Shown: positions 1-64,000 of the stretch, piece by piece
Layout: every line of letters starts with the position of its first letter
How positions within the stretch are numbered: position 1 is the stretch's first letter
Origin: Candidatus Edwardsiibacteriota bacterium
Lineage (GTDB): Bacteria; Edwardsbacteria; AC1; EtOH8
NCBI GenBank assembly: GCA_020053305.1
Contig: JAGVNJ010000051.1
Location: forward strand, 1 to 64,000
Length of the DNA stretch: 64,000 bases
Reading direction: 5' to 3'
Program-made: the position numbers and the translations under genes
Notes under the pieces: model-generated
The model's input: only the letters and a program-made list of their open reading frames with translations
Told to the model about the DNA's origin: nothing
The model's database searches: none

Positions 1-48
1 GACGCGCCTTTGAACTTTAGACTTTAAGCTTTAAACTGTCAATCAGGT

Positions 49-273
49 TCAGCTTTTATCGGTATGCTTGCAGCAGCCGTGCCCGTACACCCCGAAGGCT
101 ATGGCCGCCAGCAGGAACACCATGGTAAGTTGAACGAACGAACTCGGTACGGTCCCCAGGATATGCGGCACAGCGCCCAGTTTCATCAGGATCCCCGCCA
201 GCAGGTGTTACAGTGAGCCCGCCGAACTGCTCAGGCCCGCCAGGACCAGCATGGACAACATGGTCTTTTTCAT
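49..273 (-). pseudogene. small membrane protein interrupted by an in-frame stop
   Basis: A strong ribosome binding site (AGGAGAG, 8 bases upstream) precedes an ATG that opens a 74-codon frame. The frame begins MKKTMLSMLVLAGLSS and closes with a hydrophobic segment and the tail YGHGCCKHTDKS. Codon 22 is TAA (208-210), so as read the product stops after 21 residues, in the middle of the membrane region. The frame stays open and hydrophobic on both sides of the stop, which suggests a recently broken gene or a sequencing error. The terminal GHGCCKH could bind metal. I do not recognise the family. No partner gene lies within the window on this side. Confidence 0.5.
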
Positions 274-614
274 GATCGTTCTCTCCTTTTTTGGTTAATT
301 GTTTTCACCGCAGAGCAGCAGAGACAATTTTGTTATTCTGGTTAATCAGTAAAATCAGCGTTAATCAGCGTCCCGTCCGGCCCCGTTCTTCCCCGGTTAC
401 TGTATACTGACTCCTGTATACTATCTACTGGCACATTCTTTCAGCTTTGAACTTTAAGCTTCGTCCCCTGTCCCCTGTCAACTGACAACTGTAGACTTTA
501 AACTTTATGAACTTTCAATTGATGTATTGTTCACCCATTCAACCTGCCGCGTTGTCTGCCGTCCTCAGGGTGACACATTTTTATTCTTTAAGCTTTCAGC
601 TTTAGTCTTTGAAC
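274..614. other. gene-free spacer with dispersed degenerate repeats
   Basis: No credible gene. It holds fragments that recur elsewhere in the window. 'CGCAGAG...AGAGACAATTTTGTT' at about 310-340 returns at 5590-5620. 'AATCAGCGTCCCGTCC' at about 362-378 returns at 6464-6482. 'TACTGACTCCTGTATAC' style words at about 405-430 return at 4677-4700 and 5540-5580. These look like decayed interspersed repeats. Confidence 0.6.
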
Positions 615-1583
615 TTATCGTTGATGCCACTCCCAGGCCGTTCTTACGATCTCATCCAGCCCGGTATATTTCGGCTTCCAGTTCAGCACCCTCTTGGCCT
701 TGTCCGACGAGGCGATCAGCCGCGGGGCATCCCCCTCCCGGCGGGGGGTGATCTCCGCCTTGATCTCCCGGCCGGTGACCTTCCGGGCGGTCGAGATCAC
801 CTCCTGCACCGAAAAGCCGTTCCCGTTGCCCAGATTGAAGCAGTCCGTCCCCCCGCCCTGTTCCAGGTATTCCAATGCCAGGACATGGGCCTCGGCCAGG
901 TCGTCCACGTGGATGTAGTCCCGCAGGCAGGTGCCGTCCGGCGTCTGATAGTCCGCGCCGTAGACCGAGACGTTCGGCCGCTTGCCCAGGGCCGCCTCCA
1001 GCACCAGCGGTATCAGGTGGGTCTCGGGGAGGTGCCGTTCGCCGATGCCGGCCCCCGGCGCCGCCCCGGCGGCGTTAAAGTAGCGCAGGGCGGCCGAGCG
1101 CAGGCCGTAGGCCGCCGAAAAATCCCGCAGGGCCTGCTCGATGATCAGCTTGGTGCGGCCGTAGGGATTGATGGGCGCCAGGGGGTGGCCCTCATCCAGG
1201 GGGATCTGCACCGGATCGCCGTAAACCGCCGCGGTGGAGGAGAAGATGATCCGGTTCAGGCCGGCCTGCCTCATGGCCGCCAGCAGGATCAGGCTGTTGC
1301 CCACGTTGTTGCGGTAATATGTCTCGGGCTCCCGCACGCTTTCGCCCACCGCGATGTAGCCGGCAAAGTGCAGCACCGCGTCGAACTTTTCCGCCGCCAG
1401 CAGTTTTTCCAGCCCGGCCCGGTCGCCCAGGTCCATCTCCACCAGCCTTCCCCACTTGGCGAATTCCCGGTGGCCGTGGACCAGGTTGTCCAGCACCACG
1501 GTCTGGTGGCCCTTCTGGCTTAAGCATTTGTTGACATGCGATCCCACGTAGCCGCATCCCCCGGTGATCAATACTTTACTCAT
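615..1583 (-). CDS. galE: UDP-glucose 4-epimerase
   Basis: Interconverts UDP-glucose and UDP-galactose in the cytoplasm and supplies galactose for surface polysaccharides. At 322 residues it has the normal length for the family. The N-terminus carries the NAD-binding motif ITGGCGYVGSH (residues 6-16). The catalytic Ser/Thr lies in FSSTAAVYGD, and the Tyr-x3-Lys pair lies in PYGRTK. RYFNAAGA and CLRDYIHVDDLAEAH are typical GalE sequences of the substrate-binding half. It stands alone between repeat-filled spacers, so it is probably monocistronic. Other extended-SDR epimerases are possible, but the full set of motifs fits GalE closely. Confidence 0.95.
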   Translation of the reverse strand: MSKVLITGGCGYVGSHVNKCLSQKGHQTVVLDNLVHGHREFAKWGRLVEMDLGDRAGLEKLLAAEKFDAVLHFAGYIAVGESVREPETYYRNNVGNSLILLAAMRQAGLNRIIFSSTAAVYGDPVQIPLDEGHPLAPINPYGRTKLIIEQALRDFSAAYGLRSAALRYFNAAGAAPGAGIGERHLPETHLIPLVLEAALGKRPNVSVYGADYQTPDGTCLRDYIHVDDLAEAHVLALEYLEQGGGTDCFNLGNGNGFSVQEVISTARKVTGREIKAEITPRREGDAPRLIASSDKAKRVLNWKPKYTGLDEIVRTAWEWHQR

Positions 1584-1631
1584 GGCTGATATGAATGGTT
1601 GATAATGAAGATTAAAGACCTATTGCCGGTA

Positions 1632-1725
1632 CCCGGTCTTTGGTTTCCCGCCTTTAAGCAATTTTGCCCAGGCAAACATGGACGGCTGGCCTCGGTCCCC
1701 TGTCGCCTCAGCTCTGCTGCTGGCC
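1632..1725. repeat. copy 1 of about 92-bp spacer repeat
   Basis: Near-identical to 2016-2107. Both begin with a 'CCCGGTCTTTGGTT'-like word, pass through AATTTTGCCCAGGC and end near CAGCTCTGCTGCTGG. A few substitutions separate the copies. Direct orientation, 384 bp apart. Confidence 0.75.
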
Positions 1726-2015
1726 AAACCCAAGCTTAGCCGGTGAGGCATGAACCGGCTGAGGAGGGTCTTAGGGGAACGGCCACGGTCAGCGTTGCTG
1801 GCACAGTAAGGATTGCGGAATACTTTTCTGCGGATTTACAATGTTGTCTGTTTTATAATTGTCAGTTTGCCGTCCCCTAAAACTTCTCTTTGGAGCTTTC
1901 TCTTGGTTACAAGAGAAAGCGGGAAATAAGGTTGCCTGTATTCCCGTTCAGGCCGGGCCTGCTCTGAACCCCGCTGCTACGTTGTTCCTCTCCGCACCGG
2001 AGAGGGGCAGCATGC

Positions 2016-2107
2016 CCCCGGTCTTGGTTCCCCGCCTTCAGTAATTTTGCCCAGGCGAACAGGGGCGGCTGGCCTCGGTCCCCTGTCGCCTCAGCTCTGC
2101 TGCTGGG
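2016..2107. repeat. copy 2 of about 92-bp spacer repeat
   Basis: Direct repeat of 1632-1725 with a few mismatches. It lies in the same gene-free spacer and has no coding signal. Confidence 0.75.
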
Positions 2108-2409
2108 CGAAGGCGGCCTTTAAGGATTTGGCAGTGTCCGAGCGCAGCGAGTTTGTCAAATTCAGGCCGCCGGTCTGCAGCCACCGGGCAGAGGTGCAGC
2201 GACAAGTTCTTCCTTCGATAGACTTATACAATAAACCTCAGGACATGCTTTGCCACTTTCTCTTCAAAGAGAAAGTGGGATAACCTCCGGGTCCCTACGC
2301 GGTATGCAAGCCAGGCACGAGGCATGGATTCCTGCTTTCGCAGGAATGACACGTTGGGCGGGTCTGAGACGGATGGCAAATCCGCCGCTGCGTTGACCTC
2401 TTACCCGGG

Positions 2410-2441
2410 GTAGGGCCGGGCGACCGGCCGGTCGCCCCTAC
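2410..2441. repeat. palindromic REP-like element (CGACCGGCCGGTCG type)
   Basis: GTAGGG and CCCCTAC ends enclose the perfect palindrome GGGCGACCGGCCGGTCGCCC. The 24-base word from GGGCGACC to CCCTAC is repeated exactly at 51778-51801, inside the restriction-modification gene. Confidence 0.8.
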
Positions 2442-2499
2442 ATTACACGGTTATTTTAACTTTAAACTGTATACCGAATACTGTATACATCCAATTGCC

Positions 2500-4437
2500 T
2501 CACTTCCTGGCCTGCACCTCATCCTGCAGCTTGGCTATCAGCTCCTCGATGGTCATCTGCCCGATGTCCCCCTGGCCGTGCTGGCGCAGCGAGACGGTAC
2601 CGGCCTCCATCTCCCGGCCTCCCACCACCGCCATGTAGGGGATCTTCTCCATCTCGGCGTCCCGGATCTTGGCCCCCACCTTCTCCGACCCCAGGAACAT
2701 CTTCACCCTGTAATCCAATCCCTGTAATCTATTCCCCAATTGACCGGCGTAGCCGGCCTGGGCATCGGTGATATTCATCACCGCCAGCTGGACCGGGGCC
2801 AGCCACAGCGGAAAATTCCCGGCGTAGTGCTCGATCAGGATCCCGAAGAAGCGTTCCAACGATCCCAGCAACGCCCGGTGCACCATGTAGGGCCGGTGCT
2901 CCTTGCCGTCCTCGCCGATATAGGTCATGTCGAAGCCCACCGGCATGTTGAAGTCGAACTGGATGGTGGTACACTGCCACAGCCGGCCCAAAGAATCCCT
3001 GATTTTGATGTCTATCTTGGGCCCGTAGAACACCGCCTCGCCCTCCATCCTTTGGTAGTCGATGTTGCGGGCCTTAAGGGCCTTGACCAGCGATTCCTCG
3101 CCCTTGACCCACATCTCGTCCGAGCCGGCGTACTTGTCCAGGTTATTGGGGTCCCGCACCGACAGCTCTATCTTGACGTCGGAAAAGCCGAAATCGGCCA
3201 TGATCGAAAGCGAGAAGTCCAGCACCCTCAGGATCTCGTCGTCCATCTGGGCCGGGGTGCAGATGATGTGGGCGTCGTCCTGGGTGAAGCCCCGCACCCG
3301 GAACAGCCCGGTCAGCGTTCCGCTACGTTCATAGCGGTAGACGGTGCCCAGCTCGGCCCAGCGCAGCGGCAGGTCCCGGTAGGAGTAGTGCCCGGCCTTG
3401 TAGATCAGGATCTGCATCGGGCAGTTGACCGGCTTCAGATAATAGTCGGTGCCGTCGATGTCCAGCGGGGAGTACATGTTCTCCTGGTAGAACTTCAGGT
3501 GGCCCGAGGTCTGCCATACCCATTCCTTGCCGATGTGCGGGGTGTAGACGATGTCGTAGCCCCCGGCGAAATGCCGCTGGCGCCAGTGGTCCTCCACGAT
3601 GGACCGTATCCGGGCCCCCTTGGGATGCCAGCACACCAGCCCGGCCCCGGCCTCCTCGTGCAGACTGAACAGGTCCATCTCCTTGCCCAGCTTGCGGTGG
3701 TCGCGTTTTTTGATCTCCTCCAGCTTCTGGAGGTGGGCCTCCAGCTGCTCCTTCTTGTCGAAGGCGGTGCCGTAGATGCGCTGCAGCATCTTCCGCTTTT
3801 CGTCGCCCCGCCAGTAGGCCCCGGCCACCGACAGCAGCTTGTAGAACCGCACCCGGCCGGTGGACGGCAGGTGCGGCCCGCGGCACAGGTCGGCGAATTC
3901 GCCCTGACGGTAGAGGGATATCTTCTCCCCCTCCGGCAGGTCGTTTATCAGTTCGGTTTTATACAGTTCTCCCTTGGATTTGAACATCTCCAGGGCCTCG
4001 GCCCGCGACAGTTCCTGTCTGGTGATCGGAAGGTCCCTTTTTACGATCTCGGCCATCCGGGCCTCTATCTTGGCCAGGTCATCCGGGGTGAAGGCGGTAT
4101 CCCGCTCGAAATCGTAGTAGAAGCCGTCCTCGATGGACGGCCCGATGGCCACCTTGACATCCGGGTACAGCTCGGTGACGGCCTGGGCCATCAGGTGGCT
4201 GGCCGAGTGGCGGTATATGTCACGGCCCTCCGCCGAATCGAAGGTCAGGGCGGTGAAGGAAGCGTCATGGGCGATGGTGGTGCCCAGGTCGGCCGGCTGT
4301 CCGTCTATCTTTACTGCCAGGGTGGCTTTGGCCAGGCCGCTGCCGATGGATTTTACCACCTCGGCGGCGCTGACCCCCTTGGGGTATTCCCTGACCCTGC
4401 CGTCCGGCAGGGTGATTTTGATGCTGTTGCTGTCCAT
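2500..4437 (-). CDS. thrS: threonyl-tRNA synthetase
   Basis: Charges tRNA-Thr in the cytoplasm. The 645 residues give the full bacterial domain order. An N-terminal TGS domain (about 1-65, ITLPDGRVREYPKG) is followed by the editing/SAD domain with HSASHLMAQA and the DLCRGPHLPSTG segment. Then comes the class II catalytic core with VNCPMQI, RYERSGTLTGLFRVRGFTQDDAHI (motif 2) and VHRALLGSLERFFGIL (motif 3). The C-terminal anticodon-binding domain (LAPVQLAVMNITD) follows. It starts at the ATG preceding DSNSIKITL. No T-box leader is evident in the upstream spacer. The infC-rpmI-rplT cluster that often accompanies thrS is not next to it. Confidence 0.97.
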   Translation of the reverse strand: MDSNSIKITLPDGRVREYPKGVSAAEVVKSIGSGLAKATLAVKIDGQPADLGTTIAHDASFTALTFDSAEGRDIYRHSASHLMAQAVTELYPDVKVAIGPSIEDGFYYDFERDTAFTPDDLAKIEARMAEIVKRDLPITRQELSRAEALEMFKSKGELYKTELINDLPEGEKISLYRQGEFADLCRGPHLPSTGRVRFYKLLSVAGAYWRGDEKRKMLQRIYGTAFDKKEQLEAHLQKLEEIKKRDHRKLGKEMDLFSLHEEAGAGLVCWHPKGARIRSIVEDHWRQRHFAGGYDIVYTPHIGKEWVWQTSGHLKFYQENMYSPLDIDGTDYYLKPVNCPMQILIYKAGHYSYRDLPLRWAELGTVYRYERSGTLTGLFRVRGFTQDDAHIICTPAQMDDEILRVLDFSLSIMADFGFSDVKIELSVRDPNNLDKYAGSDEMWVKGEESLVKALKARNIDYQRMEGEAVFYGPKIDIKIRDSLGRLWQCTTIQFDFNMPVGFDMTYIGEDGKEHRPYMVHRALLGSLERFFGILIEHYAGNFPLWLAPVQLAVMNITDAQAGYAGQLGNRLQGLDYRVKMFLGSEKVGAKIRDAEMEKIPYMAVVGGREMEAGTVSLRQHGQGDIGQMTIEELIAKLQDEVQARK

Positions 4438-4910
4438 GTTGGTTCCCTTTTATTTGGTGATAATGCCATATTTTATAACACTTTATCATATCATTATATA
4501 CGGCTTAATGTCAATATTTTTTAACAGGTTACGTGGATTTTTTATCGTCTGATCAACGCATACGGGCACAGATCATTTTCCGGTTGGCTTTTACCACAAA
4601 GCGCACAAAGTCCACAAAGAAAACTATATTCCCTCTCCGCTGCGGGGAGGGCAGGGAGGGGTCCGTCCCCCAGCTACTGACTCCTGTATACCGTCTACTG
4701 GCACAGTCTTTCAGCTTTCAGCTTTTAACTTTAAGCTTTAAACATAATGCTGTCAACGGTGACCTGCATGCCCGCTTGACTTTTTGCCCTTTATGGGTTA
4801 TCTTTATTATGCTTTCATTCTTTGAACTTTAAACTTAAAAGAGAGGGGGGCGACCCCGCCTGTTCAGACACATATTCTGTCTGCGGGGCAAGGATGTAAC
4901 AATAAAAGAG
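4438..4910. other. spacer between thrS and ssrA: repeats, hairpin and ssrA leader
   Basis: No gene. It contains a 'CCCTCTCCGCTGCGGGGAGGG' repeat at about 4630-4652, related to the copy inside the restriction-modification gene at about 52240. A CCCCGC...GCGGGG hairpin with an inner CAGACA/TGTCTG stem lies at 4853-4888. The word AAAAGAG-GGGGGCGAC at 4837-4853 duplicates the first bases of tmRNA and its immediate upstream sequence (4904-4919). Confidence 0.6.
4776..4804 (+). promoter_or_regulatory. candidate ssrA promoter
   Basis: TTGACT (4776-4781), a 17-base spacer, then TATCTT (4799-4804). It points at ssrA but would start transcription about 100 bases before the mature 5' end, which implies a processed leader containing the 4853-4888 hairpin. 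The -10 box is weak. Confidence 0.4.
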
Positions 4911-5263
4911 GGGGGCGACAGGTTTCGACGGATCAAGATAGATCGAAGTGGCATGTCGAGAAGGTCAGAGGGCTCGTTAAAATACTGGCAAGCCATCTAA
5001 ATGGCAACTATAATTACGCTTTAGCAGCTTAATTTTAAGCGCTATGTCGCTGTAGGTCTCCGCCCATCGGGCTTACAAACGACATCGTAAAGAAGGGCTG
5101 GTTCCGGGTGATGTCCCGGCATTCGGAACGAGATTCCAGGGGCTGCTCCGACCAGGACCGTGTTTATGCGGGCCTTTAGGAAAAGACAAAACATAAACTA
5201 AACATGTAGAGGCTTCGGTTGTTCTTTTTTCGGACGTGGGTTCGATTCCCACCGCCTCCACCA
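4911..5263 (+). ncRNA. ssrA: transfer-messenger RNA (tmRNA)
   Basis: Rescues stalled ribosomes and tags the nascent chain for proteolysis. The 5' end GGGGGCGACAGGTTTCGAC and the 3' end GGTTCGATTCCC...CGCCTCCACCA form the tRNA-Ala-like acceptor arm: GGGGGCG pairs with CGCCTCC with one G-U, and CCA is encoded. The tag frame reads GGC (5003-5005) AAC TAT AAT TAC GCT TTA GCA GCT TAA (5030-5032), giving GNYNYALAA after the charged alanine. The YALAA end is the usual degradation signal. The molecule is the one-piece form, about 353 bases. The antisense frame VEAVGIEPTSEKRTTEAST is the familiar spurious product of tmRNA 3' ends and supports the identification. Confidence 0.97.
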
Positions 5264-5768
5264 TATTGGCTACAGGGCTCGACAGAAGCCCCGATAGCGA
5301 AAGCGTATCGGGGCACCACTCCAAAATTCAGAGCACGGCAAAACCCCGATAGCATGACCTATCGGGGTTTTTCTTTCACCTCTTCGTCACCGCAGAGCAC
5401 ACAGAGGTTTTATTGCTTTTTGTCATTCCCGAGAAACTTGTCCTCATGAAAATGGGGATCGGGGATCCAGGCTTTTTTAACCGCAAAGACGCAAAGGACG
5501 CAAAGACTTTATTACTTTAATCAGGATGACGCGCTTCAAATACTGTCCACTGACTCCTGTCTACTGTCTACTGTCTACTGTCTTCTTATACCGCAGACTC
5601 GCAGAGACAATTTTGTTTTCAGATAATCAGAAAAATCAGCGTTGATCTGCGTCCCATCGATCCCCCTGTCCCCTGGCGTCTTCTTTAAACTTTCAGCTTT
5701 AAACTGATCGTTCTTTTCTCTTTCAGCTTTAAACCTTCCCCCGCTGACCCCTGCCCGGCCAGGGTATG
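5264..5768. other. 505-bp gene-free spacer with simple and dispersed repeats
   Basis: After the ssrA terminator I see only repeats. These are 'CACCGCAGAGCACACAGAG' (about 5390), 'CCGCAAAGACGCAAAGGACG' (about 5481), a CTACTGT triplet run (about 5560-5583) and a second 'CGCAGAGACAATTTTGTT' copy (about 5596). Nothing codes convincingly. Confidence 0.6.
5340..5372 (+). terminator. intrinsic terminator after ssrA
   Basis: AAAACCCCGATAG / CTATCGGGGTTTTT stem with a short loop and T run. A second hairpin built on the same CCCCGATA word lies just upstream at 5288-5314. Confidence 0.8.
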
Positions 5769-6299
5769 CTACTGTATCATCTGCTTGGCAAAAGTACTGA
5801 TGATGGGTTTCAGGTCCACGTCTCCTACCGGGTATTCGAAGGTTTTCTGCAGGCACGGTTTCAGCCTTTGGTGGGCCTCGCCGAATCCCTGCGACGACTC
5901 CCGGGCCTCCCACCGCCACTTGTCGGCCAGGTCCACCTTGCGGTCGTATTCCTTGGCCCCGTCGGCCTGCTCCTCGCAGTCCAGGAACTCGGTGCCGAAG
6001 ACAAAGCCCGCCTTCTTGGCCTTGTTCAGCAGGTCGATGAAATCGGTGTTGAACCGCCTCAGTTTCTTCGAAGAGGGCGGGTACACCAGAATGGCCTGCC
6101 TGCGCAGCGTCTCGATGTTGGCCGAGAATTTGTCGAAATCGCCGGGCAGATAGTTGTTGAAGTCATTGGCCAGCTCGGCATACTGCACCACCAGAGGCCG
6201 CATGGTGCGGAGGTACTCCTGGTCGCGGGGGTCGGGCCCGCATCCGGCGGATAAAAGCATCACACCGACACCTGCCGCAGCGATGAGAAAGTGCCGCAT
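5769..6299 (-). CDS. putative lipoprotein, unknown function
   Basis: 176 residues with a clear lipoprotein signal: MRHFLIAAAGVGVMLLSAGC. The lipobox LSAGC places the lipidated Cys at residue 20. The mature part is helical and charged, without recognised motifs. EYLRTMRPLVVQYAELANDFNNY is heptad-like, and a second region around KLRRFNTDFIDLLNKAKKAG follows. It ends KPIISTFAKQMIQ. The ribosome binding site AGGAGG lies seven bases before the ATG. It is 236 bp downstream of ftsE on the same strand, in the position where ftsX might be expected, but it has no membrane segments apart from the signal and is not FtsX. Confidence 0.75.
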   Translation of the reverse strand: MRHFLIAAAGVGVMLLSAGCGPDPRDQEYLRTMRPLVVQYAELANDFNNYLPGDFDKFSANIETLRRQAILVYPPSSKKLRRFNTDFIDLLNKAKKAGFVFGTEFLDCEEQADGAKEYDRKVDLADKWRWEARESSQGFGEAHQRLKPCLQKTFEYPVGDVDLKPIISTFAKQMIQ

Positions 6300-6535
6300 T
6301 TTTACCTCCTGGTTAAATAATAAAATAACATCTATTTCCCTCTCCTAATGCTTTAGGGGAGGGTAGGGTGGGGTTCGTTCCCTGTCCGATTTTCGATTCA
6401 CCACCGAGCACACAGAGACGATTTGGTTAACAGTTATTTATTGGTTAATCCATAAAGATCAGCGGGTATCAGCGTCCCGTCCGCCCCCGTCCTAAATCAC
6501 ACAAATCTAACCACACTTTCCCCCCGATACCCCTG

Positions 6536-7264
6536 TTACCTGTTCCCCGTAATCTGATCCCTGTTATCTGATCCCTCCTCCCCTCTCCGGTGGGTGATCC
6601 TGGCCGGAAGGTCCTTCTCGATCTTGCCGTTGTCCAGCATCAGCACCCGGTAGGGCATCTTCTTCACCAGCTCCTGCTCGTGGGTGGCCATCAGCACCGC
6701 CGTCCCCCTGGCATTGATGTCCTTCAGTATCTGGATTATCTCCAGGGTCCCCTGGGGATCCACGTTCCCGGTGGGCTCGTCGGCCAGCAGGATGAAGGGG
6801 TCGTTGACCAGGGCCCGGGCGATGGCCACCTTCTGCTGTTCCCCGCCCGACATCTGGTGCGGCAGGGAATGCCGCTTGTGCGACAGCCCCACCTGGTTGA
6901 GGGCCGCCATGGATTTCTTGTGGACCATCCCGTGGGGGGTCCCGGTCACCTCCAGGGCAAAGGCCACGTTCTCGTAGACCGTCCGCTCCGGCAGCAGCTT
7001 GAAATCCTGGAAGATCACCCCCAGCTTCCGCCTCAGCTGGGGTATCTGCCGGCGTTTGATGCAGTCCGAGCCGAACCCGGCCACCTTGACCACCCCCCGG
7101 TCGGGGAAATCCTCCATCATCAACAGGCGCAGGATGGTGCTCTTGCCTGAGCCCGAAGGCCCGATCAGGAAGACGAACTCGCCTTTGTCGATGGTGAAGT
7201 TGATCTCGGCCAGCGCCTGCCAGCTGTTCTGGAAGGTCTTGGATACATGCAGCAGTTCTATCAT
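6536..7264 (-). CDS. ftsE: cell-division ABC transporter ATP-binding protein FtsE
   Basis: ATPase that, with the membrane protein FtsX, activates septal peptidoglycan hydrolases. 242 residues: Walker A GPSGSGKST (about 35-43), Q-loop VIFQDFKLLPERTVYENVAF, signature MSGGEQQKVAIARAL, Walker B FILLADEPTGNVDP and the H-loop ATHEQELV. The DFKLLPERTVYENVA and LADEPTGN wording is that of FtsE rather than of LolD or MacB. The last 14 residues or so (EEGSDNRDQITGNR) are encoded by an imperfect 'CTGATCCCTGTTATCTGATCCC' spacer repeat, so the 3' end looks rebuilt. No ftsX follows in the window. It lies 69 bp downstream of pdxA. Confidence 0.88.
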   Translation of the reverse strand: MIELLHVSKTFQNSWQALAEINFTIDKGEFVFLIGPSGSGKSTILRLLMMEDFPDRGVVKVAGFGSDCIKRRQIPQLRRKLGVIFQDFKLLPERTVYENVAFALEVTGTPHGMVHKKSMAALNQVGLSHKRHSLPHQMSGGEQQKVAIARALVNDPFILLADEPTGNVDPQGTLEIIQILKDINARGTAVLMATHEQELVKKMPYRVLMLDNGKIEKDLPARITHRRGEEGSDNRDQITGNR

Positions 7265-7333
7265 ACTCGCTTAAATATTTTAGGCTTTCGATTTCTCATT
7301 ATACCATAAATTGGCCGTTGGGGCGGTCGCTTT

Positions 7334-8278
7334 TCACTTGCCGGACTTTCCCGACAGCCTGGCCGCCAGCAGCACCGCCCGGACCATCGGCTCCGGGTCG
7401 GCCTTATTCTTCCAGGCGATATCCGTGGCCGTCCCGTGATCCGGCGAGGTCCGGATGAACGGCAGGCCCAGGGTAACGTTGGTGGCCCCGCCCAAAACCT
7501 TCAGGGGCAGCAGTCCCTGGTCGTGATACATGGCCAGCAGGGCGTCGGTCCTTCCCTCTTGGCATGATCTGAATCCGGCCTCGGCCGATACCGGCCCGAC
7601 GGCATTGATGCCTGCTTTCACCGCCCGGGCCACCGCCGGGGAGATGATGGCCATATCCTCCCGGCCCAGCAGACCCTGCTCTCCGGCATGGGGGTTCAGG
7701 CCCAGCACCACGATCCGCGGCTGGCTGATGCCCCATAATTTTTTCAGGGCGGCATCAGTCAGTGATAATTTATCCAGTATCACCTGCCGGGTGATCAGAC
7801 CGGGGACCTTGGCCAGCGGCTGGTGGATGGTGGCCAGGGTCACCTTGAGTTTTTGGGCGGCGAACATCATGGCGCAGGGGCCGGAGCCGCACAGCTCGGC
7901 CAGTAGTTCGGTATGGGCGGTCTGCCGGTAGCCGGCCAAAGCCAGGGCTTTTTTGGAGATGGGAGCGGTGGCCATCCCGGATACCGCGTTGTCCAGGGCC
8001 ATCACCGCCGCGGCGATGATGGATTCGGCCGCGATCCGTCCGGTCTGGGCGCTCTCCCGGCCCGGCCCGATGTTGAACTTGGGGCAGTAGGTGTCGTGCA
8101 TCAGGACATCATTCAGCTTCAGCTTGAAGGCCCCGGCAAATTCCTCCCACAGGTCCCGCGGCCCCACCAGCACCGGGCAACAGGCCCGTCTGACCCGGCT
8201 GTCCAGGGCCGCCTTCAGGGCCACCTCCGGCCCGATCCCGGCCGGGTCGCCCATGGTTATGGCTATCCTTGGTTTCAT
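7334..8278 (-). CDS. pdxA: 4-hydroxythreonine-4-phosphate dehydrogenase
   Basis: Catalyses the NAD-dependent oxidation of 4-phosphohydroxythreonine in the DXP-dependent route to pyridoxal phosphate. 314 residues, usual length. Family signatures are ITMGDPAGIGPEVALKA at the N-terminus, APISKKALALAGYRQTAHTE (with a metal-binding His), GLNPHAGEQGLLGRED, the Lys/Asp region DALLAMYHDQGLLPLKVLG and GLPFIRTSPDHGTATDIAW. The metal ligands are expected among these His and Asp residues. It is followed on the same strand by ftsE. Upstream on the same strand is the fmdB-like gene, separated by 327 bp. Confidence 0.95.
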   Translation of the reverse strand: MKPRIAITMGDPAGIGPEVALKAALDSRVRRACCPVLVGPRDLWEEFAGAFKLKLNDVLMHDTYCPKFNIGPGRESAQTGRIAAESIIAAAVMALDNAVSGMATAPISKKALALAGYRQTAHTELLAELCGSGPCAMMFAAQKLKVTLATIHQPLAKVPGLITRQVILDKLSLTDAALKKLWGISQPRIVVLGLNPHAGEQGLLGREDMAIISPAVARAVKAGINAVGPVSAEAGFRSCQEGRTDALLAMYHDQGLLPLKVLGGATNVTLGLPFIRTSPDHGTATDIAWKNKADPEPMVRAVLLAARLSGKSGK

Positions 8279-8605
8279 ACTTCGTTATATTTTTCTTCTC
8301 ACACTAAGCGTTGCACTGAGCTGGCCGAAGTGACCCAACGTTTCTCATTCGCGTGTCATTCCCGGCTTGATCGGGAATCCATACCCTATGTAAATAATCT
8401 CCATCCTTGATGCCCCATATAACCTTTCCGCCATTTCAAACACCGCTCGATAAAGTATTGGGCCTCTCAAATCTTTTCCACAATGATCAAATATCGTCCG
8501 GCATCCCGCCCAATATCTCAAACGCTTCCAATATTTCAAACACCGCCCAGCACACTATCAGGCTCCTCAAACAATCAAACGTCGCTGATCCCTCCGCTGG
8601 GATCC
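8279..8605. other. 327-bp spacer, no gene
   Basis: Contains a hairpin repeat 'ATTCCCGGCTTGATCGGGAAT' (about 8354-8374) and several copies of 'CAATATNTCAAAC' (8505-8560). A 'CTGAGCTGGCCGAAGTG' word (about 8316) is related to the 'TTCGACAGGCTCAGG' family found inside genes further on. No coding or RNA signal. Confidence 0.55.
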
Positions 8606-8953
8606 TCAAACATTCTCTTCATCTTTGCTTTTATGGACCTCCTCATCCATGGTTTGGTCCACCATCTCATCGAAACCATCCCCGGCCTCGTCTCCCAGTT
8701 CTTTTCCCATCTTCTTGGCCCATTTGGCAACGGAAGCAGGGTCGTTCTCGTCCAGCCCGGCAAAGGACGAGGGGTCGGCCAGCTTTTCCATCCGCCTCTC
8801 CTCGGACTGCGGGGTCCTGAAGCGGGACATGACCCGCTCCAGCTTTTCGCTCCCGCAATTGGGACACTGCGGTATACCGTAGGTCTTGGGATTGAGAATC
8901 AGCAGGCTGACCCTTTTATGGCAGCCCTGGCAGATGTATTCGTAGATCGGCAT
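8606..8953 (-). CDS. FmdB-type zinc-ribbon regulatory-like protein, copy 1 (complete)
   Basis: 115 residues from MPIYEYICQGC. This start is chosen over an in-frame TTG ten codons upstream because it matches the family and copy 2. The zinc ribbon CQGC ... CPNC (about residues 8-11 and 30-33) is followed by GSEKLERVMSRF. An acidic helical tail ends in DEEVHKSKDEENV. The family (FmdB/CxxC_CxxC_SSSS) is small and its function is poorly known. Nearly the same sequence recurs at 13862-14197 on the same strand, about 88% identical in DNA over about 260 bp. This copy keeps the full C-terminus but lacks the intact upstream TPR gene. Confidence 0.85.
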   Translation of the reverse strand: MPIYEYICQGCHKRVSLLILNPKTYGIPQCPNCGSEKLERVMSRFRTPQSEERRMEKLADPSSFAGLDENDPASVAKWAKKMGKELGDEAGDGFDEMVDQTMDEEVHKSKDEENV

Positions 8954-9030
8954 CTTTACAAACCGTCTTTCATCTTTTTCCAATCCTCATGGTGCGGTTA
9001 TTGTCGGTACTATTGAAAACAATTCTTTGC
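8954..9030 (-). pseudogene. remnant of the 3' end of the TPR gene
   Basis: Reading toward the fmdB copy, the last codons give EDWKKMKDGL-stop, matching QEWKKMKDSL-stop at the end of the intact TPR gene (14199-15680). Homology continues for about 75 bp ('GTCTTTCATCTT.TTCCA.TCCT...ATGGTGCGG' on the + strand) and then stops. This shows that the duplicated block is the TPR-fmdB junction, not fmdB alone. Confidence 0.75.
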
Positions 9031-9147
9031 CATAGTATGTGGGGTATCATAAAAAAGAACATCTCGGATTTGTCAAGAGAATGTCCGTATTTTTAAATAT
9101 TAAGAAAATAAGCATTTTAAAGAAAATTTTCCAAACAGGCTGCTTTT

Positions 9148-10371
9148 TTACTTTACCCAATCCGTAAAAAAGTATTTGAATTTATAAAAGAAACGCTCCA
9201 GCAATCGCAGTTCCTCAGTTATGATATCTGCTTTCCCCTGCATTCCTTGTTTGAAAACAATTTTTTTACTATAACTTGATTTTAACCCGTTTTTAAAACC
9301 AACATCTATGGCGTATTTATTTTCCCGGGATACCAAAGAAATATTTTCAACCAGTCCTTCCACCGAGCCGTATTCGGCATAAGGATAGCTGTCGAATTTG
9401 ATTTTTACCTTTTGAGAAACCTTAACTTTCCCGGAACTTGCCTGCGGCAGATATATCTTCCCAATAATATCATTACAATCAGGCACAATGGCCAACACTT
9501 CTTCTCCGGCGTTTACAAACTGATTGTCGCTCCAGAATTTAAAAAAAGAAACGTAGCCGTCAACCGGCGTTTTGAGGATGTACTGCTCTTCCCATATGGA
9601 CAACTGATTGATAAACTCAAGCGCGATCTTCTGGTATTCCACCAAGGTTATTTTATTAGTGATAATTTCTGTTTTGGCCTGTTCCAGGGTATACCGCTTT
9701 TGCAGGTAAGCGCTTTCGGACTTATTCCGATCCTCTTCGGAGATCAGCTGCTGCTTGAACAGGGTCTTGTCATTCTGGTGCTTCTTTTCTGAAATAAGGA
9801 GATCCCGGGCTAAAATATTTTTTTGCTGGACCAGCTTGCGGTTCAATTCTTTGTAATAAATTATTTGCGCCAGAACCGTTTTTATTTTATCGGCCTGGTA
9901 GTTGGCCTGGTTAAAATATTTGCCGGTAAAATAATTCTGGAGAAATCCGGTATAGTCGACCTGTTGCCGGCCGTGGTTCTTGTCGTTGACCTGTACGGAT
10001 GGCTCGCTGTCGGGCAGGGCGATAATATTTCTAAAAACCTCGATTTGCTTTTTGAACTCAAATATGTCGGGCATGCTATCGGGATTGGCAATGGTCGCCA
10101 GGTAGGTGTTTTTGGTTACATATTGATTTTCGCCGACAAATAATTTTAAAGTCCCGCTACTCTTGGCAATAACGCCGATGGGTGGATTTTTTGTGGTTAA
10201 AACTATAGTTGCAGTTATGGAATCAGGGTATTTTATAATCCAACTGATTGAAATTAAAATTAATATGGTTAAAAATATTACGGTTATTCCCCAGCGTATA
10301 ATCCAATGTGGAATATAACTGAGGATATCCTGCACCTCTTCGCTTCTTAACTCAAAGCGCGGTTCCGCCAT
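9148..10371 (-). CDS. HlyD-family membrane-fusion (adaptor) protein of a peptide exporter
   Basis: 407 residues. A short cytoplasmic N-terminus (EVQDILSYIPHWIIRWG) leads into one membrane segment (about 30-50, ITVIFLTILILISISWII). A biotinyl/lipoyl-like half motif (IGVIAKSSGTLKLFVGENQYVTKNTYLATI) follows, then a long coiled coil (about 150-270). The second half motif is YILKTPVDGYVSFFKFWSDNQFVNAGEEVLAIVP, and a beta-barrel region has YPYAEYGSVEGLVENIS. This is the architecture of adaptors that partner C39-peptidase ABC exporters in Bacteroidota-like bacteria. Its ATG overlaps the exporter stop (TAATG), so the two are translationally coupled. It is AT-rich compared with flanking genes. Confidence 0.88.
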   Translation of the reverse strand: MAEPRFELRSEEVQDILSYIPHWIIRWGITVIFLTILILISISWIIKYPDSITATIVLTTKNPPIGVIAKSSGTLKLFVGENQYVTKNTYLATIANPDSMPDIFEFKKQIEVFRNIIALPDSEPSVQVNDKNHGRQQVDYTGFLQNYFTGKYFNQANYQADKIKTVLAQIIYYKELNRKLVQQKNILARDLLISEKKHQNDKTLFKQQLISEEDRNKSESAYLQKRYTLEQAKTEIITNKITLVEYQKIALEFINQLSIWEEQYILKTPVDGYVSFFKFWSDNQFVNAGEEVLAIVPDCNDIIGKIYLPQASSGKVKVSQKVKIKFDSYPYAEYGSVEGLVENISLVSRENKYAIDVGFKNGLKSSYSKKIVFKQGMQGKADIITEELRLLERFFYKFKYFFTDWVK

Positions 10372-12560
10372 TACAATCCAAGCTCCAGTTGGTTTTTTAT
10401 TAAGTTATAATAGGATCCCCGGTTCTTGACGAGCTGGAGATGTGTGCCCTGTTCCAATATATGACCTTGATCCAAAACAACAATCTGGTCCGCTTTTTGT
10501 ACGGTACTCAGGCGATGCGCTATTATCACCACAGTCTTCCCTTTAAAAAATTCCTCAAGATGTTTTATGATCACGCTCTCGTTATTGGCATCCAAAGAAC
10601 TTGTGGCTTCGTCAAAAAGCAAGTAATCGGGGTCTTTATATACTGCCCGGGCAATCAGCAACCGCTGTTTTTGTCCCTGGGAAAGCCCGTGGCCGTCCTG
10701 TCCGACCTTGGTGGTATATGAAAGGGGAAGGGTCTCGATAAAATCCTGGATATTTGCCACCTTGACGGCATTAAGAAGTTTTTCGCGGTGGATGCTTTCA
10801 TCGCTCATCACGATATTTTTGGCGATGGTATCGGAAAATAAATATCCATCCTGCATAACGACGCCGCACTTCTGCCTCCACAGGCTGGTATTAAAACCCG
10901 ACAGGTTGATATCCCCCAGGCGTATTTCGCCCTCGGTGGGTTCGTAAAACTTAAGCAGCAGTTTCATCAGGGTGGTTTTTCCGCTTCCGCTGGGGCCGAC
11001 GATGGCGGTGACCTTCCCCTGGGGAATGCTTAAGTTCAGATCCTTCAGAACAAATTCGGACTGCGGGCCCTCGTATTGAAAACCCAGATTATTGACCGAC
11101 AAACTTCGGTCCGAAGGCATTATGGTAATCTTATCAATATCCGGGTCTTCCTCTTCTTTGTGAAGGTGAATCTCCTCCAATCGTTCCAGGCTCAACTTGG
11201 CATCCTGGGCCGTCTGGAAAAAGCCCATCAACTGGTCTATGGGGCTGTTCATCTGCCCCAGAATATAGGAGATGGCCAGCATCATGCCCAGGGTCATATG
11301 CCCCAAGATCACCTCCCGGGCCACTAAAAAGGTGATCAAAATATTTTTTAATTCGTTAAGAAACAAAGAGCCGGCCTGCTGGTACTGATTGATGGCCAAA
11401 CCCTTCATGTTGATTTTGAACAGCCCCGCCTGAATCCGTTCCCATTCCCAGCGCTTGGTTTTTTCGCTGTTATTGAGCTTGATCTCCGGCATGCCCTGGA
11501 TGAGTTGTATCAGGTTGCTCTGATTCTGGGATAGCTGGCGGAACCGTTTGTAATCCAGCTCGCTTCTTTTTTTCATAAATATCAGCACCCAGCCGATCAC
11601 CAAAACGCTGCCCACCACAAAAACTAACAATATTTTCAGGCTGTATACCGCCATAACAATGCTGAAGATGATCAAATTGACCATCGAGAAAAGCAGCCCC
11701 AATGTCGAGGAAGTGAGGAAATTTTCCACCCTTCGATGGTCTCCGATGCGCTGAAGAATGTCTCCGATGAACTTGGTATCAAAGAACGACAGCGGCAGTT
11801 TCATCAGTTTGATCAAAAAATCGGAGATGATCGAGATATTGACCCGGGTGCCGATATGCAGCAGGATCCATCCCCTTATCAGATCGACCGTGGTCCGGCT
11901 CAGGAACAGCATCAGCTGGGCGGCAAGGATGGTATATATAAATCCGATATTTTGGTTGCTTATTCCGAAATCCACCAAAGACTGGGTCAAAAAGGGAAAG
12001 ATTAATTGCAGCAGGCTGCCGGCCACCATTCCGATCAAAAGCTGGGTGATAAATTTGCGGTAGGGAAACAGGTAGGAAAAAAGAAAACGAAATCCCCGTT
12101 TGCTCTTTGGGGCTTCGTCATCTTTCTGATAAAAATGCGGGGTGGGCTCCAGCAAAAGAAGAATACCTTCGTTCTCTCCGGTGCCGATCCAGCCCTTTAA
12201 AAATTCATCCTTTCCATAGGTCAGCAGTCCGTGAGCCGGGTCGGCCACATATATCTTGTCTTTTTTGATCTTGTATATCACGATGAAATGGTTCTGCATC
12301 CAGTGGGCGATGGCCGGCAGGGTGGCTTCTTTTTTCAACTGCTCATAGGTGGCCTTGGCTCCAATGGTTCTAAAACCGATGGACTCGGCGGCATCGCTTA
12401 TTCCCAATAGGGATACCCCCTCCCGGGTGATGAAGGATTTGTTGCGCAAAAACTCCAGGGAGTATATCTTGCCGTAGTGCTTGGCGATCATCCTTAAACA
12501 GGACGGACCGCAATCCATGGCATCATACTGGTGATAAAAGGGAAAAGACAGTGGTTTCAT
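10371..12560 (-). CDS. peptidase-containing ABC exporter (C39 domain), double-glycine peptide processing and export
   Basis: 729 residues that both cleave leader peptides and export the cores. The C39 cysteine-protease domain is at 1-135: catalytic Cys17 in MDCGPSCLRMIA, His91 in QNHFIVIYK and Asp107 in VADPAHG. The six-helix membrane domain spans about 155-440. The ATPase domain (about 480-715) has Walker A GPSGSGKTT, signature LSQGQKQRLLIARA, Walker B YLLFDEATSSLD and H-loop IAHRLST. All catalytic residues are present, so it should be active. Its obvious substrates are the three GG-leader peptides encoded divergently 285 bp away. It is coupled to the HlyD-like gene downstream. No modifying enzyme is encoded in the island. 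Confidence 0.93.
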   Translation of the reverse strand: MKPLSFPFYHQYDAMDCGPSCLRMIAKHYGKIYSLEFLRNKSFITREGVSLLGISDAAESIGFRTIGAKATYEQLKKEATLPAIAHWMQNHFIVIYKIKKDKIYVADPAHGLLTYGKDEFLKGWIGTGENEGILLLLEPTPHFYQKDDEAPKSKRGFRFLFSYLFPYRKFITQLLIGMVAGSLLQLIFPFLTQSLVDFGISNQNIGFIYTILAAQLMLFLSRTTVDLIRGWILLHIGTRVNISIISDFLIKLMKLPLSFFDTKFIGDILQRIGDHRRVENFLTSSTLGLLFSMVNLIIFSIVMAVYSLKILLVFVVGSVLVIGWVLIFMKKRSELDYKRFRQLSQNQSNLIQLIQGMPEIKLNNSEKTKRWEWERIQAGLFKINMKGLAINQYQQAGSLFLNELKNILITFLVAREVILGHMTLGMMLAISYILGQMNSPIDQLMGFFQTAQDAKLSLERLEEIHLHKEEEDPDIDKITIMPSDRSLSVNNLGFQYEGPQSEFVLKDLNLSIPQGKVTAIVGPSGSGKTTLMKLLLKFYEPTEGEIRLGDINLSGFNTSLWRQKCGVVMQDGYLFSDTIAKNIVMSDESIHREKLLNAVKVANIQDFIETLPLSYTTKVGQDGHGLSQGQKQRLLIARAVYKDPDYLLFDEATSSLDANNESVIIKHLEEFFKGKTVVIIAHRLSTVQKADQIVVLDQGHILEQGTHLQLVKNRGSYYNLIKNQLELGL

Positions 12561-12702
12561 CTTATTAAATATGTAATAACAGTGCTATCCTTTTGTGGTT
12601 ATAGACATGGTGTAGTTTATCAAATGCCGGGATATTTTACAAGGGAAAAGTCCCTAAGCTCGGGAAATCTGAACAGCATATAGCTGTTTACTTAAACAAG
12701 TT

Positions 12703-12731
12703 ATTATAAAATAACCACTTAGAAATACCAA
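12703..12731 (-). promoter_or_regulatory. candidate promoter of the exporter-adaptor operon
   Basis: On the minus strand TTGGTA (12731-12726), a 17-base spacer and a perfect TATAAT (12708-12703), leaving a leader of about 140 bases. The inverted repeat ACAGC-ATATA-GCTGT (12673-12687) lies just downstream and could be an operator. Confidence 0.45.
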
Positions 12732-12765
12732 TGGCGAAATTATTGGTTGCTATCAAAAATAGTTA

Positions 12766-12795
12766 TTGACAATACAATCTTTAATTTAGTATAAT
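12766..12795 (+). promoter_or_regulatory. consensus sigma70 promoter of the peptide genes
   Basis: TTGACA (12766-12771), 18-base spacer, TATAAT (12790-12795). Both boxes are perfect. The predicted start near 12802 gives a leader of about 43 bases to the first peptide ATG. The surrounding DNA is very AT-rich. This suggests strong expression of the peptides relative to the exporter. Confidence 0.8.
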
Positions 12796-12844
12796 TTCCC
12801 AATAGTTTAAAACAATATATTTTTAAAAGAAAGGAGAAAAACAC

Positions 12845-12961
12845 ATGAAAGAACTGAACAGAGACGAGCTGTTAAAGGTATTGGGCGGCGAGGATATAGT
12901 CGAGCCGGATGAAACCGAAATAATATACGGCCGTGCGACTTCATATGGCAGCTACTATTAG
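12845..12961 (+). CDS. double-glycine leader peptide precursor 1
   Basis: 38 codons with ribosome binding site AAGGAG ten bases upstream. The leader MKELNRDELLKVLGG fits the L-x3-EL-x2-(I/V)-x-GG pattern cut by C39 peptidases. Cleavage after Gly15 would release a 23-residue core that starts EDIVEPDET and continues EIIYGRATSYGSYY. The core has no Cys, net charge about -5, and a Tyr/Ser-rich end. It is the first of three tandem copies with a 152-bp period and is read divergently from the exporter that should process it. A bacteriocin, a signalling peptide, or a precursor modified by an enzyme encoded elsewhere are all possible. I do not recognise the core. Confidence 0.85.
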   Translation: MKELNRDELLKVLGGEDIVEPDETEIIYGRATSYGSYY

Positions 12962-12996
12962 TTTTTAACCAAACCCATTTAACCAAAGGAGAAACA

Positions 12997-13113
12997 ATGA
13001 AAGAACTAAACAGGGACGAGCTGTTAAAGGTAAAGGGCGGCGAGGATATAGTCGAGCCGGATGAAACCGATTGGATACGGGGCCGCGGTACTTCATATAG
13101 TGACTTCTATTAG
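12997..13113 (+). CDS. double-glycine leader peptide precursor 2
   Basis: 38 codons, ribosome binding site AAAGGAGA upstream. Leader MKELNRDELLKVKGG: the residue before GG is Lys instead of the Leu of copy 1, unusual because a hydrophobic or small residue is common there. The core begins with the same EDIVEPDET, then diverges to DWIRGRGTSYSDFY. The constant leader and acidic half with a variable C-terminal half suggest duplication followed by selection on the tail. The 35-bp gap between genes is identical to the next one, apart from the base before the ATG. Confidence 0.85.
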   Translation: MKELNRDELLKVKGGEDIVEPDETDWIRGRGTSYSDFY

Positions 13114-13148
13114 TTTTTAACCAAACCCATTTAACCAAAGGAGAAACC

Positions 13149-13265
13149 ATGAAAGAACTAAACAGGGACGAGCTGTTAAAGGTAAAGGGCGGCGAGGATA
13201 TAGTCGAGCCGGATGAAACTGATATAGCCTACGGGCGGGCCACTTCCTATTCTAGTAATTACTAG
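13149..13265 (+). CDS. double-glycine leader peptide precursor 3
   Basis: 38 codons. Leader MKELNRDELLKVKGG, core EDIVEPDET then DIAYGRATSYSSNY and a TAG stop. Unlike copies 1 and 2, the 'TTTTTAACCAAACCC' sequence that normally follows the stop is missing. Foreign DNA (an FnIII-protein fragment) begins directly after TAG and happens to stay open in the same frame. I read the TAG as a true stop because all copies end in TAG. Confidence 0.85.
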   Translation: MKELNRDELLKVKGGEDIVEPDETDIAYGRATSYSSNY

Positions 13266-13746
13266 GGCGGCAAGGCATCCAACCACAATAATGTTTACCT
13301 TACATTCTCCATCGGCTCGTTAAGCAACGGCCTTCATCCCAGCACCGCTTCCGAACTGACCCGCCGGATACTGGCTTTCCAGGGCTTTAACGTGGAGCCC
13401 GAGCCGATAGTGGACCTGGTGGATTCGGTATATACCAGCACGATAGAAGGATCGGTGGAACTTTCCTGGACGGCCGTCAGTGATGACGCCCTGACTGAGG
13501 CCGCTTCTAAGTACTGGTTAAAATATTCCAAATATAACGTCTCTGCGTCAGATCTGGGCAAGATGAGTTCTGAAAGTGATTTTATAGATACCGGTTTTAC
13601 CTATTACCAGACCTGGACGCCGTTAACCCCTAAATCATTAGAAAAAAAATTCGTGGCTGGTTTGCCGCCGGGAGATACTTTAATTTTTAGCCTCAAAGCC
13701 GGTGATGAATCTTCGCCCGTCCGTTGGGGAATCTTGGGTAACGAGC
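13266..13746 (+). pseudogene. fragment of a secreted FnIII-domain protein, truncated at both ends
   Basis: Open in one frame from the peptide-3 stop, with no proper start (only an internal GTG at 13392). It encodes YLTFSIGSLSNG...ELTRRILAFQGF, which resembles the end of a secreted peptidase-associated domain. An FnIII domain follows (VELSWTAVSDDALTEAASKYWLKYS ... WTPLTPKSLEKKFVAGLPPGDTLIFSLKAGDESS ... GNEPG). At about 13747 the sequence becomes the tail of a peptide gene in another frame, and the open frame merely runs on to 13856 through a terminator. GC content is higher than in the peptide array. I infer a piece of a large secreted protein gene captured by recombination. Confidence 0.6.
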
Positions 13747-13776
13747 CGGGCTACTGCATATTCGAGCTACTATTAG
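13747..13776 (+). pseudogene. 3' remnant of a fourth peptide precursor gene
   Basis: In the frame ending at TAG 13774-13776 the codons give RATAYSSYY-stop, to be compared with RATSYGSYY-stop (copy 1) and RATSYSSNY-stop (copy 3). The following ACTTTAACCCA resembles TTTTTAACCAAA after copies 1 and 2. The match supports an original array of at least four units, the fourth overwritten by the FnIII fragment. Confidence 0.65.
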
Positions 13777-13794
13777 ACTTTAACCCAGATATTA

Positions 13795-13822
13795 GGGGCA
13801 ACCATTGGTTGCCCCTTTTTTT
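13795..13822 (+). terminator. intrinsic terminator of the peptide array
   Basis: Nine-pair stem GGGGCAACC-ATT-GGTTGCCCC followed by seven T. It lies 18 bases after the fourth-unit stop, so it is probably the native end of the peptide transcript. Confidence 0.85.
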
Positions 13823-13861
13823 GCTGTTTGTAACGTTGTTCGGCATGTGCAAATAAAATAA

Positions 13862-14197
13862 TTAGACATTAGTATTGTTAGGTGATAAAATCAATCGTTG
13901 TGAGGTTATGCCATATTGGAAGCGTGGCCGAGTGCCACCAAGCTCCCGGCCCATCTTCTTGGCCCATTTGGCCACCGAGGAGGGGTCGTTCTCGTCCAGC
14001 CCGGTAAAGGAAGACGGATCGGCCAGCCTTTCCATTCGCCTCTCCTCGGACTGCGGGGTTCTGAAGCGGGACATGACCCGCTCCAGCTTTTCGCTCCCGC
14101 AATTGGGACATTGCGGTGTCCCGTAGCTCTTGGGATTGAGGATCAGCAGACTAACCTTCTTTTTGCAGCCCTGGCAGATGTGTTCATAGATTGGCAT
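13862..14197 (-). CDS. FmdB-type zinc-ribbon protein, copy 2 (C-terminus replaced)
   Basis: 111 residues starting MPIYEHICQGCKKKVSLLIL. The zinc ribbon CQGC/CPNC and GSEKLERVMSRFRTPQSEERRMERLADPSSF match copy 1 (8606-8953). After KKMGRELG the homology ends abruptly, and the last 25 residues or so (TRPRFQYGITSQRLILSPNNTNV) come from unrelated island-edge DNA. It sits one base after the TPR gene stop, so it occupies the native operon position (acpS-nnrDE-TSUP-TPR-fmdB). The acidic C-terminal tail has been lost, so it may be only partly functional. Confidence 0.75.
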   Translation of the reverse strand: MPIYEHICQGCKKKVSLLILNPKSYGTPQCPNCGSEKLERVMSRFRTPQSEERRMERLADPSSFTGLDENDPSSVAKWAKKMGRELGGTRPRFQYGITSQRLILSPNNTNV

Positions 14198-14198
14198 T

Positions 14199-15680
14199 TT
14201 ATAAACTGTCTTTCATCTTCTTCCATTCCTGGGTGATGGTGCGGATGTCGATGGTGCTGTTTAAGAACTTATTTCTTTCCTCGGGGTCATGTATTTCCTG
14301 GGCTCTTTTTACCAGTTCCCGATAAGCCGTTTCCAGGCATTCCATAGACTGTTTCTCTCGTCCAACCGCTTTTAATATTTCATAGCGCTGAAAATAATAT
14401 TTTTCCAAAGCCACCTCAAAAACGTTTTGCTTCTTTAACAATTCCAAAGATTCGTCGGAATAATCCATGGCTGTTTTGGTATCACCCAATTTCAAATAAA
14501 CATTTGCCATATAAGAAAGGCCTAAAATTATAGCCGAATTAGATCCTATCTCCCGAGCCAAGGTTATCCCTTCCCGCCCGTACTCAATTGCTTCCCGACA
14601 GCGGCCAAGCAAGGTGCACAATTCTGAATTTTTTACCAGCGAATGACACAAGTAATCTTTGGCATTGATTTTACGGCTGAGGTCTATGGTCTCAAGGCTG
14701 TATTCCAGGGCCTTTTTATAGTCCTGTTTCATAGCCCAAAGGTCGGCCATATTATTCAGTTTTGATGCCTGGCCGTTAAGATTTCCTGTGGAGATGTCTA
14801 TCTGCAGTGCTTTTTCCAAATAGCTCAGGGCTTTATCATGATTTCCTAATATTCCTTCCATGACCGCCATGTTATTGAGCTTGGAAGCCTCGCCGGTTAT
14901 ATTTCCAATGGTCCGGTCTATGCCGACTCCTCTTTGGAGATAGGCCAGGGCCTCTTTATATTCGCTTCTTCTCAGTAATATCACGCCTATATTGTTTAAC
15001 ATAGTGCTTTGCTTTATCAAATCTCCCATTTTTTGAGATAGCGCGTAAGCTTGTTGATAAAGATCAAATGCTTCCTCGATCCGGTCCGTCCTCAGATAAA
15101 CACCGGCCACGTTGGACTTAACAGAGATCTGTCGCCTGACATCATTTTCCTTCTCGTATGTGTTCTGGGCCTGGCTATAATATTCCAGAGCCTGGGCATA
15201 TGAGCCTATCCTCCAACAAGTCAGCCCCAGGTCGCTGTTGACGTCGGCGGCCTTGATGTCATGGCCCAATTCGTTGAAGATCTCCAGCGCTTTCATTCGG
15301 TATTCCGTGGCGCCGGCATAGTCCGACAGATGATAGCTGGCCTCGCCCATCTGGTCGTACATCCGGGCCGTCCCCTCCCGGTCTCCCGATCCGACAGCCT
15401 GTTCCAGCCCTTTGCGAGAAAACTCCAGGGCTTCCTTATAATTGGCCCGATATACGGCCAGGGCCGAAAGATAGTAGCTGGCTTGGGAACCGTAGGATCT
15501 ATCAGCTTCCGCTAAAAGGCTGATGGACCGGGCCAGTTTTTCCGAACCCTGGCGGTCGGCGGTCACATCGTACACCTCCCACTGCCGCTGCCAAATGACG
15601 AACGGAATTTCATCCTCCAGGCTCGTCTTTCCCGGGAAATTCTTCGCGTTGCTTATTATCCAGCCTATTATCTTGCTCAT
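14199..15680 (-). CDS. tetratricopeptide-repeat protein
   Basis: 493 residues, almost all TPR units from about residue 45 to 450. Repeated patterns include SYHLSDYAGATEYRMKALEIFNELG, CWRIGSYAQALEYYSQAQNTYEKEN, LLRRSEYKEALAYLQRGVGIDRTIG and GNHDKALSYLEKALQIDISTG. Such repeats mediate protein-protein contacts, and this layout resembles the sensory TPR part of tetratricopeptide regulators, but no kinase, cyclase or HTH domain follows. No signal peptide, so cytoplasmic. The ATG overlaps the TSUP stop (ATGA), showing coupling within the acpS operon. A fragment of its 3' end is duplicated at 8954-9030. Confidence 0.85.
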   Translation of the reverse strand: MSKIIGWIISNAKNFPGKTSLEDEIPFVIWQRQWEVYDVTADRQGSEKLARSISLLAEADRSYGSQASYYLSALAVYRANYKEALEFSRKGLEQAVGSGDREGTARMYDQMGEASYHLSDYAGATEYRMKALEIFNELGHDIKAADVNSDLGLTCWRIGSYAQALEYYSQAQNTYEKENDVRRQISVKSNVAGVYLRTDRIEEAFDLYQQAYALSQKMGDLIKQSTMLNNIGVILLRRSEYKEALAYLQRGVGIDRTIGNITGEASKLNNMAVMEGILGNHDKALSYLEKALQIDISTGNLNGQASKLNNMADLWAMKQDYKKALEYSLETIDLSRKINAKDYLCHSLVKNSELCTLLGRCREAIEYGREGITLAREIGSNSAIILGLSYMANVYLKLGDTKTAMDYSDESLELLKKQNVFEVALEKYYFQRYEILKAVGREKQSMECLETAYRELVKRAQEIHDPEERNKFLNSTIDIRTITQEWKKMKDSL

Positions 15681-16036
15681 TTAGCCAGCATCATCTTTAC
15701 CGCAATGGCCATCAGGAACACCCCGAACATCCTCTGCAACCAGACCCCTGAGATCTTCTCGGCCAGCACCGCGCCCAAAAGCCCGCCGAAGAAAAAGCAC
15801 ACCGCCATCACCGCCGCCGCCTTGATGTTGACATGCCCGGCCGAATAATATTTCCAGGCCGCCAGCAGTCCGATGGGCAGAAGCAAAGTGGCCAGCGAGG
15901 TGCCCTGGGCCTGGTGCTGGGAAAATTTAAACAATATCACCAGCGCCGGAACAATCACCACCGCCCCGCCGATGCCGAACAATCCGCTGATCACCCCGGC
16001 CAGGGCCCCCAGCATCCCGTATCCCAGCCAAACCAT
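15677..16036 (-). CDS. half-size TauE/SafE (TSUP) family membrane permease
   Basis: 119 residues, four predicted membrane segments (YGMLGALAGVISGLFGIGGAVVIVPALVILF, LATLLLPIGLLAAWKYY, AAAVMAVCFFFGGLLGAVLA, MFGVFLMAIAVKMML). The GLFGIGGAVVIVPAL motif is the TSUP signature. Full-length members have about 250 residues with two such halves, so this one would need to dimerise. Family members move sulfite, sulfonates or other organic anions; the substrate cannot be told here. It overlaps the TPR gene by four bases and abuts nnrDE. Confidence 0.85.
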   Translation of the reverse strand: MVWLGYGMLGALAGVISGLFGIGGAVVIVPALVILFKFSQHQAQGTSLATLLLPIGLLAAWKYYSAGHVNIKAAAVMAVCFFFGGLLGAVLAEKISGVWLQRMFGVFLMAIAVKMMLAK

Positions 16037-17599
16037 TTAGATATCCTCCATCAGTTTTTTATAAGCCTCAGGGAGAGCATCTAAGATATCTCCCGCCAGC
16101 ATGCAATATTCTGTCTTGCCTGCAGCCGCCAGGTCCCCGGCCAGCCCGTGCAGATAGACCCCCAGCACCGCCGCCCTCTCCGGAGCCAGCCCCTGGGCCA
16201 GCAGCCCGGCGATCAGCCCGGCCAGCACGTCACCCGACCCGGCGGTGGCCATACCGCTGTTGCCGGTGGGGTTGATCCAGGCCCTGCCGTCCGGCAGGGC
16301 GGTAACGGTGGGGGCCCCTTTCAGCACTATTACATGATTGAATTGCTTGGCCGCCTCCAGGGCATATTTGAGCGGCCCGGCCTTTATCTGTGATATCTCA
16401 ACCTTCATCAGCCGGGACAATTCGCCGTAATGGGGCGTCAGGATCAGGGGAGCTTGACAACTCAGCAGTTCCGGCCTGGTGGCCAGGGCATTGAGGCCGT
16501 CGGCATCCAGCACCGCCGGAAGGTTGATTGACCGGATGACCGACTGCACCAGCTCGGCGGTCTCGGGGTGGGCCGAAAGCCCGGGGCCGATGACCAACGC
16601 ATCGGCCTTGCCCGTCAATTTTTCGATGCGCTCCATAGCCTGCAGGGAAAGGGTCCGGTTCCTGGTCTCCGGCAGGGGCTTGGTGATGACCTCGGTCAGC
16701 TTGGCCTCCATGATATCGTTCAGGCTCTCGGGGATCCCCAGGTAGACCAGCCCGGCCCCGGATCGCATGGCCGACAACGATGTCAGGAAGGCGGCTCCGG
16801 TCAGGCCGGCCGACCCGGCCAGCGCCAGCACCGTTCCGCAGCTGCCCTTGTGGGCATCGGGCCTTCTGGCCGGCAGCCATTCCCTGGCCAGGGATTGCCC
16901 CGCCAGACGGATATTTATTTTCTGATCGGCAATAGCCCTTTCGGGAAATCCGATGTCGGTGATGACGACCTTTCCGGCCAGTGTTCTGCCGGGGTGAAAC
17001 AACAGTCCGGTCTTCAAAAGCCCCATGGTCACCGTGACATCGGCCCGGATGGCGCAGGATAACGCCTGCCCGGTCTCCCCGTCCACCCCGGAGGGGATGT
17101 CGGCCGACAGCACCGGCAAACCCGAGGCATTGATCAGGGCTATCGCCCCGCCGATACTTTTTTCAACCGGGCCCCTGAATCCCGTCCCGAAGATGGCATC
17201 GATTATCAGGTGCGACCCCGTCAGGTTTTTTTTCAAAGATGCCAGTTTCGCTCTTGATGTTATTTCGTGTATTTTTAAACCGGCCTTGTTCAGTTTTTTG
17301 GCGTTGGCCAGGGCGTCGCCCTTAACGTCCCTTACGTGCCCCAGCAAAAAGACCGAAGCCTGGAAGCCGTTTTCAGCCAGCATCCTGGCGGCTACAAAAC
17401 CGTCCCCCCCGTTATTACCCTTGCCGCATATCAGGCAGACGTTCCGCTGGTCGCCCGGCCCGCCGTCCCGCAGCATGGCCTCGGCCTGATCGGCCACTGC
17501 CCGCCCGGCGTTCTCCATCAGGGTCAGACCGGGAATTTTGTGCTTCCTTATGGCCCGAGCGTCTATCTCCCGCATCTGCTGGGGTGTGACTACGAACAT
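16037..17599 (-). CDS. nnr: bifunctional NAD(P)H-hydrate epimerase / ADP- or ATP-dependent dehydratase
   Basis: Repairs hydrated NADH/NADPH. 520 residues form the usual fusion. The N-terminal YjeF_N epimerase domain (about 1-215) has LMENAGRAVADQ, CGKGNNGGDGFVAARML and SADIPSGVDGETG. The C-terminal ribokinase-like dehydratase domain (about 225-515) has AHKGSCGTVLALAGSAGLTGAA, DALVIGPGLS, VLDADGLNAL, LTPHYGELSRL and the NSGMATAGSGDVLAGLIAG nucleotide and catalytic segment. It lies 18 bp downstream of acpS, a very common pairing, and directly upstream of the TSUP gene. Confidence 0.95.
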   Translation of the reverse strand: MFVVTPQQMREIDARAIRKHKIPGLTLMENAGRAVADQAEAMLRDGGPGDQRNVCLICGKGNNGGDGFVAARMLAENGFQASVFLLGHVRDVKGDALANAKKLNKAGLKIHEITSRAKLASLKKNLTGSHLIIDAIFGTGFRGPVEKSIGGAIALINASGLPVLSADIPSGVDGETGQALSCAIRADVTVTMGLLKTGLLFHPGRTLAGKVVITDIGFPERAIADQKINIRLAGQSLAREWLPARRPDAHKGSCGTVLALAGSAGLTGAAFLTSLSAMRSGAGLVYLGIPESLNDIMEAKLTEVITKPLPETRNRTLSLQAMERIEKLTGKADALVIGPGLSAHPETAELVQSVIRSINLPAVLDADGLNALATRPELLSCQAPLILTPHYGELSRLMKVEISQIKAGPLKYALEAAKQFNHVIVLKGAPTVTALPDGRAWINPTGNSGMATAGSGDVLAGLIAGLLAQGLAPERAAVLGVYLHGLAGDLAAAGKTEYCMLAGDILDALPEAYKKLMEDI

Positions 17600-17617
17600 G
17601 GGGGTGCTCCGTTGTAC

Positions 17618-18037
17618 TTAATTTGTGGCATACTTTCCGATCGAACCCGCAAGCTGTAAGCCGTTATCTGTTTTCTCCATCACCGCCACCGCCACCACCA
17701 TGCTTCGGTCGTGGGACAGCGACAGGTGGAGGGTATAGCCCCGCCCGTACTCGGCCGCCTGGCCGTGCAGTTTAACCGTGGGCCGGCTCTTCTCATTGTC
17801 CACGATCTCTATCAAATTGGGGTAGACCCCCCGCCTGAAACCCGTCCCCAGGCACTTGGACACCGCCTCCTTGGCGGCGAACCGGGCGGCATAGCTCTGG
17901 AATTTGTTGGGGCGCCCCTGGCAGAAAGCGATCTCGGACGGGGTGTAGACCTTTTCCAGGAACCTTTGTCCCCAGCGATTTATGGCCTCCTCCACCCTCT
18001 TTACCTCGGCGATGTCGATGCCGGTCGATGCGATCAT
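17618..18037 (-). CDS. acpS: holo-[acyl-carrier-protein] synthase
   Basis: Transfers 4'-phosphopantetheine from CoA to the acyl carrier protein, activating fatty-acid synthesis. 139 residues, slightly longer than the usual 120-130. The Mg-binding motif GIDIAEVKRVEEAI is near the N-terminus, the second motif ARFAAKEAVSKCLGTGF carries the Glu/Lys pair, and LHLSLSHDRSMVVAVAVME ends the fold. The last 20 residues are extra. It is the first gene of the operon acpS-nnrDE-TSUP-TPR-fmdB and is divergent from the epimerase gene at 18275. Confidence 0.95.
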   Translation of the reverse strand: MIASTGIDIAEVKRVEEAINRWGQRFLEKVYTPSEIAFCQGRPNKFQSYAARFAAKEAVSKCLGTGFRRGVYPNLIEIVDNEKSRPTVKLHGQAAEYGRGYTLHLSLSHDRSMVVAVAVMEKTDNGLQLAGSIGKYATN

Positions 18038-18239
18038 AGAAATACCGTCTCATTCCAATGTGATTTGTAAAATATTTTTTGGCTGGTTCTTTTTACGGAA
18101 GGATCCCGATCGGCTCCGGTTGGTCCGATGGGTCTCTTGTCTGGATAGCAGCCGCCAATATCTGGCTGTCAATTGATAAATTTATCATAATCTGGCGAAA
18201 TGTCAAGAAGTAATATTAAAACCAACGGCTGGGGAAATG

Positions 18240-18268
18240 TTGACAGCCGTGATAATTTAAGTTAAACT
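18240..18268 (+). promoter_or_regulatory. promoter of the epimerase gene, probably leaderless
   Basis: TTGACA (18240-18245), 17-base spacer, TAAACT (18263-18268). The expected start falls at about 18274-18276, on the ATG itself (18275), and no Shine-Dalgarno sequence precedes the ATG. Confidence 0.5.
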
Positions 18269-18274
18269 AACAGC

Positions 18275-19279
18275 ATGATCAAACCGGATGGAAAATCATT
18301 GGCCCTGGTCACCGGGGCCAGCGGGTTCATCGGCAGCCATTTAACGGAAAATCTCTTGAGTAAAGGCTGCCGGGTCAGGGCCTTGGTCAGGACCACCAGC
18401 AATTTAAAATGGCTGAACGGTCTGGAGCTGGAGTTGGTCTATGGATCATTCGATGACCAGTCGTCTCTGGCTGATGCCGTCAAGGGGGTGGATTACATAT
18501 TTCACATCGCCGCCGCCAAGTCCGGCCCCCGGCAGAAACTATTCCGCGATAATGTGGAGGGCGCCATCAATCTGGCCAAAGCTGCCGCCAGGTCCGCTCC
18601 CGGCCTGAAGAGATTTGTCTTCTCCTCCAGCCAGGCGGCGGCCGGACCATCGGCTTGCCTGGAGGAGCCCAGATGCGAATCCGACCAATGCCGGCCCATT
18701 TCCGATTACGGCCGAAGCAAGCTGGAGGCCGAGCGGCAACTGATGGAACTGGCTGAGCAGATTCCCCTCACCATTGTCCGCCCGCCCACCGTCTACGGCC
18801 CCCGGGACAGCGATGTGTTTTTATATTTCCAATGGATAAACCGGGGGCTGGCCCTGCTGCCGGGTTTCAAAAAAAGGTACGCTCATATGATATTCGTTCG
18901 GGATCTGGTCGAAGGGATGATCGGCGCGGCCCAGTCCGATGCCGCCTCCGGCAGAACATATTTCCTGTCCGATCCCCGAAGCTATTCCTGGCAGGAGATC
19001 TCCCGGGCCATTGCCCAGAGCCTGTACAAGAAGCCACTCCCGCTGAGGATCCCCCTGGGCCTGGCCCGTTTCGCGGCCCTGTTGGCCGAGGGCGGGGCCT
19101 TGGCAGCAGGGAGAGACAGCATTTTCAACCGCCAGAAGGCCCGGGAGATGGCCGAAAGGTACTGGACCTGCTCCCCCGCCCAGGCCGAAAAAGATTTCGG
19201 TTTCAAATGCCGGCACGATCTGAAAAGGGGTCTGGAGATCACCGCCCGGTGGTACCGGGAGAACGGCTGGCTGAAATAA
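18275..19279 (+). CDS. NAD-dependent epimerase/dehydratase (extended SDR)
   Basis: 334 residues. Rossmann motif VTGASGFIGSHLTE (about 13-26), FSSSQAAAGPS with the catalytic Ser, SDYGRSKLEAERQLM with the Tyr-x3-Lys pair, and RPPTVYGPRDSDVFLYFQWINRG typical of the dihydroflavonol-reductase/sugar-epimerase group. The substrate cannot be told; sterol, flavonol-like or nucleotide-sugar substrates are all in the family. It is followed after 53 bp by a CapA-like protein, which hints at envelope or polysaccharide metabolism. The ATG has no ribosome binding site and lies where transcription should begin. Confidence 0.85.
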   Translation: MIKPDGKSLALVTGASGFIGSHLTENLLSKGCRVRALVRTTSNLKWLNGLELELVYGSFDDQSSLADAVKGVDYIFHIAAAKSGPRQKLFRDNVEGAINLAKAAARSAPGLKRFVFSSSQAAAGPSACLEEPRCESDQCRPISDYGRSKLEAERQLMELAEQIPLTIVRPPTVYGPRDSDVFLYFQWINRGLALLPGFKKRYAHMIFVRDLVEGMIGAAQSDAASGRTYFLSDPRSYSWQEISRAIAQSLYKKPLPLRIPLGLARFAALLAEGGALAAGRDSIFNRQKAREMAERYWTCSPAQAEKDFGFKCRHDLKRGLEITARWYRENGWLK

Positions 19280-19332
19280 TTTTCCTCAAGCCAGCATAAA
19301 ACAGAATGCACAAAACATCTTTTAGGATCATT

Positions 19333-20385
19333 ATGAAAAATCACCTACGCCTGTCATCTGTAAGAATCACCCTCTCCGTCTTATTTTTTCCGTTATTATT
19401 TCAGCCAACAACCGCCCAGATCGATTCTTCTGCCTCAAATATCATCACCGTCGCCGCAGTGGGCGACATTATGATGGGCAGCTGTTATCCGACTCCGCTG
19501 CTGCCGCCGGAGGACGGCCGCCGCTTATTCGACGACTGCCGGGAGATACTTAAAAAAGCCGACCTGGCCTTCGGCAATCTGGAGGGACCCTTATGCGATG
19601 CCGGCCGGCCGGCCAAAAAAGCCAGGCCGGGCAGGGCCTACGTCTTTCGCACCCCGGCATCGTTCGCCGGCAACCTGGCCCAGGCCGGGTTCGACGTGAT
19701 GTCCTTAGCCAATAACCACGCCAATGATTTCGGGGCCGGCGGAAACCTATCCACTCGAGAAGCCTTGGAATCGTGCGGGATACAGTTCAGCGGCAAGGAG
19801 GGAAACGTCGCCGAATTTAATTTAAAGGGGATTTCCGTCGGAGTGATCGCCCTGTCCGTGGGCAGCCCCCCGCGATCGATCATCTACCCGGCTGAGGCTC
19901 TACAGGAGATCGCCCTGCTGGCCAAAAAATACGATATTCTGATCGTCTCGATTCATGGCGGCGGGGAGGGAAAGTCCGCCCTGCATATCAAGGACGCCCC
20001 GGAGAAATACCTGAATGAGCCGCGGGGGCACCTGGTAAGATTCGCCCATCAGGCCATCGACCGGGGAGCCGATCTGATAATCGGCCACGGGCCCCATGTC
20101 CCCCGGGCCATGGAGCTCTACCGGGAACGGCTGATAGCCTACAGCCTGGGGAATTTCTGCACCTACGGCGGCATGAATTTAAGCGGGGAGTCCGGCTACG
20201 CCCCGTTGCTGTGGGCGGAGCTTGATAACCGGGGGAAATACCTGCGTTTCAAGGTGCATTCCTTTATCCAGGCCAGGCCCGGCGGGCCGAAACTGGACCA
20301 ACTGGACCGGGCTTCGGAACTGATGAGGAAATTATCCCAACAGGATTTCCCCCAAAGCCACCCCTATCGGTCAGAAGATATTTGA
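19333..20385 (+). CDS. CapA-family exported protein (metallophosphatase-like)
   Basis: 350 residues from the ATG at 19333, chosen because AGGA precedes it and because MKNHLRLSSVRITLSVLFFPLLFQ then forms a normal signal peptide. An ATG 27 bases upstream has no ribosome binding site. Family motifs: AAVGDIMMGS, FGNLEGPL, MSLANNHANDFG, VSIHGGGE, GADLIIGHGPHVPRAMELYRERLIAYSLGNF. CapA proteins take part in poly-gamma-glutamate capsule formation, and the fold resembles calcineurin-type phosphatases; many homologues have unknown roles. No capB or capC nearby. It ends before a bidirectional terminator. Confidence 0.85.
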   Translation: MKNHLRLSSVRITLSVLFFPLLFQPTTAQIDSSASNIITVAAVGDIMMGSCYPTPLLPPEDGRRLFDDCREILKKADLAFGNLEGPLCDAGRPAKKARPGRAYVFRTPASFAGNLAQAGFDVMSLANNHANDFGAGGNLSTREALESCGIQFSGKEGNVAEFNLKGISVGVIALSVGSPPRSIIYPAEALQEIALLAKKYDILIVSIHGGGEGKSALHIKDAPEKYLNEPRGHLVRFAHQAIDRGADLIIGHGPHVPRAMELYRERLIAYSLGNFCTYGGMNLSGESGYAPLLWAELDNRGKYLRFKVHSFIQARPGGPKLDQLDRASELMRKLSQQDFPQSHPYRSEDI

Positions 20386-20404
20386 AAAGACTGTTGTCCC
20401 AATT

Positions 20405-20440
20405 AAAAAAGGCCAGGAGCGATCCTGGCCTTTAAATTTT
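20405..20440. terminator. bidirectional terminator
   Basis: AAAGGCCAGGA-GCGA-TCCTGGCCTTT stem (20408-20433) with A and T runs on both sides, between the convergent CapA-like and M23 genes. Confidence 0.85.
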
Positions 20441-20447
20441 ATCGGTA

Positions 20448-21374
20448 TCAAAACATCCGGGCGGAAAGGATGTAGTTCACCGGGTTTGAGGCCTTGTCAT
20501 TGCTGATCACTTCATAGTGCAGATGCGGGCCGGTGGCCCTTCCGGTGGCTCCCACCAGGGCGATGACCTGGCCGCGCGACACCCTGGATCCCTGGCTGAC
20601 CCTGATCAGCGAACAATGGGCAAACCGGGTTATTATCCCGTAGCCATGATCCACTTCCAGGCATAGTCCGTAATTGCCGCGGGAGCCAACCGATTTGACC
20701 ACCCCGTTGGCCGGAGCGGCGATGATGGTTCCGCTGGGAGCAGCTATGTCTATGCCCTCATGCATCTTCATCTCTCCGGTAAAAGGATCCCGCCGGTAAC
20801 CGAAATCGCTGATAACCCAACCCGGGGTGGGCTGGATGGAGGGGATATGGTTCCACATATCCTGGCGTTCCTGAAGGATCCTGGACAGTTCCTCAAAACT
20901 CTCGCTCTGCAGCTGGGCCTCCCGGGCCAGCCGGTCCAGGTCGCCTCCCACCTCGCTGATGGCGGAGGCGGTCTTGGCTGAAACCTCATGGGGCAGGGTC
21001 TCCGGCGGCCGGGGGCCGCCGATTCCCACCTGTCTGATGTCGGGATCTATGATCTTAAGGCCGGACATCATCCTGACCTTGGAGTCAAAATTCACGAACA
21101 ACGCTATCTGCTTGTGCAGGTCGCCTGCTTTTACCGCAAATTCGCCCAGTTTGTCCTTTAGAATGCGGTTTTCCACCTGCAGCTTATGCAGCATGGAAAC
21201 ATCGACAAATTTATTGATATAGCCGCTGGTGACCAGCCCCAGGCCCAACAAAAGGAATACCCCAAAGCACCCCAGGCATACCAGAAGCCATTGGGGCACC
21301 CTGATGCTTACAGTCTTACCCCCGTGATGGGGAATAAAGACGATGGTAATTTGTGTTTTTTCCTTGAGACCCAT
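20448..21374 (-). CDS. membrane-anchored M23 peptidase (murein endopeptidase-like)
   Basis: 308 residues. One N-terminal membrane segment (about 27-50, WLLVCLGCFGVFLLLGLGLVTSGYI) is followed by a coiled-coil region (about 60-165, HKLQVENRILKDKLGEFAVKAGDLHKQI ... QSESFEELSRILQERQDMW). The C-terminal LytM/M23 domain contains FGYRRDPFTGEMKMHEGIDIAAPSGTIIAAPANG (Zn ligands His and Asp), RFAHCSLI and GRATGPHLHYEV (HxH ligand). All Zn residues are present, so it should be active against peptidoglycan cross-links. This layout resembles MepM- or EnvC-like proteins; FtsEX usually controls such enzymes, but ftsE lies 13 kb away. Confidence 0.9.
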   Translation of the reverse strand: MGLKEKTQITIVFIPHHGGKTVSIRVPQWLLVCLGCFGVFLLLGLGLVTSGYINKFVDVSMLHKLQVENRILKDKLGEFAVKAGDLHKQIALFVNFDSKVRMMSGLKIIDPDIRQVGIGGPRPPETLPHEVSAKTASAISEVGGDLDRLAREAQLQSESFEELSRILQERQDMWNHIPSIQPTPGWVISDFGYRRDPFTGEMKMHEGIDIAAPSGTIIAAPANGVVKSVGSRGNYGLCLEVDHGYGIITRFAHCSLIRVSQGSRVSRGQVIALVGATGRATGPHLHYEVISNDKASNPVNYILSARMF

Positions 21375-21493
21375 AAAATAAAAACAATCGCTAGGTTTAT
21401 CATTTAAGCGACAACATTATAAACCATAGCACAAATCAGCAGTTATTGTCAAGTAAAATATCAGCTAATCTTCCTAATTCCCTAAGGCCTGGA

Positions 21494-24400
21494 TCACCTT
21501 ATCAAAATCAGCTTTTGGGTCAACGCGGCAGCTCCGGCCGTCAGCCGGTAGAAATAGATGCCCGAAGCCATATTGCCGCCCGTATTATCTCGGCCATCCC
21601 AATTCACCCGGTATGCGCCCGGGGGCTTTTCTCCGGAATCCAGCGTTCTGATATTCTGGCCAAGTATGTTGTATACCGACAAAGAAACCAAGGTCTTTTG
21701 GGGCACCTGGTAGGATATCACGGTATTGAAACGCATGGGATTGGGATAATTTTGGTTAAGCCTGACGATCCCCTGTGGCGGAAGGCGGTCATCCCCTCCC
21801 TCGCTGGCGCTCTTGGTCCAGGGCGTTATCTGGATATCGTCTAGATGCCAGCCTAGGGCGGTCACCGAATAATCGGAGGTGAACCTGAAGCGCAGCCGGC
21901 CCTTGGCTCCCTGGGGAACGTCAACTATATCGTAGGAGGCCTGGGACCAGTCGGAGGCGGTCCCGGTAAAGCTGGCCAGTTGGCTCCAGTTCAGCCCGCC
22001 GTCGGCGCTGTATTCCACCAGGCCGAAATCGTAGTTGTTTTCCATGGCGTATTTGTGCCAGAAGGAGACGGTATTGGCCGCCCCCAGCACGAACTCCGGG
22101 GTGGTCAGCGAGGCGTTCATGCCGTTCAGATAATTTTCACCATCCCCCACCCCGCAGCGCCAGCTTTTTGAAGGACTGTGATAGGTGTATTCGGTAATAT
22201 GCCACAGATCCTCGGCCTGATACTGGCTGGTGACGGAACTGTCCTCCACATCATCCAGAAACCCCGGGCTGGCTATGGCTATGGCAAAACTGTCGGTCTG
22301 GGTTATGGCCCCTCCCAGTGTTCTCATCTGCAATTTCATCCAGGCGTAATAGGGGGTCTGGGGCGGGCTGCCGAAGGAAACCAGATAGGGAATATCCGAC
22401 CATCGGGTCTGCTGGTCGGCGATGTCGCCAAAGCCCGCGCTGTCGCTTATCACAGTAACATAGGGGTCGCTGCTGCTGAGAACGGCTTTGACATCATCAG
22501 CCGTCTGGGCCCCGTAATTCTTAAGGCTGACGGCTATGCTGTCGGTCTCTCCGGGCTCGGCAAAGCCGTTGTTGTTGGCCGGGGCCGGGTCGGCCACCGA
22601 GTAGGAATTGAAGCGCAGTTTTGGCGCCTGGACCCTGATGGCGAAGATACTGGTCCAACCATCCTCGGTATCCCGGCATCTCAGAGTAAAGGGAATGATG
22701 GCCCCGTTGGTGCAGGCCGGTGAAACGCTGAACCGGTACCCGGCGGAATATAGGGCCGAATCGCCGGGGTAGATGATGCCGAAATTATGCAGGCTGTCGG
22801 TAATGGCAATCAGCGGGCTGGTGGTCCCTAAGGCGCCCTTGACCGTGCCGATGGAGATGGTGCTGCCGCAGTTTTTGACCCACAGCGGCAGGGCGATGGC
22901 CTCGCCGGGGTTGGCCGAGCCGTCTCCGTTGCCGGCGGCATCGTTCAGGCTGTGCCCGATGTACATCACAAAGGGCCCGCTAACAGCTATGCCCATGCCC
23001 CCGCTGTAGGGTCGGCAGTTGTGGGCCGTTACCGTCAGCCGGATGCTGTCCCCTGTGCCGGTGGTTTCGATATTCAGGGCGGCCCGGCCCAGGCTGTCGG
23101 TATAGCCGGCCGCCAGCACCTTGCCGGTGGATTTTAACACCAGTCCCACCAGGGCCCCGGCCACCGGGTCGCCGGCCGCCACATTGACCGCCACCGTAGT
23201 CGCCCCCAGGCTGACCTTGGCCGGGTGGGTTACGGTCAGGGTCAGGGGCTGCTGGGTGTAAAGGTCTATCGCCCCATTGCCCATTATATTATACATCTCA
23301 AAATATCTTTTGGTCATGGGGATATTCCCCCAGGTTCGGAAGTAATCCAGCTTGGCTTTGGTGGTCATGCCCCCGATCCAGGCATATCCGCTGTCTAAGA
23401 AAGCATCGTACAGCCGGCGCTGGAGGATGTCGTCCTCATCCCAATAGGAGGTTACGGATGATCCCCAAAAAGCCATGGCCCCTTTATCCGCCGCCCTTAT
23501 CCAGGTCTCCCCAAAGCACTCGGAATAGGTGAACTGCCCTGTCAGGCAGGCAAAACTGGTCACCAGCGGATATTTATCGGCGTTGGTAAGGGCATTTACA
23601 CCGGCCTGGTTGAAGCTGGGTCCGTCCCAATAAGTAACCGCGCCGTGGCCGGTATAGGTAGCCACGGTCCGCCCCTGATTAAGGGCATCGGCTACCGGGG
23701 TCCCGCCATAGCTTCCGTAGGCATACAGCGAGTCGCCTGCCATACCGTGGGCCCGGACTCTTGTCAAACAATAATTATTGGTGGCCTCGGCCAGGCCGTG
23801 ATAGCTGTAGTCATTCGAAGCCATAAAATATGCCTTACGCATCCAGCCCTGGTCGGACGACCATTGCCCCTGCTGGTAGCCCATATATTTGGCGATGTAA
23901 TTCTTAAGCTGGATCGTGTCGGCCACCGAGATCCGGCTGACATAAAGATCCGGCAGGTAATCAGTCCCGGCCATGGTGGAATAATAAAGGTCGGTGGCCG
24001 GATTATTTGCGGAGCTGGCTATGTAAGCCGGAATGACCTCCACATCCCCCACCAGCAGGACGAAATCCGGCGGGTTCTCCCCGTCGTACTGGTCCTTTAT
24101 GTATTGACGGATGCTGGCGGTGTCGGCCCCGCCGGGAACTTCCGAGGTCCTGGTGACGAATACCCGGTATCCTTTCCGGGTGTCCCATTCTATCAGGGGC
24201 GCCAATACATCGTAGTATTGATCGCCGGTAATTATCAATTGGTTTATGGGCAGGGCGGGAGCCGCCTTGGCAGAAACATCAAACTGGTCGTAGTTTATAA
24301 GGGCCGATGACACCGGCCTGTCGTATACCGCCGAGCGGTACTTTTGGATGATCTGGGATGTTTTGGCGGGATCGCCGCCGCTTAGCCTGATGTTGATCTT

Positions 24401-25000
24401 GGCGCTGGTGATGGCTTTAACATCGCCGCTGACCGGATTGTAGGACACCGGCCAGATACTGACCAGCACCGCCCGGTGTCCCCGCATCTGTACCGGCTCG
24501 GATAGCGCGACCTTGGCTTTGCCGTAAAATTCGTTGCTGGAATATATTGTTTGATCTATGCTGAAAGGAACCTTCTCTTCCGCCCCGGGCACCTTGGGCA
24601 CCGGAAGCTGGACCGGCATTATCTTTTTATCAAAGCCCTTGTCCTTCAGATTGAAACTCTCCCAAGCGATCACCTCCAAAAAAGCTTCGACTTTGGCCCC
24701 CTGCGGTATCTCCACCCATTCCGATACCACCGGCAGCTTGGGATGGCCCGGTTCGGTGGTATAGCCGTGATCCGGAATTGAAAGCAGAACATAGTCGCCG
24801 TCCTTGGTTTTTGCCTCTGAAACATCAAGCCCCGGCAAGGTTATATCCAATACGATGGCATCGGAACCGGTGCTTGATAATCCTACCGTTCGGACGGAAC
24901 TACCGCTGGAGGCCAGCGGGATCCATCGCCCGGAAAAAGCCGCTGTGGCTGAAATTGCCAGGGCCAGAACGGTCAGTGACGTGATTGCTCTATGATTCAT
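21494..25000 (-). CDS. secreted C25 (gingipain-like) cysteine peptidase with FlgD-like C-terminal domain
   Basis: 1168 residues. Signal peptide about 1-22, then a propeptide-like domain with EVIAWESFNLKDKGFDK. The C25 catalytic domain (about 250-600) has PDFVLLVGDVEVIPAY, catalytic His452 in ATYTGHGAVTYWDG and Cys485 in VTSFACLTGQF. Ig-like/CARDB-like domains (about 600-960) and a concanavalin-like module (ITEYTYHSPSKSWRCGVGDG, about 970-1070) follow. The C-terminal domain NQNYPNPMRFNTVISY ... SVYNILGQNIRTLD ... GIYFYRLTAG resembles FlgD-Ig/type IX sorting domains. It is divergent from the S8 peptidase gene; both are probably exported to the cell surface. Confidence 0.93.
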   Translation of the reverse strand: MNHRAITSLTVLALAISATAAFSGRWIPLASSGSSVRTVGLSSTGSDAIVLDITLPGLDVSEAKTKDGDYVLLSIPDHGYTTEPGHPKLPVVSEWVEIPQGAKVEAFLEVIAWESFNLKDKGFDKKIMPVQLPVPKVPGAEEKVPFSIDQTIYSSNEFYGKAKVALSEPVQMRGHRAVLVSIWPVSYNPVSGDVKAITSAKINIRLSGGDPAKTSQIIQKYRSAVYDRPVSSALINYDQFDVSAKAAPALPINQLIITGDQYYDVLAPLIEWDTRKGYRVFVTRTSEVPGGADTASIRQYIKDQYDGENPPDFVLLVGDVEVIPAYIASSANNPATDLYYSTMAGTDYLPDLYVSRISVADTIQLKNYIAKYMGYQQGQWSSDQGWMRKAYFMASNDYSYHGLAEATNNYCLTRVRAHGMAGDSLYAYGSYGGTPVADALNQGRTVATYTGHGAVTYWDGPSFNQAGVNALTNADKYPLVTSFACLTGQFTYSECFGETWIRAADKGAMAFWGSSVTSYWDEDDILQRRLYDAFLDSGYAWIGGMTTKAKLDYFRTWGNIPMTKRYFEMYNIMGNGAIDLYTQQPLTLTVTHPAKVSLGATTVAVNVAAGDPVAGALVGLVLKSTGKVLAAGYTDSLGRAALNIETTGTGDSIRLTVTAHNCRPYSGGMGIAVSGPFVMYIGHSLNDAAGNGDGSANPGEAIALPLWVKNCGSTISIGTVKGALGTTSPLIAITDSLHNFGIIYPGDSALYSAGYRFSVSPACTNGAIIPFTLRCRDTEDGWTSIFAIRVQAPKLRFNSYSVADPAPANNNGFAEPGETDSIAVSLKNYGAQTADDVKAVLSSSDPYVTVISDSAGFGDIADQQTRWSDIPYLVSFGSPPQTPYYAWMKLQMRTLGGAITQTDSFAIAIASPGFLDDVEDSSVTSQYQAEDLWHITEYTYHSPSKSWRCGVGDGENYLNGMNASLTTPEFVLGAANTVSFWHKYAMENNYDFGLVEYSADGGLNWSQLASFTGTASDWSQASYDIVDVPQGAKGRLRFRFTSDYSVTALGWHLDDIQITPWTKSASEGGDDRLPPQGIVRLNQNYPNPMRFNTVISYQVPQKTLVSLSVYNILGQNIRTLDSGEKPPGAYRVNWDGRDNTGGNMASGIYFYRLTAGAAALTQKLILIR

Positions 25001-25036
25001 TGGTTAACCCCTAATCGGTTTAAAGATATCGGAATA

Positions 25037-25065
25037 ACTTTATATTACTTTCCCCTCTTTGTCAA
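25037..25065 (-). promoter_or_regulatory. candidate promoter of the C25 peptidase gene
   Basis: TTGACA (25065-25060), 17-base spacer, TAAAGT (25042-25037) on the minus strand. It lies back to back with the S8 promoter. Confidence 0.5.
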
Positions 25066-25097
25066 GGGCTGAGTTTGATTTTCCTTGTGATATGATA

Positions 25098-25126
25098 TTG
25101 ACAAAGCCGGTCATCGGTAGTAATAT
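25098..25126 (+). promoter_or_regulatory. candidate promoter of the S8 peptidase gene
   Basis: TTGACA (25098-25103), 17-base spacer, TAATAT (25121-25126). Start expected near 25133, about 40 bases before the ATG. Confidence 0.5.
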
Positions 25127-25173
25127 TAAATGCCGTCCGAAAGATGTGCAATCAATAACAGAAAGGGTGATAT

Positions 25174-28100
25174 ATGAAAAAGTTCATTCCGTTGGTAGTA
25201 TTGCTCCTCGCAGCTGCTTTCATCTCCGTCAGCCAGGCCAAAAAGCCCGGTAGCGCCGACCAGCAGGTTTACCTTCCCGGGGTGGTGATATTCAAACTGA
25301 AGGCCCAGCCGGCTATGGACTCCAAGGGGACATCCACCGGCAATGCGGCAGTTGACGGAATTCTGAACAGCTACGGCCGGCAGGAGATAAAACAGCTTTT
25401 CCGAGCCAAGGAGAATGCCAAGACGACTTTGGGCCGGTCGCTGGCCAACATCTGCCAGGCCACTGTCTCAAAACAGACCGACATTCTCCAGCTGTGCCGG
25501 GATTTGGTGAAGACCGGGCAGGTGGAATACGCCGAGCCGCGATACGGTTATCAAATGGAGGCCACTACCCCCAACGATCCGTCTTACTCCAGCCAGTGGT
25601 TTTTAAGCAAGATCCAGGCGCCCGAGGCCTGGGATATCTCCCAGGGCAACACCGCCGTTTCTATCGGCATCGTGGACTGCGGGGTCCAGCTGTCCCATCC
25701 CGATCTGGCGGCCAATATCTGGAAGAACCCCGGTGAAGCCGGTGATTTAAGCATTAACGGCATCGATGACGACGGCAACGGATACATTGACGACTTTCAG
25801 GGCTGGGATTTCTGCGGCCCGGATTACAACGACCTCTCCTACCCGGGTGATAACAACCCGACTGTCTTTGGAGCCAATAACGATCATGGGACCCATGTGG
25901 CTGGCGACGCCTCGGCGGTGACCGATAACGCCACCGGGGTGGCCGGCATCGGGTGGAACTGCAAGGTGATGGCCATTAAATGCTCCTTTGACAACGATAC
26001 CCGGGCTCCCGGAGGCAAGTCTTACATATATTTCGGCTATGACGGCATTGTCTATGCGGCCGATAACGGGGCCAAGGCCATCAACTGCAGCTGGGGCGGC
26101 TCGAGCTACAGCCAGTTCGCCCAGGACCTGGTCAATTATGCCTGGGAGGGCGGATCGGTGGTGGTCTGCGCGGCCGGCAACGAGAACAGCTCGGCGGCTC
26201 ACTATCCTTCGGCCTACGAAAACGCTCTATCGGTGGCCGCTACCACCGATGGAGACATTAAGGCCAGTTTTTCCAATTACGGCACCACTGTTGATGTCAG
26301 CGCCCCAGGTGTCGGGATTTGGAGCACCGTTTACCCCAATACCTACGGGGGAATAGACTGGAGTGGCACCTCCATGGCCAGCCCGGTGGCGGCCGGGGTG
26401 GTGGGCCTTATCTGGGCAACTAACCCTACATGGAACAATACTCAGATAGCCACCCAATTGATAATGACTACCGACAACATCGATGCCTTAAATCCTTCTT
26501 ACGCCGGCCTGCTGGGCACCGGAAGGATCAACGCCTACAAGGCCCTGACCACCACTCCGGTCCCGCTGGTCAAATATCAGTCCCATCTGATCAGCGACGG
26601 CGGCAACGGCATCGCCGAGGCCGGAGAGACAGTAGCCCTGGCTGTGGTGTTGAAGAACTGGTGGGGCGATGCCGCAGCGGTCAGCGCCTCGATCAATAGC
26701 GACGATTACGCAGTGCAGATAATATCAAATTCAGGCAGTTACGGGGCCGTCAACGGCGGATTTGCCGACACCGTGGCCACCTTCAGCTTCACGGTGGACA
26801 ATACCGCCCTGCCCCACTGGGCCATGTTCACCGTGGACATCACCGCTGATGCCCAGAACCGCACCGATACTTTCTATGTCCAGATCGAAAAATCCCCCAT
26901 CCTGCTGGTGGACGATGATACCGGGGCCCGTAATGTTGATGATTTCTATACCAACTCCATTTCCCAGCTGGGATATTTTTACGACCATTACGACCACTCC
27001 CAGAAGGGAGCCCCGGACACCGCCCTGCTGAACTCCTACAATACAGTCATTTGGCTGTGCGAATGGGCCTTCCCCTCGCTGGACTCCATGGACCGGGCGG
27101 CGTTGAGAAGCTACCTGGATAACGGGGGAAACCTGTACCTGTCGGGCCAGGATATCGGCTGGGACCTGGCCGACCCTACTGGCGAACAGTACAGTCCCGA
27201 GGCCCTGGCCTTCTATCAGGATTACCTGCATGCCACCTACGGCGGCGACCACAGCGCGGTTACCTCGATAGTGGGCACCGCCAGCGACCCCATCGGCGAC
27301 GGGCTGGCTTTCTCCATCCTCCAGCCCTACATCACCACCAACCAGTATTACGATTACTTCACTCCCCGGGCCGGAGCCGATGTCGTTCTGAGTTATTCGG
27401 GCTTTCCCTCGGGCCAGGCCGGGATAAAATATTCCGGTGCCCACAAGCTGGTCTACACCGGGTTCGGCTTTGAGGCCATAACTTCGGGAACGGTCCGGGA
27501 TACCGTCATGGATCGCATCGTCAAATGGTTCATGGGGGATATTCAGATAGCCCACACCCCGCTGACCGATACCGAGGATACCCTGTCGCCCTACGTCGTT
27601 CAGGCCAACGTGACATCCAGCGCCGGGGTGGCTCATGTCTACCTGTACTGGGATGACGACGGAACCCTGCCCTTCGCCAACCGGACCCTGATGACCGACA
27701 TGGGCGGCGGCCTGTATCAGGAGTCGATACCGGCCCACAGCGGCAACCAGCTGGATTACTTCATCTATGCCGCCAACAACAACAGTCTTAACAAGACCCT
27801 GCCAGGCGGGGCGCCCTACAGCTATTATTCCTTCTACGTCGGGCCGGATCCCTACCCCCCGGTGATCGCCCATACACCGCTGGCCAACACCATCAACCTG
27901 TCCGGCCCGTACCGGGTCGCTGCCACTATCACCGACAATTACGGGGTGTTCCCCGATTCCAGCTACATACATTACAAGGTGAACTCCGGCTCGGAATATC
28001 CGCTTGTTCAGATGACATCGGCCGGCAATGACTTCTCCGGGAACATTACCTTGCCTGCCCACATCTACACCGGGGATACCGTCAAATATTATATTACGGC

Positions 28101-28980
28101 AGTTGACAACTCCGGCCAGCGCAACGTCGGGCGCAGCCCGGCCAGCGATTATCATTCATTCGTGATGGTGGATTCGGTATTGGTAAATAATTTTGATAAC
28201 GGTGGTTTTCTTGCAAAATGGGATTCCCTGGGGGGAACTTCTCCTTGGCGAACCTTTTCAAGTGCTTATAGGTCTTCCCCTAATTGCATGAGAACCGGGT
28301 TGACAAATTACACTATTAATACGGAATATCAGCTTACCTTAAAACCAGAATACTCATACAATCTTGGCGCTTATGCTGACAACAACAATTGGGCAAAGCT
28401 TTACTGGTGGCAGCGAGGTGCAGTGGGCGCAGGGGACACCGTGTTCATCGAAGGCAGCAATGACGGCATATCGTGGCAAATCTTGAAATATCGGACAACA
28501 CTGCCCGCTTCATGGTCGCTTGACAGCGCTGATATCAACTCCCTATTTGGCGTAAAGGCTAACAACGACAGTCTCACCTTCAGATATCGTTTAAAATCGG
28601 ATGTCTTAACAACTGCCATAGGCTGGCTGCTGGATGACGTTTATCTCAAGGTCCAGCCCTTCCCCAGCGGAGTAACCGGAACGCCAGACAAGATTGCAGT
28701 AAGGGTATTTTCGCTGGACCAGAACCGACCAAATCCCTTCCGGGGGCAGACCGCCATCAAATACCAATTGCCTGCTGAAAGTCCGGTGAAGATCAACGTC
28801 TACAATATCTCCGGCCAGTTGGTAAGGACCCTGGTGGATAATAAACAGCTTCCGGGCTATTATAACATTGCCTGGAACGGCCGGGATAATTCTAACCGGC
28901 CGGTCTCCGCCGGGGTGTATTTCTACCGCCTCAATGCCGGCGATGTCAATCTGACAAAAAAAATGGTGCTGCTTAAATAA
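25174..28980 (+). CDS. secreted subtilisin-like (S8) serine peptidase with FlgD-like C-terminal domain
   Basis: 1268 residues. Signal peptide 1-22, propeptide to about 130, then the S8 domain (about 150-535) with Asp168 in SIGIVDCGVQLSHPDL, His238 in NDHGTHVAG, the oxyanion Asn region CAAGNENSS and Ser400 in GTSMASPVAAG. Beyond it lie a CARDB-like segment (HLISDGGNGIAEAGETVAL), a peptidase-associated domain (ILLVDDDTGARNVDDFY ... LYLSGQDIGWDL), Ig-like repeats, and a C-terminal sorting-type domain (LDQNRPNPFRGQTAIKY ... NVYNISGQLVRTLVDN ... GVYFYRLNAG). The region encoded by about 28180-28640 has less GC-biased codon use and may have been exchanged. Ribosome binding site AAAGGGTG. Confidence 0.95.
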   Translation: MKKFIPLVVLLLAAAFISVSQAKKPGSADQQVYLPGVVIFKLKAQPAMDSKGTSTGNAAVDGILNSYGRQEIKQLFRAKENAKTTLGRSLANICQATVSKQTDILQLCRDLVKTGQVEYAEPRYGYQMEATTPNDPSYSSQWFLSKIQAPEAWDISQGNTAVSIGIVDCGVQLSHPDLAANIWKNPGEAGDLSINGIDDDGNGYIDDFQGWDFCGPDYNDLSYPGDNNPTVFGANNDHGTHVAGDASAVTDNATGVAGIGWNCKVMAIKCSFDNDTRAPGGKSYIYFGYDGIVYAADNGAKAINCSWGGSSYSQFAQDLVNYAWEGGSVVVCAAGNENSSAAHYPSAYENALSVAATTDGDIKASFSNYGTTVDVSAPGVGIWSTVYPNTYGGIDWSGTSMASPVAAGVVGLIWATNPTWNNTQIATQLIMTTDNIDALNPSYAGLLGTGRINAYKALTTTPVPLVKYQSHLISDGGNGIAEAGETVALAVVLKNWWGDAAAVSASINSDDYAVQIISNSGSYGAVNGGFADTVATFSFTVDNTALPHWAMFTVDITADAQNRTDTFYVQIEKSPILLVDDDTGARNVDDFYTNSISQLGYFYDHYDHSQKGAPDTALLNSYNTVIWLCEWAFPSLDSMDRAALRSYLDNGGNLYLSGQDIGWDLADPTGEQYSPEALAFYQDYLHATYGGDHSAVTSIVGTASDPIGDGLAFSILQPYITTNQYYDYFTPRAGADVVLSYSGFPSGQAGIKYSGAHKLVYTGFGFEAITSGTVRDTVMDRIVKWFMGDIQIAHTPLTDTEDTLSPYVVQANVTSSAGVAHVYLYWDDDGTLPFANRTLMTDMGGGLYQESIPAHSGNQLDYFIYAANNNSLNKTLPGGAPYSYYSFYVGPDPYPPVIAHTPLANTINLSGPYRVAATITDNYGVFPDSSYIHYKVNSGSEYPLVQMTSAGNDFSGNITLPAHIYTGDTVKYYITAVDNSGQRNVGRSPASDYHSFVMVDSVLVNNFDNGGFLAKWDSLGGTSPWRTFSSAYRSSPNCMRTGLTNYTINTEYQLTLKPEYSYNLGAYADNNNWAKLYWWQRGAVGAGDTVFIEGSNDGISWQILKYRTTLPASWSLDSADINSLFGVKANNDSLTFRYRLKSDVLTTAIGWLLDDVYLKVQPFPSGVTGTPDKIAVRVFSLDQNRPNPFRGQTAIKYQLPAESPVKINVYNISGQLVRTLVDNKQLPGYYNIAWNGRDNSNRPVSAGVYFYRLNAGDVNLTKKMVLLK

Positions 28981-28995
28981 TTTTTGGGACAACTG

Positions 28996-29028
28996 AAAAG
29001 CCCCCGCCGTTGGCGGGGGCTTTTGTTT
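28996..29028 (+). terminator. terminator after the S8 gene
   Basis: AAAAGCCCCCGCC-GTT-GGCGGGGGCTTTTG stem and T run. Being near symmetric, it may also serve the convergent IscU-like gene. Confidence 0.85.
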
Positions 29029-29040
29029 TATGCCGGGATT

Positions 29041-29469
29041 TTAATGATCCTCTTTATGATGGTCGTGCTCATGGCCGCTTTCCTTCAGTTCCAGCCCCGG
29101 CCGGCCGTTCTTTACCAAATAGTCGTTGATGGCCGCCCGGACCCCGTCCTCGGCCAGCACCGAGCAGTGCATCTTTACCGGGGGCAGGCCATCCAGGGCC
29201 TCGGCCACCGCCTTATTGGACACTTCCAACGCCTCTTCCAGCGTCCTTCCCTTGACCAGCTCGGTGGCCATGCTGGAGGTGGCTATGGCCGCCCCGCAGC
29301 CGAAGGTCTTGAACTTGACGTCGATGATGACGTCCTTTTCTATTTTCAGCATGATCTTCATCATGTCGCCGCATACCGGATTTCCCACCATCCCCACTCC
29401 GTCGGGATTCTCGATCTCGCCCATGTTGCGGGGATTCATGAAATGATCCATCACTTTTTCGCTGTACAT
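29041..29469 (-). CDS. IscU/NifU-type iron-sulfur cluster scaffold with His-rich tail
   Basis: 142 residues. Scaffold on which [2Fe-2S]/[4Fe-4S] clusters are built before transfer to apoproteins. The N-terminus MYSEKVMDHFMNPRNMGEI is typical. The three ligand cysteines are in GNPVCGDMM, FKTFGCGAAIATSS and KMHCSVLAEDG. The last 20 residues (ELKESGHEHDHHKEDH) form a His/Asp/Glu tail unusual for IscU that may bind metal. No cysteine desulfurase, iscR or hscAB lies next to it; iscS must be elsewhere. It is convergent with the S8 gene. Confidence 0.92.
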   Translation of the reverse strand: MYSEKVMDHFMNPRNMGEIENPDGVGMVGNPVCGDMMKIMLKIEKDVIIDVKFKTFGCGAAIATSSMATELVKGRTLEEALEVSNKAVAEALDGLPPVKMHCSVLAEDGVRAAINDYLVKNGRPGLELKESGHEHDHHKEDH

Positions 29470-29527
29470 CTGATAAATTCTCCCTTAAATAAGATATTCG
29501 GCATTCTATATTATTTGATGCCAAAAG

Positions 29528-30190
29528 TCAACCAAAGGATTCAGCCTGGTTTATGGTTTCCCGCAGTTCCCGGACAGCCCGGCCGATGTCGCTCGCCTTG
29601 GTGACGGCGCTTACCACCGCTATCCGCCTGGCCCCGGCCCGCAGGACTTGATCGATATTCGTTGCATTGATGCCGCCCATGACCGTGAAAGGGATTTTCA
29701 ACTGCGGTGCGATCTTTTTGATGGCCTCCGGACCCAACGGGTCCATTGTTACTTCCTTGGTCCGGGTGGCGAATATCGGCCCGATATTTACATAAGCGGC
29801 CATCTGCTTCTGGGCTTTCAGCGCTTCTTCCAGGCTGTGGGTGGAAACGCCTATGATTAAATTTGGCGCCAACTTCCGGGCCGCAGCCAGCGGCAGGTCG
29901 TCCTGTCCCAGGTGCACCCCGTCCGCCCCGCAGGCCAGTGCGATATCCAGATGATCGTTGATTATCAGCAGCATCCCGGCTTTGGTTGTCTTTTCCCGGA
30001 AGGCCATGGCCATCTGGTAAAAATCTTTTTTGGAAAGATGCTTTCCCCGCAACTGGACTATCCTGGCGCCCCCGCCTACCAGGCCGTCCAATATTTCAAG
30101 GTCAGTGCGACCCAGTGACAGGCTTTGATCGGTGACCGGGTAGATATCTATTTGATCGAAGGCTCTTATGCGTTGTGTTTTGTTTTCCAT
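29528..30190 (-). CDS. thiE: thiamine-phosphate synthase
   Basis: Joins HMP-pyrophosphate and thiazole phosphate to give thiamine phosphate. 220 residues of TIM-barrel type: IVQLRGKHLSKKDFYQMA, LLIINDHLDIALACGADGVHLGQDDLPLAAAR, IIGVSTHSLEEALKA, YVNIGPIFATRTKE, VMGGINATNIDQVLRAGARRIAVVSAV. These contain the phosphate- and Mg-binding residues of ThiE. Last gene of the riboswitch-controlled thiSGHE operon, 34 bp after thiH. Confidence 0.95.
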   Translation of the reverse strand: MENKTQRIRAFDQIDIYPVTDQSLSLGRTDLEILDGLVGGGARIVQLRGKHLSKKDFYQMAMAFREKTTKAGMLLIINDHLDIALACGADGVHLGQDDLPLAAARKLAPNLIIGVSTHSLEEALKAQKQMAAYVNIGPIFATRTKEVTMDPLGPEAIKKIAPQLKIPFTVMGGINATNIDQVLRAGARRIAVVSAVTKASDIGRAVRELRETINQAESFG

Positions 30191-30224
30191 TTATTGCTTT
30201 TGATCTTTTATTTTTGATTTGGGT

Positions 30225-31379
30225 TTATCGTTCAAACCCATTATCCCAGTCTTTCCATACCGTATCGTAGCCTTTGGCCCTGATGCTTTGGGCCACCGCC
30301 TCCACCGGCCGGTCATCGCACACGTTGAACTGGCCCTCGGCCGTCCGCCCCTGCTTGTCCAGATTGCTGTCGAGCTTGTCGAGATACCCGCCCGGCGCGG
30401 TCTTGGAGCCGGCGCTCATTCTGGTGATGCCCAGTCCTATAAGATGGTCCCGCAGCTTTGCCGGCTCCCGGGTGGAAAGCACCAGCCCGGCGTCGGGCAG
30501 CATCAGCCTAAAGGCGCAGATCATCTGCACCAGCTCCTGGTCGCTGACGGGGAACTCCGGGCTGTATCCCCCAGCCGCTGGCCTTAAACGGGGAAAGGAG
30601 ACGGAGATCTGGCTCTTCCAGTGATGCTTCATCAGATAGGCGGCGTGGTGCATCAGGTAATGCGATTCCACCCGCCAGTCGTTCAGCCCCAGCAGCGACC
30701 CCAGGCCGATCTGCCGGAACCCCGCCGCCGCTCCCCTTTCCGGGGCACCTAATCGATACCCATAATCCCGCTTGGGACCGGCCGGATGGACCATTGAGTA
30801 TATCTTTTGATCATATGTTTCCTGGTAAATGGCCAGTCCGTCTATACCGGCTTTATAGAGGCGGGAGTAGTCCGGCACATCCAGGGGATATATCTCTATG
30901 GATAACGAGGGGAAAAGCCCTTTGAGTTCACTGGCTGTATTTTCCAGCAGATCGATGCTGACCTCCGACGGGCATTCTCCGCTGACCAGCAGTAATTGCG
31001 AGATATGCTGGTTATTCAATAATCGGGCTTCGGCCAATATCTCTTCCCGGCCCGAGGTCCGGCGATTGATCTTGTTATGGATATTGAACCCGCAGTAGCG
31101 GCAGGAATTGCTGCAGTAATTGGAAATATACAGCGGGGCATACATCTGGATGGTCTTGCCGAACCTGCGCAAAGTGATGTTCTTGGCAGCTTGAGCCATC
31201 GGCTCCAGCAGTTCGCCGGCCGCCGGAGAGGCCAGGATGGTGATATCGTCGGCTTGGGGAATGCCTCCGGAGTTAATGGAATCCAATAATGCCCTGACCT
31301 GTTTGGTGGTCACTTCCCGGAGCTTCGCCTTTATCCGATCAGGTTCGATGGTTGAAATTATTTCATAAAACGATTTCAT
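30225..31379 (-). CDS. thiH: 2-iminoacetate synthase (radical SAM)
   Basis: Cleaves tyrosine to dehydroglycine (2-iminoacetate) and p-cresol for thiazole formation. This is the oxygen-sensitive alternative to the oxidase ThiO and points to anaerobic life. 384 residues. The radical-SAM motif is C89-S-N-S-C93-R-Y-C96 (CxxxCxxC), followed by GFNIHNKI. Further ThiH segments are [73 protein letters not shown] and [12 protein letters not shown]-like [12 protein letters not shown]. Its ATG overlaps thiG by four bases. Confidence 0.95.
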
Positions 31380-32146
31380 CTTAAGAATCCGGTCAACGGG
31401 CTGGAGGCGGAGGCGGCATCACCTTCGGACATCGACCCGGCCTCAATCCCGGCCAGGGACGACTCCACCGCCAAGCGGAAGGCCTTGGCCATTGTTACCG
31501 GATCATCGGCCACCGCCACCGCGGTGTTGACCAGCACCGCATCGGCCCCCAGCTCGAAGGCCTGGCAGACATGGGAGGGCAGCCCCAGCCCGGCGTCCAC
31601 CACCACCGGCACCGTGGCCTGCTGAACGATGATCCTGATCTGGTCGGCGGTCTTGATACCCCTTCCCGAACCGATGGGTGAGCCCAGCGGCATCACCGCC
31701 GCGCAGCCGGCCTCCTGCAGGCGCTTGGCCAGAATGGGATCGGCATTGATATACGGCAGGACCACAAACCCTTCCTTGATCAGGATCTCGGCTGCTTTCA
31801 TGGTCTCGATGGGGTCGGGCAGCAGGAAGTTGGGCTCGGGCGTAACCTCCAGCTTCAGCCAGTTCCAGCCGCTGGCCGTCCGGGCCAGTTTTGCGATGCG
31901 GACGGCCTCTTCGGCATCCCGGGCGCCGGAGGTATTGGGTAGCAGCAGGTATTTTCCCTGGTCGATATGGGCGATGATGTCATCCCGGGGGTTGTCAAAT
32001 TCCACCCGGCGCAGGGCCACGGTCACCATCTCCGCCCCCGAAGCCTCCAAAGCATCAGCCATCACCTGCGAACTGGGGAATTTGCCGGTGCCTAGAAACA
32101 GGCGGGATTTGATTTGCCTCCCGGCTATCACCAATGGTTTCAGCAT
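31376..32146 (-). CDS. thiG: thiazole synthase
   Basis: Forms the thiazole ring from DXP, 2-iminoacetate and ThiS thiocarboxylate. 256 residues. [34 protein letters not shown] carries the substrate-binding start. [74 protein letters not shown] and [28 protein letters not shown] are all ThiG hallmarks, including the Schiff-base Lys in LKLEV. 136 bp downstream of thiS. Confidence 0.96.
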
Positions 32147-32282
32147 ATTTATATTTTCTTCCGTTTTTTATTAATCCCAAAGAACACAAAGAAATTTTCT
32201 TAATTTGTAATTATTGATACCCCATTACTAAATACTGTATACCGACTACAGTCTACTGGCTTCTCATTTTGCTTTTATCAAC

Positions 32283-32483
32283 TCATCCCCCGCCCACCAG
32301 CCGGACCAGTTCCAGGGTATCGCCCTCTTTCAGCATGGAGGCAGAATAGAGCTCCTTGCTTATTATCGTGGCATTCAACTCCACCACCAACCGGCTGCCA
32401 TCCTGCCCCAGACCTTTTATCAAACCTTCGATTGAGACCGGGCCAGCCAATTCGTATTCTTTTCCGTTTAGAACAATTTGCAT
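32283..32483 (-). CDS. thiS: sulfur carrier protein ThiS
   Basis: 66-residue ubiquitin-like carrier ending in GG (LVRLVGGG), the C-terminus that is adenylated and thiocarboxylated to donate sulfur to ThiG. It begins MQIVLNGKEYELAGPVSIEGLIKGLG. First gene of thiSGHE, about 190 bases after the riboswitch. No thiF-like activating enzyme is in the window. Confidence 0.9.
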   Translation of the reverse strand: MQIVLNGKEYELAGPVSIEGLIKGLGQDGSRLVVELNATIISKELYSASMLKEGDTLELVRLVGGG

Positions 32484-32617
32484 GATTATATATATATTGA
32501 TTGTAGCTTTAACCGGTCCTTCGGATAGTAGTATCGGTTTGCCAAATACCGGATGACGGCCCGCTAGAACCTATCGATCAAATCTGCGTCAATCAGCGTA
32601 CTGAGTTAACAGTGAAA

Positions 32618-32658
32618 ATAAAAAAGCCTTTTGCCCTGATTTCACGGAGCAAAAGCCG
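32618..32658 (-). terminator. riboswitch-controlled terminator before thiS
   Basis: On the minus strand CTTTTGC ... GCAAAAG forms a stem closed by TTTTTT, about 20 bases after the TPP aptamer. This fits ligand-induced transcription termination. Confidence 0.65.
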
Positions 32659-32675
32659 ATAACCGCCCGTTATTT

Positions 32676-32784
32676 ACGCTTCCCTCCGCTGGTGTTATCC
32701 AGTTCAGGTTAAGGGGTCGCCCTATCCTTTATTTTGATCGGGCCTCTCAGCCTGGCATTTATGCCGTATGCTCCCCCAGCTGTT
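32676..32784 (-). promoter_or_regulatory. TPP (thiamine pyrophosphate) riboswitch
   Basis: Minus-strand sequence has the conserved THI-box blocks in order: CTGGGGGAGC near the 5' end, GGCTGAGAGGCCC, then ACCCCTTAACCTGAACTGG and ATAACACCAGCGGAGGGAAGC. These form the P2/P3 pyrimidine-sensor arm and P4/P5 pyrophosphate-sensor arm. It precedes thiSGHE and is followed by a terminator hairpin, so thiamine pyrophosphate should switch the operon off. Confidence 0.95.
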
Positions 32785-32788
32785 ACGA

Positions 32789-32817
32789 AGTATACGACTA
32801 ACCGGTGCTTTTGTCAA
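32789..32817 (-). promoter_or_regulatory. promoter of the thiSGHE operon
   Basis: Minus strand: TTGACA (32817-32812), 17-base spacer, TATACT (32794-32789). The start near 32782 coincides with the first base of the riboswitch. Confidence 0.8.
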
Positions 32818-32839
32818 TAGAATTGCCATCCGATTGGAT

Positions 32840-32868
32840 TTGACTTTAATTTCTGCTTGTGATATAAT
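32840..32868 (+). promoter_or_regulatory. promoter of the glutamate dehydrogenase gene
   Basis: TTGACT (32840-32845), 17-base spacer, TATAAT (32863-32868). Gives a leader of about 105 bases to the ATG at 32980 and is divergent from the thi promoter. Confidence 0.75.
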
Positions 32869-32979
32869 TCGCTTGAATTTGGAATAACAGAGGCCTCTGT
32901 TGAATATTCTGTGCACTTATACGGCTATTCTGCAGGGGCTTCAAACATATTAAATCCTAATAAATAGGAGCTGATTCTC

Positions 32980-34266
32980 ATGGCTGACAAATCCTTCAAT
33001 GCCTTTGAGATGGCCCAGAAACAGTTCGACGGCGTGGCCGAAAAGCTGGGCCTCGATCAGGCGACCCGTGACCTCCTGCGCAATCCCATGCGGGAGTACC
33101 ACTTCAACATCCCGGTCCGCATGGACGACGGCACCGTCAAGGTGTTCCGCGGCTTCCGGGTCCAGCACAACGATGCCCGAGGCCCCGGCAAGGGAGGCAT
33201 CCGCTTCCACCCCCAGGAAACAATTGACACCGTCAGGGCCCTGGCCACCTGGATGACCTGGAAGTGCTCGGTGGTGGACATCCCCCTGGGCGGCGGCAAG
33301 GGCGGGGTCATCTGCGACCCGCATCATCTGTCGGAGCGCGAACAGGAGGGCATCTGCCGCGGCTGGGTGCGCCAGATCGCTTACAACATCGGGCCCTTCC
33401 AGGATGTGCCGGCCCCGGACGTCATGACCAACGGCCAGCACATGATCTGGATGATGGATGAATATGAGCGTATTCACAACGGCCGCTATCCCGGCGTCAT
33501 CACCGGCAAGCCGCTGGGCGTGGGTGGATCTTTGGGCCGCACCGAGGCCACCGGCTACGGTTGCGTATATGTGATGCGCGAAGCTTTGCGCGAGATGGGC
33601 ATCGACATCAAGAAGACCAAGGCCGCCTTCCAGGGATTCGGCAATGTTTCCCAGTACGCCGTTAAACTGTACAAGGAGTACGGCGGCAATCCGATTTGCG
33701 TGTCCTGCTGGGACCAGGCCGATCAGAAATCATACACCTTCCTCAAGAAGACCGGCATCGATATCGACGAACTGCTGAAGATCACCGATCGCTTCGGCGG
33801 CATTAACAAGGAAAAGGCCCAGTCCGCCGGTTACGAGGTGCTGGACGGCAACGCCTGGATAGAGCAGGAGGTGGAGATACTGGTGCCGGGTGCCCTGGAG
33901 AACCAGGTTACCAAGGACACCGCCCCCAAGATGGCCAAGAGCGTCAAGCTGATCGTGGAGGGCGCCAACGGCCCCACCACCCCCGAGGCCGACGAGGTCA
34001 TCAAGCAGCGCGGCATCTTCATGATCCCCGACTTCCTGGCCAACGCCGGCGGGGTCACCTGCAGCTACTTCGAGCAGGTGCAGTGCAACATGAACTACTT
34101 CTGGACCAAGGACGAGGTGCTCTCCAAGCTGGACACCAAGATGACCGACGCCTTCCTGAAGGTCTCCGCCCTGGCCCGCGACAAGAAGGTCTACATGCGC
34201 GATGCGGCCTACATGATCGCCATCCAGAAGGTGGCCGAGGCCTGCAAGCTGAGAGGCTGGGTGTAA
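32980..34266 (+). CDS. Glu/Leu/Phe/Val-family dehydrogenase (glutamate dehydrogenase type)
   Basis: 428 residues. Catalyses reversible oxidative deamination of glutamate (probably NAD-linked from length and type, which is inference). Motifs: VFRGFRVQHNDARGPGKGGIRFHP and PLGGGKGGVICDP with the catalytic Lys; GPFQDVPAPDVMT; KPLGVGGSLGRTEATGYGCVYVMRE; dinucleotide-binding AAFQGFGNVSQYAVKLYKEYG; VEGANGPTTPEADEVI; IPDFLANAGGVTCSYFEQVQ. Ribosome binding site TAGGAG. A second, NADP-type GDH of different subfamily lies at 41589-42953, so biosynthetic and catabolic roles may be split. Confidence 0.93.
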   Translation: MADKSFNAFEMAQKQFDGVAEKLGLDQATRDLLRNPMREYHFNIPVRMDDGTVKVFRGFRVQHNDARGPGKGGIRFHPQETIDTVRALATWMTWKCSVVDIPLGGGKGGVICDPHHLSEREQEGICRGWVRQIAYNIGPFQDVPAPDVMTNGQHMIWMMDEYERIHNGRYPGVITGKPLGVGGSLGRTEATGYGCVYVMREALREMGIDIKKTKAAFQGFGNVSQYAVKLYKEYGGNPICVSCWDQADQKSYTFLKKTGIDIDELLKITDRFGGINKEKAQSAGYEVLDGNAWIEQEVEILVPGALENQVTKDTAPKMAKSVKLIVEGANGPTTPEADEVIKQRGIFMIPDFLANAGGVTCSYFEQVQCNMNYFWTKDEVLSKLDTKMTDAFLKVSALARDKKVYMRDAAYMIAIQKVAEACKLRGWV

Positions 34267-34302
34267 TTTAGTTATTAGTTGCCAGATTCTAGTTGTTAGC
34301 GA

Positions 34303-34336
34303 GGCGCAGGAATATTTTCCTGCGCCTTTTATTTTT
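34303..34336 (+). terminator. terminator after the first GDH
   Basis: GGCGCAGGAA-TATT-TTCCTGCGCC stem and a T-rich tail. Confidence 0.85.
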
Positions 34337-34412
34337 AGGAACATTGTCACCCTAAGAAAACAGCCTTGCCCTTCAAATTGAATGGGTGATATGAAAGTGA
34401 TGTAAATAATCG

Positions 34413-34442
34413 TTGATTTTATCCTGCTGCTTGGCATATACT
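34413..34442 (+). promoter_or_regulatory. candidate promoter of the PEP-binding gene pair
   Basis: TTGATT (34413-34418), 18-base spacer, TATACT (34437-34442), about 25 bases before the ATG at 34467. Confidence 0.5.
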
Positions 34443-34466
34443 AATATATTAACTTTGGATTGATTT

Positions 34467-37445
34467 ATGATCCCGACCAATCAAAAAACAAACCATACCA
34501 GTTTGCTGCCGCTGGACGATTTCTATTCATCCAAATTGCAGCGGCTGATGTCCTACCGGGTCCGCCGGGTCCTGCTGGTGGCCAGCCTGTATGATTCCTT
34601 CATTATGGAGGAGGAGGGCCGGCTGGCCGACCTGCTGGGCCAGATCTACAAGCAGCGCGACCTGGGCTATGTGCCGGTCATCACCCGGGCCACCGGCGGC
34701 CAGGCCGCCCTCAAGGCGCTGGATGACGAACCGTTCGACCTGGTGGTCACCATCCAGCGGCTGGGGGACATGGACCCCTTCACCTTCGGCCGGACGGTCA
34801 AGGAAAAGCACCCCGGCCTTCCGGTGGTGGTGCTGGCCTACAACACCCCCGAGCTGCAGCGGCTGGTGGAGGCCGACGACGGCCGCTCGGTGGACAAGAT
34901 CTTCGCCTGGCAGGGCGACGGCAAGATAATGGCCGGCATCATCCAGTACATCGAGGACGTCAAGAACTCCGAGCACGACACCGGGCTGGTGGGGGTCCCC
35001 AACCTGCTGGTGCTGGAGGACTCGGTCCAGTTCTATTCCTCCTACATCTATTTGATCTACGAGGAGCTGTGGAACCAGACCAGCCGGCTGCTGGACGATA
35101 ACCTGCCATTCACCCAGAGGGTGCTCCGGCAGAACGGCCGGCCCCAGGTCCACCTGGCCGGCAGCTACGAACAAGCGGTGGCCATCTACCAAAAGTACCG
35201 GGACAGCATGCTGGGCATCTTCAGCGACATCCGCTGCCCCCGCAATGGAAAGCTTGACGACCGGGCCGGGATCGATTTCGTCAAAATGGTACGGTCCCAA
35301 CAGCCCTATCTGCCGATAATGTTCCAGTCCAGCGAGGAGAACACCCGGCAGGTGGCCCGGGAGCTGAACGCGGCCCACCTGCTGAAGAACAGCCCCACCC
35401 TGATCAGCGATTTCCACCAGATCCTGACCGATCATTTCGATTTCGGCGATCTGGTGTTCCGGGATGAAAACCGGAACGAAGTGGCCCGGGTGGCCAATAT
35501 CGAGGCTTTTCTGTCGGTGGTGGAAAGCCTGCCGCCCGACCTGCTGTGGACCTATTACCGCCAGGACGACCTTAAGCGCTGGCTGCTGGTCCGCACCGAG
35601 TTTCAGCTGGCCGAAAAGATCTACCAGCCAGGGATCGCCGGCCAAGCCGACCCCCTGCTGCTGCGCCGGGCCATCAGGGAGGCTTTCCTGGAGCATTACA
35701 ACGGCATGCACCGGGGCGGCGTTTATTATTACTCCCGCCAGTTCAGGATCAAGCAGTGGCATTTCTACCGGATGGGCGGCGGCTCCATGGGCGGCAAGGC
35801 CCGGGGCCTGGCCTTCATCGACAAGGTCCTGACCGCCAACCTGAAGGACGATGACTTTCCGGAGGTCCGGATCGCCATCCCCCGGACCCTGGTGCTGGGC
35901 ACCGACCTGTTTGACGATTTCATCCGCAAGAATGATCTCTTCAGCATGGCCCTGCGGGAGACCTCGGACATCCGGATCGCCAACGCCTTCATCCATGCCG
36001 AACTGCCGGCCACCATCGTGGGCGACTTGCTGGACTTCATCCGGCAGCTCAAGACCCCGCTGGCGGTGAGGTCCTCCAGCCTGCTGGAGGACGCCCTCTA
36101 CCAGCCCTTCGCCGGGATTTACGTCACCAAGATGATCCCCAACAACGAGCCGAACCTGGATGCCCGTTTCCTGAGCCTGGCCAACGCCATCAAGCTGGTG
36201 TGGGCCTCCACCTTCTTCCAGCAGGCCAAGGCCTATATCGAATCCACCAACCACCGGGTGGAGGAGGAGAAGATGGCGGTGGCCATCCAGGAGGTGGTGG
36301 GCCAGAAACGGAACGGCAGTTTTTATCCCGATTTCTCCGGGGTGGCCCGCTCCTACAACTTCTATCCGGTGGGCAGCGCCACCCCCGAGGACGGCGTGGT
36401 CAACCTGGCCCTGGGGCTGGGCAAGACGGTGGTGGACGGCGGGGCCACCTTAAGGTTCACCCCGGCCTATCCCCTCGTTCTGCCGCAGTTCGGCACCACC
36501 AAGGAGATGCTCAACAATTCCCAGCGCGAATTCTACGCCATAAACATGCGGCCCCTGGCCACCACCGCCTTTGCCGAGGAGGACCAGTACCTGCTGAAGG
36601 CCGACCTGAAACAGGCCGAACTGGACGGCACCCTGGCCAACCTGGCCTCCACCTATTCCTCCCAGAACGACCAGTTCTACGACGGCATCAACCAGCCCGG
36701 GCCCCGCAGCGTCACCTTTGCCAACATCCTGAAGAACGGCGTCTTCCCCCTGGCCGGCATTTTGGAGCGGCTGCTGAAGCTCTCCCGGGAGGCCATGGGC
36801 TGCCCCATCGAGATGGAGTTCGCGGTGAATTTGGACCCCCGGAATGTCCTGCCGGCCGAGTTCGGCTTTCTGCAGGTGCGCCCCCTGGTGGTGGGCGACG
36901 AGCTGGTCAAGGTGGACCTCAGGGAGAACAATTTCAAGGACGCCCTGTGCTACAGCCACCAGGTGCTGGGCAACGGGGTCAACCAGGAGCTGCGCGATCT
37001 GGTCTACGTCAAGCCGGACACCTTCAACGCCGCCAACAGCCAGATGATAGCCAGCGAGATAGAGAAGTTCAACGCCCGTCTCAAGGAGGAGGATCGCAAT
37101 TATATCCTGGTCGGACCCGGCCGCTGGGGGTCCTCCGATCCCTGGCTGGGCATCCCGGTCAAATGGAACCAGATCAGCCGGGCCAAGACCATGGTCGAGG
37201 TCAGCCTGCCCAACATGAACGTGGATCCCTCCCAGGGCTCGCATTTCTTCCAGAACATGACCTCGCTGAGGATCGGCTATTTCACCGTGCCCCTGGACCC
37301 GGAGCACGGCGGGTTGGACTGGCCGCGGCTGGAGCAGGGTCCGGTGGTCGGCGAATCGGAGAACGTCCGGCACCTGCGGTTTGCCAAACCGCTGACGGTG
37401 ATGATCGACGGCCGCACCGGCCACGGGGTAATTTTGTTAGGCTGA
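34467..37445 (+). CDS. PEP/pyruvate-binding-domain protein with receiver-like N-terminus
   Basis: 992 residues. The N-terminal third holds two regions that look like degenerate response-regulator receivers: RVLLVASLYDSFIMEEEGRLADLLG ... PFDLVVTIQRLGDMDPF, and NLLVLEDSVQFYSSYIYLIYEEL ... GIFSDIRCPRNGKLDDRAGIDFVKMVRS. From about residue 420 comes a PPDK/PEP-synthase N-terminal ATP-grasp domain: GGGSMGGKARGLAFIDK, TPLAVRSSSLLEDALYQPFAGIY, MAVAIQEVVG, LGLGKTVVDGG, FGFLQVRPL. The phosphohistidine and PEP-cleaving domains of true PPDK are absent, so it is not a complete PEP synthase. The reaction is unknown; phosphotransfer or regulation is a guess. A shorter paralogue follows 37 bp downstream. Confidence 0.8.
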   Translation: MIPTNQKTNHTSLLPLDDFYSSKLQRLMSYRVRRVLLVASLYDSFIMEEEGRLADLLGQIYKQRDLGYVPVITRATGGQAALKALDDEPFDLVVTIQRLGDMDPFTFGRTVKEKHPGLPVVVLAYNTPELQRLVEADDGRSVDKIFAWQGDGKIMAGIIQYIEDVKNSEHDTGLVGVPNLLVLEDSVQFYSSYIYLIYEELWNQTSRLLDDNLPFTQRVLRQNGRPQVHLAGSYEQAVAIYQKYRDSMLGIFSDIRCPRNGKLDDRAGIDFVKMVRSQQPYLPIMFQSSEENTRQVARELNAAHLLKNSPTLISDFHQILTDHFDFGDLVFRDENRNEVARVANIEAFLSVVESLPPDLLWTYYRQDDLKRWLLVRTEFQLAEKIYQPGIAGQADPLLLRRAIREAFLEHYNGMHRGGVYYYSRQFRIKQWHFYRMGGGSMGGKARGLAFIDKVLTANLKDDDFPEVRIAIPRTLVLGTDLFDDFIRKNDLFSMALRETSDIRIANAFIHAELPATIVGDLLDFIRQLKTPLAVRSSSLLEDALYQPFAGIYVTKMIPNNEPNLDARFLSLANAIKLVWASTFFQQAKAYIESTNHRVEEEKMAVAIQEVVGQKRNGSFYPDFSGVARSYNFYPVGSATPEDGVVNLALGLGKTVVDGGATLRFTPAYPLVLPQFGTTKEMLNNSQREFYAINMRPLATTAFAEEDQYLLKADLKQAELDGTLANLASTYSSQNDQFYDGINQPGPRSVTFANILKNGVFPLAGILERLLKLSREAMGCPIEMEFAVNLDPRNVLPAEFGFLQVRPLVVGDELVKVDLRENNFKDALCYSHQVLGNGVNQELRDLVYVKPDTFNAANSQMIASEIEKFNARLKEEDRNYILVGPGRWGSSDPWLGIPVKWNQISRAKTMVEVSLPNMNVDPSQGSHFFQNMTSLRIGYFTVPLDPEHGGLDWPRLEQGPVVGESENVRHLRFAKPLTVMIDGRTGHGVILLG

Positions 37446-37482
37446 AAATTTTAAATATTAACCCATCAACGGGAGAACCGCA

Positions 37483-39783
37483 TTGCCCCAGAATAAACCC
37501 GAATGGCAGGTGATCATCGACCTGCTGCGCGATACCAATCCCATCCTGCTGAACCGGATCGGCCGCAAGATGATGAACTATCTCTACAAGCGCAACATCT
37601 CCAGGATCGAGGAGCTGATGAAGCGTCTGGACTCCACCTCCACCGACTGGGAGTACAGCGAGAACCAGCCCATGCCCCGCCTGAACCAGGTGCTGCTGCA
37701 GGAGATCATGGACGAGGTGTTCACCATCGCCGCCCAAGAGGTCAGCGCCGAGGAGCTCGCCCGGATGATCAGCCTGTGGGTCAAGCACGAGCAGGCCCGC
37801 TTCCTGGCCATGGCCGCCGAAAAGCGGGACGTCCCCTTGGCCGACATCACCGAGGCCGTCACCCGCTTCAGCCTGATGCCCGACGCCCAGAAGAGCCTGT
37901 CGCCCGAGGAGCGCATAGGGGTCCGGGTGGCCCTGATCCGGCGCTTCTTCAGCGAGGACCTGGATTACATCAATATCACCAAGAAATTCGTGACGGTTTT
38001 CGATTTCGCCCCGGTGCTGTCCCGCACCATCGGGCCAGCGGCCGGCAATGGCAAGCTGGGAGGCAAGGCCGCCGGATTGTTTAGGGCTGAAAAAATACTG
38101 CTGGCCGCCAAGAAGGACAACATCGCCCTGCGTAACCTGTCCATCCCCAAGACCTGGTACGTTACCTCGGACGGCATTATGGATTTTCTGCACTTCAACG
38201 CACTGGAGGAGATGCCCACCATCAAGTACCGCGATCCGGTGGAGATCCGCCAGGAGTACCCTTACATCGAGCAGATATTCAAAAATTCCTCCATGTCGCC
38301 CGAGATCATCGCCGGCCTGAGCCTGGCCCTGGACGATTTCGGCGACCGCCCGCTGGTGGTGCGCTCCTCCAGCCTGCTGGAGGATACTTTGGGAGCCTCC
38401 TTTGCCGGAAAATACAAGAGCCTATTCGTGGCCAACCAGGGCACCAAGCGCGAGAAACTGGAGGCCCTGATCGACGCCATCGAGGAGGTGTACGCCAGCG
38501 TCTTCGGACCGGACCCCATCGAGTACCGCCGGGAGCGGGGCCTGCTGGACTTCAACGAGGAGATGGCCATCGTCATCCAGGAGGTGGTGGGCCGCCGGAT
38601 CGGCAAATACTTTTTCCCGGCCTACGCCGGGGTGGCCTTCAGTTCCAACGAGTTCCGCTGGTCGCCCCGCATCCGGCGGGAGGACGGCATCATCCGGCTG
38701 GTGGCCGGCCTGGGCACCCGGGCGGTGGACCGGATGGGCGACGACTATCCGGCCCTGGTCTGTCCCGGCCAGCCCGGCCTGAAGGTTAATGTCAGCCCCG
38801 AGGAGGTGATGTGGTATTCCCAGAAGAACATCGACGTCATTAACCTGACCACCCGCCGCTTCGAGACCGTCAACTTCGAGAAGCTGGTCCAGGAGCATGG
38901 CCAGGAGTATCCGGCCCTGCCCCAGATCATCTCCATCTACCAGGACGGCCAGCTGTTCTCCCCGGTGGGCACCATGATAGACTACGACAAGGGCGCCCCG
39001 GTGGTCACCTTCTCCAAACTGCTGACCCACGGCCCCTTCATCCCCCAGATCAGGGCCATACTGGACATCCTCAGCAAGGAGCTGGGCTGGCCGGTGGACA
39101 TAGAGTTCGCCTGCGACGGCGACATCCACAAGCTGTACCTGCTGCAGTGCCGGCCCCAGAGCCAGTCGGGCGGGGTGCATAACATTCCGGTGCCCAAGGA
39201 TGTGCCCCGGGACGATATTCTATTCACCGCCGGCAGATACGTTACCACCGCCCAGGTGGAGGACATCGAATACCTGGTCTATGTGGACCCCGCGGAATAC
39301 GATTCCCTGCCCACCATGGAGGAGCTGATCCAGGTGGGCCGCACCATCGGCGAATTGAACAATAAACTTCCGCGACAGAAGTTCATCCTGATGGGGCCGG
39401 GCCGCTGGGGCAGCCGGGGCGACATCAAGCTGGGGGTGCGGGTGGGATATTCGGACATCAACAACACCGCCATGCTGATCGAGGTGGCCAGAAAGAAGAA
39501 GGATTACGTGCCCGAGGTCTCCTTCGGCACCCATTTCTTCCAGGACCTGGTGGAGGCCCGGATCCGCTACCTGCCGCTGTATCCCGACGAGAAGAACATG
39601 GTGTTCAACGAGAAGTTCTTCCAGAACGCCCCCAACCTGCTGAGGAGGATACTGCCGGAAGTCAAGAAGATGGACAAGGTCATCAAGGTGATCAACGTTT
39701 CCAAGATGATGGCCGACGCCACGGTCTCGGTGATCATGGACGGCGACAACGACCAGGCGCTGGGATTTATTAAAAGAAAGTAG
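37483..39783 (+). CDS. PEP/pyruvate-binding-domain protein, paralogue without receiver domain
   Basis: 766 residues from a TTG start (ribosome binding site GGGAG nine bases upstream). The N-terminal helical region (MPQNKPEWQVIIDLLRDTNPILLNRIGRKMMNYLY) is followed by the same ATP-grasp module as the preceding gene: GKLGGKAAGLFRAEKILLAAK, PLVVRSSSLLEDTLGASFAGKYKSLF, MAIVIQEVVGRRIGKYF, VAGLGTRAVDRMGDDYP, YLLQCRPQS, FILMGPGRWGSRGD. No phosphohistidine domain is recognisable. The two genes are co-transcribed and probably act together. Their shared FILMGPGRWGS / YILVGPGRWGSS C-terminal block is a good family marker. Confidence 0.8.
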   Translation: MPQNKPEWQVIIDLLRDTNPILLNRIGRKMMNYLYKRNISRIEELMKRLDSTSTDWEYSENQPMPRLNQVLLQEIMDEVFTIAAQEVSAEELARMISLWVKHEQARFLAMAAEKRDVPLADITEAVTRFSLMPDAQKSLSPEERIGVRVALIRRFFSEDLDYINITKKFVTVFDFAPVLSRTIGPAAGNGKLGGKAAGLFRAEKILLAAKKDNIALRNLSIPKTWYVTSDGIMDFLHFNALEEMPTIKYRDPVEIRQEYPYIEQIFKNSSMSPEIIAGLSLALDDFGDRPLVVRSSSLLEDTLGASFAGKYKSLFVANQGTKREKLEALIDAIEEVYASVFGPDPIEYRRERGLLDFNEEMAIVIQEVVGRRIGKYFFPAYAGVAFSSNEFRWSPRIRREDGIIRLVAGLGTRAVDRMGDDYPALVCPGQPGLKVNVSPEEVMWYSQKNIDVINLTTRRFETVNFEKLVQEHGQEYPALPQIISIYQDGQLFSPVGTMIDYDKGAPVVTFSKLLTHGPFIPQIRAILDILSKELGWPVDIEFACDGDIHKLYLLQCRPQSQSGGVHNIPVPKDVPRDDILFTAGRYVTTAQVEDIEYLVYVDPAEYDSLPTMEELIQVGRTIGELNNKLPRQKFILMGPGRWGSRGDIKLGVRVGYSDINNTAMLIEVARKKKDYVPEVSFGTHFFQDLVEARIRYLPLYPDEKNMVFNEKFFQNAPNLLRRILPEVKKMDKVIKVINVSKMMADATVSVIMDGDNDQALGFIKRK

Positions 39784-39837
39784 CGGCTACAGCACACAGA
39801 TAACACGGATGGGTACGAATTTTAGAGGAATATTGAA

Positions 39838-40275
39838 ATGTTGTTGAGAAATATAATTACCTCTACTTTCCGAATATGTTTTGCTATTAATGTTATTATA
39901 TTTATTTCATTTTTTTATCTCTATTTTAGCCTAATGAAACCGCTATCATTGGTACCATACAAATTAGCCGAGAAAAAGGCGCTAATAGATATTGCACGTA
40001 AAAGGTATATTATTCACACTAGAGGCTTGCCAATGATTAATGCTTATTCGGAATATTACAATAACTACTTGAAGGAAAGATATGGCGTGGTTTTTATCGG
40101 TCATGGCTGTGTCGTTGTTAGTGATGTTACGTATCTGCTGCAAAGTTATAATAAGACTATGCTTTCTTTTCTTAACACACATTATTCAAAAGACATTTTC
40201 CATGAAGCTGATTCATTGGCCAGAATTCATGCAGTAAAGTATGACAGCATGTATTTTTATAAAAGTATACGATAA
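39838..40275 (+). CDS. hypothetical AT-rich protein with N-terminal membrane segment
   Basis: 145 residues. A single membrane span (about 16-34, CFAINVIIFISFFYLYFSL) is followed by a small soluble domain, with SLVPYKLAEKKALIDIARKRYIIHTRGL and VVFIGHGCVVVSDVTYLLQSYN. Ribosome binding site AGAGGAA. Composition is much more AT-rich than both neighbours, so probably acquired. The opposite strand has short open frames, but these lack ribosome binding sites. I do not recognise the family. Confidence 0.55.
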   Translation: MLLRNIITSTFRICFAINVIIFISFFYLYFSLMKPLSLVPYKLAEKKALIDIARKRYIIHTRGLPMINAYSEYYNNYLKERYGVVFIGHGCVVVSDVTYLLQSYNKTMLSFLNTHYSKDIFHEADSLARIHAVKYDSMYFYKSIR

Positions 40276-40580
40276 CAGACTCAAGCCTGCCCTTAGAGAA
40301 AAGACAAGCAAACCCACCTCGCTCAATCAATAATTTAAGAAACCTGTCATTCCTGACAATCTTATAACTGAATTCACCTTTCCCGTTGGCTACCATGAAT
40401 TCCATTCAAAACAACTCTTTAACTTCCAGCTTAACCGGCCGTATTCCTTTGGGTATGCCAGATACTAAGATCTGCTGTGCTGCCTATCAACAAGATCAAC
40501 TCCGAACACAAACAAGAACAAGAACACACAAAGCCCCCGCTTTTAGCGGGGGCTTTATTAATTTTCGTTATTATTGCCTG
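40276..40580. other. 305-bp spacer with a terminator
   Basis: No supported gene. A terminator-like hairpin lies at 40530-40557. A minus-strand stretch encoding ILVSGIPKGIRPVKLEVKELF-stop (about 40395-40470) looks protein-like but has no start and may be a decayed gene end. Confidence 0.45.
40530..40557 (-). terminator. terminator of the DUF2378-like gene
   Basis: AAAGCCCCCGCT-TTT-AGCGGGGGCTTT stem. It ends 24 bases beyond the stop of the minus-strand gene at 40581. Confidence 0.8.
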
Positions 40581-41138
40581 TCAGATATTCCACTCCACCT
40601 TATAGCGGCACACCTTGCCGCCGGTGGCCCGGCATTCTTCCTCGGTTATTTTTATATCCCTGGCCCCGCACATCTTGAGGGCCTCCTTGTACCAGCCCAC
40701 CACCGTCAGGCAGTCCGGGACTGAAAAGGTCTTGGCCTCATACGTGGTTATCACCCCGGAGTTGGGGCCGGTGGCCTGGTATTCCCGGTAGCCGGTATCG
40801 TAATAGAACTTGTAGATGGAGCCGGTCTTCTTCATGAACGACTGGGGATTGCCCGGAGCCAGGAAGGTCCGGTGCTCCTTGGCCAGGCTCTTCTGGGCCG
40901 ACTTGGCCCCCAGCTGTTCGAACACCAGATCGTCTCCCTTGCCCAGCACCTTGACTATGGCCTTGTCGATGTGGTCGCCGATCTCGAAGGGATACCACTG
41001 GCTGGAGAGGATGGATTCGCCTATCAGCTGCCGGTCCTCCAGGGAAAGCCCGGCCAATACCTTTTCCCAGGCCCCTTGGCCGAAGTTCTCGTTGACGAAT
41101 TCCTTGCGGGCAGCTATTATCATGCCCTTGATCTTCAT
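40581..41138 (-). CDS. DUF2378 / V4R-like heme-NO-binding-fold protein
   Basis: 185 residues from MKIKGMIIAARKEFVNENFGQGAWEKVLAGL. This ATG is chosen over an ATG 20 codons upstream because family proteins begin at the IKG segment. Further family-like stretches: WYPFEIGDHIDKAIVKVLG, SIYKFYYDTGYREYQATGPNSGVITTY, PDCLTVVGWYKEALKMCGARDIKITEEECRATGGKVCRYKVEW. The ending CxxxGGxxCRYxVEW is typical of small-molecule-binding 4VR/heme-NO-like folds, in which Cys and aromatic residues line a pocket. Myxococcal paralogues (TIGR02265) are of unknown function. It stands alone; no cyclase or kinase is fused or adjacent. Confidence 0.65.
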   Translation of the reverse strand: MKIKGMIIAARKEFVNENFGQGAWEKVLAGLSLEDRQLIGESILSSQWYPFEIGDHIDKAIVKVLGKGDDLVFEQLGAKSAQKSLAKEHRTFLAPGNPQSFMKKTGSIYKFYYDTGYREYQATGPNSGVITTYEAKTFSVPDCLTVVGWYKEALKMCGARDIKITEEECRATGGKVCRYKVEWNI

Positions 41139-41224
41139 CGCTTCCGTTCTTTTAAAAATTGAGCATGTAATTATAGAAAACCCCGCCCCATAAGTCAATG
41201 GTATTGATATAGCTATTTACCGAC

Positions 41225-41251
41225 AAAAGCCCCCGCTTTCAGCGGAGGCTT
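41225..41251 (-). terminator. terminator downstream of the small basic peptide gene
   Basis: AAAGCCCCCGCT-TTC-AGCGGAGGCTTT, one mismatch, 45 bases after the stop of the 33-codon gene. Confidence 0.7.
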
Positions 41252-41295
41252 TGACATTTCTGTTATTGCAATTGCTTACTGGCCGGATCCAGTTT

Positions 41296-41397
41296 TTACT
41301 TGCCTGCCTTTTTCGCCTTTTTTGCCAGCCTTTTTTCCATCAGCGTTTTTCCGGCCTTCTTTTTACCGTCCTTTTTAATGTCCTGATCTTTACCCAT
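41296..41397 (-). CDS. 33-residue lysine-rich basic peptide
   Basis: ATG at 41397 with ribosome binding site GGAGAAAG. The product begins MGKDQDIKKDGKKKAGKTLM and continues EKRLAKKAKKAGK: 14 Lys and 1 Arg in 33 residues, no aromatic residue. It has its own terminator, which supports a real small gene. Such peptides may bind nucleic acid or ribosomes, but I have no evidence for a role. Confidence 0.6.
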   Translation of the reverse strand: MGKDQDIKKDGKKKAGKTLMEKRLAKKAKKAGK

Positions 41398-41517
41398 GAT
41401 CTTTCTCCGCTTTTAAAATTATATTTTGCCCCGGCCTTTAATGACGCAATTGTATCTCTCCGGTTGTTTTTTGTCAACATATTTTTTACGTTCAAATAGC
41501 TGTGCTTCAAACAAACC

Positions 41518-41546
41518 AAAGCCCCCGCTTACAGCGGGGGCTTTTA
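41518..41546 (-). terminator. terminator after the NADP-type gdhA
   Basis: AAAGCCCCCGCT-TAC-AGCGGGGGCTTTT stem. A second hairpin of the 'CCCTCTCCC...GGGAGGG' repeat family lies between it and the gene end (41553-41577). Confidence 0.8.
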
Positions 41547-41588
41547 GGTAAGTCCCTCTCCCAATGGGGGAGGGACTTAGGGTGGGGT

Positions 41589-42953
41589 CTATACCACGCC
41601 CTGGGCCACCATGGCCTTGGCCACTTTGACGAACCCGGCGATGTTGGCGCCCGCCAGATAGTCACCCTTGGTAGCGTAGGTCTCGGAGGCGTCCAGGCAC
41701 TGCTGGTGGATGGCCTGCATGATCCTCTGCAGCTTCTGGTCCACTTCCTCGCGGTTCCAGTACCAGCGGGAGCTCTGCTGGGCCATCTCCAAGCCCGAAG
41801 TGGCCACGCCGCCGGCGTTGGCCGCCTTGGCCGGCCCATACAGCACATTGTTGTCCTGGTAGATCTTGATGGCCGCCAGGTTGGAGGGCATGTTGGCGCC
41901 CTCGGAGACCAGGAAGCAGCCGTTCTTGACCATGGCCGCGGCATGGTTCTCGTCGATCTCGTTCTGGGTGGCGGAGGGGAAGGCACAGTCGAACTTGATG
42001 CCCTGTTCCTTGACCACATCCCAGACGCTCTTGCCCTCGTAATACTTGGCGCTCTTGTATTTGTCGGCATACTCCTTGGCCCGGCCGCGCTTGACCTCGG
42101 CCAGCTCCATGACGAACTTCAGTTTCTCAGCGTCGATGCCCTCCTCGTCGATGATGGTGCCGCTGGAGTCGGAGATGGACAGGGCCTTGCCGCCCAGCTG
42201 ATTGATCTTCTCGATGGTGTACTGGGTGACATTGCCCTTACCCGACACGATGCAGCGCAGACCCTTGTAATCCTTCTTGCGGGTGGCCAGCATCTCGGCC
42301 CCGAAATAGACCGCGCCGTAGCCGGTGGCCTCGGGCCGGATCAGCGATCCGCCGTACTCCCGGGCCCGGCCGGTCAGCACGCCGGTGAATTCGTTGCGGA
42401 TCTTTTTATAATATCCGTACATGAAGCCGATCTCCCGGCCGCCCACTCCGATGTCTCCGGCGGGCACGTCGGTGTCCTGGCCGATGTGACGGAACAATTC
42501 GCGCATGAAGGACTGGGTGAACTTCATCACTTCCATGTCGCTCTTGCCCTTGGGATCAAAGTCCGATCCGCCCTTGCCGCCGCCCATGGCCAGGGTGGTC
42601 AGGCTGTTCTTGAAGATCTGCTCAAAACCCAAAAACTTGATGATCCCCAGGTTGACCGAGGGGTGGAAGCGCAGGCCGCCCTTGTAGGGCCCGATGGCGT
42701 TGTTGAACTGTACCCGGAAACCCTTGTTGACCTGGACCTCGCCCTTGTCGTCCACCCAGGGCACCCGGAACATGACCACCCGGTCCGGCTCGCATACCCG
42801 CTCGTAGATCTTCCACTTGACGAACTCGGGGTGTTTGGCTACCGTCGGCTCCAGGGTTTTCATGACCTCCTCTACCGCTTGATGGAATTCCGGCTCCCCC
42901 GGATTCTTGGCCTTGATTTTGGCGATCACGTCGGTGATGTGGGACATCGGCAT
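41589..42953 (-). CDS. gdhA: NADP-specific glutamate dehydrogenase
   Basis: 454 residues, the hexameric class I GDH type usually NADP-linked and assimilatory. Motifs: RVPWVDDKGEVQVNKGFRVQFNNAIGPYKGGLRFHPSVNLGIIKFLGFEQIFKN, LPMGGGKGG-like LAMGGGKGGSDFDPKGKSD with the catalytic Lys, DTDVPAGDIGVGGREIGFMYG, GGSLIRPEATGYGAVYF, CIVSGKGNVTQYTIEKINQLGGKALSISDS, AFPSATQNEIDENHAAAMVKNGC, GANMPSNLAAIKIY. It uses a different subfamily from the 428-residue enzyme at 32980. Single gene with its own terminator. Confidence 0.95.
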   Translation of the reverse strand: MPMSHITDVIAKIKAKNPGEPEFHQAVEEVMKTLEPTVAKHPEFVKWKIYERVCEPDRVVMFRVPWVDDKGEVQVNKGFRVQFNNAIGPYKGGLRFHPSVNLGIIKFLGFEQIFKNSLTTLAMGGGKGGSDFDPKGKSDMEVMKFTQSFMRELFRHIGQDTDVPAGDIGVGGREIGFMYGYYKKIRNEFTGVLTGRAREYGGSLIRPEATGYGAVYFGAEMLATRKKDYKGLRCIVSGKGNVTQYTIEKINQLGGKALSISDSSGTIIDEEGIDAEKLKFVMELAEVKRGRAKEYADKYKSAKYYEGKSVWDVVKEQGIKFDCAFPSATQNEIDENHAAAMVKNGCFLVSEGANMPSNLAAIKIYQDNNVLYGPAKAANAGGVATSGLEMAQQSSRWYWNREEVDQKLQRIMQAIHQQCLDASETYATKGDYLAGANIAGFVKVAKAMVAQGVV

Positions 42954-43080
42954 CTCCTTAAAAGTTATAAGTTAAAGGGATATTGGGATGAAATGCTGTT
43001 TTGAGTCCATTAAGTTTTGTATTATATATCCTTACCTTCAAAGTGTCAAGCTAAATATCCGGGGATTTTAGTTCCCGCCA

Positions 43081-44898
43081 TCAGATCCAATGGTCCTGTT
43101 TTTCGTTAAGATATTTATGCATATCGTCGGCCGCCAGCCGGGCCATGCCCATGGCCGAAATGACGGTGGCCGAACCGGTGACGATATCCCCGCCGGCCCA
43201 GACCCCCGGCAGGTTGGTCCGGCCCGCAGGCGTCTGCGGCTTGATGTATCCCTTCTGGTTCCTCTCTATTTCGGAAAAACCGGAAAAGACCACCGGGTTA
43301 GGCCCGGCCCCCACCGCCACGATCACCAGGTCGGTGTCGATCAAAAAGTTCGAACCGGCGATGGGTATCGGCCTGGGGCGGCCCGAGGAATCCGGCTCGC
43401 CCAGCTTCATCTGGACGCATTCTATCTGGCGCACCCAGCGCTGGTCGTCGCCGATGAACCGCACCGGGTTGGTCATCAGGCGGAATTTGATGCCCTCCTC
43501 CTCGGCGTGATGAATCTCCTCCAGCCGGGCCGGCATCTCGCTCCGGGAGCGGCGATAAACTATGGTGGCCTCGCGGCTGCCCATCCGCAGGGCGGTCCGG
43601 GCGCAGTCCATGGCCACGTTCCCGGCGCCCACCACCACCACCTGGCGGCCCTTGGGGGCCGGGGTATCGTAATCCGGAAAGGCGTAGGCCTTCATCAGGT
43701 TCAGCCGGGTGAGATACTCGTTGGCCGAATAGATATTGCACAGGTTCTCCCCGGGAATGCTCATGAACACCGGAAGTCCCGCGCCCACCGCCAGATATAT
43801 CGCATTATACCCCATCTCCCAGAGATCGTTCAGGTCGAACAGCCGGCCGATCAGGGAATTGACCTCGATCTTGACCCCCATCCGGCGCAGGTAATTGATC
43901 TCGGAATCAACGATGGCCTTGGGCAGCCGGAACTCGGGAATGCCGTAGACCAGCACCCCTCCCGGCTTGTGCAGCGCCTCGTACAGGGTGACGCTGTAGC
44001 CCTTGACCACCATGTCGGCGGCCAGGGTCAGGCCGGCCGGCCCGCTGCCCACCACCGCTATCTTGATCCCGTTGGCCGGGGCCTTTCTGGGGATCACCAC
44101 CGACTGGGTCTCCCGTTCCATATCGGCCGCAAACCGCTCCAAACTGCCGATGGCCACCGGGGTCTCCTTCAGGGCCAGGATGCAGTTCTTTTCGCACTGG
44201 TCCTCCTGGGGGCAGACCCGGCCGCAGATGGCCGGCAGGGCGTTCTTCTCCTTGATCCTCTGGGCGGCCTCGGCAAATTTCTCCTGCTTGATCAGTCCGA
44301 TGAACCCGGGGATGTCGATGTCCACCGGGCACCCTAGGCGGCACTTGGGGTCCTTGCAGTTCAGGCAGCGGTGGGCCTCGATCAGGGCCGTCTCCCGGGT
44401 GAACCCGTAGGGCACCTCCTGGAAATTGCGGATCCTCAGTAGCGCGTCCTGTTCCGGCACCCTCTGCCGGGCCACCTTGGGCGTAATCCTCAGTTCGTCG
44501 GCCCGGGAGATCCCGTGCCAGTGGCAGCCGGCCTTGGTGCAGATATAGAACGGTATCAGCCGGGAATGGACGGTAATCATTATCTTGGCGGCCGGCGAAT
44601 CGCATTCTCCGCAGTGGGCCTCAGACTCGATCAGCGAAGTCTGGCACAGGGGGCAGGACATGTCCTCCACCACCTGTCCCTCGGCCAGCTCCAGGCTGGA
44701 CCGCTGTTCGAACGCGTCCACCTTGGGGCTTAAAAACAATTCCTCCTTCCGTCCCCTAAAAGTGATATTCAGGCGGAACCAGGTTTTATTGGACTTCGGC
44801 TCGTAAAGGTTCAGCCCCTGGTGGCAGTGCGGACAGTAGATGGTGAACTCGGTGCCGGGGGCGATCTTTTCAAGCTGGTCCTTCTTCAATTCGGACAT
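43081..44898 (-). CDS. NfnB-like NADPH-dependent oxidoreductase (GltD family) with an N-terminal zinc-ribbon module
   Basis: 605 residues from MSELKKDQLEKIAPG. Here the start is moved from an upstream in-frame ATG, which would overlap the partner gene. Residues about 15-140 form a Cys-rich module: YCPHCHQ, MSCPLCQTSLI, HCGECDS, YICTKAGCHWHGIS. From about 150 comes the GltD/SudA-type core with a di-cluster domain (CLNCKDPKCRLGCPVDIDIPGFI, CGRVCPQEDQCEKNC), FAD motif VVGSGPAGLTLAADM and NADP motif VVVGAGNVAMDCARTALRMG. Paired with the 278-residue subunit upstream it should couple NADPH to NADH and ferredoxin (electron bifurcation) or reduce sulfur. The zinc-ribbon extension is not part of standard NfnB. 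Confidence 0.85.
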   Translation of the reverse strand: MSELKKDQLEKIAPGTEFTIYCPHCHQGLNLYEPKSNKTWFRLNITFRGRKEELFLSPKVDAFEQRSSLELAEGQVVEDMSCPLCQTSLIESEAHCGECDSPAAKIMITVHSRLIPFYICTKAGCHWHGISRADELRITPKVARQRVPEQDALLRIRNFQEVPYGFTRETALIEAHRCLNCKDPKCRLGCPVDIDIPGFIGLIKQEKFAEAAQRIKEKNALPAICGRVCPQEDQCEKNCILALKETPVAIGSLERFAADMERETQSVVIPRKAPANGIKIAVVGSGPAGLTLAADMVVKGYSVTLYEALHKPGGVLVYGIPEFRLPKAIVDSEINYLRRMGVKIEVNSLIGRLFDLNDLWEMGYNAIYLAVGAGLPVFMSIPGENLCNIYSANEYLTRLNLMKAYAFPDYDTPAPKGRQVVVVGAGNVAMDCARTALRMGSREATIVYRRSRSEMPARLEEIHHAEEEGIKFRLMTNPVRFIGDDQRWVRQIECVQMKLGEPDSSGRPRPIPIAGSNFLIDTDLVIVAVGAGPNPVVFSGFSEIERNQKGYIKPQTPAGRTNLPGVWAGGDIVTGSATVISAMGMARLAADDMHKYLNEKQDHWI

Positions 44899-44911
44899 GA
44901 TCGGCTCATTA

Positions 44912-45748
44912 TCATTTGGCTCTGATGGAGAACAGGAGCGAGGTCTTCTCGTCCCTGCCATAGGTGTTGTTGCGCTGGATCAGTTCGTCGAAATCCACCT
45001 GATGCCCGTCGAAGTGCGGCCCCTCGACGCAGGCAAACCTGGTCCTGCCGCCCACCGATACCCGGCAGGCCCCGCACATCCCGGTGGCGTCCACCATCAC
45101 CGGGTTCAGGCTGACCAGGGTCTTGATGTTGTACAGCTTGGTCTGCTGGCACACCGCCCGCATCATCACCAGCGGTCCCACCGCGATCACCAGGTCGATC
45201 GGCTCGGGATTGTCCCGCTCCACCAGGGTCTTCAGGGCGTCGGTCACCAGGCCGTGCATTCCGTAGCTGCCGTCGTCGGTGGCCACGATCAGCTGCTGGC
45301 AGAGGTTCTTCATCTCATCCTCCAGGATCAGAAGGTCCCGTTCCCGGGCGCCGATGATTCCCACCAGCTTGTTGCCGGCAGCCCCATAGCCCTGCAGCAG
45401 GTGGTGCAGGACCGCGATGCCGGACCCGCCGCCTATGCCGACGACGGTCCCCAGTTTGGTGAACTCCTCGGTGATGCCCAGCGGGCCCACCAGGTCCTTG
45501 ATGGCGTCGCCCACCTTGAGCGATCCCAGCAGGGCGGTGGATTTCCCGATCACCATGAAGATGATGGTGATGGTGCCGTGCGACAGGTCCTTGTAGGCCA
45601 CGGTCAGGGGGATGCGCTCGCCGGTCTCGTTGATCCTCAGCACCACGAATTGCCCGGGCTTGATCTTGCGGGCGATCTGGGGGGCCTCCACCGTGATCAG
45701 CACCATGTTGCCCTTGGCCAGCTCCTGGCGGTCTATTATGGGATACAT
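44912..45748 (-). CDS. NfnA-like ferredoxin-NADP reductase subunit (SudB family)
   Basis: 278 residues. FAD domain with RKIKPGQFVVLRINETGERIPLTVAYKD; NAD domain VVGIGGGSGIAVLHHLLQGYGAAGNKLVGIIGAR; and the [2Fe-2S] segment SLNPVMVDATGMCGACRVSVGGRTRFACVEGPHFDGHQVDFDEL, with four cysteines typical of the small subunit of NfnAB/sulfide dehydrogenase. It is upstream of the NfnB-like gene (14-bp gap) and one base downstream of the zinc-ribbon protein, so the three form one operon. Confidence 0.9.
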   Translation of the reverse strand: MYPIIDRQELAKGNMVLITVEAPQIARKIKPGQFVVLRINETGERIPLTVAYKDLSHGTITIIFMVIGKSTALLGSLKVGDAIKDLVGPLGITEEFTKLGTVVGIGGGSGIAVLHHLLQGYGAAGNKLVGIIGARERDLLILEDEMKNLCQQLIVATDDGSYGMHGLVTDALKTLVERDNPEPIDLVIAVGPLVMMRAVCQQTKLYNIKTLVSLNPVMVDATGMCGACRVSVGGRTRFACVEGPHFDGHQVDFDELIQRNNTYGRDEKTSLLFSIRAK

Positions 45749-45749
45749 C

Positions 45750-46613
45750 TTACCACTCCTGGCTGTCTTCCAGCATTATCAGTTTGGTGTCCTCCCCCGA
45801 GATGCCGTGCCAGGTGCAGCCCTTGCGGAGGCAGATGAAGAAGGTGATCAGTTTGTGCATGGCTCCCACGGTGATCTTGGCGATCCGTGATTCGCAGCGG
45901 TCGCATCTCTTAAGTTTTTCCATCAGGGAGCGATTGCAGTGGGGACATCTCAGGTCCCTGACCTCCTCCCCGTGGGGGATCTCTATGGTCGACCGGTTGG
46001 TGAATACGTTGAGATAGGGCGATAACAGCAGCAATCCTTCCTTGCCGCTCCTTCCCTCCACCACAAAGGTCAACGAGCTGTGATCTATCATGGTTTGTTT
46101 GCAGTGCGGGCAGTAAGCTTGAAGAAAGCTGCCGCTACAGATGACCTCCTTGGCGTCCGGCTCGGCCAAGGCAGGTTTTGCGGCGCCTGGCAGGGTCTGC
46201 TGCCGTCCGCCCCCCAGGGCATAGGTATCGTAGAATTTGGTAAGGGCCTTGTTCACATCCTCGAACTCCAGGAAGTGCTTCTTGCAGCCCTTGCGGGAGC
46301 AGATGAAGACCTTGCCTCCCTCCTCCAGCAACATCGGCACCATGGAGGCGCCGCAGATCTCGCACTCGGTGGAACTTCTCAGCGCCGTCTGGCAATGGGG
46401 GCATGACATCCTGACCAGGGCATCCTTGGCGATGGGAAACTCGCTTTCCACCTTGTAGCTGCCGTAGACCGGGGAGAGCCTCAGCCAGCCTTTCTTTCCC
46501 CGAACATCCATTCTTAAGCCGATGGCGGGATGGCCGTCGATCTTGTGCGCCTTGTCCATCAGGCTCTTGCGGCAGGACGGACACTTTACCTTCAATGCTA
46601 CCTGAGAAGCCAT
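45750..46613 (-). CDS. protein of two tandem Cys-rich zinc-ribbon modules
   Basis: 287 residues made of two copies of the module found at the NfnB N-terminus. Module 1 (about 8-125): VKCPSCRKSL, MSCPHCQTAL, ECEICGAS, FICSRKGCKKHF. Module 2 (about 165-280): AYCPHCKQTM, LRCPHCNRSL, RCDRCESR, FICLRKGCTWHGIS. Each has a CxxC start, about 45 residues of beta-rich sequence (WLRLSPVYGSYKVESEFPI / LLLLSPYLNVFTNRSTIEIPHG), two further CxxC pairs and a C-x4-C end. Predicted to bind several zinc ions or Fe-S clusters. Cytoplasmic, first gene of the nfn-like operon. Function unknown; a scaffold or regulator of the oxidoreductase is plausible. Confidence 0.7.
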   Translation of the reverse strand: MASQVALKVKCPSCRKSLMDKAHKIDGHPAIGLRMDVRGKKGWLRLSPVYGSYKVESEFPIAKDALVRMSCPHCQTALRSSTECEICGASMVPMLLEEGGKVFICSRKGCKKHFLEFEDVNKALTKFYDTYALGGGRQQTLPGAAKPALAEPDAKEVICSGSFLQAYCPHCKQTMIDHSSLTFVVEGRSGKEGLLLLSPYLNVFTNRSTIEIPHGEEVRDLRCPHCNRSLMEKLKRCDRCESRIAKITVGAMHKLITFFICLRKGCTWHGISGEDTKLIMLEDSQEW

Positions 46614-46935
46614 GCTTTCTCCTCCTTTTACTTAATTTTGTCGATCATTACGAAACTTATCCACTAACAAGTAATATTCTATGCAAATTGCATACGATAT
46701 TTTTTGACAGGATTTACAGGACGATCAAGATTTTGCATAACAGGTAATTATAGAAACAGAAATCCGGTAAATCGTGTTAATCGTCCGACGCCATAGCTTA
46801 CCGCCCTGAATACCGGCTATGGCCGACGGCGTCCTGTCTGATTTGGTTCCGGCCTGTCCGCCTCTGGCGGGCTTGTTCGGGTTAGGTGTTATGATTAGTG
46901 TTAAAATCATCCGATTATATGTCATCGCTTTTTGA
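46614..46935. other. 322-bp spacer between the nfn-like operon and nadE
   Basis: No gene. It contains a 'TTGACAGGATTTACAGGACGATCAAG'-type dispersed repeat (about 46706-46731) and GC-rich repeat debris near 46845-46890. Any promoter of the nfn-like operon must lie here, but I cannot single one out. Confidence 0.5.
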
Positions 46936-48579
46936 TCAGTACTTGGCCGCTATCGGCATCCGGCGGCCGCCGCCGAAGGCCTTGCCGGTGACCTTGATGC
47001 CAGGGGCCGCCTGTTTGCGCTTGTATTCATTCAACCGAACGGCATTTATCACCCACTCCACCGTATCCCGGTTCAGACCCTGGCCAACCAGCTGATCAAT
47101 CGACAGATCATCCTCCAAATAGCCTTCCAGTATCCTGTCGAGGATCTCATATGGCGGCAGGGTATCCTGGTCCTTCTGGTCGGCCCTCAGTTCGGCCGAG
47201 GGGGCCTTGTTGATTATGGCCCGGGGGATGATCTCCCGATCCCGGTTGATATGATCGGCCAGCCGGTAGACCATGGTCTTGGGAATATCCGATATCACCG
47301 CCAGCCCGCCGCTCATGTCGCCGTAAAGCGTGCAATAGCCTACTGCCAGCTCGCTTTTATTGCCGGTGGTCAGCACCAGGTGCCCGAACTTGTTGGAGAA
47401 GGCCATCAGGATGTTGCCCCGGATGCGGGCCTGGACGTTCTCCTCGGCTATGTCCGGGGCCCGGCCTTCGAAATGGGGTTCCAGTATTTCCAGGTATTTC
47501 TGGTAGATCTCGGTGATGGATATCTCCTTGAGCGCGATGCCCAGCTTGTCTGCCAGCTTGCGGGAATCGTCCACGCTTCCCTGCGACGAGAATGGCGAGG
47601 GCATGGTGATGCCCAGCACGTTCTCCGGCCCCAAAGCCTCTGCGGCCAAGGACGCTACCACCGCCGAATCGACCCCCCCGGACAGGCCCACCACCGCCTG
47701 CCGGAAGCCGCACTTGCGGAAATAATCCTTCACTCCCAGCTTCAAGGCTGAATATATCGATTCGATCTCATCATGAACCGGAGGTTCGGCGGTCTTGCCC
47801 GGCAGGGTGCTGTCGATGGTCACCACGTCATCCTGGAAAGCCGGCAGCGACCAGGCCATATGTCCTTTCTTATCCACCCCGAAACTCCGGCCGTCAAACA
47901 CCAGCTCGTCGTTTCCGCCGATCTGGTTGACATAGATGAACGGCGATCCGTGTTTTTTGGCGTGCCGCCCGATCAGTTCGAACCTGGTCCTTTCCTTGCC
48001 GGCCTCGAACGGTGAGGCCGAAATGTTTATCAGCAGGCTGGCCCCCATCTTGGCCAGGTCGGCCACCGGATCGTAATCGTAAGGTTTGCGCTTGGGCCAC
48101 AGATCGGGATGATTCCAGGCATCCTCACAGATGGTTACGCCCAGCCTCTCTCCCTTGAAATCGATCAATCCCACGGAATCGGCTGGATCAAAATACCTGA
48201 CCTCGTCGAAAACGTCATAGCCGGGCAGCAAGGTCTTGTGCTGGGCTGTCAATTGCCTGCCATTATGGATGAAGATGGCCGAATTGTACAATCCCTTGCC
48301 GCTATCCTTGCCGGTCAGAGTGGGTGACCCGAATATCAACCCGGTCTCCGGGTGATCCCAGGAAGTCTCCGTCAGGTTCTTGATGGCAGCGCTGCAACGC
48401 TCAATGAACCAGGGTTTCTCCAGCAGGTCCCGGGGCGGGTAGCCGGTCAGGAACAATTCGGGGAAAATTATCAGATCAGGCTTCTGGGCCTTGGTCTGGG
48501 CCAGAACGCCGGTTATCTTCTTGGCGTTCCCCTCTATATCGCCCACCAGGGGATTAAGCTGGCAGATGGTTATCTTCAA
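46936..48579 (-). CDS. nadE: glutamine-dependent NAD+ synthetase
   Basis: Last step of NAD synthesis, amidating deamido-NAD with ammonia from glutamine. 547 residues. The N-terminal nitrilase-type amidase domain (about 1-250) has Glu in LIIFPELFLTGYPPRDLL, Lys in LLPGYDVFDE-preceding QHKTLLPG, and Cys in GVTICEDAWN. The C-terminal synthetase domain (about 275-547) has the PP-loop GLSGGVDSAVVASLAAEALG, VLGITMPSPFSSQGS, VLTTGNKSELAVGYCTLYGDMSGGLAVISDIPKTMVYRL and IINKAPSAELRADQKDQDTLPPYEILD. Complete, including the terminal KAFGGGRRMPIAAKY. Confidence 0.96.
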   Translation of the reverse strand: MKITICQLNPLVGDIEGNAKKITGVLAQTKAQKPDLIIFPELFLTGYPPRDLLEKPWFIERCSAAIKNLTETSWDHPETGLIFGSPTLTGKDSGKGLYNSAIFIHNGRQLTAQHKTLLPGYDVFDEVRYFDPADSVGLIDFKGERLGVTICEDAWNHPDLWPKRKPYDYDPVADLAKMGASLLINISASPFEAGKERTRFELIGRHAKKHGSPFIYVNQIGGNDELVFDGRSFGVDKKGHMAWSLPAFQDDVVTIDSTLPGKTAEPPVHDEIESIYSALKLGVKDYFRKCGFRQAVVGLSGGVDSAVVASLAAEALGPENVLGITMPSPFSSQGSVDDSRKLADKLGIALKEISITEIYQKYLEILEPHFEGRAPDIAEENVQARIRGNILMAFSNKFGHLVLTTGNKSELAVGYCTLYGDMSGGLAVISDIPKTMVYRLADHINRDREIIPRAIINKAPSAELRADQKDQDTLPPYEILDRILEGYLEDDLSIDQLVGQGLNRDTVEWVINAVRLNEYKRKQAAPGIKVTGKAFGGGRRMPIAAKY

Positions 48580-48720
48580 TTTTGGTTGTACTCCGTCATT
48601 GCGGATTTGCTGTTTACCATTGGTTATTTACCCATAGGTGCACGACGCGCTGTGTCTATATATTGCCGGGGTTGTATTTTTAGGCCGGTAGACGGATGGA
48701 GCGGTGATGGTGTTAGAAAA

Positions 48721-49278
48721 TCATGATCCTGTTTTTCCCCTGTTGGGATTTTCGTCGTCCTGCGCCCAATATAAATGGTTCTCAATGATATATTGTTTGA
48801 TTTTATCGTATGATTTATCGTTTCGGATAACGTGTTCGTAGAACCGACCCTGCCAAATGGCTGGTTCGTTTTTTGCCCGTATTAGATTGATTTGTCTGGT
48901 CACCGCAGATTTATAAGACCGAATGATGGTCGATAATGACCCTATCTGCGGTTTCCCGAACAATGCGCGGGATGGTAGGGACACGGCATGCCGTGTCCCT
49001 ACAGGTGGTTCGGTAATTATAATGGTGCCGTGGATATGGTTGGGCATTATTACGTATTCGCCCAACAAAACGTTGGCAAAATGTTGTGGTATTGCCCGCC
49101 AACATTGATCGGCAATTTCTCCGTATGGGTTTAATTTCATTTGCCCATCGGCTATTTCGCCGAACAAACATTTTCGGTCCTGGGTGCAAATGGTTATGTA
49201 ATATGCACCGCCTTGCGAATAATCGTATTCCGGCAGGCGGATAGAACGGCGTTTATGTTTGGGATTGTTTGCGGACAT
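48721..49278 (-). CDS. REP-associated tyrosine transposase (RAYT, Y1_Tnp)
   Basis: 185 residues. Single-strand HUH nuclease of the IS200/IS605-related RAYT group that mobilises REP palindromes. Features: RSIRLPEYDYSQGGAYYITICTQDRKCLFG at the start, the HUH motif in YVIMPNHIHGTIII, and the catalytic Tyr region WQGRFYEHVIRNDKSYDKIKQYIIENHLYW. In the middle, VGTRHAVSLP is encoded by a 28-bp palindrome (48975-49002) identical to one downstream at 49407-49434. The enzyme gene has therefore itself been entered, in frame, by the repeat it may mobilise. Two more palindromes lie just upstream of its start. Confidence 0.88.
   Translation of the reverse strand: MSANNPKHKRRSIRLPEYDYSQGGAYYITICTQDRKCLFGEIADGQMKLNPYGEIADQCWRAIPQHFANVLLGEYVIMPNHIHGTIIITEPPVGTRHAVSLPSRALFGKPQIGSLSTIIRSYKSAVTRQINLIRAKNEPAIWQGRFYEHVIRNDKSYDKIKQYIIENHLYWAQDDENPNRGKTGS
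48975..49002. repeat. 28-bp palindromic REP-like element inside the RAYT gene
   Basis: Perfect palindrome with left arm GTAGGGACACGGCA. Identical to 49407-49434. In the gene it encodes VGTRHAVSLP on the minus strand. Confidence 0.9.
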
Positions 49279-49310
49279 GATATCATTGAATAAACGGTTA
49301 TCGCGTTACC

Positions 49311-49338
49311 GTAGGGGCACGGCATGCCGTGTCCCACA
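49311..49338. repeat. REP-like palindrome, imperfect copy
   Basis: Left arm GTAGGGGCACGGCA, right arm TGCCGTGTCCCACA. Lies 33 bp upstream of the RAYT start. Confidence 0.85.
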
Positions 49339-49406
49339 ATATCGGTTGGTTTTCATTCCCCTTTTGGCAATTCCCCCGGTTGTGTTTCCCCGTTGGTTAT
49401 TCCCCC

Positions 49407-49434
49407 GTAGGGACACGGCATGCCGTGTCCCTAC
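49407..49434. repeat. REP-like palindrome, perfect copy
   Basis: Perfect 28-bp palindrome identical to that at 48975-49002, in the spacer between the RAYT gene and the gene at 49500. With 49311-49338 it forms a pair in a REPIN-like arrangement. Confidence 0.9.
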
Positions 49435-49499
49435 AATGCCGGGGTTGTATTTTCAGGCCGGCAGGCGGGTGGGACGGCCACGGTGGTTTTTTAAAATAC

Positions 49500-50459
49500 T
49501 TATAAATTTATATTTACGATATCTTTACTATCACGCCAAAACATTTTTAATGGATAATATGGTGTTTCTTGATCTAGTGAATAATTGTAATAACAAATGC
49601 CTTTAATTTGTGGTTGTAGTTTCAATGCATTGGTCCAATAGGTTTCTATCATTTGTATTTCATGGCTATAGTGTTGACCGCTGTTTGTCATTTCACTGAA
49701 TATTGTTGGTATTGCAGCGTTAATTGTTGAACAATTATTTACCCCCAAGAAAACAAGATTTTTAGAATACTGCTTAAATTGATTAGCCTTTTGTGAACCT
49801 GTTAATTTATTTATTATTTTCACGGTGATCTCATCAAACCATGGGTAAGCATTATTACACCATCTTCTTGATATTGTGCCGACATCTGTTTTATCTATTT
49901 CTAACTGTATTCCAGATATTTGAAGCCCCTTAAAATCATTCTTTATAATCATTTCGTAAATGTCATTAATATAACTTTCAATTCTGTTATAATTCCCGTC
50001 TATAATGCCTGCATCACATATCATTGTTAATGATTTATCTGCCAAATAGCCGCTATATTCTAATTTCCACTGAAGCCGTTCTGTAAATATCGTATCCTCA
50101 ATAAAACCATTTAGGGTTGTGACTTCAATACCTATATTTTCGTTGTCTATATCTGCATAAGCGTCAATTCCACTTCTTCCAGTATTACGGATCACTTTGT
50201 TTTTTACTTGGAGGTAATCTATTATATAGTTTTCAGCAGTATTTGTAAAAAAATTTATGTCGCCCGTTAAAAACCAATCCTGTAATTTTCCGTTTGCACC
50301 GGACCCAATTAATTTTTGGACTTTACTGTCCAACGTTTTCAAACACCCATTCATTTGCGGTATTCCGAGCCATCTAACAATTAGTGGTGATTTCTCTGGC
50401 ACAATAGGCGTTATTAGAACATTTTTGCTTTGTAGATAGTTTCTTATATTATTACACAC
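49500..50459 (-). CDS. unknown protein coupled to the restriction-modification gene
   Basis: 319 residues from a GTG that overlaps the end of the restriction-modification gene by eight bases, so translation is coupled. AT-rich. No family recognised. SGIDAYADIDNENIGIEVTTLNGF has the spacing of a PD-(D/E)xK nuclease core (Asp, then Glu-x-Thr in place of Glu-x-Lys), so a degenerate nuclease is possible. Other notable parts are LTMICDAGIIDGNYNRIESYINDIYEMI, WFDEITVKIINKLTGSQKANQFKQYSKNLVFLG and the end PYYPLKMFWRDSKDIVNINL. The position suggests an accessory, specificity or nuclease role in the same defence system (inference). Confidence 0.7.
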   Translation of the reverse strand: MCNNIRNYLQSKNVLITPIVPEKSPLIVRWLGIPQMNGCLKTLDSKVQKLIGSGANGKLQDWFLTGDINFFTNTAENYIIDYLQVKNKVIRNTGRSGIDAYADIDNENIGIEVTTLNGFIEDTIFTERLQWKLEYSGYLADKSLTMICDAGIIDGNYNRIESYINDIYEMIIKNDFKGLQISGIQLEIDKTDVGTISRRWCNNAYPWFDEITVKIINKLTGSQKANQFKQYSKNLVFLGVNNCSTINAAIPTIFSEMTNSGQHYSHEIQMIETYWTNALKLQPQIKGICYYNYSLDQETPYYPLKMFWRDSKDIVNINL

Positions 50460-53427
50460 ATTCCCCCTCCACCACTTTTATCTCTTCTTCTGTTAGGCCG
50501 TATAGCTCGTAAACTAATTTGTCTATCTGCTTGTCTGTGGCGGCAATTTGGCGGGTTATGGTTTCTTTTTCGTTGGGGTTTTTAATTCCGTTGATATCAC
50601 TTTTAAGCTTTATTATTTTATCAACTAAAGCAACCATGTTTTTTCGATAGGCCTTATCATTTATTTTGTTTGTAATGGGAACTTGTCCCAAACTAAATAT
50701 TGTAACTTGAGGAAACGAGTTTTTAAAATCAGAAAAAGACAGTTTCCAATAATATTCTATTAACTTTGAATTTATTATGCCAAGTACTGATTTTTCAAAA
50801 TCTATATCTTGATGAATTATTGTAAATATATTGCCCGTTACTGCAATTGGCTTTTCTATAATTGCTGCCGTTGGCCTGGTGCCTATCTGCCTAATAACTA
50901 CTTTGTGCTTTGCAAAATGAACTGCTTCGTCCCAACAACCGCCGGATGTTTTAGGCCTAACAAATTTAACAAAGGATGAAGGGTTGTTTGCATAATACCT
51001 AAATACATCACCACCAGCCAAAATTGGCACATACTCATTGGTCATCTTCTTGTCGGAAAAATATTTATCTTTGTCGCCAGTAATTAATCCCCTGTTGACA
51101 GACGTAACATCTATCAACTTTTTATTTTCATTATTTAATTTAGCAATCAGACCAACATTTTCCTCATTAAGCAAAACATTCCATACTTTACCTTCCAGTT
51201 CCGAGAATCTACTTTGTTTAATACGGTTATAAACGATCTCTGAATTGTATTTTGCCTTTTCTAATTCTAATGTTGTTTTTATAATGTTATTATTCCGTAC
51301 ATTATCTCTTGGCTCTCTTTCAACTACCAATACACAGGTATAAACGTCTGCCTGTTCAAATACTTTTTCCCCAGCTAAACTAATTTTATTAATGCGTATA
51401 TTGCCTAACAGCCATTCTCTAAGGTTCTCAACATGTACATTATTTAACAGAGTTGCGGGTATAATATAACCAAGCAACCCATTATTTTTTTGTAAACGTA
51501 TTCCCTTTTGAAGAAATACGTGGAATAAATCGATTTTAAATTCCGCAACGGTATAATGGCTCTTTATATAATCTAAAATATCATTTGATGTATTATGTGG
51601 TTGTATCATTCTATACGGCGGATTCCCAATCACCGCATCAAAGCCTTGGCCTGAGCCTGTCGAATGACCGCCCCGCTTCATTATCTCCGGAAACTCCCTT
51701 TCCCAATCAAACGGGTTTATTTTGGCGCCGTCATCGTTACCGGACACGGCTTGCCGTGTCCCTACGGGTTTTTCCTTGGGCGACCGGCCGGTCGCCCCTA
51801 CGGTATCCCGCAATGATAACTGCCCCTCGTAAAAATCCGGCCCGATCAGACTATTTCCGCATTTTATATTCCCGTCAATATTGGGCAAGGCCCGTTCCTT
51901 GAACATCTTCAACTGCTGTTCCATGCCTTCCCGGCTTTCGTTCTCCAACACCTTCAAAAGCAAGGACAGCTTGGTCACTTCCACCGCCTGGCTGTCAATG
52001 TCCACCCCAAAGATATTGTTCAAAAGGATCTTCTTGGCCTCGCTGGTGGTCAAACGCCAGGCCCCGCGCCCGTCGGTAAAAACGGCCTTGGGGTATTTTT
52101 TGGGTTCGTTGGCCGTGTACCAGTTCAAATGGTATTCCAGCAGGTATTTATAGGCCCCTATCAGGAACGAGCCGGAGCCGCAGGCGGGGTCAAGGATTTT
52201 GATGGATTCGATTTCCTTCGGGGTCAGGGATGCAAGCCTCTCTCCGCTGCGGGGAGAGGTTGGAGAGGGGTCAGACTTGGGTGCCAACAACGCCCCCACC
52301 GTATTCTTCACAATGTAATCAACGATATATTGGGGTGTATAATAAACGCCCCCGGCCTTGCGCACTTCGGGCTTTTCCTCCACCTTGGCGTGGTGCCCGG
52401 CGGTTAAACGGATGACCTTGCCCAAAAACTGCTCGTAAACCTGGCCCAATATTTCTATCGGCATTTGCGAGAACACATAGGGCGAGGCCGGGTAATACAT
52501 CTGCCCGATTATTTCGCTTAGGGTCTTGTCGTCTATTTTCAGCCGTGTGGTTATCTGGTCTTTAGTGAAATCGAACAAACCGGCGTTGTAGCGGTCATCG
52601 GCCAGTTTAAAAAGGTTGATCAGCCTTTTGTAAATGTTTTCCGAGATTAGCAAACCTTTTAAATTTTCCGAAGCTTCCAGGTTTCTGTCTTCGCATATCC
52701 GCAGAAAAATGATCCGGTCAATTATGGTCTGCACCGCATAATTCAGGTCATCGTTGCTTACTTTTTCATTTCTCATGGCCAGATTCTTGGCCAATATCTC
52801 CCGCCAATGCTCTATGTCCTTTAAGAATTCCTTGTCCACCTCGGTAGTGCCCTTCTTCTTGGCGTCGGCCTGGGCATACTTGTCGAACGTGCCCTTTAGC
52901 ACGGCCTCTTTGGAGAACAGGTCGTATATCTCGTCGAATTTTTCCAGGTATTGGTCATAGGTGTAAAAAGCCACCCGGCCCACCGAGGCCTTGTCGGCGG
53001 GCTTGGGCTTTAGGCGGCAGTCGTAAACCGCCAATTCGTCAAAATCGGAAAGAATAGCCAAAGACAATTTTGCCGACCAGGAATAACGCCGCACCTGGTA
53101 GGCCGGTCCGATATCTTCTTTTATGGAAACCGACGGCTTCTTGGCCTCCACAAAAAACTTGCGCTGTCCGCCGACTCTGAAGGAATAATCCGGGGCCTTG
53201 GTCTGCTCCCCAACCTTGATGGCGTCTTCGTGGATCACGTCCTTGTACTGCTCGGCCAAGCCCTCTTTATTTGTTACATCCCAGCCCAAAGCCTCGAAAA
53301 ACGGATCGAGGAATTCCCGCCGCAGTTGGGTTTCGTTGTATGAACCGTTCCTGTAGCTTTCTTCGTTCTGACGGAATTTGAAGATCAGGTTTTCTATGGC
53401 TTTTATTGCTGCTTCTTTTTGGCTCAT
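50452..53427 (-). CDS. type IIG-like restriction enzyme / adenine-specific DNA methyltransferase
   Basis: 991 residues. The N-terminal nuclease domain has PD79-80 ... E94-A-K96 (PDYSFRVGGQRKFFVEAKK). A helical linker is followed by the N6-adenine methylase domain with motif I ILDPACGSGSFLIGAY (about 411-426) and the catalytic NPPY (602-605) in FDAVIGNPPYRMIQ. A C-terminal target-recognition region (about 720-950) follows. This is the Eco57I/type IIG layout, one chain for cutting and methylation. Three kinds of dispersed repeat are inserted in frame: residues 386-399 (PTSPRSGERLAS), 541-562 (VGATGRSP and VGTRQAVS) and 588-595 (HSTGSGQG). They seem to lie in loops, so the enzyme may still work. 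AT-rich core suggests acquisition. Confidence 0.9.
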   Translation of the reverse strand: MSQKEAAIKAIENLIFKFRQNEESYRNGSYNETQLRREFLDPFFEALGWDVTNKEGLAEQYKDVIHEDAIKVGEQTKAPDYSFRVGGQRKFFVEAKKPSVSIKEDIGPAYQVRRYSWSAKLSLAILSDFDELAVYDCRLKPKPADKASVGRVAFYTYDQYLEKFDEIYDLFSKEAVLKGTFDKYAQADAKKKGTTEVDKEFLKDIEHWREILAKNLAMRNEKVSNDDLNYAVQTIIDRIIFLRICEDRNLEASENLKGLLISENIYKRLINLFKLADDRYNAGLFDFTKDQITTRLKIDDKTLSEIIGQMYYPASPYVFSQMPIEILGQVYEQFLGKVIRLTAGHHAKVEEKPEVRKAGGVYYTPQYIVDYIVKNTVGALLAPKSDPSPTSPRSGERLASLTPKEIESIKILDPACGSGSFLIGAYKYLLEYHLNWYTANEPKKYPKAVFTDGRGAWRLTTSEAKKILLNNIFGVDIDSQAVEVTKLSLLLKVLENESREGMEQQLKMFKERALPNIDGNIKCGNSLIGPDFYEGQLSLRDTVGATGRSPKEKPVGTRQAVSGNDDGAKINPFDWEREFPEIMKRGGHSTGSGQGFDAVIGNPPYRMIQPHNTSNDILDYIKSHYTVAEFKIDLFHVFLQKGIRLQKNNGLLGYIIPATLLNNVHVENLREWLLGNIRINKISLAGEKVFEQADVYTCVLVVEREPRDNVRNNNIIKTTLELEKAKYNSEIVYNRIKQSRFSELEGKVWNVLLNEENVGLIAKLNNENKKLIDVTSVNRGLITGDKDKYFSDKKMTNEYVPILAGGDVFRYYANNPSSFVKFVRPKTSGGCWDEAVHFAKHKVVIRQIGTRPTAAIIEKPIAVTGNIFTIIHQDIDFEKSVLGIINSKLIEYYWKLSFSDFKNSFPQVTIFSLGQVPITNKINDKAYRKNMVALVDKIIKLKSDINGIKNPNEKETITRQIAATDKQIDKLVYELYGLTEEEIKVVEGECV
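51645..51672. repeat. dispersed repeat inserted in the restriction-modification gene (TTCGACAGGCTCAGG type)
   Basis: 'GGCCTGAGCCTGTCGAATGA' on the + strand encodes HSTGSGQG in reverse, directly before the conserved FDAVIGNPPY. A related word is in the Fe-S flavoprotein gene at about 61955. Confidence 0.65.
51740..51801. repeat. two adjacent REP-like palindromes inside the restriction-modification gene
   Basis: First: GGACACGGC-TT-GCCGTGTCC (51742-51761), related to the RAYT-flanking palindrome. Second: GGGCGACCGGCCGGTCGCCC with CTAC (51778-51801), identical over 24 bp to 2418-2441. Together they encode VGATGRSPKEKPVGTRQAVS. Confidence 0.85.
52236..52275. repeat. CCTCTCCGCTGCGGGGAGAGG-type repeat inside the restriction-modification gene
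   Basis: Hairpin CTCTCCGC-TG-CGGGGAGAG followed by TTGGAGAGGGGTCAG. Related copies lie in spacers at about 1987-2010, 4630-4662, 6332-6377 and 41553-41590. It encodes PTSPRSGERLAS here. Confidence 0.75.
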
Positions 53428-53524
53428 AATAAAGTTACATTACAATTTGAGATAATACTATAGGCTGTTTAAAATATAAGATACCTTAATTCAAAATCAA
53501 TGTCAAGCAACATTTTAAAACAAA

Positions 53525-53552
53525 AAGCCGTGGCTTATGTAAGCCACGGCTT
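53525..53552. terminator. terminator downstream of the VWA gene
   Basis: AAGCCGTGGCTT-ATGT-AAGCCACGGCTT stem, 17 bp beyond the stop of the gene at 53569, with an adjacent A run (T run for the minus strand). Confidence 0.8.
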
Positions 53553-53568
53553 GAAATGAATTTGACGG

Positions 53569-55458
53569 TCAGTCCTGTTTCACCGCCAGCTGACTGGCGG
53601 CCTCCACTAATTTGATGAATTCGGCCCGATAGCCCTCGGGATCATTCCCCCGGGAGTTTCTGGCCAGCTCCAGGACCTGGCGGTAGCTAGCTTTTCCCTT
53701 GTGCTCCGAATCCCGAAGCAGCAGGCCGAACTCGGCCACCGCCGAGGCAAATCGCAGATCCTCGGGAAGCATGGCCATATCCGCCCCGCCGTCACGGACC
53801 GGTTTGGATATCAGCTGGCTGGCCTGGCCGTCGGGGTCCTTGTAGCGAAGTTTCACCGTCATCAGCTCCCCGGAGAAACTGCCGCTTGGTTTTGCCTGGA
53901 CCTTCTGGTATTTTAGATCGTCGACCTGGGAGATCTTTTCATTGGACCCGGCCGGCACCAGCTCGTAGAGTGCGGTGACCGTGTGGCCCACTCCCAGCTC
54001 TCCGGCGTCCTTCCTGTCGTCGTTGAAGTCCTCCTTGTTGAGCATCCGGTTCTCGTAGCCGATCAGCTTGTAGGCCTTGACCCGGGCCGGGTTGAACTCC
54101 ACCTGGATCTTGACATCCTTGGCGATGGTGAACAGGGTCCCGGCCATCTGGTTGACCAGCACCTTTTTGGCCTCGGTGATGTTGTCGATGTAGGCGTAAT
54201 TTCCGTTGCCTTTGTCGGCCAACTGTTCCATCCGGGAGTCCTTCAGGTTGCCGCTGCCGAAGCCCAGCACCGAGAGGAATATCCCGGCCTCCCGCTTCTG
54301 CTCGATCATCCGGATCAGTTCCGAGGTGGAAGAGACCCCCACGTTGAAATCGCCGTCGGTGGCCAGTATCACCCGGTTGTTGCCGCCCTTGATGAAATTC
54401 TCCTTGGCCGTCCGGTAGGCCAGCTGGATCCCGGCCGCGCCGGCGGTGCATCCCCCGGCCTCCAGTTTGTCCAGGACATCCAGGATGACCTTTTTATCCT
54501 TTCCCGAAGTGGACGGCAGGGCCAGGCCCTCGGAGCTGGCGTAGACCGCAATGGCGATCCGGTCATTGGGCCGGAGTTGGTTGACCAGCATTTTGAAGGC
54601 CGATTTCAGCAGGGGCAGTTTGTCGGGGCTCTGCATGGAGCCGGAGACATCTATCAGGAAGACCAGGTTGGTGGGGGGCAGTTTGTCGCGGGATATCTCC
54701 TTGCCTTTGATCCCTATCCTGGCCAGCCGGTGCCCGCTGTTCCAGGGACAGGGTCCGGCATTGGCGATGATGGAGAAGGGCCGGCCGTCGTCCGGCAGGG
54801 GATAGTCATAATCGAAATAATTTATCATTTCTTCGATGCGCACCGCATCCTTGGGAGGCAGCTGTCCGTAATTGAGGAACCGGCGGACATTGGCATAGGA
54901 GGCCGGGTCCACGTCGATGGAGAAGGTGGACAGCGGGTTCTGGGTGACCTCCAGAAAGCGGTTCTCATAGATCCGGGAATATTCCTCGGTGTTGTAACCG
55001 GGAGGAAGCATATACCCTCCGCTAACGTCGCATGGAGCTGATGTCATTTCATAGCATGCTTTCTGGGCACCGCGGGAAGCCGGATATTTCCTCTCGTCCT
55101 TGACCAGCCCCAGGGTCTGCAGCAGTTTTTTGCCGTGAACCTTCAATTTGAATTCCAATTTGACCGTGGAATTGGCCTTCACCTGCACTTTCCGGGTCTG
55201 ACTCTGGTAGCCGGCCAGGGAAGCCTGAACCTTGTATGTTCCCTCAGGTATGCCGGTGAACTGGTAGTGCCCGGCCTTGTCCGAAACTGCCAAATACGAG
55301 GTGCCCGGGATTATCAACGTGACCCCGGTCAGCAGATTGTCATTGACGCTGTCAGTCACCTTACAGGAGATAATGCCGGTCCCGGCGGCGCCGATAAAGC
55401 TGGCCGAGATCAAGGCCAGCGCTGCGGCTGCGATCAGGGGAAGGATCCTGTTTTTCAT
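53569..55458 (-). CDS. exported von Willebrand factor A domain protein (YfbK-like)
   Basis: 629 residues. Signal peptide 1-24 (LPLIAAAALALISASFIGAA). A carboxypeptidase-regulatory-like beta domain (about 25-110) has GIISCKVTDSVNDNLLTGVTLIIPGTSYLAVSDKAGHYQFTGIPEGTYKV. A conserved preface FLEVTQNPLSTFSIDVDPASYANVRRFLNYGQLPPKDAVRIEEMINYF precedes the VWA domain (about 255-430) with MIDAS DVSGS in VFLIDVSGSMQSPDKL. The C-terminal DUF3520 region has VKLRYKDPDGQASQLISKPV. The family is exported and probably binds metal and protein ligands; the role is unknown. Monocistronic with its own terminator. Confidence 0.9.
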   Translation of the reverse strand: MKNRILPLIAAAALALISASFIGAAGTGIISCKVTDSVNDNLLTGVTLIIPGTSYLAVSDKAGHYQFTGIPEGTYKVQASLAGYQSQTRKVQVKANSTVKLEFKLKVHGKKLLQTLGLVKDERKYPASRGAQKACYEMTSAPCDVSGGYMLPPGYNTEEYSRIYENRFLEVTQNPLSTFSIDVDPASYANVRRFLNYGQLPPKDAVRIEEMINYFDYDYPLPDDGRPFSIIANAGPCPWNSGHRLARIGIKGKEISRDKLPPTNLVFLIDVSGSMQSPDKLPLLKSAFKMLVNQLRPNDRIAIAVYASSEGLALPSTSGKDKKVILDVLDKLEAGGCTAGAAGIQLAYRTAKENFIKGGNNRVILATDGDFNVGVSSTSELIRMIEQKREAGIFLSVLGFGSGNLKDSRMEQLADKGNGNYAYIDNITEAKKVLVNQMAGTLFTIAKDVKIQVEFNPARVKAYKLIGYENRMLNKEDFNDDRKDAGELGVGHTVTALYELVPAGSNEKISQVDDLKYQKVQAKPSGSFSGELMTVKLRYKDPDGQASQLISKPVRDGGADMAMLPEDLRFASAVAEFGLLLRDSEHKGKASYRQVLELARNSRGNDPEGYRAEFIKLVEAASQLAVKQD

Positions 55459-55565
55459 CTTCGTTTCTCCGGTTTATGGTTGATTTTTACGGTTGACTGT
55501 CCGATATACCGCCCGCCGGAGGAAAATATTCCCAAAAATATTTTATTTTTATTGGATACAATATT

Positions 55566-55594
55566 GTAGGGGCAGGTCTCAGACCTGCCCCTAC
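55566..55594. repeat. palindromic REP-like element (GCAGGTCTCAGACCTGC type)
   Basis: GTAGGGGCAGGTCT-C-AGACCTGCCCCTAC arms, 29 bp, perfect around one central base. Same GTAGGGG/CCCCTAC ends as the other palindromes with a different centre. Confidence 0.85.
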
Positions 55595-55613
55595 GGTTTG
55601 GCGTTTCAAACGG

Positions 55614-55637
55614 AAAGCCCCGGTTTCCCGGGGCTTT
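55614..55637 (-). terminator. terminator of the nitroreductase gene
   Basis: AAAGCCCCGG-TTTC-CCGGGGCTTT stem, 19 bases after the stop at 55657. Confidence 0.8.
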
Positions 55638-55656
55638 GGTAAATTATTGATACTAT

Positions 55657-56235
55657 TTAATATTCCTTTATGATCATCTCGCTGAGCGATCTTTTCGGCA
55701 CATGGTGCACCTGCTTGTCGTCCCGCCAGTATTCAATACTTCCGTCAGTCCCGATATCATCTATCATCACCGTCTCGGTCGGCTTGCCCAGGGCAATGAC
55801 CAGCGGCATCTCGTATTCATCACTGATATCAAGCGCTTTTTTCAAACCCTCACGGTTCACCGAGGCCAGCATGCACCCGCCCAGGCCCTTTTCCACCGCT
55901 CCCAAAAGTATGCTCTGGGCGCAGATCCCGGCATCGTAAGGCAATTTGCTGGGGCAGATTGAATCATCCCACAGCAGGATGATATAGGCCGAAGGCCTCT
56001 CGCCCTCGGCCGGCCCTGGCCAGTCTTTCAGGTATTTGGCCCAGGCCATGAACGGGAAAATGGTTTCATTGATCTTGGGATCGGCAATTAGGATATACTT
56101 CAACGGCTGGAGATTGCCGGCCGAACCGGACAGCCGGGCCAACTCCACCAGTTCCCGCAGAACAGCAATATCTATTTTGTATGATTCTTGAAACCGCCGA
56201 TAGCTGCGATTTTTAAGGATAATGTCTTTCAACAT
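55657..56235 (-). CDS. nitroreductase-family FMN oxidoreductase
   Basis: 192 residues. N-terminal phosphate-binding part NRSYRRFQESYKIDIAVLRELVELARLSGSAGNLQPLKYILIA (RSxRxF and SxxNxQP FMN-binding motifs). DAGICAQSILLGAVEKGLGGCMLASVNREGLKKAL contains the usual AAxxLLLAAxxxGLG-like helix, followed by MPLVIALGKPTETVMI. The end (DGSIEYWRDDKQVHHVPKRSLSEMIIKEY) matches the small nitroreductase subgroup. The substrate is not deducible; flavin-dependent reduction with NAD(P)H is expected. Cytoplasmic. Confidence 0.88.
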   Translation of the reverse strand: MLKDIILKNRSYRRFQESYKIDIAVLRELVELARLSGSAGNLQPLKYILIADPKINETIFPFMAWAKYLKDWPGPAEGERPSAYIILLWDDSICPSKLPYDAGICAQSILLGAVEKGLGGCMLASVNREGLKKALDISDEYEMPLVIALGKPTETVMIDDIGTDGSIEYWRDDKQVHHVPKRSLSEMIIKEY

Positions 56236-56265
56236 GATTTTACCGATTTTCTGGTTAATTCAATT

Positions 56266-56294
56266 GTAGGGGATGGTTTCAAACCATCCCCTAC
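56266..56294. repeat. palindromic REP-like element (ATGGTTTCAAACCAT type)
   Basis: GTAGGGGATGGTTT-C-AAACCATCCCCTAC arms, 29 bp. Third centre variant of the GTAGGGG/CCCCTAC family. Confidence 0.85.
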
Positions 56295-56319
56295 AGGATA
56301 TTAATGCATGAATAAAAGA

Positions 56320-57528
56320 TCATTTCTTTCCTTTGTATACGAATCTTCCATTCTTGTTGATATATCCCCACACCCCTCCGGTGACGCTGCCCTTGGCGTT
56401 CATCTCCCCGCCGATATTGACCAATGCCAGCCCGCCTTTGAAATCCCAGGCGAAATCGAACTTGTTCTCTATCACCATCCGGCCTTTCTGGTCGATGAAA
56501 CCCCACTTGCCGCCCGACACGATGCCGTTCTCATTCATCCTGCCGCCCTTGTTGACCAGGGCCAATCCCTCGGAGAAGTCCATGGCCCCGTCGTACTGCG
56601 GCACTATCACCACCTCGCCGGTCCGGTTGATGTAGCCCCGCTTGCCGCCCACCCTGATCGCCGCCAGGCTTTCATGAAAATCGGAGCCGGCGTCGAAGTG
56701 CGGCGCGATGGCCAGCGCCCCGGAAGTGTCCATATAGCCCCATTTCTGCCCGCTCTTGACCGAGGCCAGCCCTTGGGAAAAGGCGTTGGCGTCCTCAAAA
56801 TATAACTGGCTGATCTTGCTGCCGGACCTGTCTATGAACCAGATATTGTCATCCAGCCGCACCACCGCCCGGCCCTGGGAGAAATTGGAGGCGTAGACAT
56901 ACCGGGCCTCTATCACTATTTTCCCAGAGGTGTCGATATATCCGTATTTGTCATTCTCCCTGACCGGAGCCAGACCTTCGAAAAAATTTCGGGCATCGTT
57001 ATATCTTATTTCTATGACCGCTTTGCCTTGCTGGTCTATATAGCCGTACTTGTCGTTCAGCCTGACCAGAGCCAATCCGTGGGAAAAGCTGCGGGCATCG
57101 TCGTACTTAGGTGCGACGACAATTTTGCCGCTGCGGTCAATGTATCCCCGCTTGCCGCCCGACAACAGCCCCAGCTCGTTGGGTTTCCCTCCGATGTTGA
57201 TCAGTGCCAAACCCTGGGAGAAATCCTTGGCGTCATCGAACTGCAGGTTTATGACGATCTTTCCCCTGGGATTTAGATACCCCCATTTGCCGCCGATCAC
57301 ATAGCCCATCTCGTTCTTGCTGCCGCCGATGTTGACCAGGGCCAGCTCCTCCGAAAAGTTGAAGGCCCAGTCGAACTCCGGCTTGATGGTCATCCTGCCC
57401 CGGGCGTTGATATAACCGAATTTCCCGGCAGACATGACTGGAAACAGCTTGACCTGGTCACCAGCCCGGATGGCCAGCGGCCCGGCCATTATGATCAGGC
57501 TCGCTAAAAAGACAATGGTTTTTTTCAT
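56320..57528 (-). CDS. exported WG-repeat protein
   Basis: 402 residues from MKKTIVFLASLIIMAGPLAIRAGDQV, a clear signal peptide; this start is preferred to an ATG 22 codons upstream whose extension would bury the signal. The mature protein is ten WG-type repeats of 35-45 residues, each with a (W/Y/R)GYI(D/N)xxG motif followed by a (F/Y)DxAxxFSxGLALV element, for example WGYLNPRGKIVINLQFDDAKDFSQGLALI. Three repeats carry an insert such as KNEMGYVIGG or MNENGIVSGG. Probably a surface or periplasmic beta-rich binding protein; function unknown. 19 bp downstream of the FKBP gene. Confidence 0.88.
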   Translation of the reverse strand: MKKTIVFLASLIIMAGPLAIRAGDQVKLFPVMSAGKFGYINARGRMTIKPEFDWAFNFSEELALVNIGGSKNEMGYVIGGKWGYLNPRGKIVINLQFDDAKDFSQGLALINIGGKPNELGLLSGGKRGYIDRSGKIVVAPKYDDARSFSHGLALVRLNDKYGYIDQQGKAVIEIRYNDARNFFEGLAPVRENDKYGYIDTSGKIVIEARYVYASNFSQGRAVVRLDDNIWFIDRSGSKISQLYFEDANAFSQGLASVKSGQKWGYMDTSGALAIAPHFDAGSDFHESLAAIRVGGKRGYINRTGEVVIVPQYDGAMDFSEGLALVNKGGRMNENGIVSGGKWGFIDQKGRMVIENKFDFAWDFKGGLALVNIGGEMNAKGSVTGGVWGYINKNGRFVYKGKK

Positions 57529-57547
57529 CTTAACCTCCGTCAGTTTG

Positions 57548-58102
57548 TTACTTGTCTTCGCAGCCCCCGCAGCAGCTTCCATGTTCATGATCATGTTCGT
57601 GGTCGTGGTCGTGTCCGCAGTCGCCGTGTCCGCCGCCGCAACCGCCGCAGCCCTGGTGATAGCCCTCGGGCACAGCCCCAGTTTCGATCAATTTAAGATT
57701 GAAGGTCAGATCCTTGCCGGCCAGAGGATGATTGGCATCCAGCGTGGCATGGGTTTGGCTGATGGCGGTGATGGTCACCGGCACGTGTTTCCCGTCCTCC
57801 ATGCTCAAATGGACCCGTTTGCCCAGCTCCGGTTTGGCATGGGGGCCGAATTTGTCCAGTTCCACCTCCACCACCATTTTGGCCTGATGCGGACCGTAGG
57901 CCTGGTCGGCCGGAATGATCACCTTTTTGCTCTCATCCACCTTCATGCCGTCGATGGCCTGGTCGAATCCCGGGATCACCTGGCCCGAGCCCAGTATGAA
58001 CTCCAACGGATCGCCGTTCTCAGAGGTGTCGAATACCTTTCCGTCGTCAAAAGTCCCAGTGTAATGCACTTTTACCAGATCGCCCGATTTTGCCTGAATC
58101 AT
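57548..58102 (-). CDS. SlyD-like FKBP-type peptidyl-prolyl isomerase with metal-binding tail
   Basis: 184 residues from the ATG at 58102 (AAGGA nine bases upstream; an in-frame TTG eight codons earlier is less likely). FKBP domain (1-70 and 125-150) with KVHYTGTFDDGKVFDTSENGDPLEFILGSGQVIPGFDQAIDGMKVDE and the insert-in-flap chaperone domain (KVIIPADQAYGPHQ ... VEVELDKFGPHAKPELGKRV), as in SlyD. The C-terminus is very rich in Gly, Cys and His (CGGCGGGHGDCGHDHDHEH then CCGGCEDK) and should bind nickel or other metals. Cytoplasmic folding helper, possibly in metalloenzyme maturation. Confidence 0.93.
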   Translation of the reverse strand: MIQAKSGDLVKVHYTGTFDDGKVFDTSENGDPLEFILGSGQVIPGFDQAIDGMKVDESKKVIIPADQAYGPHQAKMVVEVELDKFGPHAKPELGKRVHLSMEDGKHVPVTITAISQTHATLDANHPLAGKDLTFNLKLIETGAVPEGYHQGCGGCGGGHGDCGHDHDHEHDHEHGSCCGGCEDK

Positions 58103-58284
58103 CTGTAATTCCTTGTTATAATTCAAATTTCTCTCGCCTTTAAATTAAGGGAGCGTCTATTGTTTTTAAGGATAATCTATTTACCGCGGTATGTCAATGG
58201 CTAAAAAATAGTCTAAAAAATAGTCCCGGCAAAGATGTCTGGGCTATCAAGTTTATCTTTTGTTTTATAAATCTATAAATGCCC

Positions 58285-58313
58285 TTGACAAACTGTTCGG
58301 GATTTATTATAAT
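58285..58313 (+). promoter_or_regulatory. consensus promoter of the sdpR-sdpI pair
   Basis: TTGACA (58285-58290), 17-base spacer, TATAAT (58308-58313), a perfect sigma70-type promoter with start near 58320. Confidence 0.85.
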
Positions 58314-58329
58314 TAGATGGTTGTCTAAT
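58312..58329 (+). promoter_or_regulatory. likely SdpR operator
   Basis: Inverted repeat ATTAGA-TGGTTG-TCTAAT overlapping the -10 end and the transcription start, with a further TTCTAATTA half-like word at 58339-58347. Position fits autorepression by the ArsR-type repressor. Confidence 0.65.
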
Positions 58330-58355
58330 TAACTAATATTCTAATTATTGCCATA

Positions 58356-58637
58356 ATGAAAGAAAATAGCGTGTTCCAGGCGTTGGCTGACCCCACCCGA
58401 CGGGAGATCCTCCGACTGCTCCGCAATGGCGACATGACGCCCGGTGAAATGATAGGCAGTTTCAATATCACCCAGCCATCTCTTTCCCACCATCTGAATA
58501 TGCTCAAGCAGGCCGACTTGGTAATCGCCCAGCGGCAGGGTCAGAATTTAGTGTATTCCCTGAATGTCAGCGTTTTCGAGGAGACGGTCGGCATGATGCT
58601 GGACATCTTCGGAAAAAAGAACAATAACAAGGAGTGA
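58356..58637 (+). CDS. ArsR-family autorepressor (SdpR-like)
   Basis: 93 residues of winged-helix ArsR type: FQALADPTRREILRLLRNGDMTPGEMIGSFNITQPSLSHHLNMLKQADLVIAQRQGQNLVYSLN. The wording around DPTRREIL and SHHLNML is that of SdpR rather than of Cys-containing metal sensors; there are no Cys ligands, so it does not sense metal. It is followed after seven bases by an SdpI-like gene. In the known SdpRI system the membrane protein SdpI sequesters the repressor when it binds the toxin SdpC. No sdpC-like gene is seen here. Confidence 0.9.
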   Translation: MKENSVFQALADPTRREILRLLRNGDMTPGEMIGSFNITQPSLSHHLNMLKQADLVIAQRQGQNLVYSLNVSVFEETVGMMLDIFGKKNNNKE

Positions 58638-58644
58638 GAAAACC

Positions 58645-59301
58645 ATGTACCTGATTACTTGGAAAAAAGAAATACCGGCCATCATGTTGGTGCTGTTGGT
58701 CATTGCCATCACCCTGGCGTTGTACCCTCATTATCCGGACCAGTTGGCAATTCACTGGAACCTGCGGGGCGAGATTGACGGTTACGCCGATAAAACCGTC
58801 TTGAATGCACTGATGATGCCATTGGTAACCGTGGCCATCATGGGATTAATGTTGTTCTTTCCCTTCATTGATCCCAAGCAAGAAAAGTACGCCCTGTTCG
58901 ACCAGCCCTACCGGACCATCAGGTTTGCCATTGTCGCGCTGTTCTGCTTGGTTCAGGGCAGCATGATCATGACCTACATCGGCCATCCGATGCCGATCAC
59001 GAAATTCACAACGGCAGTACTTTCACTGCTGATCATCGTAATGGGCAACCTGATGGGCAAGATCCGCCAGAATTGGTTTATAGGATTCAGGTTCCCCTGG
59101 ACGCTGGAGTGGGAGGATGTCTGGAACCGCACCAACCGCTTGGGTGGCAAACTGTTCGTTGCATCCGGGATGCTGGGACTGGCTGGTTTGCTGCTGCCCT
59201 CGGTATGGACAGAGTTGTTGCTGTTCGGTTCGCTGTTGATTGCGGCAGTAATAACGATCATCTACTCTTTGTTTATTTTTAGAAAGCCAAAAGTGAACTG
59301 A
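58645..59301 (+). CDS. SdpI-family membrane protein (immunity/signal transduction)
   Basis: 218 residues with six predicted membrane segments. Family motifs: LYPHYPDQLAIHWNLRGEIDGYADK (the PDxxPxHWNxxGExD-like DUF1648 segment), FPFIDPKQEKYALFDQPYRTI, MGNLMGKIRQNWFIGFRFPWTLEWEDVWNRTNRLGGKLFVASGM (the GxRTPWTLxSxxxWxxTxRxxG signature of SdpI). Ribosome binding site AAGGAG overlaps the sdpR stop. It may protect against a foreign SdpC-like toxin or act as a sensor relieving SdpR repression. Confidence 0.92.
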   Translation: MYLITWKKEIPAIMLVLLVIAITLALYPHYPDQLAIHWNLRGEIDGYADKTVLNALMMPLVTVAIMGLMLFFPFIDPKQEKYALFDQPYRTIRFAIVALFCLVQGSMIMTYIGHPMPITKFTTAVLSLLIIVMGNLMGKIRQNWFIGFRFPWTLEWEDVWNRTNRLGGKLFVASGMLGLAGLLLPSVWTELLLFGSLLIAAVITIIYSLFIFRKPKVN

Positions 59302-59325
59302 TCCGCGACAGGTCCGCATACAAGT

Positions 59326-59357
59326 AAAAAATCCCTCTGGAAATCAGAGGGATTTTT
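59326..59357 (+). terminator. terminator after sdpI
   Basis: AAAAATCCCTCTG-GAAAT-CAGAGGGATTTTT stem with T run. Confidence 0.85.
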
Positions 59358-59372
59358 ATTGGGTTCATACTC

Positions 59373-59410
59373 AAAAAACAGCCCAGGCATTGTCGCCTGG
59401 GCTGTTTTTA
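59373..59410 (-). terminator. terminator of the Fe-S flavoprotein gene
   Basis: AAAAAACAGCCCAGGC-ATTGTC-GCCTGGGCTGTTTTT, 12 bases beyond the stop at 59422; also reads as a terminator on the + strand. Confidence 0.85.
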
Positions 59411-59421
59411 CATGATTCAAA

Positions 59422-62400
59422 TTACCGGATCAGTCCCTCTTTCTTCTTAAGCTCGGCCGCCTTCTTCTCCATCACGTCCGAAGCGAATCCGGCGCTTACT
59501 GCCTTGCCCTTCTTCAGGCTGGGAATGCCGAATTGCTTTTGGCCCGATTTCTCCTTGGGCAGGTTCGGCAGGGGCGCGCCGCCCAGTTCTATCAGCACCT
59601 GCTTGGTGATCTTGCCGGAAAGCGGCTTTATGCCGGCCTTTAGGTGTTGCAGGCGTCCCTCGCTGTTGATGAAACTGCCGTCGTTCTCGGCAAAGGCCGA
59701 AGCAGGCAGGACGATGTCGGCCATTTTGGCGGTCTCGGTCAGGAACATGTCGCAGACAATGAGTTTTTCCAGTTTGGCCAGAGCGGTCTTGGTCTTGGAG
59801 CCGTTGTCCAAGCTGCCTGCCGGATCTTCGTTGAGCAGAATTGCAGCTTTGATCTTCGATAACCCGGAGACATCGGTATTGACGAAGCGGTCCACTCCGT
59901 TGGCATTGGCCTTGGCCCGCAGGGCGATGAAGTTCTGCGGAGCGTCCATCAAAAGAAGGATGTTGGCAATGGCCGTGGCGGTCTCGGTATCTATGCCGTC
60001 GGCGTTAAACACCAACAGACAGTTCTGGTCGGCCAGCATCAGTTTGGTCAGGCCATCGATATCGTTCTTTTTGAGTCCGCTGTTTGTTGCGACAGCCGTT
60101 GAACTGAGTTTGCCCAGGGCCTTGGCCAATTCCTGGTATCCGGGATATTTGGACCGGCACTTGGCCAGCAGGGCTTTTAGCACGCCGTTCAGGACGAAAG
60201 ATAACCCGCCTTTCTTAATGATTAATTCCTGCGCGGCGATCTCGCCCAGCTTGGTAGATCCTTCCTGCAGAGAGAAAAGTTTGGCGCCCTGTTTGACGGC
60301 CTTTCGGACCATCTGGGAGAACACCGGATGCTCGGCATAGGTATCGGAACCGATAAGTATGATGTTTTTGGCCTCGGCCAGCGACTGATACCCCTTGCCG
60401 GAAGAGGACCCCAGGATGCCGGCCAGGATATCCGGGACATTCCCGCCGGCAAAACTGCCGAACTGTTTGACGCCCTTCTTCTCGGCCCAGGAGCGCAGGC
60501 CCTCGGCCTCTTCGATACTGGTCCGGCCGGAGGCGAATACCGCCACCGAATCCGGCCCGTATTTTTTGACGATGGCGTCTATATCGGAATTGACCTTGCT
60601 TATGGCCTCGGGCCAGGCGATCTCCTTGTGTTTGGCCCCGGACCTGGCCAGCGGAGCGCTCAGCCGTTCCGGGCTGTGCAACAATTCGAACCCGAACTTG
60701 CCCTTGAAGCACAGCGAGCCCTGGCTGACCGGGCTGTCCTCATTGCCGGTGACCCGGACCACCTTGTTGTCCATGATGTTCAGGTCCAGTCCGCAGCCCA
60801 CCCCGCAGAAGGTGCACACCGAGGGGACCTTCTCCATCTTCCAGGGCGAGGGCTTGATGTGCCGCACCCGCTCGGTCAGCGCCCCCACCGGGCAGGTCTC
60901 GATGCAGGCTCCGCAGGACACGCAGGGCGATTCGGGATAGGGCTTCTCCATGGTCGGGGCCACGATGGCGTTGAACCCGCGGTAGACGAAGCCCAGGGCC
61001 GCCGCCCCCACCACCTCCAGGCACATCCTGACGCAGCGGCCGCACATCACGCATTTGCTTTGGTCGCGCACCAGGAAGGGATGGCTGTCGTCGATGGGAT
61101 GCTGCTTGACCTCGCCCATGAAGCGCTGGACCATCACGTCGTAGACCGTGGCGTAATCCCGCAGCTTGCACTCCTGCATGTCGGCGCAGCCGCACTCCAG
61201 GCAGCGCTTGGCCTCCTCGATGGCGGTAAGGCGGGAGAAGCCCTTCTCCACCTCGTCGAAGTTCCTTCTCTGGGAGGGCTCCAGCATCGGCATCCTGGCC
61301 TTGGCCTTTTTGGGCTCATCGGCGAACAGCTCCTTAGGGACCTGGTTGATCTTGCCCTTGGTGATGTTGTATTGTTTTACTTTCTTTTCAGTCTTGTCGT
61401 ATCTCAGGTATTTGTCGATCGCCAGAGCCGCCTTGCGGGCCCCGCCTATGGCCTCCACCACGGTGGCCGCCCCGGTGGCCATGTCCCCGGCGGCAAATAC
61501 CTTGGGATCGGCGGTGGCCCCGGTCTCGGGGTCGGTCTCCAAAGTTGTCCAGCGGGTTACTTTTAGATTATGATTCTCACCCAGACCCGACAGGTCGGGG
61601 CTCTGCCCGATGCAGGAGATGATCAGGTCGGCCTCGATGTGGAAGTCGGAGCCCTGGACCGGCACCGGGCGGCGGCGGCCCGAGGCGTCGGGCTCGCCCA
61701 GCTCCATCTTCTGGCAGGAGATGGCCCCGTTCTTGTCGTGGGTGCAGGCGATCACCCGGGTGGGCGCGGTCAAAAACTGGAACTTGACCCCCTCGTGCTT
61801 GGCCTCCTCGATCTCGAAGGGGTTGGCCGGCATCTCCTTTTCCGAACGGCGGTAGACAATGAACACCTCCTCGGCCCCCAGTCGCAGGGAGGTCCGGGCG
61901 GCGTCGATGGCGGTGTTGCCGCCGCCGATAACCGCTACTTTTTTAATCTTGCCCTGAGCAAAGTCGAAGGGTTCGCCCATGGCCAGGCGCTTAAGAAAAT
62001 CTATCCCGGCCACCACCCCGCGGTCCTCCTCGTTCTCCACCCCCATCCTGGAGGAGGCGTGGGCCCCCATGCCCAGGAATACCGCGTCATACTGGTCTTT
62101 CAGGCCCTCCAGGTCGATATCCTGGCCTAATCTTTGGTTGTATTTTATCTCCACCCCCAGATCGGTGATGGTCTTGACCTCCTGGTCCAGCACCTCCTTG
62201 GGCAGGCGGTACTGCGGTATGCCGTAGCGCAGCCAGCCGCCGGACTTGGGCAGAGCCTCGTAGACGGTGACCTGATGGCCCTTCTGGCGCAGGTAATAGG
62301 CGGCGGTCAGCCCGGCCGGGCCGGCCCCCACCACCGCCACCTTCTTGCCGCTGTTGGGCGCCACCGGGGGCATATACGGCTGGCCGGAGTTGAGGTCGAA

Positions 62401-62925
62401 ATCGGCCGCATGCCGCTTGAGGTAGCAGATGGACACCGGCTCCTCCACCAGGTTGCGGCGGCACTCGGTCTCGCAGGGATGGGGACACACCCGGCCCAAG
62501 CTAGCCGGCAGTGGCAGGGTCTCCTTGATCAGCTTGATGGCCTCGGCCTCCATGCCGTTGGCTATCAGCGCGGTGTAGCCCTGGACGTCGCAGCCGGCCG
62601 GGCAGGTGTCCACACAGGGTCCGATGCAGTCGCCGGAATGGTTGGACAGCAGCAGGCCCAGCGCCATCTGGCGGGCGGCCCTCACCCGCTCGTTCTCGGT
62701 CTCCACCACCATCCCGTCCATCACCTTGGTGGCGCAGGCCGGCACAAAGCCCCGGGCGTTCTTGACCTCCACCAGGCATACCCAGCAGGAGCCGTAGGGC
62801 TCCAGCTTGCTGTCATGGCACAGGGTGGGGATGAAGGCCCCCTGCTCCTTGGCCACCTCGACGATGGTCTGATTGGAATCGCAGGCGATCTGTTTGCCGT
62901 TGAATGTGATGTTAATTGAAGGCAT
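59422..62925 (-). CDS. multidomain Fe-S flavoprotein: [2Fe-2S] + GltD-like + ferredoxin + NuoG/FdhA-like domain
   Basis: 1167 residues, cytoplasmic redox enzyme. Order: [2Fe-2S] ferredoxin (C36, C47, C50, C64); cluster segment HSGDCIGPCVDTCPAGC (about 96-112); GltD-like FAD/NADP module (VVGAGPAGLTAAYYL about 198-212; VIGGGNTAIDAARTSLRLG about 332-350); 4Fe-4S pair (CVMCGRCVRMC and CVSCGACIETCPVG); then the Mo/W-oxidoreductase-type start CTFCGVGCGLDLN and a NuoG-like domain. No active-site Cys or selenocysteine is recognisable in that last domain, so it probably only carries electrons. Possibly couples NADPH, ferredoxin and a dehydrogenase or hydrogenase encoded elsewhere. Residues 319-326 (PFDFAQGK) are encoded by an inserted dispersed repeat. 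Confidence 0.88.
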   Translation of the reverse strand: MPSINITFNGKQIACDSNQTIVEVAKEQGAFIPTLCHDSKLEPYGSCWVCLVEVKNARGFVPACATKVMDGMVVETENERVRAARQMALGLLLSNHSGDCIGPCVDTCPAGCDVQGYTALIANGMEAEAIKLIKETLPLPASLGRVCPHPCETECRRNLVEEPVSICYLKRHAADFDLNSGQPYMPPVAPNSGKKVAVVGAGPAGLTAAYYLRQKGHQVTVYEALPKSGGWLRYGIPQYRLPKEVLDQEVKTITDLGVEIKYNQRLGQDIDLEGLKDQYDAVFLGMGAHASSRMGVENEEDRGVVAGIDFLKRLAMGEPFDFAQGKIKKVAVIGGGNTAIDAARTSLRLGAEEVFIVYRRSEKEMPANPFEIEEAKHEGVKFQFLTAPTRVIACTHDKNGAISCQKMELGEPDASGRRRPVPVQGSDFHIEADLIISCIGQSPDLSGLGENHNLKVTRWTTLETDPETGATADPKVFAAGDMATGAATVVEAIGGARKAALAIDKYLRYDKTEKKVKQYNITKGKINQVPKELFADEPKKAKARMPMLEPSQRRNFDEVEKGFSRLTAIEEAKRCLECGCADMQECKLRDYATVYDVMVQRFMGEVKQHPIDDSHPFLVRDQSKCVMCGRCVRMCLEVVGAAALGFVYRGFNAIVAPTMEKPYPESPCVSCGACIETCPVGALTERVRHIKPSPWKMEKVPSVCTFCGVGCGLDLNIMDNKVVRVTGNEDSPVSQGSLCFKGKFGFELLHSPERLSAPLARSGAKHKEIAWPEAISKVNSDIDAIVKKYGPDSVAVFASGRTSIEEAEGLRSWAEKKGVKQFGSFAGGNVPDILAGILGSSSGKGYQSLAEAKNIILIGSDTYAEHPVFSQMVRKAVKQGAKLFSLQEGSTKLGEIAAQELIIKKGGLSFVLNGVLKALLAKCRSKYPGYQELAKALGKLSSTAVATNSGLKKNDIDGLTKLMLADQNCLLVFNADGIDTETATAIANILLLMDAPQNFIALRAKANANGVDRFVNTDVSGLSKIKAAILLNEDPAGSLDNGSKTKTALAKLEKLIVCDMFLTETAKMADIVLPASAFAENDGSFINSEGRLQHLKAGIKPLSGKITKQVLIELGGAPLPNLPKEKSGQKQFGIPSLKKGKAVSAGFASDVMEKKAAELKKKEGLIR
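61949..61978. repeat. dispersed repeat inserted in the Fe-S flavoprotein gene
   Basis: 'GCCCTGAGCAAAGTCGAAGGG' encodes PFDFAQGK on the minus strand, between GEPF and the conserved KKVAVIGGGN. It belongs to the same family as the 'CTGAGCCTGTCGAA' word at 51645-51672. Confidence 0.65.
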
Positions 62926-62975
62926 CTTCTATTTCCTTGTTATATTCTTAATGCTTATACGATTTATATGTTATC

Positions 62976-63608
62976 CTACTGGCAAGAACAACGAAACTCC
63001 TCTTTCTTTTTTGAAATGTGGTTGGTGAAGTAGTTGCGTATATTCTCATCATCACACAGGTCAATCAATTTTTCCCAAGTTAAAATTACAACAGGAACAT
63101 CTTTGTTATCACATAAACGGCGATAGTTGCTTTCGTCCTTTTTTATTTGTTTTCGAACATTTCCCCATTTTTCATTTGTAACAAGAAGCACTTGTATTAA
63201 ATTCATTCCTTTTTTTATCTTTTCAACTTCCACAATTCTACTTGCATTCTGGTTAATATCTTTTTTTATCGTCCAATTGCTTAAAAATTTTGCTTCTATG
63301 CATAGCATTGTTTTATTTTCCATGTCATAAACCAATATATCAGCTAACTCGCCTTTATCAGCACACGAATCAAATAAATAAGCGTGAATATCAAAAGTAG
63401 CATATGTATTTTTCGGCGATAGAAATAATTTCTTTGTGGGTGAATAATTTATATATTCTTCAGCACTTTCATTAATTAACTCACAAAAATTTTCAACACG
63501 CTTCTCATACCCAGATATAAGTTCGTTGAAAAAATACCCTGCAAAGAATTTAAAATAAAGATTTCTCTCCTTCTCTGATTCGAAAGCTGCTTGTGTGTTG
63601 AATAACAT
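62976..63608 (-). CDS. PD-(D/E)xK-like protein, possibly a nuclease
   Basis: 210 residues, AT-rich. The core GELADILVYDMENKTMLCIEAKFLSNW has Asp followed by Glu-x-Lys in the spacing of PD-(D/E)xK nucleases, with preceding helix AFESEKERNLYFKFFAGYFFNELISGYEKRV and a following helix (KKDINQNASRIVEVEKIKKGM). The ending LTWEKLIDLCDDENIRNYFTNHI is typical of restriction-like proteins of defence islands. Family not recognised. It stands alone, 50 bp upstream of the Fe-S flavoprotein start, and differs sharply from it in composition, so recently acquired. Confidence 0.6.
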   Translation of the reverse strand: MLFNTQAAFESEKERNLYFKFFAGYFFNELISGYEKRVENFCELINESAEEYINYSPTKKLFLSPKNTYATFDIHAYLFDSCADKGELADILVYDMENKTMLCIEAKFLSNWTIKKDINQNASRIVEVEKIKKGMNLIQVLLVTNEKWGNVRKQIKKDESNYRRLCDNKDVPVVILTWEKLIDLCDDENIRNYFTNHISKKKEEFRCSCQ

Positions 63609-63673
63609 GGTTATATCCTTCCAGTGATGTTTCGCAATATACCCAATTATATTTCTATAAAGTATAGAATAAT

Positions 63674-64000
63674 TTACTTAGCAAGGCGAAAACCAAGGCT
63701 GCTGTTGCGGCCGTCTGGGCCGCCGCTGGCACGATAGGAAACGCGGCAGTTGTTATCGTTACCGATGAAAGAGCCTCCGCGGATCACGCGTGAGGTGCCG
63801 GTAGTCGGCCCAGCGGGGTTGCTGGACGTACTAACGCTGTAATAGTCGCTTTGATACCAATCGTTTACCCATTCCCACACATTCCCGGCCATGTCGTAAA
63901 CCCCATAGGGGCTTATGCCCGTTGTAAAGAAATCCACCGGTGAGCTGTAGGCAAAAGTATCGGGGGCTGTATTGTAATAGCTGTTGCATTTGCCGGCGTC
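63674..64000 (-). CDS. formylglycine-generating-enzyme (SUMF1/FGE-sulfatase) domain protein, C-terminal part
   Basis: The last 108 residues of a gene that continues past the window edge. Reading starts at [28 protein letters not shown]. Family signatures follow: [43 protein letters not shown] and the final SSLGFRLAK. True FGE oxidises a Cys in sulfatases to formylglycine; most bacterial relatives are SUMF1-domain proteins of other or unknown roles. The N-terminus is missing, so fusion to a kinase, secretion signal or repeat domain cannot be excluded. Confidence 0.88.

What the first reader, a model, noticed from the sequence alone, without database searches (positions are those of the whole stretch)
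9021..13822. A compact peptide-export island with three tandem acidic GG-leader peptides
Three 38-codon genes share the leader MKELNRDELLKV(L/K)GG and the core start EDIVEPDET, then vary in the last 14 residues. They lie divergent from a C39-peptidase ABC exporter with an intact Cys/His/Asp triad and its HlyD adaptor. The cores are Cys-free, strongly acidic (about -5) and end in a Tyr/Ser-rich GRxTSYxxxY tail. Classical class II bacteriocins are cationic and larger. No modification or immunity gene is visible. The system may be an unusual antimicrobial or a secreted signal.
Basis: partly seen in the sequence, partly recalled or inferred. Interest (0 to 1): 0.9.

Follow-up and report, generated by a model that had tools for sequence, protein, structure and literature searches.

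The report
Exported peptides copying a surface-protein segment
A little-known bacterium (Candidatus Edwardsbacteria) carries three small peptide genes beside their own exporter, and the variable end of each peptide is a look-alike of one short stretch of a large protein that the same group of bacteria secretes, which suggests the peptides act by imitating that protein.

Summary
In detail: three 38-codon GG-leader genes, divergent from a C39 ABC exporter and its HlyD partner, in a Candidatus Edwardsbacteria genome.

The interpretation changes. The 'variable' 14-residue tails are homologous to one internal segment, (W/I)xxGR(A/G)T(S/T)Y(S/G)xxY-K, of a ~1,214-aa secreted protein found in 9 of 10 genomes of the family, including ones without exporter or peptides. 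The stop codon replaces the invariant Lys. The 483 bases from the peptide-3 stop codon onward are the continuing fragment of that gene, in frame, with AAG changed to TAG.

Tails match parent alleles closely. A G002 peptide matches another genus's protein 13/13, and peptide 2 here matches its own genome's protein 12/13, although synonymous sites are heavily diverged. Arrays carry both allelic classes.

A second GG-peptide type copies the mature N-terminus (after the lipid Cys) of lipoproteins. Peptides with this leader occur only in the four genomes with a full-length exporter. Other core types have no parent found.

Best explanation: an exported set of molecular mimics of surface or secreted proteins, probably competing for the parents' binding partners. 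Homology is strong and function is inferred. An antimicrobial is not supported and a signal is not excluded.

The parts
10371..12560 (-). C39 peptidase-containing ABC exporter (729 aa; candidate triad C17/H91/D107, Q11)
9148..10371 (-). HlyD-type membrane-fusion adaptor (407 aa)
12766..12795 (+). consensus -35/-10 (TTGACA-18-TATAAT) of the peptide array, conserved in G002
12845..12961 (+). GG-leader peptide 1; core EDIVEPDET-EIIYGRATSYGSYY (I-class mimic tail)
12997..13113 (+). GG-leader peptide 2; core EDIVEPDET-DWIRGRGTSYSDFY (W-class mimic tail, 12/13 to own genome's large protein)
13149..13265 (+). GG-leader peptide 3; core EDIVEPDET-DIAYGRATSYSSNY (I-class mimic tail)
13221..13744 (+). 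fragment of the large secreted-protein gene: begins as the tail of peptide 3, continues in frame past its TAG (AAG in the parent) for about 160 codons with no other stop
   Evidence: (80% aa identity, E 9.7e-57, one TAG)
13747..13776 (+). remnant of a fourth peptide tail, RATAYSSYY*
   Evidence: family D3; weak, 7/13
13794..13816 (+). intrinsic terminator of the array, shared with G002
13918..13934 (+). truncated 5' end of a tRNA-Ser gene; the intact tRNA-Ser stands at this place in G002
8606..8983 (-). FmdB-type zinc-ribbon gene, complete copy flanking the island
13862..14197 (-). second FmdB-type copy, 3'-truncated, on the other flank (direct repeat, 89%)

Best explanation
The island makes and exports a small set of molecular-mimic peptides. 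Step 1 (homology to a known mechanism): the C39 domain cuts after GG and the ABC exporter plus HlyD send 23-residue cores out. Step 2 (shown by sequence): the C-terminal 13-14 residues of each core are homologous to one segment of a large secreted protein of the same bacteria, ending exactly where the parent has an invariant Lys; a second, unlinked peptide type of the same genome copies the start of mature lipoproteins. Step 3 (supported): new cores arise when a leader-linker unit is joined to a piece of a parent gene; peptide 3 is a preserved case. Step 4 (inferred): outside the cell the peptide binds what the parent segment normally binds (a partner, a processing enzyme or the protein itself) and so competes with parents of matching allele, in the producer, in kin or in neighbours. 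The confidence given is for the whole chain including step 4; step 2 alone is about 0.95.
For: Peptide 2 finds a segment in a 1,214-aa ORF elsewhere in its genome at E 2.6e-4. The parent is in 9/10 family genomes, including four with no full exporter or leader peptides (G001, G003, G008, G009), so the parent is the older partner. The parent has a signal peptide and a T9SS/FlgD-like C-terminal tail. Peptide 3 runs in frame into about 160 further codons of parent sequence behind its stop. Leader plus linker of peptides 2 and 3 differ at 1 of 72 nt but the tails at 23 of 42. Best matches: G002p2 13/13 to G006, G000p2 12/13 to own, G000p1 and G002p1 11/13; none of 20,000 shuffled tails reaches these. 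pS is 0.48-1.18 against pN 0.07-0.14 for these best matches: amino acids kept, codons not. The p2 orthologues differ at four tail positions, and at all four each carries its matching allele's residue. Peptide tails and parent alleles fall into the same W and I classes, and both arrays carry both. In G007 a W-class peptide gene lies about 120 bp downstream of a second parent copy. Second mimic type: GKKENPFEPIT, 11/11 to lipoprotein starts CGKKENPFEPIT in three genomes; variants PFEPT and PYEPN are also matched.
Against: No binding partner is known and no experiment was possible. Several core types (GHFxGVDGL, MPRRQPVWE, GAHSFHEI, MRNPWGSED) have no parent found, so mimicry may not be the general rule. 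The tails are short, so codon statistics rest on about 9 synonymous sites each, and the allele pairs were chosen after the fact. G002's own allele is matched at only 10/13 and G007's at 6/13. G000 keeps no close orthologue of the ~600-aa lipoprotein that its second mimic fits best, only a 36%-identical one with CGKKDNPFEP. Most of the genomes compared are fragmented, metagenome-type assemblies.
Confidence: 0.45

Rival explanations
1. Secreted signal (pheromone): the peptides are sensed by a receptor, and the resemblance to the parent protein reflects a signal once cut from that protein, as enterococcal pheromones are cut from lipoprotein signal peptides.
For: GG leader and C39 exporter are the usual pheromone route; weak leader hits to EntF/VP1 pheromone models. 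Enterococcal precedent: pheromones come from lipoproteins and short plasmid-encoded inhibitors compete with them (PMC7117660). The peptide ends exactly before the parent's invariant Lys, as a processed fragment might.
Against: No sensor kinase or regulator is linked to the array; several different tails per array; the second type copies the mature lipoprotein start, not its signal peptide.
Confidence: 0.2
2. Soluble decoys: the parent segment is an exposed polymorphic site used by a phage or a rival's toxin, and the cell sheds copies of several allelic forms to titrate it.
For: Mosaic distribution of the parent block (G000 resembles G009b of another genus, not its congeners); arrays carrying both allelic classes; patchy island.
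Against: No phage or toxin is known for these bacteria; the lipoprotein start lies close to the membrane and is an unlikely docking site; the block is not unusually variable for the whole protein (rank 80 of 244 windows).
Confidence: 0.12
3. Antimicrobial (class II-like microcin or bacteriocin).
For: Same export machinery class as bacteriocins. Bacteroidetocins also have 15-16-aa leaders and no immunity gene (PMC6671954).
Against: Cores are 23 aa, -5, Cys-free, not basic; no oxidoreductase or accessory gene as in bacteroidetocins; homology to a resident secreted protein.
Confidence: 0.08
4. Non-functional by-product: leaders fused to gene scraps and duplicated, drifting.
For: Peptide 3 still carries about 480 nt of parent fragment, and a broken fourth tail is present.
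Against: Leader and linker free of amino-acid change between species in p2 while 7 synonymous changes accrued; strong conserved promoter, RBSs and terminator; amino-acid match to parent alleles kept across heavily diverged synonymous sites; the W type is shared by two genera.
Confidence: 0.07

Closest known systems
GG-leader peptides exported by C39 peptidase-containing ABC transporters (PCAT1, ComA, LahT; peptides ComC, EntF, class II bacteriocins)
   Same: Leader rule L(-12)...E(-8)L(-7)...GG, C39/TM/ATPase architecture, peptide genes beside the exporter
   Different: Cores match no NCBIfam family, nor Pfam for the one core scanned there, and copy segments of resident secreted proteins
Bacteroidetocins (Bacteroidota, PMC6671954)
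   Same: 15-aa GG leader, C39 exporter, no immunity gene
   Different: Bacteroidetocins are 42 aa, basic, four Cys, with a thiol oxidoreductase and a TM protein; here 23 aa, acidic, no Cys, HlyD partner
Enterococcal sex-pheromone inhibitors (iCF10, iAD1)
   Same: A short exported peptide related to a piece of a chromosomal exported lipoprotein and competing with it
   Different: Those resemble the signal peptide and are not GG-leader/C39 products; here the copied segments are a mature lipoprotein start and an internal segment of a large secreted protein
EbfG1-4/PteB of Synechococcus elongatus (PMC4997328)
   Same: Small GG-motif proteins in a non-Gram-positive, C39 exporter needed, non-antimicrobial role in biofilm
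   Different: No resemblance to resident proteins was described in the abstract read here; sequences not compared

Membership tests
GG-leader peptides with C39 (PCAT/AMS) exporter | C39 domain with Cys/His/Asp fused to ABC transmembrane and ATPase domains | tested here: met
   Pfam C39 + ABC_membrane + ABC_tran; C17/H91/D107; full-length alignment to PCAT1 and ComA
GG-leader peptides with C39 (PCAT/AMS) exporter | Leader with L(-12), E(-8), L(-7) and GG at -2/-1 | tested here: met
   L4, E8, L9, G14, G15 in all three
GG-leader peptides with C39 (PCAT/AMS) exporter | Co-occurrence of peptides and exporter in genomes | tested here: met
   4 of 4 genomes with a full-length exporter, 0 of 6 without; the ten genomes are related, so not independent
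GG-leader peptides with C39 (PCAT/AMS) exporter | Cleavage at GG and secretion | not testable with these tools
   needs C39-domain assay or mass spectrometry
Class II bacteriocin / bacteroidetocin | Cationic or near-neutral core of about 30-60 aa, often Cys pairs, family match | tested here: not met
   23 aa, -5, no Cys; no NCBIfam match above cut-off for the three peptides, no Pfam match for peptide 1
Class II bacteriocin / bacteroidetocin | Killing of relatives | not testable with these tools
   no culture
RiPP with modifying enzymes | Modification enzyme beside the precursors | tested here: not met
   only exporter, adaptor and unrelated genes in window 6000-17000; distant enzymes not excluded
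Quorum-sensing GG pheromone | Linked sensor kinase or regulator | tested here: not met
   none beside the array in the window; the sigma-factor-like pair near the G002 array is not beside the window's array
Mimic of a resident protein segment (works like) | Homology of the core to the resident protein rather than chance | tested here: met
   E 2.6e-4 for the peptide; contiguous in-frame parent fragment behind peptide 3, E 9.7e-57; 0 of 20,000 shuffles
Mimic of a resident protein segment (works like) | Competition with the parent for a partner | not testable with these tools
   needs binding assays

The most novel reading that the evidence does not exclude
A previously undescribed kind of exported system: arrays of GG-leader peptides that carry and track several allelic forms of short segments of the bacteria's own secreted and lipid-anchored proteins, acting as allele-specific competitors or recognition tokens among kin, with new specificities made by fusing leader units to fragments of parent genes.
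Probability: 0.3. Interest if true: 0.92.

Novelty: new variant of a known kind. Interest (0 to 1): 0.75.

Why it matters
Many GG-leader peptides have no known function, and they are usually assumed to be toxins or pheromones. Here the cores can be traced to specific segments of resident secreted proteins, in two unrelated cases, with close matching to particular alleles. That gives a concrete, testable hypothesis for what such peptides bind, and a visible example of how a new exported peptide is born from a fragment of a larger gene. If allele matching holds in more genomes, it would point to peptide-based kin interaction in a phylum known only from metagenomes.

Tried and rejected
A deletion of the copied segment in the second parent copy of G004 (C77): rejected, the gap is scaffold Ns. 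An Rfam element between peptides and exporter: none above threshold. A PDB relative of the parent domain: none; its fold is therefore unassigned and my reading of it as Rossmann/GATase-like is only an impression. Parents for other core types: searched in ten genomes, none convincing; those searches would catch near-exact matches of about 9 residues but not weaker ones. Mimicry in a Bacteroidia relative (L026 peptides ending DKDKNPDIPPDPIKK): no parent in that genome. A hypervariable hotspot in the parent: not so for the protein as a whole (rank 80 of 244), only a local dip inside a conserved region. Recent gene conversion from a sampled parent gene as the cause of the matches: not supported, matching amino acids are written in diverged codons; unsampled donors remain possible.
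Full report
OBSERVATION. The window lies in G000, a 2.59-Mb genome of the Candidatus Edwardsbacteria family (relatives named: Prado126, UBA2255, CALMGM). The three 38-codon genes, the leader, the acidic cores, the divergent C39 exporter and the HlyD adaptor are as described. The exporter aligns over its length with PCAT1 and ComA. The array has a 12/12 consensus promoter conserved in G002, RBSs before each gene and a strong terminator.

THE TAILS HAVE A PARENT. Searching the own genome with peptide 2 gave, after the three peptides, an internal segment of a 1,214-aa ORF on another contig (G000:C68, E 2.6e-4)...SDPAKDKWIRGRGTSYSTFYKGDKASTHKNVYLTFSIG... This protein begins with a signal peptide and ends in a FlgD-Ig/Por-secretion-tail domain. 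It is present in 9 of 10 family genomes, including four that lack both a full exporter and the leader peptides. The segment is conserved as K(W/I/L)xxGR(A/G)T(S/T)Y(S/G)xxYK with invariant R, Y and K (in genus g2 the G of GR is C). Peptide tails line up with it without gaps, and the peptide stop stands at the invariant Lys.

PEPTIDE 3 SHOWS THE JOIN. Behind the stop of peptide 3 the DNA continues as the same parent gene for about 160 codons, in frame, with no other stop; AAG of the parent is TAG here. Peptides 2 and 3 differ at 1 of 72 nt in leader and linker but at 23 of 42 nt in the tail. The fragment is 72-76% identical to the parent genes of genera g1 and g4, so its donor lineage is not among those sampled. 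A fourth, headless tail (RATAYSSYY*) follows, then the terminator. In G002 the island is collinear and 89% identical but lacks this fragment. I read this as a leader-linker unit joined to a piece of parent gene.

THE MATCH IS KEPT, NOT JUST INHERITED. Best parent matches over 13 residues: G002p2 13/13 to the G006 protein of another genus; G000p2 12/13 to its own genome's protein; G000p1 and G002p1 11/13; G000p3 10/13; G007p 9/13. None of 20,000 shuffles per tail reached these values. In the 11-13/13 matches the proportion of synonymous differences is 0.48-1.18 and of non-synonymous 0.07-0.14. The orthologous peptide 2 of G000 and G002 differs at four tail residues (I/S, R/Y, S/G, F/Y), and those are the residues by which the matching parent alleles differ at the same positions. 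Between the same two genes leader and linker have 7 synonymous and 0 non-synonymous changes and the tail 2 and 6 (hypergeometric 36/6435 = 0.006, worked by hand). The numbers are small and the allele pairs were chosen after seeing the data.

TWO ALLELE CLASSES. Parent blocks fall into a W class (G000, G006, G009b, and g2) and an I class (G001, G002, G003, G009a; G008 close to it). The block with its 13 preceding residues is mosaic: G000 is 83% and 73% identical to G009b but 36-53% to its three congeners, while the flanks group by genus. Both two-species arrays carry a W-class and an I-class peptide. In G007 the single peptide of this type (W class, with the genus-specific CR) lies about 120 bp downstream of a second copy of the parent gene.

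A SECOND MIMIC. An unlinked GG peptide of G000 (C68:70425-70535, MQKLTNAELLKVLGG-DEGTIPPPTTD-GKKENPFEPIT) and its relatives in G004 and G007 end in GKK(E/D)NP(F/Y)EP. This is the start of mature lipoproteins right after the lipid-bearing Cys: CGKKENPFEPIT in G001, G002 and G003, CGKKENPFEPTT in G004, CGKKENPYEPNT in a 446-aa frame fetched (the frame length fits G005:C146), CGKKDNPFEP in G000 and G006. An 11-residue exact match is far beyond chance (order of 1e-6 per genome by residue frequencies, my estimate), although the BLAST E-value for its score is only about 0.3. Four to six synonymous and no non-synonymous differences separate peptide and lipoprotein codons. Other core types in these genomes (GHFxGVDGL, MPRRQPVWE, GAHSFHEI, MRNPWGSED) had no detectable parent.

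LEADER AND EXPORTER GO TOGETHER. Leader peptides occur in the four genomes with a full-length exporter and in none of the six others. In G004 and G007 the peptides found are scattered over other contigs and none was seen beside the exporter, so one exporter probably serves several peptide loci.

MECHANISM. Export and cleavage follow from the machinery and leader (established for ComA, PCAT1 and LahT). What the cores do is inference: a peptide that preserves the amino acids of a parent's segment, in the parent's own allelic forms, most simply binds what that segment binds and so competes with it. The nearest precedent in logic is the enterococcal inhibitor peptides that compete with pheromones cut from lipoproteins (PMC7117660). 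Signal, decoy, antimicrobial and scrap readings are given as rivals.

NOVELTY. GG-leader/C39 export is known, and the exporter is an ordinary member. Cores traceable to segments of resident secreted proteins were not found in the papers searched here (open-access library only, so absence is weak). I class it as a new variant of a known kind, with a categorically new reading not excluded.

Noticed in passing
window 8706-8987 and 13950-14230: The island is flanked by a direct repeat of an FmdB-type zinc-ribbon gene (89%), the right copy 3'-truncated. In G004 and G007 an fmdB homologue also lies within a few kb of the exporter, while G002 carries the island beside two tRNA-Ser genes.
   Followed up: partly
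window 13918-13934: The right edge of the island ends in the first 17 nt of a tRNA-Ser gene that is intact at the same place in G002, suggesting the island moved from a G002-like site.
   Followed up: partly
L084:850-4312 (G004:C47): A cluster of at least eight GG peptides with different cores, interrupted by small lipoprotein genes.
   Followed up: partly
L153:7593-7766 (G002:C5): GG peptide whose core repeats one motif twice (TGHFKGVDGLDSETGHFMGVDGLST); the single motif is conserved in another genus.
   Followed up: partly
L083:9502-11241 (G007:C194) and L090:6204-8593 (G004:C77): Second copies of the large secreted-protein gene in genus g2, near a contig end; in G007 a mimic peptide gene sits directly downstream.
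   Followed up: partly
L026:9181-9548: In a Bacteroidia relative two adjacent GG peptides beside a related exporter share an identical acidic, Pro-rich tail (DKDKNPDIPPDPIKK); no parent found in that genome.
   Followed up: yes
window 4911-5263: tmRNA gene with tag GNYNYALAA.
   Followed up: no
window 21497-22111 and 28408-28977: Two further proteins sharing the C-terminal sorting-type tail of the large secreted protein.
   Followed up: no

What the first reader, a model, noticed from the sequence alone, without database searches (positions are those of the whole stretch)
48721..49434. RAYT gene carries and is flanked by the palindromes it may mobilise
The HUH transposase has a perfect 28-bp palindrome inside its own coding sequence (encoding VGTRHAVSLP) and two more just upstream (one identical, one imperfect). 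Elements with the same GTAGGG/CCCTAC ends but different centres (2410, 51740, 51778, 55566, 56266) are scattered in the window. This supports a live or recent REP/RAYT system with several centre types, and self-insertion is unusual.
Basis: partly seen in the sequence, partly recalled or inferred. Interest (0 to 1): 0.65.

Follow-up and report, generated by a model that had tools for sequence, protein, structure and literature searches.

The report
Transposase gene carrying its own target hairpin
This bacterial gene for a DNA-nicking enzyme (a RAYT) carries, inside its own coding sequence, a copy of the small DNA hairpin that it probably recognises; such genes were already known, but comparing about 165 relatives suggests that the hairpin and the neighbouring DNA-reading helix change together and can be exchanged between genes as one cassette.

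Summary
A 185-aa HUH/Y1 transposase (48721-49278, minus strand) has a perfect 28-bp palindrome in frame (48975-49002), an identical copy and an imperfect copy upstream, and a decayed one downstream.

Self-insertion is not unusual in this family. The protein fits TnpA_REP (RAYT) subclass 2.4, for which in-frame 'double-foot' REPs inside the gene are published (Quentin 2018, PMC6006769). Of 114 relatives tested, 92 carry a palindrome in the same loop.

What looks new: the palindrome's sequence follows the helix coded just after it (alphaC, the equivalent of E. coli's DNA-binding alpha3). The partial correlation is 0.435, against at most 0.18 in 2000 permutations. The link held in a separate cyanobacterial set. 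It also held for palindromes flanking genes that lack an internal one, and for dispersed genomic copies. At two loci in the host's family, the palindrome+helix segment differs between species while the flanks are conserved. I infer a specificity cassette: the cognate site beside the helix that reads it. No binding or cleavage was tested.

'Live' is not supported here: the exact core occurs only twice in the 2.59-Mb genome, both times at this gene.

The parts
48721..49278 (-). RAYT / TnpA_REP gene, 185 aa, intact ORF
   Evidence: ORF; NCBIfam NF047646 REP_Tyr_transpos E=5e-16, 58.8 bits, below the curated cut-off of 80; Pfam Y1_Tnp 21.4 bits, below the cut-off of 23; AlphaFold model, mean pLDDT 80.7, top PDB hit 4er8
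49030..49038 (-). HUH motif (H81-I82-H83 in MPNHIHG)
   Evidence: invariant columns N80, H81, H83 in alignment A1
48975..49002 (-). internal perfect 28-bp double-foot REP, coding VGTRHAVSLP (residues 93-102), a loop of low model confidence
   Evidence: pLDDT <50 for residues 95-107; ssDNA hairpin -13.8 kcal/mol, z -4.2
48883..48939 (-). codons of helix alphaC (residues 114-132, SLSTIIRSYKSAVTRQINL), the inferred recognition helix
   Evidence: model helix 115-133; co-variation peak with palindrome sequence; equivalent alpha3 of E. coli TnpA_REP is described as DNA-binding (PMC8266576)
48850..48855 (-). W142-Q143; the equivalent region contacts the GTAG foot in E. coli TnpA_REP
   Evidence: invariant in A1; aligned to W94-Q95 of 4er8; contacts from PMC8266576 and PMC6006769
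48790..48792 (-). putative catalytic Tyr163 (YIIENH; relatives mostly YIxxNP)
   Evidence: invariant Y163 and N167 in A1
49311..49338 (.). imperfect copy of the same palindrome, 33 bp upstream of the start codon
   Evidence: weak ssDNA fold, z -0.8
49407..49434 (.). identical perfect 28-bp palindrome, 129 bp upstream
   Evidence: ssDNA fold z -5.05
48617..48712 (.). downstream 96-bp direct repeat (76% identical to 49390-49485) containing a decayed palindrome at 48634-48662
   Evidence: no hairpin left
49390..49485 (.). upstream 96-bp direct repeat containing the intact palindrome; includes a 21-bp stretch 86% like the RAYT 5' coding end
51741..51797 (-). two palindromes (centre types ACACGGC and GCGACCGG) in frame inside a restriction-modification methylase gene (50452-53427), coding VGATGRSPKEKPVGTRQAVS
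   Evidence: this segment is missing in two plasmid homologues
2410..2441 (.). dispersed palindrome, other centre (GCGACCGGCCGGTCGC), between genes
55566..55594 (.). dispersed palindrome, other centre (GCAGGTCTCAGACCTGC), between genes
56266..56294 (.). dispersed palindrome, GGTTT-centre type (GATGGTTTCAAACCATC), between genes

Best explanation
The gene is a TnpA_REP (RAYT) of Quentin's subclass 2.4 (Bertels group 4). Inside its own coding sequence, in the loop between the HUH strand and helix alphaC, it carries a copy of its cognate double-foot REP. Inferred mechanism: on single-stranded DNA the palindrome folds into a hairpin with a GTAG foot; the conserved WQ region reads the foot, and one face of helix alphaC reads the inner stem and centre. 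Because palindrome and helix codons lie next to each other, they are inherited, transferred and exchanged as one specificity cassette, so site and reader stay matched. Shown here: the anatomy; the helix-palindrome association; matching flanking and dispersed copies; and two loci where the cassette differs between species with conserved flanks. Inferred: physical recognition by alphaC; cleavage at the foot; that the internal copy is kept because it is useful rather than merely tolerated. In this genome the window's own type shows no sign of recent spread.
For: Prevalence: 92 of 114 relatives from many phyla have a palindrome of at least 16 bp between HUH and WQ. It is kept as DNA, not as peptide: 67 distinct 8-nt inner arms among 108 strong palindromes, 102 without a stem mismatch; the foot lies in frame 0 (51) or 1 (31), never in frame 2, where GTAG would give a TAG stop; near-identical palindromes read in different frames still go with similar helices (identity 0.60 against 0.35 for dissimilar palindromes). 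Helix link: partial r=0.435 given the rest of the protein (2000 permutations, max 0.18); windows not touching the helix at most 0.19; the best columns (-5, -2, -1, +2, +3 around the FK motif) are spaced as on one helix face, while variable columns +7 and +10 show almost nothing. Second set: 29 cyanobacterial RAYTs, helix-nearest neighbour 0.724 against 0.592 for the rest of the protein and 0.50 at random; 0 of 10,000 shuffles. Genes without an internal palindrome: flanking palindromes predicted from the helix, 0.818 against 0.515, 8 of 8, p=0.004; own internal against own flanking 0.865 against 0.508. Dispersed copies: outside the host's family, E type 4.0 against 0.2 per genome and G/H type 12.6 against 1.1 (p about 1e-3); G057 has one detected RAYT of this kind and 81 copies, the listed ones nearly all of its internal type. 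Cassette exchange: L034/L065 same locus, 5' flank 93%, nt 146-393 of the gene 55%, rest of gene and 3' flank 97%; at a second locus L072/L073 hold a D cassette but keep flanking G palindromes, where L057 holds G.
Against: No binding, cleavage or mobility data for this subclass. In the cyanobacterial set alone the partial correlation is weak (0.233, permutation max 0.195), and relatedness of the rest of the protein explains more (0.357). Within the host's family, dispersed palindromes match resident RAYT types only 38% of the time against 27% after relabelling, not significant; the abundant GGTTT type in G000 has no matching resident RAYT found. In E. coli the upper stem-loop sequence is not read specifically (PMC8266576). 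Palindrome scoring, similarity measure and type pooling (E, G/H) were chosen after seeing the data and not corrected for the number of analyses. The two exchanged loci could partly reflect rapid local divergence.
Confidence: 0.72

Rival explanations
1. Tolerated passengers: REPs insert again and again into a permissive surface loop of their own transposase gene and have no role there. The match with the helix reflects only that each RAYT spreads its own REP type.
For: The loop is of low model confidence; Quentin et al. regard the insertions as likely of little impact; REPs also sit in frame in unrelated genes, such as the methylase in this window; perfect palindromes persist in RAYT copies with stop codons (L051 and L058).
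Against: About 80% occupancy of one loop across phyla and nearly perfect stems with 67 different inner arms are more than passive decay would leave, though continual re-insertion could give the same.
Confidence: 0.35
2. Linkage by descent only: palindrome and helix are adjacent, so they share ancestry, and no protein-DNA reading by alphaC is involved.
For: Correlation falls with distance on the C-terminal side; overall relatedness also contributes (partial r 0.227-0.357 given the helix).
Against: The helix predicts palindromes outside the coding sequence in RAYTs lacking an internal one and dispersed genomic copies; the association persists across reading frames; the adjacent beta-strand window shows little signal and variable helix columns +7 and +10 do not co-vary.
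Confidence: 0.2
3. Autoregulation: the hairpin in the mRNA or in single-stranded DNA of the gene is bound by the RAYT itself or slows translation, limiting expression. This could coexist with the cassette idea.
For: A stable hairpin with no mismatch in mid-gene (ssDNA -13.8 kcal/mol) and others upstream of the start; regulation of RAYTs by REP hairpins has been suggested (PMC3733652).
Against: Not tested here; about 20% of relatives lack the internal copy.
Confidence: 0.2
4. Chance palindrome or ordinary terminator-like repeat.
For: Other inverted repeats occur in the window.
Against: Perfect 28 bp in a fixed loop, repeated in 92 of 114 relatives.
Confidence: 0.01

Closest known systems
TnpA_REP subclass 2.4 (Quentin et al. 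2018, PMC6006769; Bertels group 4 RAYT)
   Same: NHIH and WQ motifs, double-foot REPs (GTAG...CTAC), REP inserted in frame between HUH and Y motifs, flanking REPs, patchy occurrence across phyla.
   Different: Y motif here is YIIENH, not YIxNNP. In the sections I read, that paper treats the insert as probably neutral and reports neither a link between palindrome and helix nor cassette exchange.
E. coli TnpA_REP / REPtron (subclass 2.2; PDB 4er8)
   Same: Fold, WQ...EH..R foot-reading region, flanking GTAG palindromes.
   Different: E. coli REPs are bulged with GTAG at one end, and their upper stem is not read by sequence; insertion of REPs inside the gene is reported as unique to subclass 2.4 (some 2.8 members also carry one).
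Group 3 RAYTs of Pseudomonas and Stenotrophomonas with 'orthoswitch' of REP class (Nunvar 2013, PMC3686654)
   Same: Orthologous RAYTs associated with different REP classes; REP abundance depends on the cognate RAYT.
   Different: There the REPs flank the gene; here the site lies inside the coding sequence and is exchanged together with the helix codons.
Rickettsia palindromic elements and intragenic GTAG/CGTC REPs (PMC3733652)
   Same: Palindromes inserted in frame in proteins, as in the methylase gene of this window.
   Different: Those sit in unrelated host genes; here the main host gene is the presumed mobiliser itself.

Membership tests
TnpA_REP / RAYT | HUH motif and single catalytic Tyr in the Y1 transposase fold | tested here: met
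   H81-x-H83 and Y163 invariant in A1; model matches 4er8, E=5e-7
TnpA_REP / RAYT | Reaches the curated cut-off of the NCBIfam REP-associated tyrosine transposase model (a naming threshold) | tested here: not met
   58.8 bits against a cut-off of 80, E=5e-16: a clear relative but below the naming threshold; filed here by motifs, fold and associated palindromes
TnpA_REP / RAYT | Gene flanked by GTAG-footed palindromes | tested here: met
   49407-49434 and 49311-49338 upstream; decayed copy downstream
Subclass 2.4 | NH[IFV]H and WQ motifs | tested here: met
   PNHIHG and WQGRF
Subclass 2.4 | Y motif YIxNNP | tested here: inconclusive
   window has YIIENH (N then H in place of NP); most relatives have NP
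Subclass 2.4 | Double-foot REP (GT[AG]G...C[TC]AC) inserted in frame between HUH and Y motifs | tested here: met
   48975-49002; palindromes in the same loop in 92 of 114 relatives
Subclass 2.4 | Clusters with published 2.4 sequences in a phylogeny | not tested
   published sequences were not at hand; assignment rests on motifs and anatomy
IS200/IS605 insertion sequence | High copy of near-identical mobile units with Y---Q motif and subterminal hairpins | tested here: not met
   other RAYTs in this genome are at most 61% identical; no Y---Q motif
Active REP/RAYT system | Recent amplification of the cognate REP in the genome | tested here: not met
   only two exact copies, both at the gene
Active REP/RAYT system | Cleavage of the cognate ssDNA REP | not testable with these tools
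   needs purified protein

The most novel reading that the evidence does not exclude
Subclass 2.4 RAYTs are self-labelled, modular single-strand nucleases. A short cassette (cognate hairpin plus recognition helix) sets specificity, is swapped between genes by recombination, and follows a partly readable helix-to-palindrome code (for example PKIIGYFKMN with AATTCATGAATT, GRLIGAFKTVSTK with GGTTCGCGAACC, EIVRAFKTFSARR with GGTTTnAAACC).
Probability: 0.55. Interest if true: 0.75.

Novelty: new member of a known kind. Interest (0 to 1): 0.55.

Why it matters
How RAYTs recognise perfectly palindromic REPs is an open question (PMC8266576). If the internal palindrome marks each enzyme's own site, then every such gene states its substrate in its sequence, and specificity can be read and tested from genome data alone. 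It would also explain how REP types move between distant bacteria without losing their matching enzyme, and could offer a set of small HUH nucleases with swappable hairpin specificity.

Tried and rejected
Crude enrichment of GTAGGG-N-CCCTAC in genomes with a RAYT was significant, but so was the reversed control pattern, so it was set aside and replaced by type-specific patterns whose controls were zero. Matching of dispersed palindromes to resident RAYT types within the host's family was not significant. Phylum searches around the host (10 genomes) and around G057 (1 genome) were too small for validation; a phylum reached through G056 was used instead. It appears to be Cyanobacteria, since a G313 contig length (5,464,396) equals that of Planktothrix PCC7821. 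Exact residue mapping of E. coli K82 onto alphaC was not possible from the sequence alignment. Messing 2012 was not held, and Bertels 2017 did not appear in the library searches.

Full report
OBSERVATION. The ORF at 48721-49278 on the minus strand codes a 185-residue protein. Its best family matches are NCBIfam REP_Tyr_transpos (58.8 bits, below the curated cut-off of 80) and Pfam Y1_Tnp (21.4 bits, below 23). An AlphaFold model (mean pLDDT 80.7) has E. coli TnpA_REP bound to a REP, 4er8, as its best structural match. The perfect 28-bp palindrome at 48975-49002 codes VGTRHAVSLP. An identical one lies at 49407-49434 and an imperfect one at 49311-49338. A decayed fourth copy lies downstream in a 96-bp direct repeat. 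As ssDNA the internal copy and the perfect upstream copy fold strongly (z -4.2 and -5.05), while the other two do not.

GENOME. The host genome (2.59 Mb) holds only two exact copies of this core, both at this gene, and 11 with up to three mismatches. It holds 23 GTAGGG-N-CCCTAC matches of many centre types. Five RAYT genes in this genome, two of them with stop codons, each carry their own internal palindrome with a different centre. The host lies in a small group of ten genomes; one relative (G005) appears to be the UBP2 genome UBA4780, from matching contig length and coordinates.

KNOWN PART. Quentin et al. [quoted passage not shown] So self-insertion is a family trait. I collected relatives by a contig scan with named organisms and by genome search; 92 of 114 had a palindrome of at least 16 bp between HUH and WQ.

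PALINDROME AND HELIX. Sorting relatives by the helix that follows the loop showed that helix and palindrome types go together across phyla. I then measured it in 79 relatives. Palindrome similarity correlates with helix identity at 0.468, and at 0.435 once the N- and C-terminal parts are accounted for (2000 permutations, maximum 0.18). Sliding windows peak at the helix (0.427); windows not touching it reach at most 0.19. The strongest columns are -5, -2, -1, +2 and +3 around the FK motif, spaced as on one helix face; the variable columns +7 and +10 show almost nothing. In E. coli TnpA_REP the corresponding alpha3 is described as the DNA-binding helix (PMC8266576).

TESTS AGAINST LINKAGE. (a) A separate set of 29 RAYTs from another phylum, apparently Cyanobacteria: the helix-nearest neighbour among the other relatives had a more similar palindrome (0.724) than the nearest neighbour by the rest of the protein (0.592, p=0.006) or random ones (0.50); none of 10,000 shuffles reached 0.724. 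Within that set alone the partial correlation was weak, 0.233 against a permutation maximum of 0.195, and general relatedness explained more. (b) Eight RAYTs without an internal palindrome but with a flanking one: the flanking palindrome was closer to the helix-predicted type than to random types in all eight (0.818 against 0.515, p=0.004); where both exist, the internal and flanking ones agree (0.865 against 0.508). (c) Dispersed copies: two type patterns with zero control hits were counted in 80 genomes each. Outside the host's family, genomes with the matching helix type had on average 4.0 against 0.2 (E) and 12.6 against 1.1 (G/H) copies outside the RAYT gene (the G057 count in it was estimated from the listing). 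G057, with one detected RAYT of this kind, has 81 copies, the listed ones nearly all of its internal type. (d) The palindrome occurs in reading frames 0 and 1, never in frame 2, where GTAG would bring a stop, and the helix association holds between frames.

EXCHANGE. At one locus in two species of a genus (L034, L065) the 5' flank is 93% identical, nt 1-145 of the gene 80%, nt 146-393 55%, and the rest of the gene and the 3' flank 97%; the middle holds different palindromes (GGTTTGAAACC against GGTTCGCGAACC) and different helices. At a second locus L057 holds type G, while L072 and L073 hold type D, with conserved 3' flanks and with type-G palindromes still flanking the gene.

LIMITS. No biochemistry. 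Scoring rules, similarity measure and type pooling were settled while looking at the data, several analyses were run, and p values are not corrected for this. RAYT inventories are incomplete in some genomes (at most eight candidates scored per genome), which blurs test (c). Within the host's own family the match between dispersed and resident types was not significant. The generic enrichment test was confounded and is not used. The novelty of the helix link and of the cassette exchange rests on the papers readable here; Bertels 2017 and Messing 2012 were not.

VERDICT. A new member of a known kind (subclass 2.4 RAYT with internal REP), probably not recently active for its own type. The comparison it prompted suggests a readable, exchangeable specificity cassette, which is testable.

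Noticed in passing
window 51741-51797, gene 50452-53427(-): Two palindromes of different centre types sit in frame in a restriction-modification methylase gene, coding VGATGRSPKEKPVGTRQAVS, in a stretch missing from two plasmid homologues.
   Followed up: partly
window about 51650-51670: In the same methylase gene, the stretch ATTCGACAGGCTCAGG (coding within HSTGSGQ) is also missing in the homologues and resembles another short repeat I recall from many bacterial genomes.
   Followed up: no
window 48617-48712 and 49390-49485: The RAYT gene is flanked by 96-bp direct repeats (76% identical); a 21-bp piece of each resembles the 5' coding end of the RAYT itself, as if truncated RAYT remnants flank the gene.
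   Followed up: partly
L051 (G000:C9) and L058 (G000:C76): Two different RAYT genes of the host genome carry a similar palindromic insert (CCCTCTCCTAATGCTTTAGGAGAGGG) with stop codons at the same place, after RRSIRLP, yet their internal REPs are still perfect.
   Followed up: no
L072 and L073 (G002, G006): RAYT genes with two or three palindromes in the loop, lengthening the loop by up to about 70 residues without breaking the frame.
   Followed up: no
G056: Genome with 25 GTAGGG palindromes, mostly of the GCGAAAAATTTTTCGC type, in which no RAYT of this subclass was found at E<=1e-30, possibly leftovers of a lost RAYT.
   Followed up: partly
G041: 33 copies of the GGTTTnAAACC palindrome but no RAYT hit with the window protein.
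   Followed up: no
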